The notes under the pieces: model-generated | What the model was told of the DNA's origin: nothing | Seen by the model: the letters and a program-made list of their open reading frames with translations, nothing else | Database searches by the model: none | Program-made: the position numbers and the translations under genes | In this document: piece after piece, positions 1-64,000 of the stretch | Position numbering within the stretch: position 1 is the first letter of the stretch | Layout of the letters: every line of letters starts with the position of its first letter | Source: Craspedostauros australis | Lineage: Eukaryota; Bacillariophyta; Bacillariophyceae; Mastogloiales; Achnanthaceae | Direction of reading: 5' to 3' | DNA length: 64,000 bases | Assembly (NCBI GenBank): GCA_026770025.1 | Contig: JAMXDE010000033.1 | Location: 186,001-250,000 of the forward strand

Positions 1-312
1 CGGAGGGTTCTGTTCTTTCCCACACGAACACATCAACACAGATTCTCGATCTTTGCGTGGCACATAGACGACCAATTGAGCTTAGATGACAAATGAAATT
101 CACGCAGTGCGACTGGATCGGAGCATGGTTACGTGTGTATTATATCCACAATCAGAGATCGAGACACGCCTACACTGTTGTTAACTGGTTGATGTGCATG
201 CTGTATCTAGTCTTTGTTGGAGATAGACGTACGCAGGGCTGAACGTATGGAATTGGATCGATTGCTCTTTCATTGTTGGAAGTCTCTCACATTTATCTCC
301 CACTCAATGTCG
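1..312. other. Non-coding stretch downstream of the Nudix gene
   Basis: No convincing gene. This is the 3' side of the minus-strand Nudix gene. Only a short unsupported plus-strand frame (from 214) lies here, and it runs antisense into the Nudix coding region. Confidence 0.6.
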
Positions 313-1989
313 TCATTTACGATCGGACGACAGCTTCAATTCACCCAACCGCTTGGTGAGATCGTCACCACCATCCACCGAGGCGACATCGTCAGATGCT
401 TTGCCTTCGTGGACGCTGCCGACTGACGCCGGCGGATGCAAAATGAAGTATCGGTTGATGTTGTCCTTGGGATGTTCGAAGCCCCGCTGATGCTTGTCCT
501 TGGGATGGATCCAACGTGAATCTATGCGCAAGGAGCACTCTTCGAAGCTTTCCCGCACCATGCATTGCATCGCGGTTTCACCCAAGTGCCGTTTGCCGCC
601 CGACAGATCCAACCAGCATTCATCGTCTTTCGGTTCGTATTGAGTCATGACGAACCAGTACTTGAGTTTGGAGAGCCATTTGGGAGCCTGCGGTGTGTGG
701 TGGGGGTCCGCGGCGGCTTGGAAGATGGATACCAGAGACTTGATGTGATGTCCGAAGAAGATATCGGTCGTTGGCATGTGCACGCCTTGTGCCGTCAAGT
801 ATTGTCTCAATTCCGGTGACGGTTTGCCAGATTTCAGCATCTCAAATGGAACGCACGCCACGTCGATGGCATGATCGGCATGCAATCCACCAGGACTCGT
901 GGCCAGAACCTCCTGCTTGTTTTGACGTGCCATCGTCACGGCGCGTTCGACATCCTCCTGATCGTCCGATGCGATGCAGGCAAAGCCGTTCGGATGGGTG
1001 GACCGTAGCAGACATGCCGCGCAGCTGATTTTGAAGGGCGTTTCCAACATCACGTTCTCCTTCTCGTGGGCAAAGATTTCGGACGTCAGCTTGTCTTCTG
1101 CCACTTTCCAATCGACGCCGTCGCCGGTGCCTTCGCACAGGTACATCGCGGCAAAGCCTTTCGCCTTGGGTAATACAGTCAATGCATTGAAGTCCACACC
1201 ATGATCTGGTTGATCACGTTCCAACGTGGCGCGAGCAACTTGCATGGGAGAGCAGTTGCAATTGGGCGCATGCACCTTATAATCGGATTGGTTGCATCGT
1301 TCGTGCATGTTTTCGAGGAAGTTGGTGGACGCCACATGGATGGGGAACCTCTGAGTCCGTGGCGACGTCCTCGGGGTGTAGCGATTGTGATTGCGACTGT
1401 TGTTGTTGTTGCTGTTGTTGTAGTAACGACGACCACCATCGCCGCGCCATTGGCTGCTTCTCTGTGGACCACCACCATCGAACCACCCCACAATGACATC
1501 ACCCCCGCCGTCATCAACGTCGCTGCGTCCTCTGTTCCATCTGGGAGTCCTCCATGCGGATGGGTCTCCTGCTCGACCCTCATAGCGTCCGGGCGTCACC
1601 GCCGTGTCGATGTTGACGTGAGCCCAGCGATCCTTCGCAGGTGTCTTGTCCATGACACCCGTTGCAAGGAACCGCCTTGCTTCGTCTTGCGTTCTGCTGT
1701 CGCCAATCGCATGCAGCGGCGTTGTGGATGATGTCGTGTTCTTCGCTTTCCAGACTGCGCGACTGCTGTTTGTTGGCAAAGCAGGTGGCAGCACAGACCT
1801 CCATCGCCGTCCGATTGCGCGTCTCCACATGGTGTTGAATTGTGATGCGTTCGAGCCGGCAAGGTCAACTCCACGGTAAAGTGCTGTGAGTGGCTTTCCT
1901 ACCGCAAATGTTTCATTCAGAAGCTTTTGATGGATGTGCGCAATGGAGGATGTTTGTGTGGAATGGATGTCCATGATTGCGAACATCAA
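313..1989 (-). CDS. Nudix hydrolase domain protein
   Basis: A single-exon frame of 558 residues. Near residues 462-485 it carries a good Nudix box: G-x5-E-x7-RE-S-F-EE-C-S-L, which matches the G-x5-E-x7-RE-U-x-EE-x-G-U consensus except that Ser replaces the last Gly. The glutamates that bind the divalent metal in this family are present. Nudix enzymes hydrolyse nucleoside diphosphates linked to another moiety; the substrate here cannot be told. About 230 residues before the box (from about residue 230) form a globular region with several Cys and His residues that I do not recognise. Residues 130-215 are low complexity, rich in Gly, Arg and Asn. The N-terminus is basic and could be an organelle presequence, but this is weak. 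The start is the first Met of the frame; a second Met follows at once, so the start is uncertain. Confidence 0.75.
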   Translation of the reverse strand: MMFAIMDIHSTQTSSIAHIHQKLLNETFAVGKPLTALYRGVDLAGSNASQFNTMWRRAIGRRWRSVLPPALPTNSSRAVWKAKNTTSSTTPLHAIGDSRTQDEARRFLATGVMDKTPAKDRWAHVNIDTAVTPGRYEGRAGDPSAWRTPRWNRGRSDVDDGGGDVIVGWFDGGGPQRSSQWRGDGGRRYYNNSNNNNSRNHNRYTPRTSPRTQRFPIHVASTNFLENMHERCNQSDYKVHAPNCNCSPMQVARATLERDQPDHGVDFNALTVLPKAKGFAAMYLCEGTGDGVDWKVAEDKLTSEIFAHEKENVMLETPFKISCAACLLRSTHPNGFACIASDDQEDVERAVTMARQNKQEVLATSPGGLHADHAIDVACVPFEMLKSGKPSPELRQYLTAQGVHMPTTDIFFGHHIKSLVSIFQAAADPHHTPQAPKWLSKLKYWFVMTQYEPKDDECWLDLSGGKRHLGETAMQCMVRESFEECSLRIDSRWIHPKDKHQRGFEHPKDNINRYFILHPPASVGSVHEGKASDDVASVDGGDDLTKRLGELKLSSDRK

Positions 1990-2184
1990 TGCACAAGGGA
2001 GAACTCTCGATGGGCAGAATGTTACGACTACTCCACTTCTGTTGTGAAGATCTTACGACGATGGTATCTATTATACTACATTAGCTCGTAAACCATGCAT
2101 GTTTGCATGCATGCATGTCGCCATCACTTAGCTTCATATCACCAACATACTGCTACTGCTACTGCTGCGGCTACCACTGACCAA
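1990..2184. other. Spacer between the Nudix start and the P4H stop
   Basis: A short intergenic region containing an AT-rich stretch near 2066 and a GCATG-rich simple-sequence patch at 2094-2118. It would hold the promoter of the minus-strand Nudix gene and the 3' end of the P4H gene. No specific site is recognised. Confidence 0.4.
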
Positions 2185-4151
2185 CTACGTGCAGTCATTC
2201 TCCGAAGCCGTCTTGTAATCCCGCAAGTGGAACCACGCGTTGGCGCCGAACTTGACACCCTTCTCGACCGGCAAGGCCTGATGCGTCGTCCTGTCGTCTC
2301 GTTCCAGCGGCGAATCATTCAGGACGCTGGGCCACAGCAAGGCGCGTCCTCGTTTCGGCATCACCGTGATGCCCAGCTTGTCAAAGTTCGTCCCGCCGCC
2401 AGCCTCGACATCGTTCAAGTACAGGTACATCGTCAGAATACGCGGTCCGTCCTGTCGGTTGCGACTTGCGAAGAGGTAGTCGTGGTGGACGTTGTAGAAC
2501 TGATATCGTTGATGGCGGCGATGTAGTATAATAAATCGACAGGCAGACGGGTGTATGTCGGAGAGTAGGGAAGAGTGGAAGGGGAACGAGATGTTGAGAC
2601 ACAGCGGGCGTACTGGTGATCATTGCATTGCGCTTTCGTCACGTTAGTCGCGTATGTACAAGTAACGACCACCCAACGCAACCTTCCTCAGCACCTCCCA
2701 TGGCGTGCTACTTTGCGCAAGCACCACGCAGTATATCACATCAGCACCATATGCACTCACCTGCCCCACACCATATCTCAGCAACTGCAGGTGCTCCGAA
2801 TTCATGTCGTCGATCTGCGTGAAATTCGACAGGCGCTCCAGAACGGCCGATGCCAACGGATCGTCGTAGCAATCATCATCGCACCACGCCGTCGTTGACG
2901 TGCGTCCTTCGTAAACATATTCATCGAAGGTCCCGTCGGCGTTGATGGCGCCCGCATCGGCGCTGCGCTCGTAGCCTTCGTCCGCGCCAAGCTCGATCAG
3001 CCGTTCGGCTTCCGCTTGCGACACGACATCTTCCATCGTGATGACCCACGGCCCGCCGTTGAGCTGCGGCGATGATAAGACTTCGACGGAGTGCTGCGAC
3101 AGGTACGGCTCCGACGTCAAGCGTTCGAACATCGCGTTCAAATCACCTGGTTGCCACGCCACGGGGGCCTTGGGATCGATGGGGCAGCGGTATGCCAGGG
3201 TGTGGACCTCGCAGCTGAGGCAGGCTGGTCCGCATTCCTCTTTCATGACTGTGAGCAATGGCAGAAAACGCGTGCGTGCGTGTGCGTGTCAGATCATGTG
3301 AAAATAATGATGCACTTTGCACGTCCCAAGCGTACGCGGAAGTTCACATTCAGACCACTGCAATGCAATTCCTTCTGCTCTCTCGCATTCTCTCATTCGA
3401 CCTGTCTCACGCAGTCACATACGACCACAACACTGTATACAATTGGACGAATACCGTACTCACATTTCTCATTCGTTTCGCATTCTCCCGACACGGCCCA
3501 GTAGGAGCAATCGGCATGCTTGTTCTTGCAAATCGCATCCATCCCGTACTCCATGGTCTCCCGCACCGTCGTGGTCATGTAAGCACGCGACTCCTCGACC
3601 CTGCGCTTCACCTGCCGCATCGAGCGCACACTGCCGTCGCCCGTCATCGTCTGCGGTTGTCCCAGATCCTTGCCTTGCACCAGCTCTTCCGGCGTGTACT
3701 GCACGTCGCTGCAGACGTAGCAGCTGAGTTGGCACGTCCGCAGCATGAAGTCCGGGTTGCTGGCGCATTCGCCTTGACTGGCCCAAATGCGGCATTTGTC
3801 ATGATCGTCGTGGCATGCGCGGCACACGTTGCAGCTGAATTGGCAGTTGTCTCGCATGTACGCAGGATTGGCATCGCATTCGCCGCGTTGGGCCCATCCA
3901 GGGCAGTCCTCGGGGTTGCTGTCGACGCAAGGGCGTTGCTGCTTCTCTGCGCGGTCGTGGATTGGCCTGAGATCGCCGACATCGATGTCGCCTTTGACGA
4001 AGTGGTTCTGCGAGATGCAGGCGCCGTTGCGGCCGTTCGTCACGACGCAGTCCTTTTCGGCGGCCTTTGCGTGGGCCAGCAGCGGCAGCAGGCAGAAGCA
4101 GCAGCAGATGATCAGCATCAGGGATGATCGTTGTTGATGGATGGAACTCAT
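2185..4151 (-). CDS. Secreted ShKT-prolyl 4-hydroxylase, three exons
   Basis: The exons read from the minus strand are 4151-3464, 3248-2761 and 2499-2185. Introns are 3463-3249 (GTGAGT...CAG) and 2760-2500 (GTGAGT...CAG). Joined, they give 496 residues. A signal peptide (about 1-30, very hydrophobic) is followed by two Cys-rich ShKT modules (about 74-147), a third ShKT (about 205-240) split by intron 1, and a 2-oxoglutarate/Fe(II) prolyl 4-hydroxylase domain (about 285-490). The iron triad is visible: H-x-D in NVHHDY and the distal His in TTHQALPV, with the 2OG-binding Lys in GVKFGANAW. The predicted role is hydroxylation of peptidyl proline in the secretory pathway. P4H-ShKT fusions are common in diatoms and other stramenopiles. 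I chose the Met at 4151 because it directly precedes the signal peptide; an in-frame Met at 4199 would add 16 residues. Confidence 0.92.
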
Positions 4152-4560
4152 GGTGGTGGACAGATTTGTGGGGGGTTCAGGAAGATGCTGTTGCGACAAT
4201 TGGATCTCTGCATTTGTGCACTTTGGTGGATTGGCCGTTGAGATTTCTTCGGCGTTCTTGTTGTGTTTTTGGCGCCAAAAGATAGGCTATAATGATGAAA
4301 CTAGAATGCATTGGTGCAGGACACGTACTGTGAGAGGCGATCGGCTCCGCGGCGCTTGATGGGCACTCCACAAGCCCACAATACAAGGACTATACTCTTC
4401 ACTCAAATATAATATTCTACAATACAATATGATGTAGCGATTGTTACGGTATGAATTATACATTGTAAACATGGAATATGACGGATCTTCACCTACGATG
4501 TCAGAGCACAGTCTTCCTTCTCCCGTTCTGTTGCCCTCTTCTGTTGCCATCATCGTCCAT
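4152..4560. other. Intergenic region upstream of the P4H gene
   Basis: About 400 bases between the P4H start and the next minus-strand stop. AT-rich runs near 4405-4440 could be UTR or promoter. No gene or specific site is seen. Confidence 0.4.
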
Positions 4561-6531
4561 TTAGTTGACCGTCAACGTGAAAGACCCGCTGCGCGAACCA
4601 AACGCATTGACCACGATGTAATAGGCCCGATCCTTGACGGAGATCCACGTCGCCGTGGAGGATTCGCCATCGCAGAGGGGATCGTTGTCGTTGCTGACGA
4701 TGCATTGCAAGTTGTCGCAGGCATTGTTGGGATCGTTGCCATCGACGCTGAGCACGGCGAGCTGCGTATCGAACGTGGTGCCGTCGTTGCAGGTCGATGC
4801 CGTCATGCTCTGTCCCGTGCCGAGCACGCGATGCCATTTCTGCGGCAGATCGGCACGCAGCTCGTTGTCGCCGCAATCCAGCGTGACGCCTTGCTGGGCG
4901 CCGACGAAGCGCGTGAGTATGCCGGACGTCGAGTCGCCGGGAGAAAGCTCGACGCTGTCGCTGCATCTGGCGTTGGTGTTGGCGTCGTCCCAATCGGCGC
5001 GCGATTGCAAGGTCATCTGGAAGGTTCCCACGAATGAGGAATCGCCGCCTTCGACGTCGTCGGCAATGACCCTGTGAATGAGAATGTGGTATATCTGACC
5101 TTGTTCGGAATCGAAGCGCACCAACTCCCCGCGCTCGCCATCGCAACCACAGGCGCCACGCTGCTGCTCCTGGATGCAGTTGAGATCGGGACAATCCCCG
5201 CCTTCGAAGACGGAGATGAGAGCGTCGTAATCCGTGCGGACGCTGCAGGTGGAGATTGTGACGGGCTCCCCCGTGCCTTCCCATTCGTACCACATGCCGC
5301 GCTCGTTGGTGAATGGCGAACCGCGGTCGCAGCTCCTGCCGATCTGCTGCTGCGCGTCGCCTTCGGAAACGCCAAAGGTGGAACCGAACACGGTGGAGGA
5401 CGTCTGATCGAGGACGACGGAGCCGGAGCATTCGTCGTGCGACGTCGTTGTCGGTTCCACCGTCAAGGAGAAGGTGCCGCGGGCATCGCGGTATCCGTGC
5501 ACGAAGATGTGATACTCGACGGTCTGCGTGGCGAACCAGGATGTTTTTGATTGATCCCCGCAGCTCGGTGCGTTGTCGTTTGCCACGACGCAGTCCAGGG
5601 CGTTGCAGGAACCAGCAAAGACCGAGATCTGCGTGTCCAGATCCTCTCCATCTCCGCGACACGTGGACGCCGTGTAGATCTTGTTGTCACCGATGAGGGT
5701 GAACCACTTGCCGAAGCCGTTCTCCAGCACGTCGCCGCACAACGGCACCGTGGAAGTGCCATCCAACAACAGCGAGGTCTCGGCCGTCGTGGAATCGATC
5801 ATGGCGAACGGGGAGCTGGACGGGATGAGCATGCCTTGCTCGCACTGGTTCTGCAGCGAGATCCCCTTGGGAACCACGGCCTCCTCCGCTCTGTTGCCGC
5901 TGCTGTTGCGACTGCGCATGCCAAAGATGACGGCCAGCGCGATGCTGAACATGAGCAGCATGGCGACGAAGAGGCCCAGCATGATGTTGCGGCGTCGCTT
6001 GGCCTCCTGATTGGCCTGGAACTGCTCCTTCTCTTGCGGCGTCATGTCGGTGTCGACCATCTCCGTGGACTGCACGCTGCTGTCGAGCTCCACCACGTTG
6101 CCTCGCTTCGTGATCATGCGCAGCTTGTCGTTGTTGGATTCGAAGGATTCGTCGGCTGCTTCCGTCTCGGTCTCCTCCTTGTCGTCGTCCACGTCCTTGT
6201 CCACGTCCTTGTCCACGAGGCTGTTGTTGGCCATGATGGCGCCTGGCTTGCCGCCATCCTGCGGTTCATGCCCACAAACGGCAGCCTCCACGGGCTCAAA
6301 GACGTTGTCCAGCATGTCCTTCTCATGAGCGGCGCCATTGGCACGAGTGGCATTGCGCTCATCGAGGGCCTCGGCTGACAGCTCGACGTTCTTGGAATCC
6401 GGCAGCGCAGATGCTGTGCGCACGGTCGGATAGAAGCAGTCGCAGAGGCTGCTGTTCACGGTGTCCACCTTGCTGCCGGCGTCGCTGGTCGACATTGTGG
6501 AGGTCTTCGTCGTTTCTTGGTTGGATTCCAT
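4561..6531 (-). CDS. Type II membrane protein with three PPC-like extracellular repeats
   Basis: A single exon of 656 residues from the Met at 6531. An acidic, disordered cytosolic head of about 180 residues is followed by one strong membrane segment (NIMLGLFVAMLLMFSIALAV). The outside part has three repeats of about 125-130 residues. Each starts around a Cys with a short Leu/Val stretch, then has a KWF/KWHR-like Trp motif, an A-S-T-C motif, a D-T-Q-[IL]-[SA]-V strand, an N-D-[ND] turn and a final G-[ST]-F-x-[LM]-T-[VL] strand. This pattern resembles the bacterial pre-peptidase C-terminal (PPC) beta-sandwich. Diatoms carry many such surface proteins, whose ligand or role is not known. A longer frame begins at 6576, but those 15 extra residues are only the translated 9-bp microsatellite, so the Met at 6531 is preferred. 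Confidence 0.82.
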   Translation of the reverse strand: MESNQETTKTSTMSTSDAGSKVDTVNSSLCDCFYPTVRTASALPDSKNVELSAEALDERNATRANGAAHEKDMLDNVFEPVEAAVCGHEPQDGGKPGAIMANNSLVDKDVDKDVDDDKEETETEAADESFESNNDKLRMITKRGNVVELDSSVQSTEMVDTDMTPQEKEQFQANQEAKRRRNIMLGLFVAMLLMFSIALAVIFGMRSRNSSGNRAEEAVVPKGISLQNQCEQGMLIPSSSPFAMIDSTTAETSLLLDGTSTVPLCGDVLENGFGKWFTLIGDNKIYTASTCRGDGEDLDTQISVFAGSCNALDCVVANDNAPSCGDQSKTSWFATQTVEYHIFVHGYRDARGTFSLTVEPTTTSHDECSGSVVLDQTSSTVFGSTFGVSEGDAQQQIGRSCDRGSPFTNERGMWYEWEGTGEPVTISTCSVRTDYDALISVFEGGDCPDLNCIQEQQRGACGCDGERGELVRFDSEQGQIYHILIHRVIADDVEGGDSSFVGTFQMTLQSRADWDDANTNARCSDSVELSPGDSTSGILTRFVGAQQGVTLDCGDNELRADLPQKWHRVLGTGQSMTASTCNDGTTFDTQLAVLSVDGNDPNNACDNLQCIVSNDNDPLCDGESSTATWISVKDRAYYIVVNAFGSRSGSFTLTVN

Positions 6532-6650
6532 CCTTGTCAACACCTTCAACACCTTCAACACCTTCAACACCTTCAATGCTTCAATGCTTCAACACCTTCA
6601 ATGATTCACACCTTCAATGATTCACACCTTCAATGCCTCAATGCTTCAAT
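6532..6650. repeat. CTTCAACAC / CTTCAATG tandem microsatellite
   Basis: Directly upstream of the PPC-like gene there are about four head-to-tail copies of a 9-bp unit (CTTCAACAC) that grade into degenerate CTTCAATGC and CTTCAATGATTCACAC units. The array sits in the presumed 5' UTR or promoter. Part of it can be read in frame with the gene as a Lys-Val-Leu repeat. Confidence 0.85.
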
Positions 6651-7796
6651 GCCTGATGCTGTTTGTGATCAGTCGATCAAATGGAACGCCGCCTGTTTCA
6701 GCGCTCTCCATTAATAATATTATGCTGCACAAGGATGGTTCTCGCACAGACAGCAGAGCGACGTGGAATAGTGGGGTATAGTGGCGCAGTGGTGGTGATC
6801 GCTGGAGTCTTGGTGGCAATGGAATGCAATGTCCAACGCGAAACGCTTCTCCTTGCCCGCGATACTCCGCTTCTCCGTTCCTCTATCTCACTTTGTGTCG
6901 TCGAGTAAGACCAGTCAATGCCATTGTTCTCATTCCTGACATCACCATCAATCACATCGAGGTGGCAACCGCCAGTTTTCTCCAAGAAATGACCAATTTC
7001 GTCATCTTGTCTTTCCGTTCGTCCCGAAATTTGTGTCTCATTGGAGGCATCTCGGCATCCTCAAGTCATGCCCAGAAACACACGATTGGGTCATTCACGA
7101 ATACTTGCTTCACACGTGATTCAATGGCTATGTCTCAACACAAAGCTAACTAAGTACTTCAACTCACTCCTGTTCTTTCAAATTCAAAGGTGAGCGAGCC
7201 GGCCGATGCGTCGCCGTTACAAACTGATGAGATTTGAAATGTGAAAACGAAAACGAACGAAACGACCACCACAACAACAGCCACAAACATCACATCTTTG
7301 TCCGTGGCGGAATTCATTCCGTGATCGCAAAAGAACAGCCGCGGCATTTGAACTCTCTTTGTGTTCAACATGTGCCAACGCAACACAATGCAAACGCAGT
7401 TGCGTCGGATCGTATCATGCCGTATCGGATTCGAACGATCTGCTACCGTTCCTCCTACTTAGCAACAATCACAACGGCGATTCCTCTTTCGGAATTGCAA
7501 TTGACCACACCGAAAGGCGCTGCCTCCATCCGCAAAGTTAACGCAGCAGATAATCGATTGCGTGTCGCCACATAACCCTCAACGATGGTGCAATTGGGAG
7601 GGAGACACTTGAATCACGACCTTGAATAGTCCGTTGCCTCCGCATTTCAAAACGAAAGGAGGAAGAAGGAAGGAAGGAGGTCATCTCTCTTTTCACTCTC
7701 ATCGCCATCATCGCTTCATTGTTTTCGGTTCCGCATCTCCGATACAACACCCTCCACACCACCTCCACAAGCGCACACCATAACTCGCTTTGCAGG
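6651..7796. other. Shared 5' region of two divergent genes
   Basis: About 1.1 kb between the minus-strand PPC-like gene and the plus-strand gene at 7797, so it should contain both promoters. Short frames are present but none has a recognisable domain or composition. A GGATTCGAAC string near 7428 looked like a tRNA T-arm but has no partner arms. Confidence 0.4.
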
Positions 7797-9431
7797 ATGC
7801 CCGGGCATACTCCACCCTCACCTCTGGCGGTTCCACACACCACCGACAATGGTGGTGCTGGCAACGATAGTGACACTGCTCCCGCCGCTGCATCGCCGCA
7901 CGCCAACTTCCTGCCTTCAAGTCCCATGAGCCAAAACCCACAGCTCCCCACGACGGCATCCGCCTTGACGGCCAAAGTCGTCAACACCGACACTGTGCAG
8001 ACCACCAGCAACAAGGCGCATCCCATGGCATCGCAGCCCTCCATCAACTTGAAAGCCACCGAGTCCACGGCCACGGCATCCGAATCTTCCGTCGACGGCC
8101 AGCGCCCTCACCAGCACGGCCCCATCATCGAGGAACGCGATTCGTTGGATTACTTCTTCGAGAACGCCGATTCCGACACATCACGCGAAGTCTCCGTGTC
8201 CACGACGCAGCCCTTGCATGCGAAAGATGCGGAGGACGAACGCGCATCGCCGATTCGACAGCTGATCAAGATCAGCGCGAACACGTCCTCGGACGAGCCA
8301 TCGCACGAGTTCCAGGACGCCACCACCATGCGCACCATGAAGAATCTGCTCGACGATAACTCCGCCACGGATGACAGCGACGCGGGTGCCGAAGGGGACG
8401 AGGGTGGCAAAGACGAGAACAATGAGGAGAAACAGCAGGGATCGATGGCACCAACGCCCGTCAATGCAATGCCAGCACGGCAGATGAGCCGAACGCCACC
8501 GCAGCAGCAGCAGCACAACACATCCTCCGAGCGTGTGATCGATGATGGCGTGGACACGGGAGCGTTGACACCGCAAGATCCAAGGGCGCGCGTGGCACCG
8601 ATGAGGCGATCAGGATCGATGAGCCATGGGTTGTCGGTCGCCACAGCCAACGACGAAGGACGCGACGTCCTGTCCTACATCGTGGATCGGGTGATGAAGA
8701 TGGGGGAGACGACTGACCTCGAGCAGGAGGCTCTCGATCAGGCCCTGAGGACCGCCGAGTCGCTCCCACACGACGGCTCCGACACGTCCTCCCCTCTCAA
8801 GCTTCAGAATGAGATCATCATGCCTGTGTCGGGATCGTACGATGAAGGATTCGAAGCCGTGGGACGCGGCACCTACCTCAACACATCCACGCTGGTGAAT
8901 CCAGCCTACGCCAACGAGGAGAAGAGAGACGAGGACGCGGATGATTCATCGGTCAACCGCCCTGCCTTCTTCATTCACAACCGCCTGCCGGATGTGAGTC
9001 CGCTTCCGTCGCCCGTCGTGTCGATGAGCTATCCACCGCAGAGCGATATTGAGGCACAGCTCACATCGCCGCAAAAGCGGCTGAAGCGCGCCAGAGACAA
9101 GATGCGCGAAATCGAACGCTACGTCTTCGACAAGGTGTCTCACTCGCCCACGGCGTCTGTTGCCGACAGGAGCCAGAGGTCATTCTCGGTCGCATCCACG
9201 CAGACTGGCATGTCGCTAGCGAACGGGAACACGCAGCCTGGGTCCATCAAGATAGTGAGCACTTCACCGGGCTCCATGCCGCAAGTGATGACGGCGGAGG
9301 AATTCATGAAGCGACAAAGGCAGAGCCGAAGACGGGATTTGGCACACAACGTGGGGATTGGGTTGCTGGTGGTTGCCGGTGTTTCCTTCGTTGGGGTGAT
9401 CATCTTCATGTGCTTCTACGTTTGGGCATGA
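7797..9431 (+). CDS. Disordered protein with C-terminal membrane anchor, unknown function
   Basis: I do not recognise this protein. From the Met at 7797 it has 544 residues. Most is Ser/Thr/Asp/Pro-rich and probably disordered. A more conserved-looking, partly helical patch lies around residues 275-330 (an SYIVDRVMKMG segment with acidic helices). The last 35 residues are a basic stretch followed by one hydrophobic segment (IGLLVVAGVSFVGVIIFMCF) that ends almost at the stop, which is the layout of a tail-anchored membrane protein facing the cytosol. The upstream Met at 7719 is possible but adds only a His/Thr-rich leader. Confidence 0.65.
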   Translation: MPGHTPPSPLAVPHTTDNGGAGNDSDTAPAAASPHANFLPSSPMSQNPQLPTTASALTAKVVNTDTVQTTSNKAHPMASQPSINLKATESTATASESSVDGQRPHQHGPIIEERDSLDYFFENADSDTSREVSVSTTQPLHAKDAEDERASPIRQLIKISANTSSDEPSHEFQDATTMRTMKNLLDDNSATDDSDAGAEGDEGGKDENNEEKQQGSMAPTPVNAMPARQMSRTPPQQQQHNTSSERVIDDGVDTGALTPQDPRARVAPMRRSGSMSHGLSVATANDEGRDVLSYIVDRVMKMGETTDLEQEALDQALRTAESLPHDGSDTSSPLKLQNEIIMPVSGSYDEGFEAVGRGTYLNTSTLVNPAYANEEKRDEDADDSSVNRPAFFIHNRLPDVSPLPSPVVSMSYPPQSDIEAQLTSPQKRLKRARDKMREIERYVFDKVSHSPTASVADRSQRSFSVASTQTGMSLANGNTQPGSIKIVSTSPGSMPQVMTAEEFMKRQRQSRRRDLAHNVGIGLLVVAGVSFVGVIIFMCFYVWA

Positions 9432-10034
9432 AGAACAGGGGATCGATCGAGTTACGTATGCACAGTACTCTTCGAATACATAAGATAGGTGCATGCTTTA
9501 GTACTGGTTAGAAATGGATGACAACACAAGATTCTACTCGTTTGGTATCGTGCGTCATCCTCATCTTGCACCTCGAATACCTTGCATGGAAATGATTCCA
9601 TGGTGAGCAGTAGCACGGACAGCACTGATGTTGACGCTGACGCTGGTGTTGAAGTTCCTACACCTATCTGCCTACGCCATCACTTTCGTCATGATGGAAT
9701 CGAAGGAGTCCGGAATCCGAGATGCGTACGGAATCTTCCTGATCGCAAGAATTCAAATTTTGGTTGGAGGTGGGTCGTGTTGCGTCGATCAAAGTGGTGG
9801 GAACACACACCGAGAAACTTCGTGACAGTGGAAGAGAACGGCTTCCGTGACAGGTACATCAATTATTATTCGGAAGCGAAGACACATGATGCCCACTTCA
9901 TCCGAAGGTTGTTCGCGGGACATGTGATGAGCTCGCCGTGCTTGCGAAGCACAGCAAGGCGGTTCCTCCTGCTTCGATGAATCCAGAAGCTAATCGCATC
10001 ACTATCTTTACCATCATCATTGTACCAACACATC
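9432..10034. other. Intergenic region, nothing recognised
   Basis: About 600 bases between two plus-strand genes. A 132-residue frame (9582-9980) has no coding-like composition and no motif. No repeat or regulatory site is identified. Confidence 0.4.
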
Positions 10035-11474
10035 ATGAAGTCAAGAAAGAGCATCGCAGAGTCCGCACCATCCTCCAGCGCCACCGCACCGCCGACTGCT
10101 GTGGCAGACAATGGCAGGACTGGAAGTAGCGACCATGTTAACAACGGCGACAACCGCAAAGATCGAAGCCAGATGAATCGGGACGCGGAGATGACGGCCG
10201 AATCGCAGCATTCCGCAGCATTGCACTCTGCATCCAGCGGAAAACGCAGCAAGAAGCGATCGAGCGATCCTCACGAGAAGAAGACAGGAGCAACAGAGGT
10301 TGCGACCAAACGAACCAGCTCATCATCCTTCCAGCAACGCATGCAGGCCTATCAGAGAGACTTTGGTGGTTCCGGCCATGCCAGCGCAACGCAACACACA
10401 GGCAACGCAAAGCGTGATCGCAGGGAATCATCAAGCCAGTCGCTGTCCATCGCAAGCGGGAACACGGACGGCACGAGCAAGGATTCGAACGGCAAGCGTA
10501 CGAGTCGTACCAACCACGTTGCCAGCCATGATGATGACGATGACGACGACGATGAAAGTCCCGATCTCACAAGAGAGCAGCGCAAAGTGGTGCAGCTGCT
10601 GGCGGCACAAGCCTACCACCTTCCAGGCAACACATCCTTCCAAGACTGGATGCAATACGTGTGGAGCAACAACCATCCCATCTTCGGCATCTGTTGCCAT
10701 CATCCCTTGCATCCGCTGGGCAAGTGCTCCCGTGCCGTGGCACTGCTGGGATTGGCACTGCTGGGTCTCATCCTCACCAACATCATCTACCTGGCATCCA
10801 CCACAGAGGAGTATTCGCATTTCAATGATCCCCTCGTCACTGTCATGGTGGGCGATAACACGGACACCGCTGACATTGACACCACCGCTGACACCGACGC
10901 ATCTACATCCACACTCCCATCCGCCTACACCATCACGACCGGAATGATGATACTGTGGACTGTCGGCGGTGTGCTCCACACCGTGTTCTCGTTGTTCATT
11001 TGGCAGCTATCCGCCTGCGCCTGTTGTCGCTCGGGTGGATGGCTGGAGCGCATCGCATGCTGCCCCTCTCTGGGCAAGCGACTGGCCCGCCTGATCGTTC
11101 TGGCGCTGTGCCTTCTTGCGACGGCGATCGTCTTGACGCGTGCTTCCAGCGTCACGGATGTCAGCGATCACGACGGCAACACGATCGTGACCAACGAAGT
11201 GCCTGCTCAACAACCGCAACCCTCGACGATCGATGAAACGGCCGACGATCGGCGCAACTTCCAGTTCCTTGTCGGATACAGCGTCGAGCTGTTCCTGCTG
11301 ATGTTCGTGTACTATCCTCTTGGCGCGACGTTGTTGTTTTCGGGCGTTTTGGGTTGCGGTCGTGTGCCGGTGCTGGGTGGACGTCCACGAGACATGTGGA
11401 TGCTGGAGCAGCAACGGCAGCGCAAGGCGCGGCGGCAGAATCGTAGACGGCAGCGCGCCGAGAGAATGATATAG
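10035..11474 (+). CDS. Four-TM membrane protein, diatom-type unknown family
   Basis: From the Met at 10035 the protein has 479 residues. The first 190 are polar and low complexity, ending in an acidic Asp run. Then comes a Cys/His motif (FGICCHHPLHPLGKC) just before the first membrane segment. I recall similar CCHHP-x-HP-x-G motifs in hypothetical diatom membrane proteins, but their function is not known. Four hydrophobic segments follow (about 240-262, 300-328, 355-375 and 418-447), with a Cys-rich loop (CACCRSGGWLERIACC) between the second and third. The tail is strongly basic. An alternative Met lies five codons upstream. Confidence 0.72.
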   Translation: MKSRKSIAESAPSSSATAPPTAVADNGRTGSSDHVNNGDNRKDRSQMNRDAEMTAESQHSAALHSASSGKRSKKRSSDPHEKKTGATEVATKRTSSSSFQQRMQAYQRDFGGSGHASATQHTGNAKRDRRESSSQSLSIASGNTDGTSKDSNGKRTSRTNHVASHDDDDDDDDESPDLTREQRKVVQLLAAQAYHLPGNTSFQDWMQYVWSNNHPIFGICCHHPLHPLGKCSRAVALLGLALLGLILTNIIYLASTTEEYSHFNDPLVTVMVGDNTDTADIDTTADTDASTSTLPSAYTITTGMMILWTVGGVLHTVFSLFIWQLSACACCRSGGWLERIACCPSLGKRLARLIVLALCLLATAIVLTRASSVTDVSDHDGNTIVTNEVPAQQPQPSTIDETADDRRNFQFLVGYSVELFLLMFVYYPLGATLLFSGVLGCGRVPVLGGRPRDMWMLEQQRQRKARRQNRRRQRAERMI

Positions 11475-12488
11475 AGCGTCGAGTCCCAGTCGAGTACTAC
11501 TCGTATGTAGATGGAGTGTTGGGTATAGATTATAGATTATTAAATACAGCAGAATGCAACGCATGATACATGTTTTGCGTACGAGCATGATATGGCCATG
11601 GCGTCGGGGACCTTGACGCCGTGCCATGGTTGTTCAATTGCCGGGTGAGCATTCCTTCGCATGACACTGTTCTGGTAAACACCAGTTGAATTCTGGAACA
11701 GTGCTTGCTCACATGAGCGCACGAGTACATGCGGATAGTACTTGCACGTGCGTAGGTACGTACTCTACGCCATTTGTACGCGACGCTGCCCTTGCCCAAT
11801 GAGCGATGCTGATGTGCCTACTATACCTAACAATACGAAACGTGATCTCATTGCATCATCGGTCATTTCGATGTCGTTGATGACATGCATCGCGCGATGG
11901 AGGATGGCGACACGATTGCAACGGACATCCTATTCAAACGATACTGTTCGAGGACCGAAACGGACAGCCTTGGATTGTGACTAAAGAGTCATGGTTGAGC
12001 GAAGGAGGTCACAAGCCAACAATCCCGACAAGACTGGACTGGAAGATACTTTGGCAGTCATTTTGACGGCACCACACAAGATACGGGCAAGCCAACCGAA
12101 TGTTCCTCCCACGTCGCAATGGTGCCAATGTCCACATCAAACGATCTCTGGAGAACAAACGGAGACTTGTTGCCAACAGAGTTGCCGCTTTCATCGCAAC
12201 ATCACAGCATCACAACATCACAGTATCACGACATCCAACCACGCAGAGTCGAAAAAGAAGCAACTGCAACTCTCTGGAATCGCGCTGCCTCTCCATCAAG
12301 TGCCCGTAGCTGCGCTTCACTTGAGTGCGCTATACTTGCACCAATTGCACCACTTGCACAAGCTATTCCATTATATAGCAATCACGGTGCTTCCGTCGTC
12401 TCCAAGTGTTATTCCTATTTGCATTACCACTTGCAATACCACCTGTAAAAACACCTGTAAAACCGCCTGTAATACCATCTATTATACA
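11475..12488. other. Intergenic region with short direct repeats
   Basis: About 1 kb with no supported gene. The 3' part holds short, imperfect direct repeats of the type CATCACA (about 12195-12235) and CACCTGTAA (about 12430-12475) just before the endonuclease start. The frame open from 11991 through this region shows no coding character before the signal peptide at 12489. Confidence 0.45.
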
Positions 12489-14383
12489 ATGCCACGCCAT
12501 CATCATCCATCGACAACATCGTTGGCATCGGTGCTTGTCGCTTTGCTGGCATCATCGGTGCTTGTCACAGCTGCGGACGCGGCAAAGTTTGCAGACTGCA
12601 CCAATGTCACGTTCTACAGCACCCTGAGTGGCAACAGCACCACGTGGACGAGAGAGGAGCTGCAGTCGTTGCTGAAGTCTCGGCATGAGACAGTCCCGTT
12701 CACCAACGCTGCCAACGAAGGCACGGATGATGCGTGGGCTGCCATCCGGGCGTTGGATCCCGAACTTGAGTTCAACGTCGTCAAGAAGGTGCATCTGCTC
12801 TACAAGAATGTGGAAGTCAACGCAGTTCCCTTCGGCGGCGTCAACTGGCAGAGAGGTCACGTCTGGGATGTGAGACGCGGCATCAGCGCGGATGGAGCAG
12901 ACTACTCCGACGTGCACAATCTCCGTCCCGTCATGAAGGCCGGGGAGGATGAGCGCAAGCTGACGCAGGGATACTTCGGAGAGTGCGGCGCGTTGGAGGC
13001 GCCCAACTCCTGCACGGAACCGGCCGCGGGTGGCGCATCGGACACCTGCAAGTGCAGCAAGCTGTACGAACCGGCCGATGATCGCAAAGGCGAGATCGCA
13101 CGCACTCTGCTCTACATGGACCTGCGCTACGATGGCAGTGAGACGAACACCCAGGATCTCACGTTGACAGACTGTCCATTCGATCTGCAGACGGACATGG
13201 GGTACCTCAGCCAGGTGTTGCAATGGAACACCATGTACCCGCCGGATGCTCGGGAACTCAACCGCAACGATGTGGCATGCGGGGATTGGCAGAACAACCG
13301 CAATCCGTTCGTCGATTTCCCAGAGCTGGCGGAACGGCTCTATCCGGCTCCGCAGGCGCTTCCGGCGCAGGGTGAGCTGTCGTACGCATCATGCGCGGAC
13401 GTGCCCACGCAAACGCCAGCGTCGCCACCCAACGAATGCGAAAAGATCAAGCCAGGTGATATCTACGTGTACCTGATGAACAGCCAGGATCCGGATGAAG
13501 TGGGATTGTTCCCCTTCGTGGACCTCCCGGAGGGCCTCGTGCTGTACATGACGGACAATGCCTGGGACGGCCTAAAATACAAAACCAACGAGGGGATTCT
13601 CAAGGTGAGCCATGGTTCTGCTTCTACTATTACGGTGCTTTCGTGCGTTTGTGCACGCGGCGATGCAAGGCCCTGTTCCATGAATTTGAGGACGGATGAG
13701 TAGCACTGCTGAGTGGAAGTGGCAACTCGCAATACATTCTGCTGCTCGACTGCTATACTTCATTCCTAACGTTGATGTTGTTTTCCAAACTCATTGTTGA
13801 TTCATCGTGGAACTTGTAATCTCACTTTCGATCTCACTTTCGCTCTCACTCTCACTCTCACTCTCGCTTATCACAGCTGACTGTCCCTGCAGGCGGCATA
13901 AAGTTTGGAACGCAGTTTGGCTTCGGCCCCCAATTCTCGGATCTGCCGGGCAATGATTGGAAGAAGGAGGAGGGTGTCTTCTCCTTGACCGGCCAAGGCG
14001 ATCAGATCTTCCTCTACTGCTTTTCGGGCGACAACATGGTCCAGACCAAGCTGGGCTTCAGCTACAGCGGAGAGTGGGCGGCGAGCGGCCTCCCGGACTA
14101 CGGTCTGAACGAAAGCGCCCTGCCACCGGAGTTGAAGACCAAAGGGTCGATCGTGCTGCCGCACTTTGACAACTACCAGTACGACGGACCATCGGCCGCC
14201 AACAAGAGAGGCTGCGATAGCGCATGCGTGATCGCTGGATTGGAGGACACGAAGAATTACGACGGGAGGGACGATGTGCGATTCCAGGCTGGACGTCAGA
14301 GCGGTGCCAACGCCGTGATTGGCTTGAGCTTCGTCACGTTGTCGACCTTGGTTGTGGCATTCTTTGGTGCAGCTGCTTTGTAG
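12489..14383 (+). CDS. Secreted endonuclease I with lamin-tail-like domain, two exons
   Basis: Exon 1 is 12489-13604 and exon 2 is 13877-14383, with a GTGAGC...CACAG intron of 272 bp in phase 0 that ends in a CTCACT-rich tract. The product is 540 residues. A signal peptide (about 1-32) precedes a domain of the bacterial endonuclease I (EndA) His-Me finger family: GHVWDVRRG near residue 122 and DVHNLRPVM near residue 140 carry the expected catalytic and metal-binding positions. The second half (from about residue 325) is a beta-rich domain with GDIYVYLMNS, LYMTDNAWDG and GDQIFLYC motifs, resembling the lamin-tail-like domain that often follows secreted nucleases. The last 25 residues are hydrophobic with no charged tail, which suits a GPI-anchor signal. 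The predicted job is degrading extracellular DNA at the cell surface. The start at 12489 is chosen for the signal peptide. Confidence 0.87.
13605..13876 (+). other. Intron of the endonuclease gene
   Basis: A GT-AG, phase 0 intron. Its 3' third is a CTCACT/CTCTCACTTTCG simple repeat that serves as the pyrimidine tract. A second AG at 13892 would be out of frame, which fixes the acceptor at 13876. Confidence 0.85.
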
Positions 14384-15227
14384 GAAGAGTGGCACGTCTG
14401 TCATCTTTGAAGTGATGGCGCACGAGAGATGAATGCAAACGCTAGAAAGAAATCGGCTGTGATACTTACGAGCCAGGGAGAAGGACACCAGCAGAGCATG
14501 GCAGCCAAGAGGAAGGACGCATGCGTGCGTCTGGGACGCAGCCTAGCGTGCTGTCAGGACTTAATAGAATATAGCATCCGTGCTCAGCATGTCCACTCTG
14601 CCTCCATCTGCAGTGTGGCGGAGAGCGATGAAGCCAGCCATGGATGGAGTCGAGGCATTGGAAGAAACAACTTTGCATCTATAGCATGTAGAATAGTATG
14701 ATCGTGTTGTTTTATGACGCAGAAGAACAAAGACAACCTCCTCCGTTCGTCGGCACTGCATGCGCATGAGTATGGTGGAACGATCACATGGATGGAGATG
14801 ATGATGATGGTGGCGTCGCATCGTGATGTTAAAGTTGAGCATCTGCATCTCTTTCAATCGCTCGAGGTCGCTCTTGCTTCGCGTGTGATGCTATGCGATC
14901 GAACAGGCAAAAGACGGTCCAAGAAGAGGAAAGCGAACTGGCACAACCACACGACCAACGCGAAACAACAACCATGACCGCAAAGAGAAACGTGAAAAGT
15001 GGTATCGGAACGCACATCAATTTCACGAGAGCCATACTCTTCTTCGCTCTCCTTCTTCTGCCTCCCCTTCCATTCCCTTCTTTTCACATTCTCGAGGCTG
15101 AATCGTCGTAAAGCACCTTGGTCGCCGTTGCTACTGCCGCTGCCACTATCACTGCAATTGCGATTGCTATTGCCATCATCATCATCATCATCATCCTTGG
15201 CGCCAACATCATCCACCAGTTGCCACC
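14384..15227. other. Intergenic region, nothing recognised
   Basis: About 840 bases between two plus-strand genes. It contains an ATC-type trinucleotide run at about 15174-15194 just upstream of the RING gene. No gene is supported. Confidence 0.4.
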
Positions 15228-16787
15228 ATGATCACCCACAGAAGCGGTCGCACCCACAGCCATGCCAATCATCATGACAATCATCATGCCAATCATCACA
15301 GCCATGACAATCATCATGACAATCATCACAACCATGACAATCATCACAATCCGCAACTGGGCCGCAGGGACAGCCACATGACGAACGAGGATTCCCACAG
15401 CGCCAACCACCGCGGCAGCAGCGTCAACAACGACTCCAGGTTCTGCTGCAACATCTGCCTCGATGCCGCCATCGACCCGGTCGCCACGCAATGCGGCCAT
15501 CTGTACTGCTGGCCGTGCCTCTACCGCTGGTTGGAACCAGGCATGCTGCCCAACGAAAAGGCCATGCTCCTGGGCAACCCCAACCGCCCCAGCATCCGCT
15601 CCCCGCTCACCAACGTCGATCGCATGCGCAGGATGTGTCCGGTGTGCAAGGCCAAGTGCTCCCTGCCTTCGTTGGTGCCCATCTACGTGCGCTCCGATGA
15701 TTCCTTGCGCAGCCAACGTCGACGCAGCAGCGCCGCGGCGGCCAATGGGAGGAGCGTCCACGCTTCTGCGAACATGAATGATAATGGCGTCGATGCCAAC
15801 AACGGAAATGATGGTGCGCATGACGACGTGATCGCCAGAGAAATCAGCGTGCAGATCAACCACAACGAGCTGAAGCAGAGCGCCGATGATGAGAATGACG
15901 AGGATGAACTTTCCATCTTGGAGGATGATCAGAGCAGCCATCATCTGCATCTAGATGTCTGCGCTGACGACTACTTCAATAATTCACGTCGTGCTCGTGA
16001 CACCGGATCTGCGAGGATTCCTGGCACTGTGGATAGTGGTCGAGCGCAATCGCATGCAGCCAGGTATGAACCACCTTCAGCACCAATCAACCAGACCGAA
16101 GCCATTCACAGTAACATCAACAGTGCTGCTCCTGCTGCCGCTGATGCTGTCTCCAACAACATCAACAGCAGCAGCAGCTTCACGAGCGTCCCAATTGATG
16201 TGACTGTCTCCACAGGTTTGAGGCAACGCCGTGGACAGCACAGCAGCAGCATCAACAACAGCATCGCCGCTGCCACCGCAACGAACACAACCACTCCTGC
16301 CACCACCACCGCCAACAACAGTATCAATACCAATACCAATACTGATAATGCCATTGGCAACAATAGAACGACGCCCATCCCGTCGCGTCCGACCGCATTC
16401 GTCAATCAACGCTCGGGCAGCGATGAAGTGGAGAGGCCGACGAGGAACGCCCCAACGCATCCAAATCCAAACATCGACAACGGCGCCGCAGCCATACGCC
16501 TCGCACCCGTGCCGCCCGGTGCATCCCTGGGCCATGGGCTGCTCCTGTCCTTCCAGCATGCCACGGTCCACAACACGTCTCCACGTGCTGCGGCAACCTC
16601 CTTTCATCCCGACAACATCCCGCCGTTGCACAGCAACCGCCACCGCATGCAGCAGTACGAAGGCAGCGGATGGAACTTTGGCAATGATCATCACGACATG
16701 GAATCCGACCCGACCGCCACGGAGTATCTGACGAGGGTGCTCTTCGTGCTGACATCCTTCCTCCTTCTTTGCCTTCTGCTGCTGTGA
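15228..16787 (+). CDS. RING E3 ubiquitin ligase, His-rich, C-terminally anchored
   Basis: A single exon of 519 residues. Residues 1-42 are a His/Asn/Asp repeat. A C3HC4 RING finger spans about residues 73-145: CNIC, then QCGHLYCWPC, then CPVCKAKC. The gap between the sixth and seventh ligands is long because of an insertion of about 35 residues. The first half of the RING resembles RNF5/RNF185, the ER-membrane ubiquitin ligases. A long Ser/Asn/Thr-rich disordered region follows, and the last 18 residues form one membrane segment (VLFVLTSFLLLCLLLL) directly before the stop. The predicted role is a tail-anchored E3 ligase, likely at the ER and in protein quality control. The RNF185-like placement is inferred from motif order and anchor. 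Confidence 0.87.
   Translation: MITHRSGRTHSHANHHDNHHANHHSHDNHHDNHHNHDNHHNPQLGRRDSHMTNEDSHSANHRGSSVNNDSRFCCNICLDAAIDPVATQCGHLYCWPCLYRWLEPGMLPNEKAMLLGNPNRPSIRSPLTNVDRMRRMCPVCKAKCSLPSLVPIYVRSDDSLRSQRRRSSAAAANGRSVHASANMNDNGVDANNGNDGAHDDVIAREISVQINHNELKQSADDENDEDELSILEDDQSSHHLHLDVCADDYFNNSRRARDTGSARIPGTVDSGRAQSHAARYEPPSAPINQTEAIHSNINSAAPAAADAVSNNINSSSSFTSVPIDVTVSTGLRQRRGQHSSSINNSIAAATATNTTTPATTTANNSINTNTNTDNAIGNNRTTPIPSRPTAFVNQRSGSDEVERPTRNAPTHPNPNIDNGAAAIRLAPVPPGASLGHGLLLSFQHATVHNTSPRAAATSFHPDNIPPLHSNRHRMQQYEGSGWNFGNDHHDMESDPTATEYLTRVLFVLTSFLLLCLLLL
15240..15350 (+). repeat. CATCATGACAAT coding minisatellite
   Basis: Imperfect 12-bp tandem units (CATCATGACAAT / CATCATGCCAAT) inside the RING gene. 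They encode His-His-Asp-Asn and His-His-Ala-Asn blocks. The unit length is a multiple of three, so copy-number change would keep the frame. Confidence 0.85.
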
Positions 16788-17729
16788 GGGATGACGATGA
16801 ATAATACTCTATGCGCAGAGTATCTACTCCACAAGATGATCCACAAGAGAAGCAGAAAGAGAGACAATGAATCCACTGAGCCTACTCTACCATGCACGTG
16901 AATGTGTTGCATTAACTAGATCTACATTCATACAGTCATACTATCAGGCGACCACCAAGTTCGCATCGGCGCGCAAGCACCAAGTTTTCCACATGTTTGG
17001 CTAAGACTAAATTAATCGCACCGTGTCACGTGACTGTTTCATTTGATCGATGTTCCGTGTGGACGCTCGCGACACGAGCATCGCCGGCGCTTGGATGCAG
17101 CACGTTGGCGGGAAATCGAGCCCGCCGACATCCACTTGCGCAATGGTGATCTTCGAATTTGAATGAATGGCATCAACCCATCCCACACAAAATGTTTGAA
17201 TGTCACGCTGCGACGATGGCAACATAACAGGGAGTGGTGTGTTGCAATGCGTTTCAATTCGATGCCATGCAATGCAAAGATGGCGGCAAAACCGAAACAA
17301 ACCAAATCACGGAACAACGCGAGGCACAGAGTCTGTGATTAGCACCATGCGCGTCCTGCGATGGTTCAAATGAAGATGAAGTCTGCCTTTACGTGTTGCT
17401 GATACAAAAGAGGCACGATCGAAGCCATCTCCGCTCTGTCCATTTCATTCATCAACATTACCAACCGCAGCATCATCGTCAACGTCGCTACCGTCGTGGT
17501 CGCATCATTGCCATACCGATTCATTCTGTTGCGCCGGCATACAATTGCTGCACCTCTCATCACAACACAAGAAACAGACAACGTTCCATCTCCTTCTTTC
17601 CTTTCTGCTGCCATTGATCCGCATCAGTATCGCAGTCAAGCCCATCGCATTCACAACAATCGCATCCTCTGTTCAACTCCAAACACCAACAGCAATAATA
17701 ACTCTACCAACGCCGACGACGACGAAGAC
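16788..17729. other. Intergenic region with a 10-bp palindrome
   Basis: About 940 bases between two plus-strand genes. It contains the perfect palindrome GTCACGTGAC at 17025-17034, which has a CACGTG core (E-box/G-box type). It lies about 700 bases from the next start, so a regulatory role is only possible. No gene is supported. Confidence 0.4.
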
Positions 17730-19188
17730 ATGATGAAGACCGCCTTGATCACCCTCCTCGTTGCCACTCTGGCCATGGCAGACAAGGTGCGTTCCATCGC
17801 TGGTTGGGGCATGTTTCCCAAGAGGCACATCGCGTTGGTGTGATGCTCGATCAACGAGATTCATCAAATCTGGGACACATACACACACGTGTGCAAGGGT
17901 GCTTGGGGTGTTGCAACATGATATCCTTCCCGCAAGCTCACACCGATCTGCTTGCTTTTTTATGCCATCAACTTGCTGCTTCCTCTTCATTTGTTGCCCC
18001 GTCTGCTCAACACACGCGGCGCAACATTTCGATACACCATGCGCTTCGTGAAATCCATCATCTCAACAGCCACCACAGCGCCAATTGAAGTCGAAGTCTG
18101 CGAATGCACCATCTGCCAACGAACACGGCAAGGAAACGAAGTCACCAAAGAGTTCAAAGAGTTCGAAGAGCGACAAATCAGACAAAAGCAACTGGGATTC
18201 GGAGACTGACACAGAGGAAATCAACACAACCGATCCGACCACTGTCGTCACGGTCGAGCCAACCACTGCACAGAGTGCGGCGGTGGAGCTCATCGGCAAT
18301 CCAACCAGCTTCTCCCGCATCGTTCATGGGGATTGCCCAGGATATTGCATGGGCATCAGCGCCATGAACACCTTGGCGATGATCCCTTGCACTCTCAACT
18401 CAAACGTGCAGTATTGGAATGTGGCGCGCGACGGTGATCAATTCAAGCTGCAGCATGCTCCCACCGGTCTTTGCATCCCGCATCCAAGCACGTGCACCTT
18501 CCCTGGCAGCCAGGGCAACTGGGAGCTCGTGGATTGTGGCGACGGTGCCGTCTTCATGCATGGCGTCGACCCCGAGAATGCACCATTGCGCGTCATCAGC
18601 AGCACCTGCTTCTTCGATGGTGAGGAGATTGCGCTCGCCAGCGCTGGCTGCACCTCCCAGTCGCTCCTCTCCATGGACGTCGCATGGTCGCAGCTCACGG
18701 ATTCCAACCAGCAAACCACAGTGCAGAACACCAACTTCAACATCGTCGACATGGGCATGTTTGACGAGACCACGAGCGAAGTCATCGAGACGGATGCCAC
18801 GGACGGTGCTTCCAGCGGGTCGGTTGTCACAAGCATCGAGGCCAGCACGATTCCGGAGGTCGTCGAAGACGAAGATAGCGGCGAAGAGGAGATCATCACC
18901 ACATCCGCGACCGCCACCACTACCACCACCACTACCACTACCACCGCCGCCGCCGTCACCACCACATCCAAGGCCACACCGAAGGCCAAGACGGAGGGCA
19001 AGTCGGAGGGCAAGTCGAAGGGCAAGTCGAAGGGTCCATCCAAGGGTTCAACGAAGAGCGACGAATCGGGAACCCTCACCAACGGCGACCTTCCAGAAGG
19101 TTTCAAAATGACCTTGCCGAAGAAGACGAGGCAGGAGTATCTGCACAACACCTCCGGCAACCGCAAACGTCGTCAACGACGTAGATAG
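17730..19188 (+). CDS. Secreted beta-trefoil, Lys/Ser-rich protein, two exons
   Basis: Exon 1 (17730-17786) encodes just the signal peptide MMKTALITLLVATLAMADK. It is followed by a GTGCGT donor. The acceptor is the AG before 18070 (or the one before 18079); both keep phase 0. Exon 2 runs to 19188, giving about 390 residues. After a Lys/Ser block (KSPKSSKSSKSDKSDK) comes a domain of about 140 residues with CMGIS, QYWNV, FKLQHAPTGLCI and paired Cys residues, which resembles a ricin-B/CBM13 beta-trefoil lectin. Then come a Thr run, a second Lys/Ser/Gly block (GKSEGKSKGKSKGPSKGSTK) and a very basic C-terminus. Lys/Ser-rich secreted proteins with regular K-x-x-K spacing are typical of silica-associated diatom proteins (silaffin-like). 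Sugar binding and silica association are both inferences. Confidence 0.78.
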
Positions 19189-19708
19189 ACGTGAGTGTCA
19201 TGCGCAGTATCGCACCAAGCTCCCCGTGGTGCCGCTGCATGTCTGTTAGAAGACTGTCACCATATACTCGTAGATTTCATAACATGTTAACCCCGCAGCA
19301 TTCAGCTGAACTACCAACATCAAAACCTTCACCGATCATCTTACATGAAATAGCATGTTGCCTATGTGAGGTATGGTGCAATGCGATCAACAAATACCAT
19401 ACGCACAGGAGGCAGCATCCGTCAGCAAGTCCCTTGTTGATCCTGTCTGCAAATCGTCACTCCCAATCGAGCAGTCCCAAAGAAAGGAGCAGAACAGAAG
19501 AGAGACATAGAGACAGACAGAAAGGAAGAGTCCAATCGTACGTGTATGATGAAACAAAGACTAAAGTTTTATTGTATCGTGCCTAAATTGGTATTGTATG
19601 CAGGTACTGGAGAGAGAGAGAGAGAGAGTTCATGATTCACTGGATGCGTATGGTACTCCATCGCGCTGTCTTGACGCGGAGCGAAATGAACGGCGATGAA
19701 TGTCAAAT
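19189..19708. other. Convergent 3' spacer with a GA microsatellite
   Basis: About 520 bases between converging genes. It holds an AG/GA dinucleotide run at about 19611-19629. No gene is supported. Confidence 0.55.
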
Positions 19709-21454
19709 TCATGCCATTTCGGCAACCACCTCTTTGAGTTGCTCGGACATGAGGGCGATGCAGGAGAGGAGACCACCATCAAATCCGGGTTGGACTTCCA
19801 GATGGAAACGTGCTGTTCCGACCGACGATGTTGACGGCATTGATCCAATCAATGTCGCACACGGTCTGTCCTTCCACATGATCTGCAATTGCTGCTCTTC
19901 TGGCTCTTTGTCGCTATCGACAGTCTCCGCCGATCGCTTGCGAAAGAATCGAGAAAATCGGTTTTCGGTGGCGTTCGTTTTCTTGGATGATGCCGAGGGT
20001 GGCGTCAATCGTTGCACGATGTAATCTTCGGTCCCGCCCACCGTCACATCCAATTTCGGGTTGGCGCATGCAGTGCATGCCGCCCAGGGTTGCAGCCACA
20101 GGGAGACACCATCGTGGATGATCTTCTTGCGATGCAACATGCGCTGTTGTTTGCTGGGAACGCGCTTGCTGTTGCCCTGGCGGATGGGACGCGATGCGCA
20201 CAGCGTCGCCGTGATCTTGCTGCGCTTCTTTTTGGCGGCATCCCGCTTTTTGGACAAGGTTTGTTCGATGATGGATGCAGAAGAGGAGTTTGACGATGAA
20301 TGGGAGGCGGATTGCTTGGTCTGAAAGAACATGAATCCTGCCAACTCGTTCTTCTTCTGTGGGTTGCGCACGACGATCTTCGTTGGGTGGTCGCCGTTCT
20401 GGAGGAATGCTTTCCTGCTGCTGCTGATGTTGGACTTGGCGCCATCCGTCGTGATCCATTGCAAGTCCATCGCAGGGACGTTCGTGGTGCTCGCGTCGCC
20501 ATCGGTGGAGCTGGTTGCTGGACGAAACTCGCGACTTGAGCCAGGATCATCGAAGGAAGAACCCTTGGCTTGTTCCCGCGGATGGCCCGAAGACGTATCC
20601 AACGACTTCGAGGGAGACTGGGGGCATCGCTTGGTACCCAAGACGGAGATCTTGGCAGATCGTTGCAGCGCCGCCGCAGCGGTGCCCTTCTTGTGTGATG
20701 CCGACGTCGTGACAGCGACTTCAAGGACGGTGATCCTCCGACTGGACGTGGGCACGGAGCAAACAAATGGCTGTGCCGGCAAGGTGGGCAACGGCCACTG
20801 GGCCTTCTTGATCATCGCGTGCAGCTCCTGACGCTTCGGTGACGAGTTGCGCTTGATGGGACGTTGATTGCGCTCGCCGACGCGCTGCTGTTCCAGCCGA
20901 GTGGAGATCGCCAGCAGCTCCTTGCGGAAGCTGGGCGACAGCGGCCGCTTCTTCACCGAGAACTCGGCCAGCATGTGAGGATCGATGGCGTGGCTTGGGA
21001 TCGGTTCCGCGTCAATTCCGACGCTGGATGCGCCAGAGTTGGCGTTGGAGGCGGGGGAAGGTGACGATGGCGGAGACACAGTTGGACTGCGTGACTCCAT
21101 CTCAGACGTTGGCAGCATCGTTTCTGTTTGAGTTTGGGCTTCTGTTAGTGTTGATGTTGATGTTGGTGTTGGTGTTGGTAATGATGGTTGCGTCTTTGTC
21201 TGCGTTTGAGATGACGATGATGCTAGTGCTTGGCTGCTTGCTTTGAATTCCTCACTGTCGTTGAGGCTAATAATGCAATCGTAATCGTCGGTTGTTGCCG
21301 CAGGTGTTGCTGTTGCTGCTGCTACTTTTGATGTGGGGGACAGTGGAAGATTGGATTGCACGTTGATGGGTTCTGTTTCTGGAACTGTTGCCATCCTCAA
21401 TGTCGAACGATTCATTTTATGACAGCTTGCTTTGTGTTCAAGAGAGAGATTCAA
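19709..21454 (-). CDS. Disordered protein with possible LURP-one/tubby-like C-terminus
   Basis: A single exon of 581 residues. The first 330 are Ser/Thr/Pro/Gln-rich and probably disordered, with a basic patch near residues 170-230. The last 240 residues look folded, with several beta-like strands (GVSLWLQPWAAC, LQIMWKDRPCATLIG, ARFHLEVQPGFD) and a final hydrophobic helix GGLLSCIALMSEQLKEVV. A strand ending in PG-x-D followed by a buried helix is the usual end of LURP-one-related/tubby C-like proteins. That assignment is tentative because only the end matches well. The start could also be the Met at codon 14 or 21. Confidence 0.6.
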   Translation of the reverse strand: MNLSLEHKASCHKMNRSTLRMATVPETEPINVQSNLPLSPTSKVAAATATPAATTDDYDCIISLNDSEEFKASSQALASSSSQTQTKTQPSLPTPTPTSTSTLTEAQTQTETMLPTSEMESRSPTVSPPSSPSPASNANSGASSVGIDAEPIPSHAIDPHMLAEFSVKKRPLSPSFRKELLAISTRLEQQRVGERNQRPIKRNSSPKRQELHAMIKKAQWPLPTLPAQPFVCSVPTSSRRITVLEVAVTTSASHKKGTAAAALQRSAKISVLGTKRCPQSPSKSLDTSSGHPREQAKGSSFDDPGSSREFRPATSSTDGDASTTNVPAMDLQWITTDGAKSNISSSRKAFLQNGDHPTKIVVRNPQKKNELAGFMFFQTKQSASHSSSNSSSASIIEQTLSKKRDAAKKKRSKITATLCASRPIRQGNSKRVPSKQQRMLHRKKIIHDGVSLWLQPWAACTACANPKLDVTVGGTEDYIVQRLTPPSASSKKTNATENRFSRFFRKRSAETVDSDKEPEEQQLQIMWKDRPCATLIGSMPSTSSVGTARFHLEVQPGFDGGLLSCIALMSEQLKEVVAEMA

Positions 21455-23927
21455 GTTGGCGATGGTCGCGAGTGCCTATTCTGTCTTTGTTGTTGTTGCT
21501 GATCGCTGGTGAACTGTGATGTGCTGTGATGTGGTGCGTTGTGATGGGCGCCTTGTGATGTTTTGCGCTCTGCTTCTCTGCGGAAGACCTGGCAATGTGT
21601 GGAAGTCCTGGTTCTGTTTGCTTGGCAGACAGGAGGTGATGGATTGATCAAGTCGTGACGGTGTCTCTGCCGAGGAATGGAAACGGCGTCAGTGTCCTCT
21701 TTGTCCTCTTGGAAGGCGGTAGTTTGCAACCAAGGCAGCGCCAAGCGGTCATGTGGCTTGGCTTCCGCCGACTTTTCGCGTGGTTGTTCACGAGCCAGGG
21801 TCTCCACACACTTTCGTGTTGTTTGGCTGGTGGTGTGCTGCTCGTTGATCGTGTTCGAGGATTGGCGAAGGTCTCACATTGGAGATCAAAAAGAGATGTT
21901 GAACCAGTCACAGAAAGGAAGAAATAAAGTCGTTTCCTCGTGGATCGTCGACTAATTATTCTCGCATAGTCACTCGCGTGTCCAAGGATCTCTCGGACAA
22001 CGAACACACCGATTCGCATTGATGTCATGAGCAAACCATCGTCACAACCTTTCGACGTCCATTGAAGAGGAAGTCACAAAAAAGGATAACGAAGGGTCAT
22101 TCACCGATTCGCCACTACTATTGGTCATGCGTAGAGTAGATGTCGACGTGGCGTCGTCTGGAGCGAATGGTCGGACATGTGGGATCACTGCACACCATAG
22201 TCGTAGCTCGAAGGATGGCATAGCAATCACATGTGCGTGATGGTAATACCCAGAATTAGATAGCTTTGCGACGAAGCGACGGAGCATGCTGTGTCCTGGT
22301 CTTCGCAGCAGCAGAGGGCGATAATTGCGTTGCTGGAACTGCATACGAGGTGCGAATATCTACGACCAATGTATCTATCTATCAGTATCGCGATGGCCAA
22401 CTATTGCGCTCGGGAGTTGCTTCACGTGTTATGGTATTATAGAACCGGATCATTCATCAATGACCGTTCTCGAATGTAATGTTCTGAAGTACCAAAAACA
22501 ACGAACTATTTGGGCACTGCAACATCAACATGAACGACAACATGGATAGTAACTCGTGCTGCAGGGAGGCAGAGACGATGACTCCAGCGAGAGAGAGACA
22601 GAAAGAGAGCATGCGCTATCATTTGGAACGGGACATGACATCCGAATGCTGATCCTTCCCATCCCACCCAACATCGATCCAACTGTGCCAAATGCCACAA
22701 TTCCAAAGGAACAAAATGGAATGGAGCGGGACGTCGGAAGAACGGAACAGAGGAAAGCACGCAACATTCATGCTTGTCGAGCGCACTCTGCCGTACTATC
22801 ATTGTTCTTTACAAGCACAATCGCCGTATAGTCGGCAATATTGGTGTGCCTAGCAATCCAAAACCACCCCAACTCGCCAGCTCGATGGTCTCTTTCGATA
22901 CAACTGTTCTGGCAGAGCCTGCAATTCGTTGAAGTGATGGATTGGACTCCCGCACAGCAATCAGGGTGAGAACCACACACAAACGAAAGCAGACATCGGA
23001 GCCCGCAAGCAACCTCAACGACACCATCCACAACATCAACATGACCAGTGCCAACGGCATCAACAAAGCTCAGCACCTGTGACCGATTCCCGCTTCTGTT
23101 CATTCACGAATATCGCAATGGCCTAGCATCACAACAGCCTTCCTTCCCAAAGGGTTCGGATTCTTTGACACCTTTTGGAATCAGAAGGAGGGATCTTGGA
23201 GCCCCTCGATGTATTCGACTGCTCGCGCGAGTCCAAGAGCATTGTGCGCTTATCACAATCTTGGCCAGGCAGTGTTTTGCAAACCGGAAGAGTGTCTTTG
23301 CCTGTCACCCGCGATTCTTGGAGATGAAATCGCAACCGCGCATCACGCCCGCTGACATCAATCGCGTCCAACCAATGGGCCACCAGACGGCTTCTCTACT
23401 CAGTCGGCCCATCTGCCTTCCACTTTCAGACGGCATAGTCGTCTGGGAGAACACAGCTTAATCACTTCACCCTCGCACACGCCGTCGAGTGATCATGAAA
23501 ATGTTGCGCTCCTGCACTGGCAGCTGTTTGGTGATGTGGTGGCGTCATGCAGTCTTTGCTGTTGTTTATCTTTGTTCTTGCTTCCTTCCGACATGCACAG
23601 AGGTGACACTTCCTCATTGCGTAAACCGAGATGCTTCGCAACTCTCGAAAGCAGCCGCGTCGCACGTGAAGGCCGTGCGTCACCATGTGCGGCATGGCTT
23701 CATGGCCGGGCAGAAGAACAAGGGCGGTTCGAGGATACTCTCCCGATCATCACACATCTGATCGCTGTGCAGCTTCATGATGTTCGTCATCCACAAGCAG
23801 GATGAATACTCACCACAAACAGCGCAGTACCGCCAACGATGGCCCCATTGGTCACACGACGATATCTTCTCCATAAAAAGTTTACATTGTGCCGCCGATC
23901 CTTGCACCTGTAGGCCCTCAACGCATC
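21455..23927. other. Long intergenic region before the ATPase pair
   Basis: About 2.5 kb between divergently transcribed genes. No frame longer than about 140 residues, no conserved motif and no repeat family is seen. The last 40 bases (from 23891) are homologous to the first codons of the downstream ATPase paralog. Confidence 0.4.
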
Positions 23928-26900
23928 ATGTCTCTCCGATATCTTGCATCAACTTCCAACGGTGATCACCATGCCAACGGCACCATGGCCAAGCCAATGA
24001 CTGGCACGGAGGATCGGTTCAGCAGCACAACTGACACCGTCACCGTCACCAGCAGCGCCAACAGCAGCGACTCCAAGCCGAGCCTGTCTTCCTCCAGTCA
24101 ACGTGACCAGCGGGAGATGTCTTCGTTCGGATCGGAGCCGCAAGGGACCAGGACCTCCCAAGTCACCGCAAGCGTGACACTCGAATCTGACCGTCCATTC
24201 ATCACCACCAGGACCGACCACGTGAAAGCCATGTCCAAGATGGCAGAGCTGTCGCAGGACAAGCTCAACTTCTCTCGCTTGGGCTTGATCGGCAGGGACT
24301 GCGAGCAACGGGTGCTGCATCGTGCGTTTGGCCAAGTCATCAAGGCATTCCAACAATCAAGACACGCAGCTTCAGCCCGAGCGACTCTATCCAAGCCATG
24401 GGCCTCCGCATCTGACATGGGGCCCACTCCTGTGAGACACTCCGATGATCAATCTCTCGACGCACACGATGGAGACAACAACCCATTGACAACATCCGAA
24501 ATCAAGCCAGATGGCAAGGGCATCCGATCGTTCGTATCCATCTCCGGACTTTCGGGAACCGGCAAGTCCGCCCTGGCCGCCAGCCTGTGCTCCAAATGCA
24601 TCGCTCATCGTGCATTCTACGTCGTGGGGAAGTTCGATCTGAAGCAGATGGAGGAACCATTCTCCGGCTTCAAGACGGCCATGGTCAATCTCTGCTACCA
24701 GATCCAAAAACTGCCAAGGCGAAAGAACCAGCAGCCCAATGGACGCCCCAATACCACAGAGAGCAAGAGGTCATCGTTCGCCGATCAGGATCCGCGATGC
24801 TTCGAGGATCTTCGTGACCAGATCATCGACTGTCTCGATCACCAGGAGCTCCACATCCTCTCCAAGCTCATTCCCAACATCGTGGACGTCGTTGGAAGCG
24901 ATGCTCTGTTCGACAATGGAGCTGAGGACGAAGATGGCGATGCCAGCGAAAATGGTAATGCCGATGCCGATGGCGACAGTGATGGCGATCATCATGCCAC
25001 CCCCAAGCTCCAACACAAGCACAAGCTCCAACACAAGCACAAGCACCAAGACAAGCGACAGAAGCAACAGGATCAGACTGGTGGCTTCCGAGAGCAAGCC
25101 GATCGATTGAAGTTCGCATTCCGAAACTTCATCCGAGCGGTGTGCAGCTACTGCCCGTTGGTATGGGTGTCGGATGATGTACAGTGGGCTGACAAGGCAT
25201 CGCTTGACATGATGGAATCATGGATGCTGGACACCGACATCGCATCGCTCATGGTGGTGGCCTGCTACCGTTCCAACCTCGTGGAGCAAACCGAGACCAA
25301 CCTGTGCCAGCTCATGCTAAAGTCCATCGAGCGTGCCAAGCGCGAGCGAGGAATCCGAGTCGTCGGCATCGAAGTTGGCAACCTCCTCGTGGACTACGTC
25401 CATGCCATGCTTGTGGAGCTGCTGGGAGGCTGCGACACCCGACTGGACGAGAGCCAAGAGCTGGCAGAGATTGTGCACAGGAAGACGGACGGCAACGTCT
25501 TCTTCGTGCAGCAGTTCTTGCGACTCCTGGTGGATCAAGACTTGCTGAGCTACAACTTCGGCATCGGGCAGTGGAGATGGGATTGCATCGAGATCCAGAA
25601 GAGCACGCCAGCCACCATGAACGTGGTTGAGCTCATGAAGCTGAAGCTCCAACAGATCAGCAATGCCCGGTACGTGCTGCCGCTCGCAGCGTGCCTTGGG
25701 TCGACATTCTCGTGGTCGCTGCTGCGACACGTCATGAATGGATTCCGCAAGTCCAGCGATGACCAAGAGTTCTACAGGAGCGTGTTCGGAGGTCTACCAC
25801 CCAACGATGACTCCATGACGGTGCAAATCCTCCTCACCTGCCAAGATGAAGGGTTGATCGACGCCCATTCCGTGGAGCCAGACATGCTTGATATGCATGA
25901 TGACGGGCTCGCCACGGATGGATGTGCCACGGCCATGCCTATGCCCATCCCAACCGAATACTCCTTCATCCATGACAAGGTCCAAGAGTCGTCGATGGAC
26001 ATGATCCCCGATGACAAGCTGTCAGAGCTGCAGTTCCGTCTTGGCACCATCCTCGTGGACGAGCTATCGCCAAAGGAGCTGGACCAATCCATTTTCATCG
26101 TCGTGAATCTCCTGAATGTGAGATTGGATCTGGTCCCGCTCTACCCACCTCAGACCTCCATCGAGTCATGCCAACGGTTCCTCGTCGCCAAGCTCAACCA
26201 CTCCGCGGGATCCAAGGCCGTCTCTTCCGCGGCCTTCCGTTCTGCGTACAGATACTTCCAAGCTGCCATCGATCTACTGCCCGAAGGCCACTGGCAGGAC
26301 TACTACGAGATGAGCTTGGACCTTTACGCATCGGCCATGGAATGCGCATTCGTCACCTTTGATCATTCGAAGGTGCAGGAATACGGCCGCGCCATCACCA
26401 ACCTCGACTGCCCCATCCTCGACAAGATGCGAGCTTACCACGTCCTGATGGATGCCAACCTGGGCAGCTCCGACTTCGAGAAGACCAGTGACGCTACCAG
26501 GCTGGGTCGGGAGGTGCTGTCGCAGTTCGGGTGCAAGTTCCCCACGAGCAAGGTCGTGATGACGGCCAGCACTCTGTACGGTCTGATGAAGATGAAGGCC
26601 TCGGTCAAATCCTGGACGGCGCATGCGATAGATGCCCTGCCCGATGCTATCGATGCAGAGGAGACTGCGATCATGAAGGCGCTCGACAAGTTCACCACAT
26701 GTACATATGTAACAGAGCCCGGCTTGATGCCTCTGGTACTGATGAAGATGGTGGACAGGACGTTTGCCAACGGCGTGTCATGTTACTCGCCAGTGGCTTT
26801 TGCCCTCTTGGGCCTAATCTTTGGATATTCCTTGGGCGATACAGAACGTGGACGAATCTGCGTCCAACGAGCACTGGACATGCTGCACCAGATGAAGGAT

Positions 26901-27905
26901 CGGACTTCGGAAAGCCGCGTCATCATGGTATGTCATTCATTCGTCTTGCACTTCACACAACCTCTCGAATCCCTCAAGAAACCTCTGTTGAAGGCCTACA
27001 GTGTCGGCATGGCCACTGGCGATGTGGACTCAGCACTGTGGTGCATGTTCTTCTACCTGGATATCTGTTGGTATACAGGAAGGTCGCTGAAGACGCTGGA
27101 CGTCGATTACTCCACATACACGAAGCTTTCCATTGATTTTGGACAGCTGAAGCACGCCGAATCTTCATCCGTTCCGTGGCAAGCCATCATGAATCTGAGA
27201 GGCACATCGGGAGAGCGCGTCTTACTGAAGGGTGATGCCTTCGATGAACCGGTCAAGATGAGAGAGTACACTGAGACCAACGACAAAGTCATGAAATCCA
27301 ACTTCTGGCGATTCAAAACAGTCAACGCCGTGTACTATTCCGATTTCGAAACGGCGGCCGATATTGCGGTCATAGGAATGGAGTACCATCACACCAATGC
27401 ACCAGGACAGATTGGATGCATACCATTCACATTCGCCTGTTCCATTTCTTGCTACATTGCTGCTGCGACACTCAAGCACAAAGGCCGGCGTGCTATCTCA
27501 CAGTACAAGCGCATGGCCAAGAAGGCGAGGAAGCTACTGGAAAGCTGGACCAATCGAGGGAATCCGAACTGCGCTCACTTTCTCAACATGATCGATGCCG
27601 AGCGCGCGATCGGGAAGCGCCGCCGCCTGAAGCCCGGCGAAGCACACCCGACGGTGGTCAACTATCAACGAGCAATTCGATTGACCGCTCGTCGTGGTTT
27701 GATGAACATGCGGGCATTCTCCAATGAACGTCTCGCCGAATTCTACTTGATGCATACGGCAGATAAGGAGAGCGCCAAGTTTCATTATGACGAAGCGAAG
27801 CGTCTGTATGGAGAATGGGGAGCCGATGGGAAGGTAGATGCAATGGAGGAACGGGCTGGCCAGTTGTGGCCACCTCCGACAGAGATCCAGATGGTCATGG
27901 AGTGA
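23928..27905 (+). CDS. STAND-type AAA ATPase, upstream tandem copy
   Basis: A single exon of 1325 residues. After a Ser/Thr-rich head comes the segment SRLGLIGRDCEQRVLHRAF, the usual lead-in to an AAA_16 module. The P-loop GLSGTGKSAL lies near residue 207, Walker B LVWVSDDVQWADKAS near 410, then an ACYR sensor-like motif. An acidic run and a KLQHKHKLQHKHKHQDK repeat are inserted between them (about residues 325-385). SFIHDKVQESSMDMIP (near residue 680) matches the HDRVQ-x-A-Y-x-x-IP motif of ATPase modules in bacterial PknK and hybrid histidine kinases. The rest is helical and TPR-like, probably the sensor. No kinase, cyclase or receiver domain follows. The likely role is an ATP-driven signalling switch with an unknown ligand. 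The ATG used by the paralog is GTG here (23889), so the Met at 23928 is the likely start. Confidence 0.88.
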   Translation: MSLRYLASTSNGDHHANGTMAKPMTGTEDRFSSTTDTVTVTSSANSSDSKPSLSSSSQRDQREMSSFGSEPQGTRTSQVTASVTLESDRPFITTRTDHVKAMSKMAELSQDKLNFSRLGLIGRDCEQRVLHRAFGQVIKAFQQSRHAASARATLSKPWASASDMGPTPVRHSDDQSLDAHDGDNNPLTTSEIKPDGKGIRSFVSISGLSGTGKSALAASLCSKCIAHRAFYVVGKFDLKQMEEPFSGFKTAMVNLCYQIQKLPRRKNQQPNGRPNTTESKRSSFADQDPRCFEDLRDQIIDCLDHQELHILSKLIPNIVDVVGSDALFDNGAEDEDGDASENGNADADGDSDGDHHATPKLQHKHKLQHKHKHQDKRQKQQDQTGGFREQADRLKFAFRNFIRAVCSYCPLVWVSDDVQWADKASLDMMESWMLDTDIASLMVVACYRSNLVEQTETNLCQLMLKSIERAKRERGIRVVGIEVGNLLVDYVHAMLVELLGGCDTRLDESQELAEIVHRKTDGNVFFVQQFLRLLVDQDLLSYNFGIGQWRWDCIEIQKSTPATMNVVELMKLKLQQISNARYVLPLAACLGSTFSWSLLRHVMNGFRKSSDDQEFYRSVFGGLPPNDDSMTVQILLTCQDEGLIDAHSVEPDMLDMHDDGLATDGCATAMPMPIPTEYSFIHDKVQESSMDMIPDDKLSELQFRLGTILVDELSPKELDQSIFIVVNLLNVRLDLVPLYPPQTSIESCQRFLVAKLNHSAGSKAVSSAAFRSAYRYFQAAIDLLPEGHWQDYYEMSLDLYASAMECAFVTFDHSKVQEYGRAITNLDCPILDKMRAYHVLMDANLGSSDFEKTSDATRLGREVLSQFGCKFPTSKVVMTASTLYGLMKMKASVKSWTAHAIDALPDAIDAEETAIMKALDKFTTCTYVTEPGLMPLVLMKMVDRTFANGVSCYSPVAFALLGLIFGYSLGDTERGRICVQRALDMLHQMKDRTSESRVIMVCHSFVLHFTQPLESLKKPLLKAYSVGMATGDVDSALWCMFFYLDICWYTGRSLKTLDVDYSTYTKLSIDFGQLKHAESSSVPWQAIMNLRGTSGERVLLKGDAFDEPVKMREYTETNDKVMKSNFWRFKTVNAVYYSDFETAADIAVIGMEYHHTNAPGQIGCIPFTFACSISCYIAAATLKHKGRRAISQYKRMAKKARKLLESWTNRGNPNCAHFLNMIDAERAIGKRRRLKPGEAHPTVVNYQRAIRLTARRGLMNMRAFSNERLAEFYLMHTADKESAKFHYDEAKRLYGEWGADGKVDAMEERAGQLWPPPTEIQMVME
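25011..25064 (+). repeat. CTCCAACACAAGCACAAG coding repeat
   Basis: Two 18-bp units and a partial third encode a Lys/Leu/Gln/His tract between the Walker motifs of the upstream ATPase. The same repeat with the same copy number occurs in the downstream copy at 31036-31089, so it predates the duplication or was homogenised. Confidence 0.85.
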
Positions 27906-29808
27906 CGTTTGCACGCAGCCCCTCGAAGAGATTCGATTTCCGGCGTTGCAAAGTCCACCAGGATGCATTTCAGTGTGCCAGATCGGATTACAATCAAGCG
28001 ATGAGCGATCTCCTTAGAGTATGTGGAATAGATTTGTTGTCGTAAGCGATACTTGGACCACTCCGAAACCACTGTGATTCGGTGATGCACTTTGCAGTCT
28101 CGCGTACGGTTACGTTTACAACGCCTGCCTCCCTGGTTGATTACTGTCGCATCGCCTTGCTCTCTCGTTCTTGGTCCCTGTTATAGCGTAATCGTATGAC
28201 TATGCATAGGTCGCCTGCTACTCTATGCCGTGCTCTTTGCCCACAGCATGGAACACCAAAACGAACAGCTACCCGATCGAGAACGCCCTGACGGACAGAC
28301 GGAAAAGGGACTACAGTTTCCACAAAGACCACACTCGTGACTGTAGTTTGTTCACGAATGTTGGCTTTCTGCTTCATGCGCTTCTCCATTTGATGTTCTT
28401 CGGTCTTCTCTCATGCAGTTTGGACAGTTCCTCATTCTTGACAAGAACACAAGTGAGTGCCGCTTGAAGCAACCAAGCAGGCAGGCTTTGCGGCCTTTGG
28501 ATGTCCTGTGAATGTCGCTAAGACAAATGGTGTTCTCTTTGGACTTCCACATCTGTTCATTTCTGACATACGGCCATACATAATACATGACATATTATAA
28601 ATAAACCGAACAGTCACCTGTTCGCATCAGTTGCTGCCAACTCAAGTCTCGCAGATTCGGACGGTAACTGGACGCTCTCGTGGAGTCGAGATAGTTGAAT
28701 GTATTGAGAACAGAGCAAAGGTATAAGTTTGTTCATGATCGCGCCATTCTCACAACGAATTGCATTCAACTTGAGCTGTGGGCGTGCATACGGGCATGTA
28801 TAATATGTGGTTGTGGCGGGTTGAACTGAACATCGTGATCTGTAAGCCCAATCACTCGATCTCTCAAGCAAGGACCAATCTTGGGTGCTCGAACTTTTTC
28901 GGCTGCGTTGATGACCACTTGCGAGTTATCCTACGATACGATTATGCCACCGCCTTCTGTTGGTACCACTTCCCCATCTTGAGCTACGGGTGGCCAAGAA
29001 GCCATGGAGAGACGCCATCAATTACGTCGACTCTGTAGGCAATGTCCGTACAGAACAAGTGCACCCAAAGGTCACTGTGAATGATGCAACGGACTGCTGA
29101 GGCTGCTCGGGCTGCTCCCACGCAGTCCCCGAACGCGCGGCCGAGCCGTTTTCGTGGTTTCCCTAAGTACTTTTCGCTTTTCTGTGTGTGTCATCGGCTG
29201 AGCATTGTTTGGATGGATGAGGATCGCGTGCGGTCCGGATTTGAGGTGGAGCTCGTCTTGGGATGTGAAACACCAAACTGATTCATCGACATTTACCGTT
29301 TTAATACAATTGCTTTCTCGTGTTCTGCAATGTTCCCAGTCGCTTCACCCGCGAAGTACTCCGGAGAGAGTTGTGGTGTCATTTTGACAAAGACGACGTT
29401 GCTAGCCCTGGTCGCAGAAGTCCGGTTGCGCCATCATGACTGCTTTGGGGCGCGACACTCTCTTGGGCATGGTCGTTCTGCGCTTCGCCGCGACTCTCTG
29501 TCCAGTCTGTGTGTGTTGTTTGTGTGAGTTGTGTGCTCTGTGCAGTGGACACGTACGCGTATGTTCGTCGTTGCCTTGGCGGGTGTGTACGTAATCCTGA
29601 CCACGCTCTCACAAATCTGGTCCACCACAAACCTACAAAACCCACACAGGCACATCCAAGCATCAACATCAACATCAACGAAGACATCTCACCGCACACA
29701 GAAGCAGCAAAGCATCAGCATCCCACCACAGCTACCAGCAGCAGAGGAGGACGATAGAATTGTAACGTCACTTGATCACTCACTCACTCACTCACTCACA
29801 CACTCACA
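27906..29808. other. Spacer between the two ATPase copies
   Basis: About 1.9 kb without a supported gene. The first 40 bases after the stop are homologous to the 3' flank of the second copy (33931-33970); homology then stops. A CACT microsatellite (about 29772-29806) lies immediately before the next start codon. Confidence 0.5.
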
Positions 29809-32800
29809 ATGCCGCCGATCGCTGGACATATCCCCTCTGACCCCAGTGTATCTGTCGGATCCATCACATCAATCTCTAGCGATGGCCACTACAATGGCAT
29901 GGGCATGGCACGAGTGGCGAGCACCGCAGAGAATCGTAACAGCGGCACCAATAGTCGCAGCAGCAGACGCAAATCCAAGCACAACACCCCTTCGTCGCGT
30001 CAATCGCGATTCGGGATGTCATTGGAATCAACCTTTCGGGATGACCATCATGATGGCAACGGTGGCAACAAGAAAGGCAGCATCCAGCGATCCAAGTCGA
30101 GGATGCCATCACAGCGGAACTTCCAATCTGGGTATGAAGGCTCATCCTCTTGTGGGTTGAAGCCGCAAGGGACCAGGATCTCCCAAGTCACCGCAAGCGT
30201 GACACTCGAATCTGACCGTCCATTCATCACCACCAGGAGCGACCACGTGAAAGCCATGTCCAAGATGGCAGAGCTGTCGCAGGACAAGCTCAACTTCTCT
30301 CGCTTGGGCTTGATCGGCAGGGACCGCGAGCAACGGGTGCTGCATCGTGCGTTTGGCCAAGTCATCAAGGCATTCCAACAATCAAGACACGCAACTTCAG
30401 CCCGAGCGACTCTATCCAAGCCATGGGCCTCCGCATCTGACATGGGGCCCACTCCTGCGGGAAACTCCGATGATCAATCTCTCGACGCACACGGTGGAGA
30501 CAACAATCCATTGACAACACCCGAAATCAAGCCAGATGGCAAGGGCATCCGATCGTTCGTATCCATCTCCGGACTTTCGGGAACCGGCAAGTCCGCCCTG
30601 GCCGCCAGCCTGTGCTCCAAATGCATCGCTCATCGTGCATTCTACGTCGTGGGGAAGTTCGATCTGAAGCAGATGGAGGAACCATTCTCCGGCTTCAAGA
30701 CGGCCATGGTCAATCTCTGCTACCAGATCCAAAGACTGCCAAGGCGAAAGAACCAGCAGCCCAATGGGCGTCCCAATACCACGGAGAGCAAGAGGTCATC
30801 GTTCGCCGATCAGGATCCGCGATGCTTCGAGGATCTTCGTGACCAGATCATCGACTGTCTCGATCACCAGGAGCTCCAGATCCTCTCCAAGCTCATTCCC
30901 AACATCGTGGACGTCGTTGGAAGCGATGCTCTGTTCGCCAATGGAGCTGAGGACGAAGATGGCGATGCCAGCGAAAATGGCAATGCCGATGCCGATGGCG
31001 ACAGTGATGGCGATCATCATGCCACCCCCAAGCTCCAACACAAGCACAAGCTCCAACACAAGCACAAGCACCAAGACAAGCGACAGAAGCAACAGGATCA
31101 GACTGGTGGCTTCCGAGAGCAAGCCGATCGATTGAAGTTCGCATTCCGAAACTTCATCCGAGCGGTGTGCAGCTACTGCCCGTTGGTATGGGTGTCGGAT
31201 GATGTACAGTGGGCTGACAAGGCATCGCTTGACATGATGGAATCATGGATGCTGGACACCGACATCGCATCGCTCATGGTGGTGGCCTGCTACCGTTCCA
31301 ACCTCGTGGAGCAAACCGAGACCAACCTGTGCCAGCTCATGCTAAAGTCCATCGAGCGTGCCAAGCGCGAGCGAGGAATCCGAGTCGTCGGCATCGAAGT
31401 TGGCAACCTCCTCGTGGACTACGTCCATGCCATGCTTGTGGAGCTGCTGGGAGGCTGCGACACCCGACTGGACGAGAGCCAAGAGCTGGCAGAGATTGTG
31501 CACAGGAAGACGGACGGCAACGTCTTCTTCGTGCAGCAGTTCTTGCGACTCCTGGTGGATCAAGACTTGCTGAGCTACAACTTCGGCATCGGACAGTGGA
31601 GATGGGACTGCATCGAGATCCAGAAGAGCACGCCAGCCACCATGAACGTGGTTGAGCTCATGAAGCTGAAGCTCCAACAGATCAGCAATGCCCGGTACGT
31701 GCTGCCACTCGCAGCGTGCCTCGGGTCGACATTCTCGTGGTCGCTGCTGCGACACGTCATGAATGGATTCCGCAAGTCCAGCGATGACCAAGAGTTCTAC
31801 AGGAGCGTGTTCGGAGGTCTACCACCCAACGATGACTCCATGACGGTGCAAATCCTCCTCACCTGCCAAGATGAAGGGCTGATCGACGCCCATTCCGTGG
31901 AGCCAGACATGCTTGATATGCATGATGACGGGCTCGCCACGGATGGATTTGTCACGACCACGGCCATACCCATCCCAACCGAATACTCCTTCATCCATGA
32001 CAAGGTCCAAGAGTCGTCGATGGACATGATCCCCGATGACAAGCTGTCAGAGCTGCAGTTCCGTCTTGGCACCATCCTCGTGGACGAGCTATCGCCAAAG
32101 GAGCTGGACCAATCCATTTTCATCGTCGTGAATCTCCTGAATGTGAGATTGGATCTGGTCCCGCTCTACCCACCTCAGACCTCCATCGAGTCATGCCAAC
32201 GGTTCCTCGTCGCCAAGCTCAACCACTCCGCGGGATCCAAGGCCGTCTCTTCCGCGGCCTTCCGTTCTGCGTACAGATACTTCCAAGCTGCCATCGATCT
32301 ACTGCCCGAAGGCCACTGGCAGAACTACTACGAGATGAGCTTGGACCTTTACGCATCGGCCATGGAATGCGCGTTCGTCACCTTTGATCATTCGAAGGTG
32401 CAGGAATACGGCCGCGCCATCACCAACCTCGACTGCCCCATCCTCGACAAGATGCGAGCCTACCACGTCCTGATGGATGCCAACCTGGGCAGCTCCGACT
32501 TCGAGCAGGCCAGCGACGCTACCAGGCTGGGTCGGGAGGTGCTGTCGCAGTTCGGGTGCAAGTTCCCAACTAGCAAGGTCGTGATGACGGCCAGCACTCT
32601 GTACGGTCTGATGAAGATGAAGGCCTCGGTCAAATCCTGGACGGCGCATGCGATAGATGCCCTGCCCGATGCTATCGATGCAGAGGAGACTGCGATCATG
32701 AAGGCGCTCGACAAGTTCACCACATGCACGTATTTGTCAGAACAGGAGCTAATGCCTCTGGTGCTGATGAAGATGGTGGACAGGACGTTTGCCAACGGCG

Positions 32801-33930
32801 TGTCATGTTACTCGCCGGCGGCTTTTGCCCTCTTGGGCCTAATCTTCGACGATGCTTTGGGTGATTCGGAGCGCGGACGAATCTGCGCACAACGAGCACT
32901 GGACATGCTGCACCAGATGAAGGATCGGGCTTCGGAAAGCCGCGTCATCATGATCTGCCATACATTCGTCCTGCACTTCACACAGCCCTACGAAAACCTC
33001 AGGGAGCCTCTGTTGAAGGCCTACAGCGTCGGAATGGCCACTGGCGATGTGGACTCAGCACTGTGGTGCATATACTCCTACCTGGACATGTGCTGGTACA
33101 CGGGAAGATCGCTGAAGACGCTGGACGTCGACTACTCCACATACACTGCCATGGCCGCTGACTACGGGCAGATGCGTCACTCTGAATCCTTGGCCATCGT
33201 GTGGCAGGTGATCATGAACCTGAGAGGCACATCGAACGAGCGCGTCTTACTGATAGGCGATGCCTTCAACGAGACTATTCAGATGAACCGGTACGTGGAG
33301 ACCAACAATCATCTCATGCAAGTGCATCTCAGGCGATTCAAGTCATACACTGCCATGTACTTCCGCGACTTCGAGATGGCGGCCGACATCGCCGTCACTG
33401 GAATGGAGTACCATCACGACAATACACCAGGACAGCTTGGACGCGTACCATTCACATTCACCTGTTCCATTTCTTGCTACATTGCTGCTGCGACACTCAA
33501 GCACAAAGGCCGGCGTGCTATCTCACAGTACAAGCGCATGGCCAAGAAGGCGAGGAAGCTACTGGAAAGCTGGACCAATCGAGGGAATCCGAACTGCGCT
33601 CACTTTCTCAACATGATCGATGCCGAGCGCGCGATCGGGAAGCGCCGCCGCCTGAAGCCCGGCGAAGCACACCCGACGGTGGTCAACTATCAACGAGCAA
33701 TTCGATTGACCGCTCGTCGTGGTTTGATGAACATGCGGGCATTCTCCAATGAGCGTCTGGCCGAATTCTACTTGATGCATACGACAGATCAGGAGAGCGC
33801 CAAGTTTCATTATGACGAGGCGAAGCGTCTGTATGGAGAATGGGGAGCCGATGGGAAGGTAGATGCAATGGAGGAACGGGCTGGCCAGTTGTGGCCACCT
33901 CCGACAGAGATCCAGACGATCATGGTGTGA
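29809..33930 (+). CDS. STAND-type AAA ATPase, downstream tandem copy
   Basis: A single exon of 1373 residues, the paralog of the gene at 23928. The domain order is the same: AAA_16 lead-in SRLGLIGRDREQRVLHRAF, P-loop GLSGTGKSAL near residue 255, Walker B near 458, the His/Lys-rich insert, the SFIHDKVQESSMDMIP motif, and a long TPR-like helical end. From the PQGTR motif (about residue 118) to about residue 966 the two proteins are almost identical. About 240 residues (roughly 967-1205) then differ strongly, and the last 165 are again almost identical. The N-terminal 117 residues are also diverged and longer here. The start ATG is in good context directly after a CACT repeat. It is probably a signalling ATPase whose diverged helical block changes ligand or partner choice; that is inference. 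Confidence 0.88.
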   Translation: MPPIAGHIPSDPSVSVGSITSISSDGHYNGMGMARVASTAENRNSGTNSRSSRRKSKHNTPSSRQSRFGMSLESTFRDDHHDGNGGNKKGSIQRSKSRMPSQRNFQSGYEGSSSCGLKPQGTRISQVTASVTLESDRPFITTRSDHVKAMSKMAELSQDKLNFSRLGLIGRDREQRVLHRAFGQVIKAFQQSRHATSARATLSKPWASASDMGPTPAGNSDDQSLDAHGGDNNPLTTPEIKPDGKGIRSFVSISGLSGTGKSALAASLCSKCIAHRAFYVVGKFDLKQMEEPFSGFKTAMVNLCYQIQRLPRRKNQQPNGRPNTTESKRSSFADQDPRCFEDLRDQIIDCLDHQELQILSKLIPNIVDVVGSDALFANGAEDEDGDASENGNADADGDSDGDHHATPKLQHKHKLQHKHKHQDKRQKQQDQTGGFREQADRLKFAFRNFIRAVCSYCPLVWVSDDVQWADKASLDMMESWMLDTDIASLMVVACYRSNLVEQTETNLCQLMLKSIERAKRERGIRVVGIEVGNLLVDYVHAMLVELLGGCDTRLDESQELAEIVHRKTDGNVFFVQQFLRLLVDQDLLSYNFGIGQWRWDCIEIQKSTPATMNVVELMKLKLQQISNARYVLPLAACLGSTFSWSLLRHVMNGFRKSSDDQEFYRSVFGGLPPNDDSMTVQILLTCQDEGLIDAHSVEPDMLDMHDDGLATDGFVTTTAIPIPTEYSFIHDKVQESSMDMIPDDKLSELQFRLGTILVDELSPKELDQSIFIVVNLLNVRLDLVPLYPPQTSIESCQRFLVAKLNHSAGSKAVSSAAFRSAYRYFQAAIDLLPEGHWQNYYEMSLDLYASAMECAFVTFDHSKVQEYGRAITNLDCPILDKMRAYHVLMDANLGSSDFEQASDATRLGREVLSQFGCKFPTSKVVMTASTLYGLMKMKASVKSWTAHAIDALPDAIDAEETAIMKALDKFTTCTYLSEQELMPLVLMKMVDRTFANGVSCYSPAAFALLGLIFDDALGDSERGRICAQRALDMLHQMKDRASESRVIMICHTFVLHFTQPYENLREPLLKAYSVGMATGDVDSALWCIYSYLDMCWYTGRSLKTLDVDYSTYTAMAADYGQMRHSESLAIVWQVIMNLRGTSNERVLLIGDAFNETIQMNRYVETNNHLMQVHLRRFKSYTAMYFRDFEMAADIAVTGMEYHHDNTPGQLGRVPFTFTCSISCYIAAATLKHKGRRAISQYKRMAKKARKLLESWTNRGNPNCAHFLNMIDAERAIGKRRRLKPGEAHPTVVNYQRAIRLTARRGLMNMRAFSNERLAEFYLMHTTDQESAKFHYDEAKRLYGEWGADGKVDAMEERAGQLWPPPTEIQTIMV

Positions 33931-34506
33931 CGTTTGCACGTAGCCTCCCGAAGAGATTCGATTTCCCGCGCCGCATCCGTGCCGAAACAGGAGTAAATGG
34001 AAATCGAAACACAGAGAACATGACATACTATTGTAATCGACAATTCCATACTAGAACACACATTTCTATGGACAGATCTACGGCGAGCGACTGCATTGGC
34101 TCTTCATCCGGACGCAAACACTCATCCGACCTGGGTGTTCGTTCCTTTGCGTTCGAGTAACGATATCTCTATGCTGCACTGTTGGTATTCACCATGGTTC
34201 CGTTGCTCTCCATGTACCGTACTTCGATTGCTGTTGTGTAGTCTTGTTGCTCATTTGTGACATTCCCGCGCACACGAAGCATGACTGCGAACTCTCTCAT
34301 TCGACCTTCTTCGGAATCCAATCGCATCTCTGAATCAGCCATGGTTCCTTCCTTTTGACGGCGCGCGCCGTTTGCCCGTATCCTCATGCCTGTGCTCATC
34401 TGAAGTGCGTGCGAGGACGAGTGCATGCTGCGAATGCAATCCGCGAAGGCTTCAGAACCCCGCTCCATCGACATTTGATCCTTCGGCACGACCAGGACAC
34501 TGATCA
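33931..34506. other. Convergent spacer after the ATPase pair
   Basis: Holds the 3' flank of the second ATPase (first 40 bases homologous to the first copy's flank). A minus-strand frame at 34169-34510 overlaps the stop of the coiled-coil gene by four bases, but has no recognisable domain and is probably its 3' UTR. Confidence 0.4.
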
Positions 34507-35268
34507 TCATGAGGCCGCGCTGCCGCCCGCAGCCAGCATCTCGAACTTGTTCACATATCGCAAATTCGTCTCGTACCGCTGCTTCGTGTCTTCGTAGACC
34601 TGCTTGGCGCGCATGGCGGTTTCCAGCAGCTCTGGCATTTCCGTGTCATTCATCTGCATCGTCTCCTGCTTCTCCTGCGGCATGGCGCGGTACTTGTCCT
34701 TGGCGGCTTTCAGATCGTCCTCGGCGGTTTGCCACAACTTTTGTGCAAAGTCCAGCTGCTTCTTCGCCTCGTCCGTGGCGAACCGCAGCTTGGCGATCTT
34801 TGCGTCCATCTCGTCGCGTTTTGGAATTCTCGCTCGTGTCCGTGCGTAGCCTTGCGGTTGATCAGCTGCGGCTCGGGCTCGAGGCTCCAAAGATGGGCGT
34901 TCCTTCGTGCTAGGTGCTTCTCGTTCGAGCAGTATACGTGATTGATGATCTTGATCTTGTTCCACGCGCTGGTTCTTGTGCTGGTGCTCGTAGTTGCCGA
35001 TCGCGATGATTCGACTGTCATTGGTCGCCGTGGTTTCTGCTGCCGTTGCTGTTGACAAGAGTTCCGACAATGGATACGGATCCTCTTCCCAACAACAGGA
35101 CGGAGGGAGGCCCCTTTTCGCCTGTGGTGTGCCCGAGGTGATGCTTCTTGAGTGAAGGTGACCGCATGACACAGAGGACGATCTACCTGCACGGCACCAA
35201 CACTCCACACCACTGCCCTTCACAATGTGTGGGTGACATGGGTTTGGCCGGATTCTCATTTCATGCAA
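34507..35268 (-). CDS. Coiled-coil protein, unknown function
   Basis: A frame of 253 residues. The last 100 (from about residue 152, MDAKIAKLRFATDEAKKQL) are charged and strongly helical with heptad-like Leu/Ala spacing, so a coiled coil is likely. The first 75 residues have a different composition (Cys, His and Ser) and a possible GT-AG pair lies in this part, so the true start or an upstream exon is uncertain. I do not recognise the family. Confidence 0.5.
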   Translation of the reverse strand: MHEMRIRPNPCHPHIVKGSGVECWCRAGRSSSVSCGHLHSRSITSGTPQAKRGLPPSCCWEEDPYPLSELLSTATAAETTATNDSRIIAIGNYEHQHKNQRVEQDQDHQSRILLEREAPSTKERPSLEPRARAAADQPQGYARTRARIPKRDEMDAKIAKLRFATDEAKKQLDFAQKLWQTAEDDLKAAKDKYRAMPQEKQETMQMNDTEMPELLETAMRAKQVYEDTKQRYETNLRYVNKFEMLAAGGSAAS

Positions 35269-35834
35269 TCACTCGTGACAGGACTCACTTACCAACTCAC
35301 CAATGTCAAGAAAGAGAATCTCGGAGTTCGATGCACGGTTTCATCCAATAGATACAATCCACGTGGCGGACATGGCGCCAAAAAAGTGAGAACACATCCG
35401 TCGCTGTTCTCTTTCGTTGATGGGGCTTCGGTTTCCTCGTTTCATCCTTGTGCGCGAAAATGTGAACAGAGCAAAAACGCGCACCTCCGCAAGCACAAGC
35501 ATTCAGGCACAAAGCAGACCAAACAGGGCGCTGCATTGCCGTAGCACAAGCAGATGACTGTGCATGTGCCACACCAGCGCTGCTCTCGGAGGCGTACTGC
35601 CTCCAGTACGAATGGAGCATGGATTGTACTGAAATGGTCAGTGACGAAGAGCATGCGGATGCGTAACGTTTGGCACTCATCAGCGGAACAAACCTGATCC
35701 GAACACAAAACCAAGAATCAACCATCGAACACAAATCATCGAGTACAGAGAGGCAGACTACTCTGCTCTCTTGCTTCTAGTTCGGCACGTGAACTTCCGT
35801 CACTCTTCCAATCAGCAATCGCACAGCGCAAAAG
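35269..35834. other. Intergenic region, nothing recognised
   Basis: About 570 bases between divergent genes, presumably holding the promoters of the coiled-coil gene and the SLC4 gene. No repeat or recognisable motif. Confidence 0.4.
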
Positions 35835-38561
35835 ATGAAGGATCTCGCCGGCGAAGACAGCCGCAATAGTGAGAGCGAAGAGCATTCGCAAACATTCGAC
35901 GATGCTCGTGCAGGCACACCTCCTGCTGCAAACGATGGTCCATCCACTTCGCACAAAGCAAGCATCATTGGTGGAACCCAGGATACCATCGGCAAGTACC
36001 AGCGTGACGGTGGTCATGGCGATTCCATGGTTGGCGCAATGAAAGAAGGAAACGCAGAAGCGAAACAGAAGGAAGACAGCAGTTGCACAAAGGCAAACGC
36101 CCAAACCAACCGCGGAACAGAACAGGCAGGAGAACAACCAGGACTAGCGAAGCAGCAATCCGTGGCGTCGTCGTCGTCGTCTACGTCCACCCAAACTCCA
36201 GGAGGGGCAACGAATTTCTCCATCCGCCCGTTCCGAGGCATGATCTCGGATCTGCAAGCGCGCATTCCTTTGTACAAGGGCGACTGGTGCCAGCGTCCCA
36301 AGTCGATCGTGCGCGTGATCAATGCGACCTGCTTTGCCTTCGTCGTCCAACTGATCCCCGCCTTGATCTTCGCGGAATTGCTCAACCGCAAAACAGAGGG
36401 ATCGCTGTCGGTCCCGGAGGTTCTGCTGAGCGCGGGCATCATCGGCGTCATCTACGCCATCCTCAGCGGACAGCCGTTGGTGCTGCTGGGGATCACGGGT
36501 CCCGTAGCCATCCTCCTCGGCACGTCCTACGGCCTTGCGCAAGATCTCGATAACGCTGACTACTTCACCTTCTTTTGGTGGCTGTGCATGTGGACATCTC
36601 TACTGCATCTGCTGTCGGCGTGCTTAGGGTTGGTCCAATTCGTGTGGATCATCACCCCGTTCACCTCGCAGATCTTCGAGTTCTTCATCGCCATGTCCTT
36701 CATCTACGAATCCATTCGCGATTTGGTGGAGCCCATTCATTTGGCTGACACCATCCATGCCTCGCACCCACACGGCGATGGCGACGTTCGTTTCCTTGAG
36801 TCAACAACAGGATCATCATCGTCGCCGTCGTCGTCGCTCACCCACTACGACCGTTCAGCGGCATACGCTGGCCTCGTTGTTGGCTTGCTCACGTTCCAAA
36901 TCTGCTGGTCGCTGCACTTTGCCGAAACGTGGGTCTACGCCACGCGTCAGGTACGCACGTTCCTCACGAGCTACAACATGATGATCGCACTAGTCGTCAT
37001 GACGGCAATATCGTATCTGCCAGGAATCGACCAGGATGATGGCATCGAACGCGTCGAGATTCGGCGAACCCCTTGGGACTGGAAACCGACCGCCCACCGT
37101 TCGGAATGGTTCACCGTCAAGGACCCATTCGACAGCGACGCCATCACTACGAGAGGAATCTTCGGCGCGCTCTTCCCTGCATTTATGCTGTACCTCCTCT
37201 TCTTCATCGATCACAACATCTCATCCATCTTGACCCAGGCACCCAAGTACAACCTACAAAAACCGCCGGCGTACCACTGGGACTTCTTCGTGCTCGGTCT
37301 CACGATCATCCCCTGCGCGTTGCTTGGTCTTCCGCCAGGATCCGGCCTGATACCCCAAGCACCCCTGCACACGCGGGCATTATGCTCTCGTGAAAAGAAG
37401 GCGGACAACGAATCGAGTTCCAAGAATCCTCCGGCTTCGTCGCCGCCACCCGCATCGGCATCATCGGAACAAGATCGGACCGTATCGACTCGACAAGCCA
37501 ATCTAAGCGAGGCACATGGCGGGTCAGATCGGCACAGGCAACAGCAATATCAACAACGACAAGTACCGCCACCGACACCGCTAGAAGCAACGATGACAAA
37601 AAGCAGCGCATCCAAAATCAGTGACACCTCCTGCCCAGCCGAGACCAACAGAACTGGCAGTGACGATGTCGCAGCAGCGGATGCGAAAGCCACTGCAGGC
37701 CAGAGGAATGCCCCTGTCAACGAATCGGACCACGCGGGCGGCGAAGTCTTCACTCACTGCGAAGAGCAGCGCTGGTCGGCCCTGATCCAAGCGTTGCTGA
37801 TGTTCGTCGCGTTGAGTCTGCTGGAGGTGATCGCTTGGATTCCGGTGGGTTGCCTTTTCGGCATCTTCCTCTACCTCGGCGTCGGTGCCATGTACGGCAA
37901 CGAGGTATGGGAACGCATCATGTTGTGCCTGATGCTACCGAAGAAACGTCCCAAGGTGCCCATCGTCACGAAGGTGTCGTCGTGGGCCACGGTCCAAGCC
38001 TTCACTCTGGTGCAGATCATGTGCGCGTCGCTGATCTTCGGCATCGCGCAGTTTGCCGATGTGGGATACATCTTCCCCGCATTGGTGGCCGGCCTTGTTC
38101 CTTTCCGCATCTACGTCATGCCGCGCCTGTTCAGCGAGGAGGATTTGGCATACCTCGATCCTGTGGGAGAGACGGAAGAGGAATACCACCAGGAGCAGAA
38201 GGAGATCGTGGACGTCGTCCGCAGACGTCCGTCGCTTGACGAGGCCGAGATCTTCCATGGATTTTCGGAGCTGCGCACCAAGAATGCTCCGCACGATGCT
38301 AAGGATTATTATCGACACCATCCCGACTTGCCTCACCCTCCCGTGTTGGATAGGGATGACGACGGCGGCGGCGATGATAGGAATCTCCACGATTTTGACG
38401 AATCTGACCAATTCTTTGGCACGAGGCATTCCCGCCAAAGGGATGGGACTATCCTTCCGCTCTCCGAAGCGTTTGATCGCACGCCATCGTTCCCTCGCAC
38501 TGGCGGCCGCTCAATGAGGCGACACACCATACCCTCTCCCGCAATGGATGTTGGGCACTAG
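35835..38561 (+). CDS. SLC4-family bicarbonate/borate transporter
   Basis: A single exon of 908 residues. A disordered cytosolic N-terminus (about 1-130) is followed by the HCO3-transporter core. The entry motif RPFRGMISDLQARIPLYKGDW and the TM motif SGQPLVLLGITGPVAILLG are typical of SLC4 anion exchangers and Bor1-type borate exporters. Further core signatures are FLTSYNMMIALVVMTAISYL, LFFIDHNISSILTQ, GLPPGSGLIPQAPLHTRAL, WIPVGCLFGIFLYLGVGAM and FPALVAGLVPFRIYVMPRLF. There is no large band-3-like N-terminal domain, so it is nearer to Bor1 or plant-like forms. A low-complexity cytosolic insert of about 110 residues (about 518-630) splits the core after the HTRAL motif. The C-terminus is acidic and disordered. 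It would move bicarbonate or borate across the plasma or plastid membrane. No targeting presequence is seen. Confidence 0.92.
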   Translation: MKDLAGEDSRNSESEEHSQTFDDARAGTPPAANDGPSTSHKASIIGGTQDTIGKYQRDGGHGDSMVGAMKEGNAEAKQKEDSSCTKANAQTNRGTEQAGEQPGLAKQQSVASSSSSTSTQTPGGATNFSIRPFRGMISDLQARIPLYKGDWCQRPKSIVRVINATCFAFVVQLIPALIFAELLNRKTEGSLSVPEVLLSAGIIGVIYAILSGQPLVLLGITGPVAILLGTSYGLAQDLDNADYFTFFWWLCMWTSLLHLLSACLGLVQFVWIITPFTSQIFEFFIAMSFIYESIRDLVEPIHLADTIHASHPHGDGDVRFLESTTGSSSSPSSSLTHYDRSAAYAGLVVGLLTFQICWSLHFAETWVYATRQVRTFLTSYNMMIALVVMTAISYLPGIDQDDGIERVEIRRTPWDWKPTAHRSEWFTVKDPFDSDAITTRGIFGALFPAFMLYLLFFIDHNISSILTQAPKYNLQKPPAYHWDFFVLGLTIIPCALLGLPPGSGLIPQAPLHTRALCSREKKADNESSSKNPPASSPPPASASSEQDRTVSTRQANLSEAHGGSDRHRQQQYQQRQVPPPTPLEATMTKSSASKISDTSCPAETNRTGSDDVAAADAKATAGQRNAPVNESDHAGGEVFTHCEEQRWSALIQALLMFVALSLLEVIAWIPVGCLFGIFLYLGVGAMYGNEVWERIMLCLMLPKKRPKVPIVTKVSSWATVQAFTLVQIMCASLIFGIAQFADVGYIFPALVAGLVPFRIYVMPRLFSEEDLAYLDPVGETEEEYHQEQKEIVDVVRRRPSLDEAEIFHGFSELRTKNAPHDAKDYYRHHPDLPHPPVLDRDDDGGGDDRNLHDFDESDQFFGTRHSRQRDGTILPLSEAFDRTPSFPRTGGRSMRRHTIPSPAMDVGH

Positions 38562-39082
38562 CTCTGCAAAGCGATCGCCATCGTCGCCATCATCCTTCTC
38601 CTGTTCGCCGTCATCTCCGCCAAGCCCCCCCCCCCCCCCCCCCCCCCCGCTACTTTCGGGCAGCAGCAGCAATTACCTACTGATACATGGCTCGGAGAAC
38701 GCCACCAGCCAAACCTACATTCTGAAATTCCCCAAATTCGTAACCATTCATTTAGTTCACGCATACATGTTATATGCCAATGCTGATGCAATTTTATTTT
38801 CGCTGTCCTCCATTGGCTAGAGAAGACAGTTGCACTTGCGAAGAGTCGAATTGTGTGATGACGACTCTACCCACCGTCGTCAGTGTCGATGCAATTGCCA
38901 TGTCCATCCCTCCACGGAACGCTTGCCATCACGCCGAGATCATACCATACACTGGAGGTTGTTGAGTCCCTTGCTTAATACTTGCACCGGAGTATGGGTG
39001 TCCTGCCTCGCTCAGTCATTGATGAATGCTCGTCACCACCGTTCGTCCCTCCCGAACCATCGGCGCTTTCGCCATCAGCCTC
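38562..39082. other. Convergent spacer with a C24 homopolymer
   Basis: Between the SLC4 stop and the GPCR stop. Its notable content is an uninterrupted run of 24 C at 38625-38648. No gene is supported. Confidence 0.6.
38625..38648. repeat. C24 homopolymer
   Basis: A run of 24 cytosines, 64 bases after the SLC4 stop codon. A G-run of this length on the other strand could form a quadruplex. Length is easily miscalled in sequencing. Confidence 0.95.
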
Positions 39083-41531
39083 TCACTGAGCTGCAGAGCA
39101 AGCAGCATCTTCATCCCCTCTGAATCGAGTTGACTCAGATCCTTCCTCCACGTCGAGCTCCGACTCTTCGGAGGCTCCTTGGCCATCGCCCAACCAAACC
39201 TTGTTCTCATCTTCAGCCTTGTCCTCGCGAGGAGAACTGTTCTTCTCTCCGTTCGAGGTGGAGTTCAAGTTCGAGTTCGAATTCGCGCCTGCATCTTCAG
39301 TGGAACTACTGTCTTCAAGTGCCAAGTCCGGCGAACCCGAAATTGCGGAACTGTTGCTGGAGGAAGGAATGATGCTGAGATGCCGTTTGGCTTTGTTGAA
39401 TTGATTTTGAAACCATGTTGAGCCGAATCTGTTGCCCGGAATCGAGCTGTCTCGTGATGCGACGCGCATGGAAGACGAACCGTAACGACTGCGACGTGTT
39501 GAGCTCGCTTGCACCCGCTTCCGACGGAAATACACCAATGCGTTGAGGGCGCCCTGGATAGGAGCGAGAAATGCCATGGCTCCGAACACGGGGAAGTTTT
39601 GTTCTGTGAGGTCGATGAAGCGAGCGACAAGGCGCATGGTGAAAGGGACGTAGAATGCCAGAAGAAACCAGAAGGATTGCCAAAAGACGTTGGCGGACAT
39701 TGAAGAAGCTTGGTCACTCTTCGCGAATCGCCATCGGTTTGAGTTGTTCTCGAGTTTGTAGACATGCAGGAATGTGGCGACAGTGGGTATCGTGGATGCC
39801 ACAATCGCGACGCAGACCGGAACCACGACGAACAGATAGGAAGGTGTGTTGCTGTCGGCGATCGGCGTCGACGTGATGGCGCATGTGCCAAGCATCGGTT
39901 CGTAGAATGGAAGACCGGCAAGGGCAACTGCAAGTCCCGCGATCAGTATGATGGCATGGCAAACACGGCGGTAGAGCTCGACCTTGTGCCCCTCCAACCG
40001 ACGAGACAGCATGAGCCAGAAGTAAATGGACAGCGCGGCGTTGTACCATAGGCTGGAGTACGCGAATTGGCCCATCACTCCGTTGAGCTTGCAGGTCGCG
40101 TCGGTTCCGTGCGCATCGTACCATTGACTTTCACGTGGCAACATGAAGGCACCAAAGGCGATGGAGATTGAACCGACCACGTCACAAAAGCTCACGCCGA
40201 GCATCAGTTGCTCGAACGTGTTTGTGCGTTTCGATGGATCTCGTAGGATTGAGCTCACGATGGTCAAGGATCCCTGGAGTATAGTTTTCAATGATTTTTG
40301 GGCGATCATTGAATGTAATGATGGTGCGTTTGTACCGTCGTGTGTTGTTCATTGTTCATTGTTCAATTTTCATTATTCATTGTTGTTGTTGTTGTTGATG
40401 ATGACAAGGGATGATTGATGCATTGCATGTGGATGAAGTGAACAGGTGAGTGCTTTGGCCATCTGTACGAGTATGCCAACAGAGGACGAGTATGAATTTC
40501 CTGCAATTGGCCAGCGGGCAGACACTCCAGTGCAACATGCAGCAGTGCACACCCATCACCACCAAGCTTCTATTGTGCCACACCATGATACACAGTGCAT
40601 CCATTATAATGTGCACGAAGCCTTGCGTTCTTTGTCATTTGACGCCGCCACTTACCACAAACGACAAGGCGCCGCCGACGCGATGGAACCAGGTGAGCAT
40701 TTTCATCCTTGGATTTGGCTTGCAGCCGCACACCCCACGGTACAACTGATTGACGAAGCAACCGGCGGAGTCTGCTGGGATGAATCCACGCATGATAACA
40801 TTGACATCCTGGCACACCAACGCTGAGGTACCATTCGATCCGGGCGGTGAGGAGAACCTCTCTTCGGACATGTCAGTCATCCACGTGACTTCCACCTTTG
40901 GCTTGGGCAAGAGACCCGTTGGATAGTCTGGGCATAGATGACACACGTTGGTCCTCGGTTGGATTGGGGCTGTCGTATCGCCGCCATCGCTGCCGCCATT
41001 AGTATCGCCACCGTCGTTGCCAACGTCACCGCCAGCCTCACTGCCGCCGTTATCGCCACCGCCACCATCGCTGCTGCGGCCACATCCGCAAAACGTGGAC
41101 AATCGTTTGATGTTCCCGCACGTTGGGATGCTTGCATCGAGAGACGCAGCAAGCGTTTCCATCTCGCCACATGTCTCCACAGGAACCTGCACCCCAGGGA
41201 GGTCGATCACTTTGTCCGGGAGCTGTGATGTCTCTCCCGCCATGGCGTCGCACATGGAGCATCGCTGTTGAGATGCCTGCAACAGTCTCGGATCCGATAC
41301 CAGATGGAACGTTGTGGGATCATGGTGTTCCTCCTCGTCGACCATGAGATCGAGACGTCCGTGAGCATCGCTCAAGGCCGCACGACCATCAACGATGGCA
41401 GCAGATTCATCGCCGTCGATCTGATGTTCTATCGACAAGGCTCGTGCTGCCGCATCGCAGCCGGGTAGTCCCAAAGATGAAGTGCATACGAAGAGACAGA
41501 CGACGGCGGTAGCACCTTTGATTCTCCACAT
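39083..41531 (-). CDS. Seven-TM GPCR with Cys-rich ectodomain, two exons
   Basis: Exon 1 is 41531-40656 and exon 2 is 40273-39083. The intron 40655-40274 (GTAAGT...TCCAG, 382 bp, phase 0) contains a GTT microsatellite. The product is 688 residues. A signal peptide (MWRIKGATAVVCLFVCTSSLG) leads into a Cys-rich ectodomain of about 250 residues with a Gly/Asp/Ser spacer. TM1 is split by the intron: LTWFHRVGGALSFV joins GSLTIVSSILR. TM2 follows RTNTFEQLMLGVSFCDVVGS, the TM3 Cys lies in TCKLNGVMGQF, and TM7 ends in APIQGALNALVYFRRKR. This layout resembles the secretin/cAMP-receptor-like (family 2-type) GPCRs described in diatoms. The cytosolic tail is about 130 residues, Ser- and Glu-rich. The ligand and G protein are unknown. 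An in-frame Met upstream would lengthen the basic N-terminus; the Met at 41531 suits the signal peptide best. Confidence 0.87.
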
Positions 41532-42247
41532 CGACCTTCTCCGACCCTGGCGTCTCGCCTGTCTCTTCATCTCCTGCTTTCTTGATTTCGTTCTTTGCAT
41601 CGCTGTTGATGTCGATCCCATCTCGGCACGCACCAAGTGGACATGGTCCGTGTGTGAGGGAACAGTAAGTGTAGTCACCATCGCATTGATGTGATTGTTC
41701 AGACAAAGTACTCCCTGCCTGTTTTTTGTGGGTAGTCGTGAAGTGATACGGGTACGAACTATGGCACAACAGTTGTCGCGAGCACGTGTCATGTGACCCT
41801 CTCTGCCTCTCTTGCACAACTGGCTTTCTCCGCTTCCTTGTGCCTTTCTCGCCCTTGCGTTCCGCCCAACAAGATACCATGCTCGTTTCTGTGCGTGGGT
41901 TCTCACCGTTTCGCACAGAATACGCATCACAGAGCAATCGTGGATGAGCGTGACTGAAGGCGCTTCGCGCGTCGTTTCAGCCAAAAGAACCTGTGACCTC
42001 ACGACCAAAACATCATTTCGGATCGACAAAGCATCAACGTTGTAAAACTTCAACTATGAACTTGCATGCAGAAGACTAAACATAGCCGGACAACACAAAT
42101 TGTCGTAACAACGTAGTTTTCAAAAATTAGGATAAGTGTTGTGTTCAATCCAAAATTGTCAACCCACCCAAATGTGACATTTCTTCGTGCCGAGGAAGAA
42201 AAGGTGGGATTCGGCTCTTGTGAAGATCCGTAGCGAACTGTTTGGGC
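41532..42247. other. Intergenic region upstream of the GPCR
   Basis: About 700 bases. The GPCR frame stays open upstream to 42053 but without coding character before the signal peptide. No site is recognised. AT-rich sequence lies at about 42100-42160. Confidence 0.4.
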
Positions 42248-43666
42248 CTACTGGGCAACCACGTTCGCGTGCTTGTCCGTACGCATACTGGTGGTCGTAG
42301 CCACAGTCATTGTTTGGCCGAAAACCGCGTGCGGGTGGACAAAGTGCGTACTCCGGAATGGCTGCGATGAAGACAGTGGCGTCGGCTTCGGACTGCTGAT
42401 AGATAGCGCCGGCTTCGGATCGCTGTTGCCGTCCTTCGTTTCCTTGGCGCCGTTGCCGTTGCTGTTGCCTTCACAATTCTTGCCACCGCCGCCGTTGAAC
42501 ATGGATTGGAAGGAAGTCTTCACATGATCGATGGCATCATCCAGCATGTGGAGTGCGCGCAGCGTCTTCGTGAGCACGCGCTCCTTCTTGACGCGCTGGG
42601 CTTCGGTGGTGACTCGCTTGATCTCCTGCTTCGTGCAATGGTCGTGGCTGGAGTATCGCAGCATAACCTTGCGGTCGTAGGGGCTGAGAAGCAGCTGGTG
42701 TGGCTTGCGCCTTCGTCTTGGCGCGGAGACGGGCATGCCTTGCAACTGGCCTGGTAGGTACATCGAAGGCCTGGTGGATCCGCTGAGGCTGTCCACGCTC
42801 CTCGTCGTACTGGTGTGGTCGTCGCAATCACTGCCGTCGACGATGAGGCCTTCGTAGTCCTCGACAGAGACGACGGTCGATGCGTCGCGATCGTACTCCC
42901 AGGAGAGCTGCACTGGAGGACCTGCCGAGCAGCTTGGATGGTCCGAGACATCGGCCTTGTACTGTCGGATTTCCAGATTGCCGAAGCTCACGTTGCGCTT
43001 GAAGGAGGAGGAAGAACGGTCGCTGCTGCAGAGGCTGGACAGTGACTTCTTCATGGAGGACTTGCGGACCAACGGGGGGAAGTAGACGGAGTCGTCGTCG
43101 CCATTGTCATCGGCACTGCCGACCATGTTGTTGTCGCCGTCGTTGCTGACTTTGTCTGCATGTCCGTCCTTGGCATCCTCTTGGTGATCCTTGGTGTCGC
43201 CGTCTTCAATCGATGGTGGATGGCTGGAATGACGCTTACAGTCGCTATCATCGACAGCATCGCGATCACCATCTGTGGCTGGGAAGTGCTGGTCGAATGT
43301 CGGACAGGTCTTGCTCGTGAGCAGCGATGGTTCCGTGCTTGCAGCTACTTGTGGTCTTCGTGGAAAGTAGATGAAGCTCGAAAAGTCCATGTCGCATTCG
43401 GCGTTGTCGCTGCTGCTGCTGCGTTCTTGATCATCGTCACTTTCGCCGTCGTCGATCATGAACTCGTATGAAGATTCGTCGGATTCGACAGACGCGGAAG
43501 TGTTGCTGTCTTTCTGCGTGATGGAGTGATTGGCGTTTGCTTCGGTTTGCGAGTGTTGCCGTGGTCGTGACTGTTTCGGTGTGTTGCTCAAAAAGGTATC
43601 TTTGGTGATGATGGAGTCGAGCGAATCGATGGATGACGAAGCGCTCAATGAAGTCGAGGCGGTCAT
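42248..43666 (-). CDS. RNVSFGNLEIR-type stramenopile protein, C-terminal part
   Basis: A frame of 472 residues from the Met at 43666. An acidic Ser-rich region of about 220 residues is followed by KRNVSFGNLEIRQY, SDHPSCSAGPPVQLSWEY and SVEDYEG, then a basic helical stretch (RRRRKPHQLLLSPYDRKVML ... SHDHCTKQEIKRVTTEAQR). The VSFG-x-LEIR-x-Y / SDHP-x-C-S-x-GPPV-x-L-x-W core followed by a YDR-x-x-ML segment is a pattern I recall from many hypothetical diatom proteins; its function is not known. The frame is open upstream of 43666 as far as 43750, where it meets the inverted-repeat element, and it is in the same frame as the piece at 44852-45301. It may therefore be the 3' part of one longer gene and not a complete gene. 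Confidence 0.75.
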   Translation of the reverse strand: MTASTSLSASSSIDSLDSIITKDTFLSNTPKQSRPRQHSQTEANANHSITQKDSNTSASVESDESSYEFMIDDGESDDDQERSSSSDNAECDMDFSSFIYFPRRPQVAASTEPSLLTSKTCPTFDQHFPATDGDRDAVDDSDCKRHSSHPPSIEDGDTKDHQEDAKDGHADKVSNDGDNNMVGSADDNGDDDSVYFPPLVRKSSMKKSLSSLCSSDRSSSSFKRNVSFGNLEIRQYKADVSDHPSCSAGPPVQLSWEYDRDASTVVSVEDYEGLIVDGSDCDDHTSTTRSVDSLSGSTRPSMYLPGQLQGMPVSAPRRRRKPHQLLLSPYDRKVMLRYSSHDHCTKQEIKRVTTEAQRVKKERVLTKTLRALHMLDDAIDHVKTSFQSMFNGGGGKNCEGNSNGNGAKETKDGNSDPKPALSISSPKPTPLSSSQPFRSTHFVHPHAVFGQTMTVATTTSMRTDKHANVVAQ

Positions 43667-43751
43667 GTTGGCTTCGGAATGATGGGACTGCTTGAGTCGT
43701 GTACTGAGACAGAAATCAGGGAATTCTCTGGATGACGAGACGAAAAGTGAA

Positions 43752-43775
43752 TAGGGGGATATCGCATTTCACATT
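43752..43775 (+). repeat. Left terminal inverted repeat of the 1.1 kb element
   Basis: TA followed by G-GGGATATCGCATTTCACATT. It matches the inverse of the right copy at 23 of 24 bases. Confidence 0.85.
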
Positions 43776-44149
43776 GCGAGTCCCACGGTACAAAATAACC
43801 TGATAATGACATTTTTAGAGGGGCAACATGCGAACTTCCCCCTCGGAAAGTGAAACTCGATTGCGTTTTAGGAGCCAAAAACACAATTGAGTTTCACATT
43901 GCAGTCCCGGCAATCCAACCTTCCACGTGTTGGAACGAAACCAATGGCCAATCATTTCTCTTCATTTGCAGCAATGTTGAGTCGTCCTTGTCGTGCTGAT
44001 GATAGTTTTTTGAGATGCTAATGATGATGAAACTAGCATTACGAATAAGGGGTGCATGGAGCGATAGAGAGTGATTGCGATGTCGAATATGCCTGTAAGC
44101 TTCACATATGATATCTGCGCACAAGTCACAAACACCCTCTTCATGATAC

Positions 44150-44652
44150 AGCTGAGAAATCTTTGCTCATATCCTATTTCACCCGATACAACATCCGCGG
44201 CGTGTTCCTGATGCTCTGAGGACTAGTGTAGTCAGATACGACCAGGGACTTCTACCAACGCACATTTTGCATCCTTTGGAGATCCTGACTGCCATATTGG
44301 AAGTCGTCGGTGGTCTCCAACCAACCCAACGTGCAATCGCAATAGTTCTGTGTAGACTGCGTGAAGAGTTTCTATTGGACAACAAACTGCTGATCCATCT
44401 CCATGATACGGTGATCAAGAGGTCTCTGCCATCGATATTGGCAACAGGGCCTTGAACAAGCCATACTTATCAGGAACAAAGTGCTTGGGCATCTGTTACC
44501 GAACCTCTGTTAATGGCAAAGTTGAGACAGAAGAGATGGCAACGAAACTCTCACACCAGGAAGTTCCTAAGAGGAGAAAGAGGGATTTGCGTTGCGTAAA
44601 ACTCAGAGCACACCCATTAACGATCCTACCATCCTTTGGTCTCAACAAGTGA
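44150..44652 (+). pseudogene. Unassigned open stretches inside the 1.1 kb element
   Basis: A plus-strand frame without an ATG (about 100 residues, ending at 44455) contains segments such as HILHPLEILTAILEVVGGL and LCRLREEFLLDNKLLIHL that look like folded helices. A second frame follows at 44452-44652. Neither matches a family I know. They could be remains of a gene carried by the element, or chance. Confidence 0.3.
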
Positions 44653-44830
44653 TGCGATAACCTGCAACGAAGCATTCAGATCATACCATTCTAAACTCGA
44701 ACTCTATTCTACAGAAGAGAAGCCGATTCAGTCATGTTGGTCGTCTTTCTGTGTAGGTCACGAACGAGTCACGAGTACCAATGTGAAATCCGAACGTGAG
44801 TGCCACATGTGACATGAATGGAGGGGTGTG

Positions 44831-44854
44831 AATGTGAAATGCGATATCCCTCTA
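44831..44854 (-). repeat. Right terminal inverted repeat of the 1.1 kb element
   Basis: The inverse of the left copy, with TA at its outer edge. Read on the minus strand, that TA plus the first G of the repeat makes the TAG stop codon of the adjoining host frame. Confidence 0.85.
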
Positions 44855-45301
44855 ATGACACGATGGTGTTGGTGATCCGTTGGTCGTTGCAGATGTTGTT
44901 GCAGATGCGGTCGTGCTTGACGATGAGAAGGAAGAAACAGAATTCTGAAGGTGGCAGCAACTTGACCCGTCGGAGGTGATGGAGGAGTGATCGTTGGCAT
45001 CGTTGTTTTCGTCGTCGTCGTCGTCGTTGGTGGGGAAATGAAGGAGGAAGTCGCCTGATGCGTACGGCATGTCATCGATGTTGCAATCGCTGAGGATGCT
45101 CTCGTCATGTTCCTCATCTTGCGCTTGTGTTTGTGTTTGTTCCTCATTCTCATGGCTGTTGCGCTCTGCCGGTTTTGTGGGTACGGTGTGCTGGGGTTCG
45201 CGCGCTGCTTGCACATCGGCTGCGTCGTTGGTTGCTGTTGCGTCGTGTGCCATCTCATGGAGCGCCATCGTCAGCTGCTCGCCGAGGAAGAAGCTGTCCA
45301 T
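44852..45301 (-). CDS. Acidic protein fragment ending at the inverted-repeat element
   Basis: A frame of 149 residues from the Met at 45301 (MDSFFLGEQLTMALHEM...). It is acidic and rich in Asp, Asn, Ser and Thr, with a conserved-looking middle (ILSDCNIDDMPYASGDFLLHF). Its TAG stop is formed by the TA flank plus the first base of the terminal repeat of the element at 43752-44854. On the other side of the element the frame continues in phase, without a stop, into the protein starting at 43666. I read this as the N-terminal part of the same host protein. An in-frame Met at 45382 is also possible; the upstream exon structure is unresolved. Confidence 0.55.
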   Translation of the reverse strand: MDSFFLGEQLTMALHEMAHDATATNDAADVQAAREPQHTVPTKPAERNSHENEEQTQTQAQDEEHDESILSDCNIDDMPYASGDFLLHFPTNDDDDDENNDANDHSSITSDGSSCCHLQNSVSSFSSSSTTASATTSATTNGSPTPSCH

Positions 45302-45571
45302 CTCTACCTGGAAGCGTTGGTTGATGTGCGTGGACTGATCGTGCGATGCACGAGGTTTGCGTTGCGTTGGAGAACAGAACATGGTCGAGAATTGTCTTCG
45401 GAAGTTGTTGTCGTCGTTGTCGTTGTGGTTGTCGTCGTTGTTGTGAGGCAGTTGTGTGTAATGGTGCCTGGTGCAGGTATGGTGCTTCGTTTTCTTCTTT
45501 GCTTCGCTCTGTTGCTGTTGTTGTTGATGTTGTGTCGGTGTGACGAAGACAAGCGGTCGAGATGTGGTGAG

Positions 45572-46170
45572 TCACAGGGAGATGATGTGTCCGAAGTCGC
45601 TTTGCAGACGGCATCGGGGAACGGATGATGGCCTTGGTGGAACCATTGTGGCAATTGAGTTCTTTTCCGGCTGTGTGATAAAACCTGCTTCGCTGCGCAA
45701 CTGCTCCAAACAGTCATCCATCACGTCCCAGTTGTTGCGCTGGAACCATACTGCCCAGTGCACAGCTGAGCAGAGGCGTTGCTGACTTCGATCACGCTGG
45801 ACGAACAATTCTCCTTCTTCCAACTTCTTGGGGGTAGAATTCCGATCGAAACTTCCTCCCACTGGTGAATCGAAGTTGGTCGACAGCGGCGGAATCTGAT
45901 TGGAACATTGCTCTTCTGTGATATTTCGCCCAACAGACCGAAATCACCTTTCTCCTCCGCACGCCTTTGCCGCCTCACTTTTTCGCGAATCAACAAGATG
46001 TCTCTTGTTTGATCGTGGTCCGCGAAATCTGGTTGTGAAGCAGAAACAGATGGCGAACAAAACGTGCCGATGGTCCAAAGAAAAACAAGACATAACGCAA
46101 CACAGCAGAAGACAGATGAGACCCAATGATGGTGCTGGCACTTACATTTACTCTCGCCACTCCAGTTCAT
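45572..46170 (-). other. Unresolved coding-like stretch, possible exons
   Basis: Two minus-strand frames overlap here. One (46170-45721) starts with a hydrophobic segment, WVSSVFCCVALCLVFLWTIG, like a signal anchor. The other (about 45898-45572, no ATG) reads like folded protein: FVQRDRSQQRLCSAVHWAVW and NNWDVMDDCLEQLRSEAGF. The second is in the same frame as the piece at 44852-45301. They may be exons of an upstream part of that gene, but I could not find splice sites that join them cleanly. Confidence 0.3.
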
Positions 46171-47833
46171 ACTCCACGATGAGCATGAGCTTCAAGTACG
46201 CCTCAGAGTAGAGCAGCATGTCTGCCCAACACACGCATTTCATCGTCAGCGACGAGCAACGACGACAACTTCGAACCGCCGATGATTCACGGATAATGAT
46301 TGGGGCACATCAATAACGTGTCGCCAAGGACACAAAACGCTGGAGCATGATCGGCACTTGTTCCATCCTCTTTTCGCCCATCTGCGACACAGACACAGAG
46401 CAGCTTGATGCTGTCTGCTGATGCTGTCTGCTGATGCTTTCTGACTACGACAAGAACAGAAACAGCAACAGCAACAGATGCAGGAACGGCATCTGTGGAG
46501 GACATCCGATGCAAGCTAACATTGATCTGCTCACAGTTAACAACAGACGTTCATCGTATTGATTTACGTTTGTGCGTTCTCCTTCCAATCGCATTCTTGA
46601 CATTAGCACGGGGGTGCTGTGCTCCACTCGGCTCTGATCGGGAATGTAGCTGGCTTTCCCAGTCATTGAATCAGGCTGGAGCGACTCGTCAAATGCTGGC
46701 TTATTGCTGAAAACTAACCTTGGTTTGTAGCTTGCATAGCTTCCTTTCCCACGAATAACTAATCACGAGTTGTTCGAAGACAATGAACTTCAAAATTATG
46801 TTATTTTACCGCAACTTATGCAATTCGTTGTTGTTGTCCGTGCTCACAAGTTGGAGGTCAGAACGGTCCGTGGTGATCGTCAGAATCAACGCATCTCATC
46901 GCCCACGAAAGCACACATGTACGCAAACACGCACAAACACGCAAACATGCTCTGCGGCCTCCCCTGCTCTATTTCTATCACTATGCCCACAACATAGTAC
47001 AAATGCAGACGCGCACCACATCAGCGCCAGACATCCGCGACAGCTTTGATTCCTCTCCTCCGAGGTTGGAAAAGTCGCCAACAAAAGAGACAATCGCCAA
47101 ACCTGTCTTGCAGCTTGTCAGCACAAAAGGCTTCCAATCAGCCTAGACAATGCACTTTCGAATAGCCTCATTCGGTTCCCTCCATTAATGGCCTATAATT
47201 CTGCCAGATCACAAACACGATGTCATGAACACTCAAGAATGCTCTGCTCTATCGGTCTCCAAGAGAACAGAAGATACTAATGGTACTTTGGTTTACGCCG
47301 GCGGCCATGGATCTCATTTATGCTCGCATCGCAGTCCACGCTTGTACATTCATGTTTCGACCTTCGTCTCAGCCATCCATCCATCCAAGCAACGAAACGA
47401 TAAGGAACCGCTTTCGGATCAGGCCGTTTTCCGAAGAAGCAATCACCTTCGACATTCTCCCACCTCGTCTGCAGAACACAGACTTCCTGACAAAAAGAGC
47501 CTGGAGACTGTCGGATGTAGTTGAATGAGTACCATGTCCTACGAGGATTGCTCTATCGAAGAAAAAAATGAGCGCCAGAGATAGTGCACGAAACCTACGG
47601 GCTACTTGCACCATTCATAGGTAAAGTTGAGTAGATTTTCGTGTCCGTCCTTGAAATTGTGGCCACCATCTTTGTCACCGTTGTTGTGGTCCTTTTGCTT
47701 CTCAGTGATGCCTCTTCGACGCTGATGCCATAATGTCAAACGATACAAGTTGTCAGCACCAACAGAAGCCGACCAGAGCCAGTCAAGGACCTCACGACCA
47801 CATATAATAGCAAACGACCAACATTAAGCCAAG
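46171..47833. other. Long intergenic region, nothing recognised
   Basis: About 1.65 kb upstream of the solute-binding protein gene. No frame over 100 residues looks coding. I looked here for a missing 5' exon of the solute-binding protein and found no convincing signal peptide or N-lobe sequence. A CATATAATAG string lies about 35 bases before its ATG. Confidence 0.45.
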
Positions 47834-49609
47834 ATGTCCGTCGATTTGGGAAACTGCAAGGCCGCGAGCCTGGACTTCATCGTGAGAGAAGATGACACCG
47901 AGATGCTCGCCGTCGAGGATGACATCCGCATGGACCTGGAGCGAATCGGCATCAAGGTCAACGGCATGTTCCTGGACGATGACAAGTACCGCGATGCCGA
48001 ACTCGAGGGCAACTACAACGTCCTGTTCACCCGCTCGTGGGGTGCCCCGTACGATCCGCATTCCTACATGAACTCCTGGGCCACACCGTCCCACGTGGAG
48101 TACTCCGCCATCAACAACCTGCAGGACCCGCTCACTCGTGACGATCTCCTGAAGAAGATCGCGGACGTCCAGACGCTCCTCGATCCACAGGCCATCGAGA
48201 AGAAGTGGCACGAGATCCTTGACGACGTTCACAAGCAGGCCATCTTCATGCCGCTGTGGGGCACCCGCGTCCCGTACGTCCTCAACCGACGTCTCATCGG
48301 CTTCACCGTGGGTGAGCAGTCCTGGTCCTTCCCCTTCCACACGGTGCAGGTCGCCAGCGGATCCAGGAACGTGACCCTGAGTCCGGGACTCGGGGGCATG
48401 TTCGACAACGTTGGACCGCTGCATCCGCATCTCTACTCTCCCAACCAGCTCTACGCCCAGGACTGGATCTACGAGGGCCTCGTGAGCTACGGTCAGGATG
48501 GTGAGATCGTCCCAGCCCTTGCCGAGTCCTGGAAGACCGAGCAGATCGCAACGGGCCAACGCATGACCTTCGTCCTGCGCAAGGGCGTCAAGTTCCACGA
48601 CGGAACCGACTTCAACTGCGCCGCCGCCAAGCTCAACTTCGACCACGTTCTTTCCGACACCGTGCGTCAGCGCCACCAGTGGTTCGGAGCCGGCAAGCAC
48701 CTCAAGTCCTGGATCTGCGACAGCGACGACAACTTCGTCCTCGAGACCACCACGGCCTTCTACCCGCTCCTCCAGGAGCTCACCTACATCCGCCCTCTCC
48801 GCTTCGCCTCCCCAGCCGCCTTCTCTCAAGGAATCGACTCCGACGCCGACCTCCACAACTCCTGCGCACCAGGCATGTTCGGTTCCGGCTGGGAGGAGCT
48901 CGAGAAGAATATCACGTGCGCCGGACTCAGCGAGCCCATCGGAACCGGACCCTTCAAGTACGTCTCGCGCGTGACGAACGACGAGGGCACGGACAAGGAG
49001 GTCATCTTCGAGCGCCATGCCGACTACTGGGGACAGCAGCCAGGCTTCGATCAGCTCAAGATCGTTCACTACGTCGATAACAACGCCGTCGAGGCGGCCC
49101 TCATGTCCGGTGAGCTCGACATGGCCCTCGGTCTCGGACCCCTCAACCCCAAGCAGGTGCAGGACCTCAAGTTCTTCCACAGCGACAAGTTCGACGTGCG
49201 CCACAGCGCGGTCCTGCGTCATGCGCTGCTCGTCTTCAACACCAACAAGGCCCCAACTGACGACATCCAGGTGCGACGTGCCATCATCCACGCCATCGAC
49301 AAGGCCCAGTTCCTCGAGGAGGAGTTCGCCGGATTGGAGCAGCCCGTCACGCAGCTTCTGCCGCTGTCGGCCCCGTACTGCAACGTCGATCTCAGCCCCA
49401 AGTGGGGTTACGACATCGACAAGGCCCAGCTCATCAACTGTCCCGCCGACAACAGCGACGACTCTCTTTCGGGCGGCATCATTGCCGTGATCGTCATCGC
49501 CGGTGTGGCCGTCCTGGGCCTCGCCCTTCTCGTCTTCAACATGATCTCTCGCGAGCGCAGCGGCAAGCCCATGTTTGCCCCACCAGACAAGGAGGCCGTC
49601 CAAGCCTAG
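47834..49609 (+). CDS. Permuted or 5'-truncated family 5 solute-binding protein with TM anchor
   Basis: A single exon of 591 residues resembling SBP_bac_5 (nickel/oligopeptide-binding, NikA/OppA-like) proteins. The halves are in an unusual order. Residues 1-190 look like the C-terminal part of such a protein (REDDTEMLAVEDDIRMDLER, RSWGAPYDPHSY, VHKQAIFMPLWGTRVPYV). Residues 190-540 look like the N-terminal part (WIYEGLVSYGQDGEIVPALA, TFVLRKGVKFHDGTDFNC, GTGPFKYVSR, FERHADYWGQQPG, RRAIIHAIDKAQFL, YDIDKAQ). A membrane segment (about 547-571) and 20 cytosolic residues follow. No signal peptide is present. Codon use is strikingly biased to C-ending codons (ATC, CTC, GTC, AAG), unlike the neighbours, which suits high expression or foreign origin. 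It may bind Ni2+ or peptides at a membrane. It could also be the 3' part of a gene with tandem binding domains whose 5' exons are missing. Confidence 0.82.
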   Translation: MSVDLGNCKAASLDFIVREDDTEMLAVEDDIRMDLERIGIKVNGMFLDDDKYRDAELEGNYNVLFTRSWGAPYDPHSYMNSWATPSHVEYSAINNLQDPLTRDDLLKKIADVQTLLDPQAIEKKWHEILDDVHKQAIFMPLWGTRVPYVLNRRLIGFTVGEQSWSFPFHTVQVASGSRNVTLSPGLGGMFDNVGPLHPHLYSPNQLYAQDWIYEGLVSYGQDGEIVPALAESWKTEQIATGQRMTFVLRKGVKFHDGTDFNCAAAKLNFDHVLSDTVRQRHQWFGAGKHLKSWICDSDDNFVLETTTAFYPLLQELTYIRPLRFASPAAFSQGIDSDADLHNSCAPGMFGSGWEELEKNITCAGLSEPIGTGPFKYVSRVTNDEGTDKEVIFERHADYWGQQPGFDQLKIVHYVDNNAVEAALMSGELDMALGLGPLNPKQVQDLKFFHSDKFDVRHSAVLRHALLVFNTNKAPTDDIQVRRAIIHAIDKAQFLEEEFAGLEQPVTQLLPLSAPYCNVDLSPKWGYDIDKAQLINCPADNSDDSLSGGIIAVIVIAGVAVLGLALLVFNMISRERSGKPMFAPPDKEAVQA

Positions 49610-50038
49610 GCAGCGGTAGAGACAGACCGAGATGGAGCGAAGTGAAGCGGAGACGATTCGCACCACACAACATGCATGTACGACAACATTGTGTATTAGT
49701 TACTCTAATCACGAGCGGAAATGTCACTGGAGCATTCTGGCACCAGCGCTGTTAGCAATAGAACAGCATAGTATCAGTTTCTTACTCGATGCGGGGAGGA
49801 GCACATCGTATGTACGGTGTTATTGTAGTCTGGAATACTCGTTGGAAGGGATGGCGTCTATGAAGAGCTCAAGTTGAGATGGATTGCACGTACAAGTGGT
49901 GACAGAGTGCAGGAAGGTATAGTAACGAGATGTTTAGTTGTATAATCGATTCAATCATGCTCTTGGATACGTGCTGTATTTTGGCTCCATGTGAAGCGCC
50001 ATCATGATGTGTTGTGCTGATCATGGAACGAAGAGCCT
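49610..50038. other. Convergent spacer, nothing recognised
   Basis: About 430 bases between two converging stops; presumably 3' UTRs. No repeat or gene. Confidence 0.45.
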
Positions 50039-51914
50039 TCAGTTGGGATTGCGCAAGCCGCTTCCGTCAGTCTTCTTGCTCCCCTGAGACAGGCGCTGGG
50101 CGATGTGTTCTTGTCGTTGAGAGGGATCGACGTACTTGGCTTCCTGGACGCAGTTGGTACCATCCTCGTAGCATGGGTAGTTCTGGACGGTGAAGGTGGA
50201 AGGTGTGGCCCATGCAACTTCCATCTCGATGCCTAGGCTGTTGTGTCCAGCCAGGATGCGGAAGCTTCCCATCTGTCCCCGTGCATCGCAAAAGTGTTCA
50301 GAGTATGATTGTTTGTTTGTTTGTTAGCAGCGCGTGTTGTGGTTTGGGATGAAGGACGTGAGAAGCTCGTTTGGCACCAGGCAACAAGATACAGCGTCTG
50401 CATCGCAATAGCACAATACAGGCAGAGCAACAGCAACCACAAAAGCAGAGCTATGGAATGCACCATATGATTGTCAACAATCAAGGCACCTTCAAGGCAC
50501 CACCGATACCAATCCAATCCAAAGCACGAACACCGCGTGACGAGAATGACAAAGCGTACCTCGCCCCAATACTCTCCCCAGGAATTGCGCACGATCCAGA
50601 ACACATCCCCGGTCTTGGGATCCGTTCCCCAGCCAGTGATGGAGACGATGTGGTTGACCATCATGTTCAATGGATTGGTATTGCGGACGATGCCTCCGGT
50701 GTACTTGAGCAAAGGCTCGGCGTTGACTCCGGTGGCGACGGGGCCGCGCGCGTAGATCTCGGCCTGCAGCTTGTGCTTGATGCTGGTGGGCGATGTGAGG
50801 ATGGTGTAGGTGCCGTACTCCGAGATGGTGGCGTTGGGGAAGAAGTCGATCTCCGTGCAGGCGCCGCCCATGCCGGCGAAGGTGTCGCAGGTCCTGCACT
50901 TGTTTTCGGCGGAGCATTTGGTGTCCACATGCTTGCAAAAGCCCTCGGAGGATTCCTTGGAGCATGCCAGGTATGGCTGGCAGGTGTCGTACGCCACGTA
51001 TCCGGAATGGCTGTGGATGAACTCATACACGCCCGTGTGGGATCCGCCGTGGCAGCTTCCGGCCACGTTCCCCGCACAATTGAGGATGTGTTGCACGGAG
51101 AGGTTGATCTCATCCTTGCTCGAGTTGGTGATCTTGATGCGATCGGCGAGGGAGGACAGAGCTCCGTGGGCCCAGCAGGAGCCGCAGTATTGCGGGATGT
51201 GCTGCTCAACAAGAAGTTGCATGGTGTAGAAGTACAAAGTATTGGAGATGTGATGAACATGATCGGCGGTGACGATGACGACAGCGATGGCAACAGCAAT
51301 AGAAACAGATACGTTGAGTGTGGAGGAATTGCAGTTGTACCATAGGTTCGTAAAGAACAATCCGAATGAGCAGCTTGCATTCCCCACAGCAGCCATCGGC
51401 AGCAGCTGCCGCTTCATGTTCCGAATCGCCTCTTTCGTTATCCATTGGCCAATCCATGGAAGCACATTGATGTGGCAACTATCATAGTACGAGAGCGTAC
51501 TGCCTGTGCAATTCAACATTCAACATTCAATGCTGCTCGTATTGATGTCTCACCTGATTGAGATTGTGGGTGAGGTAGGAATGACCGCTGACGTTGCCCC
51601 AGTAGAAGTTGTCTGGCAGATCCTCCTCTGCGATGTAGGTGTGCGGGAGAGGCTTGGAGTAGTGCTCGCGGACCGTGTGTCCCTCCATCAACTGGTCGAC
51701 GCATTGAACAAAAGCAAGAGTGGCAGGCAGGCAGGAAGGAAGGAGGTGTGAGAAGTCGCGATTCCACGAGAATGACAAGGCAAGACGCCGCACAACTTTC
51801 TCGCGGGCGCACCTTGAACTCGTTGTGTCTTGTTGCTGTGGAAGCGGCTTCATCTGCAGAAGCAATGCCGACGATGGCCAGCAGGAACGTTGCGCTGCAT
51901 TTAGAGAATAACAT
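50039..51914 (-). CDS. Cathepsin X/Z-like cysteine protease, four exons
   Basis: Exons on the minus strand are 51914-51813, 51691-51554, 51201-50560 and 50272-50039. All three introns (121, 352 and 287 bp) are GT-AG and phase 0. The product is 371 residues. After a signal peptide (about 1-20) comes a very short propeptide, then the HIPQYCGSCWAH motif. The HIP insertion just before the active site is the hallmark of cathepsin X (Z), a papain-family (C1) carboxypeptidase. The catalytic Cys89, His264 (MVNHIVSITGWG) and Asn286 (NSWGEYWGE) are all present, and so is the oxyanion Gln84. The Cys pattern in the middle (CSAENKCRTCDTF) matches cathepsin X. The C-terminal exon has a Tyr/Cys segment (NYPCYEDGTNCVQ) and a polar tail. 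It is expected in lysosome-like vacuoles or secreted. Confidence 0.94.
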
Positions 51915-52556
51915 GGTGGTGGGATGCAGTGTTGCAACGGAGTTGGTGTGTTGTGGACGGTTGCGTCGATGACAGTTGCGACAATGGCGAATTGGAAGTT
52001 CCTCTTGTGATTGTGTCAGCACGAAGAGAAGATCTTTGTTGCGCGTTGTTGTCACTTTCGTCGCGCTATTTTGTGTCGTGTAGCGTGGTGTCGTGGATGT
52101 GCTGCGTTGTGCCGTCAGTTTTGTCGTGTTGGATCTTGTTTCTGCTGTCCGGATTCGTCTTTCTCGTTCTTCTGTGGCCGATTTGTTCTCGCGATCTGCA
52201 GAATTTCTGACACGTGACATCATCGTTCTTTCGTTCCTTCGCGCCAATTGTCTCGTGCGATTCCATTGTTTGGATTCGAGGTGGTCAATTCGAGAGAGTC
52301 TTGCATTCATCCATCCATTTCTTTCAAATCTGGCCGCCAAAGAGACGTGTCCAAACAACGCGAGAACAAGCACATCAACCAACCAATCAATCAACAGGCC
52401 CATCAATGTCCTCATCTCACATTTCGGCATCCAGCATCAACACAGAACATACTATTATAGTAGAGGACGCATTCTGCGCAAAAGCCATCAGAAGTGGGCT
52501 TCATTCTGCTCCACTTGTCTTACTCTCTGCAAACCCGCACACTTCGAAACATCAGC
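51915..52556. other. Divergent promoter region
   Basis: About 640 bases between the cathepsin start and the methyltransferase start, so it should hold both promoters. An AT-rich ACTATTATAGTAG string at 52450-52462 lies about 100 bases before the methyltransferase ATG. No gene is seen. Confidence 0.4.
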
Positions 52557-53596
52557 ATGATTCGTACCTTCTGCTGCGTTCAGGCGCTGGTTTGGATGCC
52601 TCTTTGTGCCCTTGCATTTCAGCCGCAGCGAGTGCTTCCATTGGCATCGCATGCTGTACACGATGCACCCTACCTCACAACCTTCGCAACAGCACCATCA
52701 GAGTCCACGCCCATGCGTAGACACAGACGCAGGCGAACCCAACTATTCTCTTCCCCACAGGAATCATCATCATCATCATCATCATCAACGATAACAACAG
52801 ACGCAGCAGCAGCAGTAGCAGCAGCACAGGAGGAAGATGAAGCACCACAGTACAAGAAGTACCTCGCCACGTGCATACCAGGATTGGCATCCATCCTGGC
52901 CGAAGAATTGCAAACCTTCCACGATCAGCATCAGATCGAGGTCGCCAACATCCAGCTGTCCGGAAATTCCGCCGTCACGTTCGAGGCCACGCGACATGCC
53001 TCCCTCTACTGTCTCTGCTGGTTGCGCACGACGCATCGATTGCTCGAGCTCATCGTCGATGGCAGCGCCCATGATGCCATGCAGCTCTACGACCGCCACG
53101 ATCTGTATGACTTTTGCCGACACGAGCTGCCGATTCGCGATATGATGAAGATCAACGGCAGCATGGATCTGCGCACCATCTCCGTCAAGGTCTCGTCGAC
53201 AGCATCCTCCATCCCAAGCGACCTCACCCACTCGCATTACACGGCGCTGACGATCAAGAACGCCATCGTTGATTACGTGCGCGAGAATCATCCGCACGGC
53301 GCGCGTCCGGATGTGGATCTCGACGATGCTGACGTGCCGTTGGTGTGTCGTATCCGCGGCGTCGAGACGGTCAGCGAGGAGGCCGCGGCGACGATCGCCA
53401 TCTACCGGTGTCTGCATCCGCCGGGGTCGTTGCACAAACGGGGGTATCGGCAGAACACCGCCATGCACAAGGCCGCCATGAAGGAGAGCTTGGCGGCGGG
53501 GTTGGTGTTGGCGACGGGGTTGTCACAGAAGTTGGAGGCAGCGAAAGGGAAATGGCAAGAGAATGGCGATGGTGCGAATGAGAGTGATGGCGAGAG

Positions 53597-53630
<34 letters not shown>

Positions 53631-54662
53631 ACTGGTCCAGAACAGCGACAACAACGACAATCGTTGAAGGTCGTGGACCCCATGTGCGGCAGCGGTTCCT
53701 TCTTGCTGGAGGCTTTGATGATCGCCACGGACTTCGCACCGGGCCTCATGCGCATGAAGTGCGGCATGCGCGGACAATCGCATCCACCGGCCGTGCGTTG
53801 GGATGACTCGCAAAACGCCGACGCCATGTGGAAGGACATCCTGAAGGACGCCGCGCAACGTGCCAAGCGAGGCGTGCAGGAATTGCGACGCACGCAGTAC
53901 GCGACCTTTCACGGCAACGACATTCATGCCGGGGCGTTGGATATTCTGGAAGATTCATTGGCGGCCGCCGGCCTCACCGAGTTTGTGGAAGTGGTGCAAG
54001 GCGATTGCTATGATTTGGACTTGGAACTGGACGATGATGACAGTGTGACATCGCGTCCGCCGTACTTCGTCATCACCAATCCGCCGTGGGGCGTGCGCCT
54101 GACGGAGGACATCACAGAGAGCTGGGACGGACTGCGGTACTTCCTGCGTGACACCGCCCCGCCCAACACGGAGGCCTGGGTCCTGTCCGGTCACAAATCC
54201 TCCACCTCGATGCTAAAATTGAAACGCGACAAGATGATTCCCATCCAGACCGGCGAGCAGGATCTGCGTTGGATCCAGTATACCATCCGTGGCAAGCCAG
54301 ATAAGACGCAACGGCAGGACGATGAGGATGGCGATCCCTCCAAGGAGGGTGCATCTCTGGCAGATGCGCCTCAGCGGGTGTTCCGCGAGAAATCCAGGAT
54401 GCCGCAAGAAACCTTCGATTCGCCGCCACCGCAGCGGCGACAAGACTACTCGAACAACCAGCGAGACAACCGTAACGGAGGCAGTCGTAACGGAGGCAGT
54501 CGTAACGGAGGTAATCGCAATGGAGGTAGTCGCAACGGAGGCAATTGGAACAGCAAGAATGGGAATGGAAGCAATTGGAACAGGAAGAAGCAACCAAAGA
54601 AGAAAAAGAAGAAGACGTACGCCAGCGACAGTAACCCGAAGACCAACGAGTGGTTGATCTGA
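52557..54662 (+). CDS. Plastid RlmL-type 23S rRNA (guanine-N2) methyltransferase
   Basis: A single exon of 701 residues from the Met at 52557. The N-terminus is a classical diatom plastid presequence: a signal peptide ending in CALAF|QPQR, where Phe after the cleavage site (ASAFAP-type motif) directs import, then a basic Ser/Arg-rich transit stretch. A THUMP-like RNA-binding region (about 95-280) precedes a Rossmann methyltransferase domain with VVDPMCGSGSFLLEA (SAM motif I, near residue 371) and the catalytic VITNPPWGVRL (motif IV, near 504). This order is that of the N-terminal half of bacterial RlmL, which makes m2G2445 in 23S rRNA. An Asp run (about 344-355) splits the two domains. The last 65 residues are Asn-Gly-Gly-Ser/Asn-Arg repeats plus a Lys run. 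It likely acts on plastid 23S rRNA. A longer frame from 52494 lacks the signal peptide at its start and is not preferred. Confidence 0.9.
54474..54548 (+). repeat. 15-bp coding repeat in the methyltransferase tail
   Basis: About five 15-bp units of the CGTAACGGAGGCAGT type encode Arg-Asn-Gly-Gly-Ser/Asn. The unit keeps the reading frame. Its basic Gly-rich product resembles RNA-binding tails. Confidence 0.85.
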
Positions 54663-54675
54663 GGACTCTCTGCTA

Positions 54676-54728
54676 CGACCTGCGCCAAACCGTAAACTGG
54701 GTCACGATAACGCTAGTTGTAGAGTTTT
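54676..54728 (+). repeat. Left terminal inverted repeat of the 7 kb element
   Basis: 53 bases starting CGACCTGCGCCAAACCGTAA and ending in GAGTTTT; preceded by TA. It aligns end to end with the inverse of 61685-61736 with one single-base gap and three or four substitutions. Confidence 0.92.
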
Positions 54729-55149
54729 GGCCCCTTGTTGCCACTGGTTTGCTTGCTTTTGGGAGAAACGGCGATTGTACATTTAGAGCTATTTCGTGTT
54801 TACTCTCGCTGATCCGTCTTCTACGTCACAGGGGACGGATTCCACGTCATGCAAAACGAGTCACAACAGAGGAAGAGACATCGTGTGACTCTTCCTCCAC
54901 AAGACAACGTGATGACCGTGCGAAGCAACAACAGAATGCCAGCAGATCCGAAGGTTCGTCATCTCGCAGTCAGCAACTCCACTGGCAAGGCTCCGTCATT
55001 CCGGTCAACCACCATTTGCAATCTTTGCATGTCATCTGCGCCCGGCCTCGCGTCTGAATCTCTTTGTTCTCGTACACAACTGCAGAGCAGAGCAGAGTGG
55101 AGCAGCTCCATCGCTTCCACTTCTTGCACTGCTTCCTTTGGTGTCATAA
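54729..55149. other. Left arm of the 7 kb element, non-coding
   Basis: About 420 bases inside the left terminal repeat without a recognised gene. Confidence 0.4.
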
Positions 55150-56103
55150 AAAGGATCAGCCAACAACCAACAACCAACGATCAACGATCGATCAACGAAC
55201 AACGAACAACGAACAACGAACAACAAGCAACAAGCAACCAAGAGCAGCCCACACCGTGCAGCCATCACTCCTTTCTGCCAGGCCCTTGCTGCATCCAAGC
55301 ATCTCATCCTCGCGTCGGAGCTCAATGAGACGCCTGAAGGATCCAAGCACGAAGAGAATGATCAGGATGTTCAATCGGCGCCGCCCTCCATCGCATCTCC
55401 GCAACCTCATCTGCAGCCCCATCTGCTGCCAGAATCTGATGCTGCTGCGCCCCATGATGCGGATGATTACTCATGGCACCGACCCAACGAGGGCAGCATC
55501 TTGAAAGACTCCACCCTTCTGCAACAGCAGACGCCAGTACCAACACGGCACCGCGGACAGCAGCAGCAGCAGCAGCAGGTGCTCCATCACAGCACCAAGA
55601 AACGGTGCATGGCTGCTGCGCCTACTCAGAACCTCAAACACACATGGTGGACCCACGCCAGGCAGTGCTGTATCTTCCAGACCGCGTTCCCGATCCCAGA
55701 GGACGGATACGCTGAGGATTTCTCGCATCTGCAGTACGCCATCACATGCATGTTCAATCTCGGCTTGTGCCACCACCTCTTGGCCGTCCAGGAATGTTCG
55801 CAACAACACAGCAGCCTCCGCATCTCCAAGCGCCTCTACGAACTGGCGTACAACCTCCTGACAGAGCCTCAGGTGGCGACAAGCGATGTGCGCAACATCT
55901 TCCCCCTGGCGATCCTCGACAACTTGGGTCAGGTGCATTGACTGGATGGAAATCAAACCCAATCGAATCATTACTTTGAGCAACTACTGTCGACGTTGAT
56001 GTTCATCGTGGAGTACACAGACTGCACTGAAGGCCTGGGCGGGTTCTTCTCGAATGTGATGGATCTCATGCTGCAAGATCCATTGACGGCACGGGCGGCT
56101 TAG
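55150..56103 (+). pseudogene. Decayed copy of a diatom TPR-like conserved protein
   Basis: An open frame begins after a stop at 55147, has no ATG before about codon 154, and runs to a TGA at 55939-55941. The same frame then continues for 53 codons to TAG at 56103. Both sides of the TGA look like one conserved protein: HLQYAITCMFNLGLCHHLLA, LRISKRLYELAYNLL and FPLAILDNLGQVH before it; HYFEQLLSTLMFIVEY and GFFSNVMDLMLQDPLTARAA after it. I recall this helical, tetratricopeptide-like pattern in many small diatom proteins of unknown function. The early part is Gln-rich. The missing start and in-frame stop suggest a pseudogene captured by the transposon. Removing GTGCAT...TTTGAG (48 bases, GT-AG, phase 0) as a very short intron, or stop read-through, are alternatives. 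Confidence 0.6.
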
Positions 56104-56989
56104 CCACTGCAGCACATGCGATCTGCTTTGCACACAAATCAGGGAACTGCATCAGCATCACAGTGCACGGTGCAGATATAGATATATATATAAACAATAG
56201 AGCAGTCCGAGTCAATGGTTTTCACAAGCAGCAAGAGCATGCATGGAGTACGCGAATGAGTGAAGTCTACGAGCAGTACATGGAGTAGTGGACTGTGCTC
56301 TTAGTGTACGAGTATGTAACATATTATAGGAGCTGCACTAGCACATCACAACATAGCATAGCATAGCATACGAGCATTGCGTGGTGTGTATCGTTGCGCT
56401 CTGCTCTACTCTACTCTGCTCCACCAATACATGACGATCGTGCTAGTGGCAGTGCCGTCGGCAGGGCACGAGCAGAGATGAATGATCGGAGGATGCATCG
56501 TTGGTGCTCCAGTGACGAGTACAGACACGTGGACTTGATGGCAGCAAAGATTGTGAGGGTTGCACATGTATGATGAAAAGGAAGTGGAGTACTGGCATGG
56601 TACGATGTGGTACAGATGTACGAGTGCGGTACCAACAAAGAGGAGCCTTTGCCATTCGATTGGTTTGCGCAACACACACCGATTGTGCTGGCGCTCCGAT
56701 CGACGCAGTTGAGGCCTTGGAGTGTTTTTTGTGTGTGGTTCGGCTGGAATTTTTCCGACCAGAGCAGCACAACACAACGCGGTGGCTCCACAACGCACAC
56801 CATTCACGACACAAAAATAACGGTCCTCGTCACAAAAATCACACCACTCATCACAAAACACAAAAAAACTCAAACACAACACATCACATCACATCACAAT
56901 CCTCCATGCCATCAAGCAGACGATGCGCACACAACCATTCGAACCACAGGTGTGTCTAAAACATATAATACTACTACTTCGACTTGCAT
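56104..56989. other. Element interior between pseudogene and transposase
   Basis: About 890 bases without a supported gene. It includes a GCATA short tandem run near 56356-56370 and a short CTCTA/CTCTG run near 56399-56419. Confidence 0.45.
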
Positions 56990-59593
56990 TTACATCTCTG
57001 CTGTGTTGGTATCCTGCTCTGCCTTGCTGTGATGCTCGGTCTTGCCAACGAACATGGCCACTTTGAATGTATTCATGGTGGGTGCTGCTTCGGTCTTGCT
57101 GTTGTTGTTGTTGTTGTTGTGAGGCTCAATGATCTCGACTTTGCTCTTGCTGGGCGTCTTCTTCTTCTTGCCTTTCTTCTGTTGCTCAGCCTCCTCGTTG
57201 GCTTTGGTGGTCACAACGATTTGCTTCTCCAGCAACGGAATGAGGCTGCTGGTTGTTCGCAGGTTCGTTTTCAGGCACTGCAGTCCACTGACAGCCATCA
57301 CCTTGAGCGCATCATCGTACATACCTTTGATGTCAGGCTTGGCGTATTTGAAGCCAGCTGATTTGCCTTTGTTGCCTGTTGCAGTTGGTTTCTTGGAAGC
57401 ATTGTTGGTTGCCTCCTCCTCCTCCAACACGAAGTCCGTGTGAGACACGGTAACGCCGATCTTGTTGCCGTTCTTGTCAGTTTCGGTGAACGTTTGTTTC
57501 CGCACATTCATGCTCAGGCCCTTGCGCTCCGTCACAAATTCGTCACCTCCTTCCGCAGCACAAATTGCGTAGGCGATCTGATGGTGGCGAACATACGCAC
57601 TCGCCAGCTTGTCCAGCCCAAATTGCTCCCAACAGGTTTTGCAAGCACCCCACAACGCATCAGTGGTGAACATGCGACTCCCGTTGTGCTTACCTTGATA
57701 TGCTGACACGTGTTTCAACATTGCTGGGAATATCGCATCGTCTTTCACATTCGTGATGGGAGAATTTGGTGGTTGCAGTCGTAAGTGCCATCCGCGACTG
57801 TCGAACTCTTCGTTGATGAACCTAAGTAGTTCCGTGTCTCTGTGTGGCCCCGCACCATCCATCTGGTACCGAATCACCACGTTTTTTCCCGTCTCAGCCT
57901 TGATTTTGCTGGCGAGCGAATCCAGTGCGGGGATTTCTGTTTCGCGGAAGAATTTCTTGAGGCTGTACTTCGGCTTGGGCTTATCAGGCGCACCAACTGA
58001 TTCCTTGCTGCCCGTGATCTCCAGTGCTTGGAAGTACAGTTCACCCTTCACACGAGAGATTTTGTTGGGATCAGGAAGGTGTTTGTACTTGGTTGGCAAG
58101 ACCCAAGTTCGCTTGTACGTATTCTTCTGCGCTGGGACCATGCGCCCAACACGTTCAAAGCTGACTCGATACGCCTTTCCTCCTTGCGCAAAGGAGTTAC
58201 CTGTTGGTGCGAACGCTGTTGATGCAATCGCCATGGTCTTTTCAATGTGGCACTTGTGGTGCACAGGGTGGTCGATAGGCTTAACTCCCATCTGGGGCAC
58301 ATGTTTGAGGTTGCGCCGAGCGACAATAGAGTAGAACCACTTTTCGTCCATGTGGACAACAACAACTTGCGTATTCGGGAACAGCTGCGCTGATTCCCAG
58401 AACACACAGAAGTCCTTGGCCCAGATCTCGCGCTTCATCTTCGTGGTGCCATTGATCAGAGGGAGCATTGTTGTAGAGCGGTATTCGCTGCCCTCCAAAC
58501 CCATCACGTACGTTCGAATGGTCTCTGCGCTAACACATTCGACATTGCCCCTTCCTGCTAGTTCGTGTGCAATATCGTCCCACGAGAGTGCGCCACCGCA
58601 TTGTCGCATCACATCCTGGAGGTCGTATTGGAGGAATGGACCGCGCTCCAACCACAAATCGGACAGGGCTTTCGCAGATGCCAGCTCCTCAGGCAAAGCA
58701 GAAGCAAATGCAGATGAGATGTTGTCAGACTTCAACCGTTGTTGTGGATGTTTCAGCCTCAACTGCTTAGCGAAGGCAGCGCGTGGCGTGAAGCATTGTT
58801 GTTGTTTCTGGGAGCTGGTGAAGATGCTCCTGCCTGTGTCGCTGCGCTTCTTTCGTTCGAAGTTGTTCTGTTGGAACTTTCGGATGTTGCTGGCGACAGT
58901 AGAAGTGCCAATATCCCAAGCATGGGCGATCAATTTTGCATTAGCTGGGATCCCACCCAAATTGAAGTAGAGAACGATGTAGTTGTGCTTTTCTTGCCTA
59001 TCAAGTTGTTTCTTGCTATTGGTGGTCTTAGTGTTGCTACGCCCTCCATCCTTTCGCAACCATCCTTTCATTGTTGGACCTTTCTTCATCTGCTTCTTGA
59101 GACGGGCGATTGCCATTTCTTTCTGTTGACGTGAGACCTCCAGAAAAGCAGCGATTTTGGCTTCTTGCAATTCCATGGTAGTTGGGGATGGTGTGGGGGG
59201 CTCAGCCTTGTTGTTGGCACGCGTGGCAGCGACGGAGTGATGCTGGGGAGAAAGGAGGGAAGGTTTAGCAAGGCCACCAGCGTTTGGAGTCCGTGCGAAG
59301 GTAGCAAGGCTGTGTGGCGCGCACAGATCCTCACAAACGATGTACATGTGCCCTCTGGACATCACTGGGGTCACCATGACCATCTCCACCTCTCCTGGTG
59401 CAAGAGGCCCATCACGTTTGACGGTAGCGCCCTCAACAGTCAGCTTCATCAGCGACTGGACATGGCACACACCGAGGTTATGAACCCTGCCACGTGAGTC
59501 CGTGTGGGATGACACCTTCACACAGTCACCAGCGAGCATCATGCTTGCAAGGTGAAGAGTACAGTGATTGCAGGATGATACAACTATGTCCAA
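56990..59593 (-). CDS. Tc1/mariner (IS630-Tc1) superfamily transposase
   Basis: A single intact frame of 867 residues. After about 140 unusual N-terminal residues with several Cys and His residues, a coiled-coil helix and a helix-turn-helix region (GIPANAKLIAHAWDIGTSTV) suit binding of the terminal repeats. The catalytic core has VVVHMDEKWFY (first Asp, near residue 416), RYQMDGAGPH (second Asp, near 577) and NSPITNVKDDAIFPA (third Asp, about 40 residues later). The DEKWF motif and the spacing of about 39 residues resemble plant-type mariner-like transposases. The tail of about 170 residues is Lys-rich and contains an Asn run. The protein would cut the 7 kb element at its terminal repeats and insert it at TA. 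It looks whole, so the element may be autonomous. The long N- and C-terminal extensions are atypical. Confidence 0.92.
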   Translation of the reverse strand: MDIVVSSCNHCTLHLASMMLAGDCVKVSSHTDSRGRVHNLGVCHVQSLMKLTVEGATVKRDGPLAPGEVEMVMVTPVMSRGHMYIVCEDLCAPHSLATFARTPNAGGLAKPSLLSPQHHSVAATRANNKAEPPTPSPTTMELQEAKIAAFLEVSRQQKEMAIARLKKQMKKGPTMKGWLRKDGGRSNTKTTNSKKQLDRQEKHNYIVLYFNLGGIPANAKLIAHAWDIGTSTVASNIRKFQQNNFERKKRSDTGRSIFTSSQKQQQCFTPRAAFAKQLRLKHPQQRLKSDNISSAFASALPEELASAKALSDLWLERGPFLQYDLQDVMRQCGGALSWDDIAHELAGRGNVECVSAETIRTYVMGLEGSEYRSTTMLPLINGTTKMKREIWAKDFCVFWESAQLFPNTQVVVVHMDEKWFYSIVARRNLKHVPQMGVKPIDHPVHHKCHIEKTMAIASTAFAPTGNSFAQGGKAYRVSFERVGRMVPAQKNTYKRTWVLPTKYKHLPDPNKISRVKGELYFQALEITGSKESVGAPDKPKPKYSLKKFFRETEIPALDSLASKIKAETGKNVVIRYQMDGAGPHRDTELLRFINEEFDSRGWHLRLQPPNSPITNVKDDAIFPAMLKHVSAYQGKHNGSRMFTTDALWGACKTCWEQFGLDKLASAYVRHHQIAYAICAAEGGDEFVTERKGLSMNVRKQTFTETDKNGNKIGVTVSHTDFVLEEEEATNNASKKPTATGNKGKSAGFKYAKPDIKGMYDDALKVMAVSGLQCLKTNLRTTSSLIPLLEKQIVVTTKANEEAEQQKKGKKKKTPSKSKVEIIEPHNNNNNNSKTEAAPTMNTFKVAMFVGKTEHHSKAEQDTNTAEM

Positions 59594-61684
59594 TGTGGGT
59601 GAAGGTTGATAGAACTGTGTTATTGTGTGTGCTTGTTTGAAGTGATGGTTTACAAAGTTAAGTTTGTTGAGATTATGAGCTCATCAATAAGAGCTCATCA
59701 TCTTCCTGTTTTCTACTTCTTGGCCCCACTAATGGTGCTATTCACCATTGTCCATCGTGTTGTAACCATGCCAAACTGCTGGTTACTCCTGCTAATTAGT
59801 GTATCTGCGTCCAAACATGTGCGATGACACATGTTTGGAGGTCTAATAGAGTCTCTTTGATCCTCTTGGATCATCTTCCTAATTTTGTCTTGGGTCTGAA
59901 ACCCGCATCACATTTTCCGAATTCTATCGAGTAGTTTTCTTGGATCTTTCGAATCGAAGTGTGACTGACACAAAGGACTCAAAACTCGAACAACGATTGG
60001 ATTGATTCAGCACACATGGTCTAACAACAAGGGAACTCATGGTGAATACTAGCTGTGTGCCAATAGAGGTTGCAAGCTGATTGTACAAGATTGGCTGGTC
60101 ATGACGCACACCAGGCACACAAGGAGAACAACACAGCACAGCATGGCTCAGCACAGCACGGCGCAGCGCACCACAGAACGGCATGGACAACACAGGAGGA
60201 TGGTCACAAGGTGCCTTGTACCATCCACTCTTTCCTTTGTGGGAAGGTCACAGTCATTCTACATTTTGTGCAAGCTATGACTACAAGCAGCAGAGAAACA
60301 GGAGGAACTCGTTTGAGATGCGCTGTGTTTCCTCTGTCAACTTTGTGAGGAGGATTTTGTGCCTCCGCTGTATCGTTGTGGAATGGATTCGCAATTCGGG
60401 ACTCGCAAAGTGTTCTCATTGGTTGGCACATTCGGCAGAATTGTGGTTAATCTCCATGGCCCCCAACAGCAAAAACTGTTTGAGAACACCAAACACAACA
60501 CAACAACACGACAATGGAGAAACACAACAAAACTCCTCAAGCGCCGTCGAACGGCATCATCGTCACTGCCACAACCAGCGGTCCAGTGCAAGATCTGAGC
60601 ACATGGGCGGAACCGCCATGGAAAGATTGGTAGATGAGCGAGAGGGGGTTGCCGGAGTGGTTGATTTGGGGCCGTCGCAGGCCCACGCGCAAACGATACG
60701 ATTCGGAGGAACATCAGCTCGTTGGACATGGTCTCTGCCTGGAATGCACAGGCCATTCCAACGACCGTGGATGGGCAAGACGTATCCAAGAGGATACGAT
60801 GAAGATGCACACGAAGTTTGAGGGTCGGGGGTGGCCTGGAAGGTGCCCTCCGCAAGAAACAAGTGGAGGGCAAGAGTTTTTTGGTGGGTGGCGGCGGACA
60901 CATCACGTGACTTGGGTGGTGATGGGCGCCATTGACAAGTCACCCAGATCGCCAAGCTACCCATCGCAGATGTGTTCAGAATCAAATCAGGAACAAGGAT
61001 ATGGAGGAGATTCCGAGTAGTATTCTCTGGAAGAGGCTGCAGCCTGGGATGCACACAAAATGGTGTTTTTGGGGTGTCGCAAAAACTCCATGTTGGCGTC
61101 AGCCCATGGAGATGTACCTTTGGAGGTATGAACGCCCCAATCATTTTGAACACATCAGTGTGTCGCCAGAGAACGTGGGAACGCATGAGGGGCATGTGAA
61201 GAAGCTGCAAGGGTCCTATCGACGAGATACGGATCCAAATCCAAACGGCATGCGCGTCGGAATCGGGTGTTCGAAATTTCTGCGTTTCAGTGCAGGGACA
61301 GTTTGGAGTGTGAAATGCACATTGGACTCGGAGCGCTTCACGGAGTGGATAGATGGGGGGTATCCGGAGCCAGTGTGGTGCGCAGATTGTGAAAATGCCA
61401 GGGATGATAATGATGATCATGGGTGGTGAAGGTAGGGCAGCATGATGCCATCGAGAATTTTTCGCACCCACCACCTGACACACAGCAAGCCAAAACGACA
61501 TTAAAAATAAAGTTCATACAAATTTAACTTCGATATTCAGAATAAGCGATAGCCAAGCGTCCGAATGCACTGTCTATTTTAAATTTTAAACCATATGGTG
61601 TCGAGATATAACATCATAAGCAGTTGTTTGGATGGTTTTGGGTGTGCTCTATTTTAGTCTACTTTATCACGACTCATCACGAGT
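59594..61684. other. Right arm of the 7 kb element, unassigned frames
   Basis: About 2.1 kb. Plus-strand frames of 128-212 residues (60183-60821, 60634-61020, 60932-61429) and a minus-strand frame of 312 residues (60563-61501) overlap. None has a recognisable domain. The part at 61100-61430 (frame containing RYERPNHFEHISVSPENVG) reads most like protein and may be decayed coding sequence. An AT-rich stretch lies at 61498-61620. Confidence 0.4.
59811..59838. repeat. Perfect 11-bp stem hairpin
   Basis: CCAAACATGTG and its exact inverse are separated by six bases (CGATGA). It lies about 220 bases upstream of the transposase start, inside the element. It could be a transcript hairpin or a protein-binding palindrome. 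Confidence 0.8.
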
Positions 61685-61736
61685 AAAACTCCACAACTAG
61701 TGTTATCGTGAACAGTTTACGGTTTGGCGCAGGTCG
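61685..61736 (-). repeat. Right terminal inverted repeat of the 7 kb element
   Basis: 52 bases, the inverse of 54676-54728, followed by TA at 61737-61738. Confidence 0.92.
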
Positions 61737-61738
61737 TA

Positions 61739-62031
61739 CGCTCGTACTATGCAGAGGTCGTATGGTACGTGCAGTATCCACGACTCATCGAAAGCACTTT
61801 GTCGTCCACGATTGGAAGCGCAGCCACACGACCCGCAAAGGCGGCAAATGACGCGTCGACACACAAACAAGGAAAGAGAAAAGGAAAAGAGGTAGAGAAA
61901 GGGTCGAAGAAAGCAGCATTGGGTTGATCATAGAATACCTATTATACTATACCTTGTGACACCAGAGTGCAAATGCAATAGAATACCTCACGAGCACATC
62001 ACAATCGGAGACACATTGAGCCCACACGACA
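61739..62031. other. Flank outside the 7 kb element
   Basis: Just under 300 bases between the right target TA and the three-TM gene. Before insertion, this would have been the sequence following the methyltransferase stop codon. No gene is seen. Confidence 0.4.
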
Positions 62032-62544
62032 ATGACGATGATACTGACGACGACGATGATGAACGTGACGACAAGCGCCACGACGATGCCAGCCGAAGTG
62101 GCGAACATTGCCAGCAGCAGCAGCACAGCAGATGGCACAACGGAGACGATATACTTCTGGAACTTCGTGTACATATCCATCCTGCTGCTGCTGTTCCTGT
62201 GGCCAGAATACGTCGCAAAGCGCTGGAGCGGAGAGAGCTTCGCCCTCACGGCCTGCCTCATGGGACTCTACGGCATGATGAGCTGCGCGCTCGTCGTCAT
62301 GAGCTTGGGCCTCACGACCATGACGATCTGGCGATGGTACGAAATTCGGTCATCCTCGATCCGATTCCTGGGATTCTTTCCTGGGTTGAGTCTGACGGTG
62401 CTGTCGGCATGCCTCATTCTATGGCTGTGGTGGGACACGAAGCGATTGAGGAAGCGACGGCGTCAGCAGCGGTGGGAAGAGCAGCAGCAATGGATGGCGC
62501 ACCAACAACAACAGCAGCTTACGTTGCCGTCAGGGAGGATGTAG
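62032..62544 (+). CDS. Small three-TM membrane protein, unknown function
   Basis: A frame of 170 residues with three clear membrane segments: FWNFVYISILLLLFLW, LTACLMGLYGMMSCALVVMS and FFPGLSLTVLSACLILWLWW. The N-terminus is Thr/Ser-rich and the C-terminus is basic then Gln-rich. I do not recognise the family. The start is the first Met; Met at codon 9, 10 or 19 would also leave all three segments. The regular segment spacing and the basic loop after TM3 argue that it is real. Confidence 0.6.
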   Translation: MTMILTTTMMNVTTSATTMPAEVANIASSSSTADGTTETIYFWNFVYISILLLLFLWPEYVAKRWSGESFALTACLMGLYGMMSCALVVMSLGLTTMTIWRWYEIRSSSIRFLGFFPGLSLTVLSACLILWLWWDTKRLRKRRRQQRWEEQQQWMAHQQQQQLTLPSGRM

Positions 62545-62907
62545 GTACTTCGTGGACTGTCGCACATAGTCGTACTGATGGCAGTACCAATGGTAGTACC
62601 AATGCTGTATTGCACAGTATTCTAATACAGTTGCACCATACAATCTATAATACAATACAATGCGATTATGTACAATACAATAACTTAGGCATAATAGAGT
62701 GCGTTGGCTAGGCTAGGCAGAATCAATGCTCTACGTGGGTCGTACCATACTCGAATCAAGATTGTACCGATCACTTTTCACTTCATTGACTGATTCACTG
62801 ACTGATTCACTGACTGACTGACTGATTGACTCATCCACTTATGCACTCAATCAATTCTCTACACCACTCACACTTGCGCTGGCAGTTGTATCAGGCGCGC
62901 GCTCTGC
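62545..62907. other. Convergent spacer with CTGACTGATT repeats
   Basis: About 360 bases. It contains short GACTGATTCACT/GACTGACT tandem units at about 62785-62832. No gene. Confidence 0.55.
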
Positions 62908-64000
62908 TTATGTGCGAGGCGGCATGAAATCTCGCTTGATGTTGCGCCATGCGTCCGGGAAGATTTCATCCGGAATGCCCGGAAAGAATCGAAAGACGTT
63001 GGATTGGTACGCATCGCCTGTGTACGCGCGGTTGGCGTAGATGAACGCTTCGCGGGGTTTGTCCACCACGATCTCGTACTCAAGGTTGCCTGGATGATCC
63101 ATCGTGCCATCCGTCACGGCGTCGAAATCCACCTCGTCCAGCTCCTCCTCCGCTTCCAACGTCAAGTTGGCCGTGTAGAGATGCCTACCATCCTCGATGC
63201 GGACGCTCAGAATCTCCGCCTTGTACACTTCTTGGCCGTGCAGTTCCACGTACTTGGTCAAATTGCCGCCCGACTCCGCAAAGTCCCGCCAACCCTCGTC
63301 GTCATCGAACAGACCATGATACAGGATTTGCAAATGCGATTCGGCGGAATCTCCATACCGCAAAGGCTGCGGCGGATCCTGCGCATTCAGATCCTCCGGC
63401 GACACGTACTGCTGCGCGTTGGACAGCGGCCGCCACCTCGACACGTGATGCCGCCACGCCTTGTCCCACAGATCGCCGTAATCCAGAAAGATCTCTTCGT
63501 CTGCATCAATGTCGCGCAGCGCGATCAATTCCATCGCCACGTTGGCCGAGTACTGTTCTTCCATCTGCGCCGGGCTCATCTGCAGCACGGAGGCGTTGTG
63601 GTTGCTGCGGTGCGGCGCGGCCCATTGCAGCCTGACGTTGGCCTGCGTCTGATTGTGATTGACCATGCCGCTCATGGGGCCGTACGGGCACAGCAGCACG
63701 GTGGAATCCTTGTTGCCGAAGCAGTAATTGAACATTAGCTGGAAGGATCGTGGTTTGACTCCCTTGATCTTGGTCCAGATCGGTTCGCCCGTGCGAAAGT
63801 ACTTGCCGACGCCCAGTTCGTACATGTACAGCATGGACCGCGATGGCACCGGGATCATGGGCAAGGGCAGGACGACCGAATCCTTTGGCAGCAACCTGCG
63901 TGCGAAGGCGCCATATCCGGCCTGCCGTATCGTCGATTCCTTTTGGTACAGGTGGTCGGCGCAGGCACCATTCTGCAAGAACCAGTCCTGCGATCGGTGC
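62908..64000 (-). CDS. SET-domain protein, 5' end outside the window
   Basis: The frame stays open to the window edge, so the N-terminus is missing; 363 residues are visible. Near the edge come DWFLQNGACADHL and STIRQAGYGAFARRLLPKDS, the start of a SET fold (AG-x-GAFA). SFQLMFNYCFGN, LLCPYGPMSGMVNHNQTQAN and DADEEIFLDYGDLWDKAW supply the NH and E-E-x-x-x-DYG positions that form the SAM and lysine site in SET methyltransferases. The last 150 residues (from about YVELHGQEVYKAEIL) form an extra beta-rich region of unknown role. Similar SET proteins occur in several copies in diatoms, often with a signal peptide, so the substrate need not be histone. No post-SET Cys cluster is seen. Confidence 0.85.
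   Translation of the reverse strand, partial: HRSQDWFLQNGACADHLYQKESTIRQAGYGAFARRLLPKDSVVLPLPMIPVPSRSMLYMYELGVGKYFRTGEPIWTKIKGVKPRSFQLMFNYCFGNKDSTVLLCPYGPMSGMVNHNQTQANVRLQWAAPHRSNHNASVLQMSPAQMEEQYSANVAMELIALRDIDADEEIFLDYGDLWDKAWRHHVSRWRPLSNAQQYVSPEDLNAQDPPQPLRYGDSAESHLQILYHGLFDDDEGWRDFAESGGNLTKYVELHGQEVYKAEILSVRIEDGRHLYTANLTLEAEEELDEVDFDAVTDGTMDHPGNLEYEIVVDKPREAFIYANRAYTGDAYQSNVFRFFPGIPDEIFPDAWRNIKRDFMPPRT

Follow-up and report, generated by a model that had tools for sequence, protein, structure and literature searches.

On the minus strand of the window, the stretch of 64,000 nucleotides of Craspedostauros australis DNA that was analysed, two open reading frames lie on the two sides of a 1.1-kb segment with inverted ends. 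This raises the question of whether the two frames are parts of one gene that was broken by a mobile element. A sequence-only reading had proposed one host gene split at a TA target site. The split was supported by the element family, the joined frame and the coding bias, whereas the TA target was not upheld and the statistics were weaker than had been claimed. We consider it probable that a single minus-strand gene, about 676 codons long, received a Pangu-type non-autonomous transposon at an AAT site within a coding exon. The element had the following parts.

43753..44853, no strand assigned: non-autonomous DNA transposon, Pangu-like, 1101 bp, with an ANT duplication and ends AG...CT
43753..43775, plus strand: terminal inverted repeat of 23 bp, the end adjoining the bridge and the second gene part
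44831..44853, minus strand: terminal inverted repeat of 23 bp, which meets the first gene part and matches the other end at 22 of 23 positions
43847..43900, no strand assigned: internal hairpin within the element, with 26-nt arms that are 85% complementary

The genome analysed comprised 74.8 Mb in 90 contigs. With up to 3 mismatches allowed, the end sequence occurred in the window at these two places only (0 expected from 100 shuffles), and genome-wide it gave 125 hits compared with 0 for the reversed control. If most of these hits are paired, about 60 copies of the element are implied. A search of the genome with the 1101-bp element itself displayed at least 42 near-full-length matches at 92-100% identity, a lower bound because 40 of the 116 first-look candidates were scored. 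Judging from both counts, the 1.1-kb family is mobile, which supports the earlier reading. The end forms were AGGGGG and AGAGGG in the window copy and AGAGGCC in many other copies. No significant Pfam match was found in any of the seven ORFs of at least 50 aa that lie wholly inside the element (best E 0.05). The window element is without a transposase, and therefore only mobilisation in trans can be claimed for it. The number of viral contigs carrying the end sequence was 0.

The target duplication was worked out from the copies before any comparison with the published Pangu description. Thirty copies were fetched and three were dropped for odd ends; among the 27 scorable copies, identical 3-bp flanks were present on both sides in 21, and the left flank was ANT in 26. 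These copies show a target-site duplication of 3 bp, ANT, which is AAT at the window copy.

43750..43752, no strand assigned: left copy of the target duplication, AAT, from the flank comparison of copies
44854..44856, no strand assigned: right copy of the target duplication, AAT, from the same comparison

In the window copy the inverted ends are each flanked by TA. TA appears to be duplicated because the target starts with A and ends with T and the element likewise begins with A and ends with T. A TA duplication was ruled out, since the match continues into the bases beyond TA and thereby sets the register to ANT. A 2-bp TA duplication is the trait of Tc1/mariner elements, and TA does adjoin the inverted ends in most copies of the window family; however, the left TA consists of the T of ANT and the first base, A, of the element.

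According to the parts of one survey used here, PHIS groups are told apart by their duplications: ANT in Pangu, and TWA and AT in PIF/Harbinger and ISL2EU (PMC4482050). The same parts give Pangu inverted ends of 11-40 bp starting with AG or GG, and report hosts that include one heterokont (PMC4482050). The window element shares with Pangu the 3-bp ANT duplication, 23-bp inverted ends starting with AG and a eukaryotic host. However, autonomous Pangu members have a PHIS DDE transposase, which the 1.1-kb window element lacks. PIF/Harbinger and ISL2EU belong to the same superfamily as Pangu, and DDE_Tnp_4 matches are abundant in this genome; strict PIF/Harbinger has a TWA duplication, whereas ANT was found here. 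By its ends and duplication, the element appears to fit the Pangu group of the PHIS (PIF/Harbinger-related) superfamily, and it encodes no recognisable transposase.

The interrupted gene had the following features.

44855..45382, minus strand: first part of the interrupted gene, an open frame of 176 codons from ATG 45382
44852..44854, minus strand: TAG stop at the junction, made of the T of the AAT duplication and the AG of the element end
43667..43752, minus strand: bridge from the junction to ATG 43666, 28 codons, in phase and stop-free, with an ambiguous coding score
42248..43666, minus strand: second part of the interrupted gene, an open frame of 472 codons, its ATG with A at -3
42851..43045, minus strand: conserved stretch, second-part codons 208-272, VSFG..xIRxYxxxxxDHPSCSxGPPVxLxWEY

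Removal of 43753-44856 (1104 bp = 3 x 368) gives the pre-insertion allele, with one frame of 676 codons and 28 bridge codons that are open and in phase. The joined frame is 676 aa long from ATG 45382 and 649 aa long from the internal Met at 45301; a length of about 650 residues had been expected, which agrees with the count from Met 45301, the boundary used in that reading. The earlier join, in which the element and one TA were removed, was likewise open and in phase over 29 codons to ATG 43666. That join corresponds to an allele with both copies of the 3-bp duplication and has one extra Tyr compared with the pre-insertion allele. Both parts had been described as acidic and Ser-rich, and they are, with Ser at 13.6% and 16.1% and D+E at 17.6% and 15.0% in the first and second parts, respectively. 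K+R amounted to 4.0% in the first part and 11.2% in the second.

The junction stop is built from one target base and two element bases, not from TA and one repeat base as first described. Whichever end of the window copy an ORF enters in that phase, the first codon read is TAG. The exact position of the stop at the repeat had been counted as extra evidence; it is not independent evidence, because it is automatic in one of three phases. The phase and openness of the bridge were also less telling than the earlier estimate of roughly one in ten. Stretches of 28 codons were stop-free in 3029 of 5710 non-coding-frame windows and 17186 of 37938 intergenic windows, so that the chance of phase and openness together is 1/3 x 0.45-0.53 = 0.15-0.18.

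Better evidence for one gene is the coding bias on both sides in one shared frame. The codon-bias model was trained on 20 ORFs of the window, 11923 codons in all. Codons 1-140 of the first part, a boundary picked after inspection of the score profile, outscored all 4585 non-coding-frame windows, 375 of which were stop-free. Scores as high as that of the whole 176-codon part were reached by 6 of 4250 non-coding-frame windows (6 of 205 when stop-free windows alone are counted) and, in intergenic sequence, by 26 of 2182 windows. Compared with 3985 non-coding-frame windows, each 200 codons long, the second part had the higher score in 3983 cases, and 2 of 140 stop-free non-coding-frame windows scored above it.

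It is very improbable that only the second part is a gene, with a spurious first frame and an element that merely lies upstream. The intergenic and stop-free windows that equalled the whole first part speak for this, as does the genome search with the first part, in which every other place stayed above E 0.01 (next best 0.022); however, none of the non-coding-frame windows reached the score of codons 1-140. It is improbable that the element lies between two independent adjacent genes. The A at -3 of ATG 43666 would suit a start of its own, phase and openness by chance are not rare, and the search with the first part gave no homologue that could reveal a fused protein. Yet the coding character of the first part is clear as far as codon 140, and two genes are hard to keep because, with the element removed, the first frame runs into the second without meeting a stop.

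For the identity of the host gene, neither half gave a Pfam match above the cut-off; the first half came closest to BUD22, at no better than E 0.023, and for the second half there was no match at E<=0.1. A PDB search with the second half gave no match at E<=1. Elsewhere in the genome, 24 places matched the second part at E<=0.01; the majority cover parts of a stretch some 65 residues long, and four of the matching places were taken into the alignment of the conserved stretch. We take its motif to be one that occurs in many diatom proteins. No near-identical second place, as a paralogous empty site, was present in the assembly for either gene half.

The coding score was not even along the first part. 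Codons 141-176 scored low, with only 8 of 1130 coding windows lower, and GC3 in 30-codon windows was 0.73-0.80 at starts 90-110 compared with 0.33-0.43 at starts 140-170. This stretch before the junction is a Ser/Thr/Ala repeat sequence, and such repeats may explain the low codon score. A different explanation, which we regard as unlikely, is that the element sits in a pre-existing intron, with exon 1 ending near codon 139 and exon 2 starting in the bridge; the element would then leave with the intron and the gene would work normally. The fall of coding bias and GC3 over about codons 140-180, their recovery afterwards and the openness of both gene parts are consistent with such an intron. Furthermore, the bridge has a good-looking acceptor, CTGATTTCTGTCTCAG/T, with a branch-like sequence and a pyrimidine-rich CAG in phase 2, and GTCAAG at 44966 is a weak donor that is also in phase 2.

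Against the intron, the donor is non-consensus: GTCAA gave an intron-like place in 0 of 256 cases, though GTCAAG gave one in 1 of 32 in another scan. The joined stretch has no in-frame stop anywhere along its length, a property that an intron does not require. In addition, Ser/Thr/Ala repeats can lower codon scores in real proteins, and by synonymous codon use alone the 36 codons still reached the 10th percentile of coding windows. Donor sites were scored with assumed weights. No GTRAG donor was present in the first part before the stop; the best donor-like site was CAG/GTAGAG at 45307 in the whole part and CGG/GTCAAG at 44966 in its last 40 codons. In a smaller intron scan, GTRAG[TG] donors were suggested by 4 of 64 cases, whereas two scrambled patterns gave 0 of 146 and 0 of 54. 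In a larger scan, GTNNN was at 0.71 of the base rate, without enrichment, and GTGAG had 2 of 263 cases behind it. GTRAG[TG] was dropped as a donor model, since the larger scan had no GTNNN enrichment and the scans were too noisy.

The positions of the other copies were compared with that of the window copy. When the empty sites of 29 copies were joined, the spanning frame exceeded 200 codons in three, two of which scored as non-coding, and only the window site looks coding. The remaining 26 sites had spanning frames of at most 187 codons, and one of the 26 was scored. The median spanning frame was 182 codons at random positions in the 1.5-kb flanks of the copies compared with 497 codons at random positions of the window, which is gene-dense and may not stand for the genome. 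Coding sequence seems to be avoided by most copies of the 1.1-kb family, which is what one expects of a mutagenic transposon and differs from introners as they are described in parts of PMC9860276.

It is extremely improbable that the element is itself a new intron, an introner, spliced through sites that it brought or made. The likeness lies in the inverted ends and the short duplication: in the parts of PMC9860276 used here, introner families with such ends and duplications are reported from several algae and other eukaryotes, and some take both splice sites from the neighbouring exon sequence. However, any donor carried by the element would lie behind the in-frame TAG of the junction, too late to be of use, and the AAT duplication supplies neither GT nor AG, so that the borders carry no splice sites. 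Introners sit in genes, whereas only the window site among the 29 joined sites has a coding-looking frame of more than 200 codons. The median family lengths given there are 30-654 nt (PMC9860276), compared with 1101 bp here.

Under the preferred reading, insertion into a coding exon, a PHIS element would have been mobilised in trans by a DDE transposase and inserted at the ANT site AAT, probably within an exon, with AAT being duplicated. The reading frame is closed at the junction, 176 codons in, by the final T of the target together with the initial AG of the element. The interrupted allele would most likely yield an N-terminal fragment. If there is a downstream start, at an element-borne promoter or at the internal ATG 43666, it would give a second protein that lacks the first 204 residues and keeps the conserved stretch. 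We infer loss of function and any second transcript from this arrangement. A recent disruptive insertion of the ordinary gene-breaking kind is the most likely case.

Among 31 aligned copies, the window copy had 13 private substitutions over its 1101 bp and 1 private gap column; six of the 13 substitutions lie within 18 bp and may be one event. Both gene parts are still open, though the copy carries these changes. For a gene that has evolved neutrally after the insertion, and with an assumed 1 indel per 13 substitutions, 1.3-2.5 disruptions are expected, and 0 were seen (P 0.27-0.09). The intact parts are compatible with a recent null allele and also with weak remaining constraint. Age as a proof of constraint was dropped, since a P of 0.09-0.27 is not decisive and rests on the assumed indel rate.

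A reversible, frame-neutral off-switch, in which a resident PHIS transposase could toggle the gene, or two proteins made from the locus, is decidedly improbable. If it were true, precise excision would restore the gene and a footprint of the duplication only would add a single Tyr, with the frame kept both ways, while the built-in stop of T and AG would switch the gene off in this phase.

The genome was also searched for a possible mover, and at least 150 DDE_Tnp_4 matches were present (150 of 227 candidates scored). At one locus, C19:824004-829067, two oppositely oriented related ends (AGAGGATTGTCGCATTCA) lie 5.06 kb apart, enclose a DDE_Tnp_4 match and have AAT on both outer sides; 13 of their first 16 bases equal the AGAGG form. 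Single related ends lie 1.6 kb from a DDE_Tnp_4 match on C27 and 3.3 kb from one on C31. The C27 end agrees at 15 of 16 bases with the AGAGGCC form of other copies and at 14 of 16 with the AGAGGGA end of the window copy. A single end near DDE_Tnp_4 can be chance because DDE_Tnp_4 matches are so many. One relaxed end pattern gave 6 hits compared with 2 in the reversed control, and a second gave 236 compared with 0; the relatives are those among the matches listed. The three loci are leads to possible movers and not proof, and the same-end and relaxed-end searches of the genome did not find the exact mover of the window element.

The same-end matches listed, from the 125 and 2 of a further search, were 1.1-kb copies, three nested long copies (L070, L071 and L072), a copy enlarged to 1.3 kb by additional sequence (L073) and several isolated ends, among them L045, which is a shortened copy. 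The three long copies were ruled out as the autonomous form, being 1.1-kb copies with other transposons nested inside. The transposon in L070 (about 1482-8117) has inverted ends of about 30 bp and an ORF of 1220 aa with no Pfam match at E<=0.1. The one in L071 (about 1537-7602) has DDE_Tnp_4, its own ends GGAGTTGTCGGAAAA and a likely 3-bp CCG duplication, and its 595-aa ORF gave no Pfam match. L072 holds a nested element with 785-bp direct repeats, 99.7% alike, which from its ORF we presume to be copia-like.

Further families with AGAGG ends and ANT flanks had the ends AGAGGACTTTCGC. Some of these ends form opposite pairs about 7.3 kb apart, e.g., C1:1996970-2004264 and C29:460354-467621, and no DDE_Tnp_4 match fell in these families among the 150 scored. 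Some copies directly abut another copy or a lone end of 12-13 bp, with one ANT triplet between them (L033, about 2592-2620; L022, about 1487-1515; L074, about 1567-1571). Such an arrangement suggests that the duplication was a target of insertion more than once, or that remnants of excision are present.

These results document a Pangu-type non-autonomous family in a diatom with one likely gene-breaking copy. The diatom family is useful to transposon specialists because the parts of the survey used here report one heterokont Pangu host (PMC4482050); for other readers it is an ordinary case. The ANT target and the AG end together write TAG at the border, which gives truncation at the junction in one of three phases. 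Among the papers listed in a literature search, none dealt with insertions of this type into the coding sequence of diatoms, which is not proof of absence.

Elsewhere in the genome, the Silic_transp family, which marks diatoms and a few other silicifiers, gave 88 matches of up to 831 bits, a very large silicon-transporter family. The matches were on C2, C9, C11, C24, C37, C61 and others; 32 of the 88 cover at least 480 of 513 positions, and 28 of these 32 are without an internal stop. One of 14 control genomes gave a match, below the cut-off. In 37 Thalassiosirales genomes, 1-6 silicon transporters per species, typically 3-5 in most, are given in the parts of PMC10700740 used here. Elsewhere in the window, the gene at 47834-49606 has a bacterial extracellular solute-binding family 5 domain (SBP_bac_5, E 2.6e-55), for which a transfer from bacteria is possible. 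Finally, two adjacent long genes on the same strand, at 23928-27902 and 29809-33927, have AAA_16 ATPase domains.
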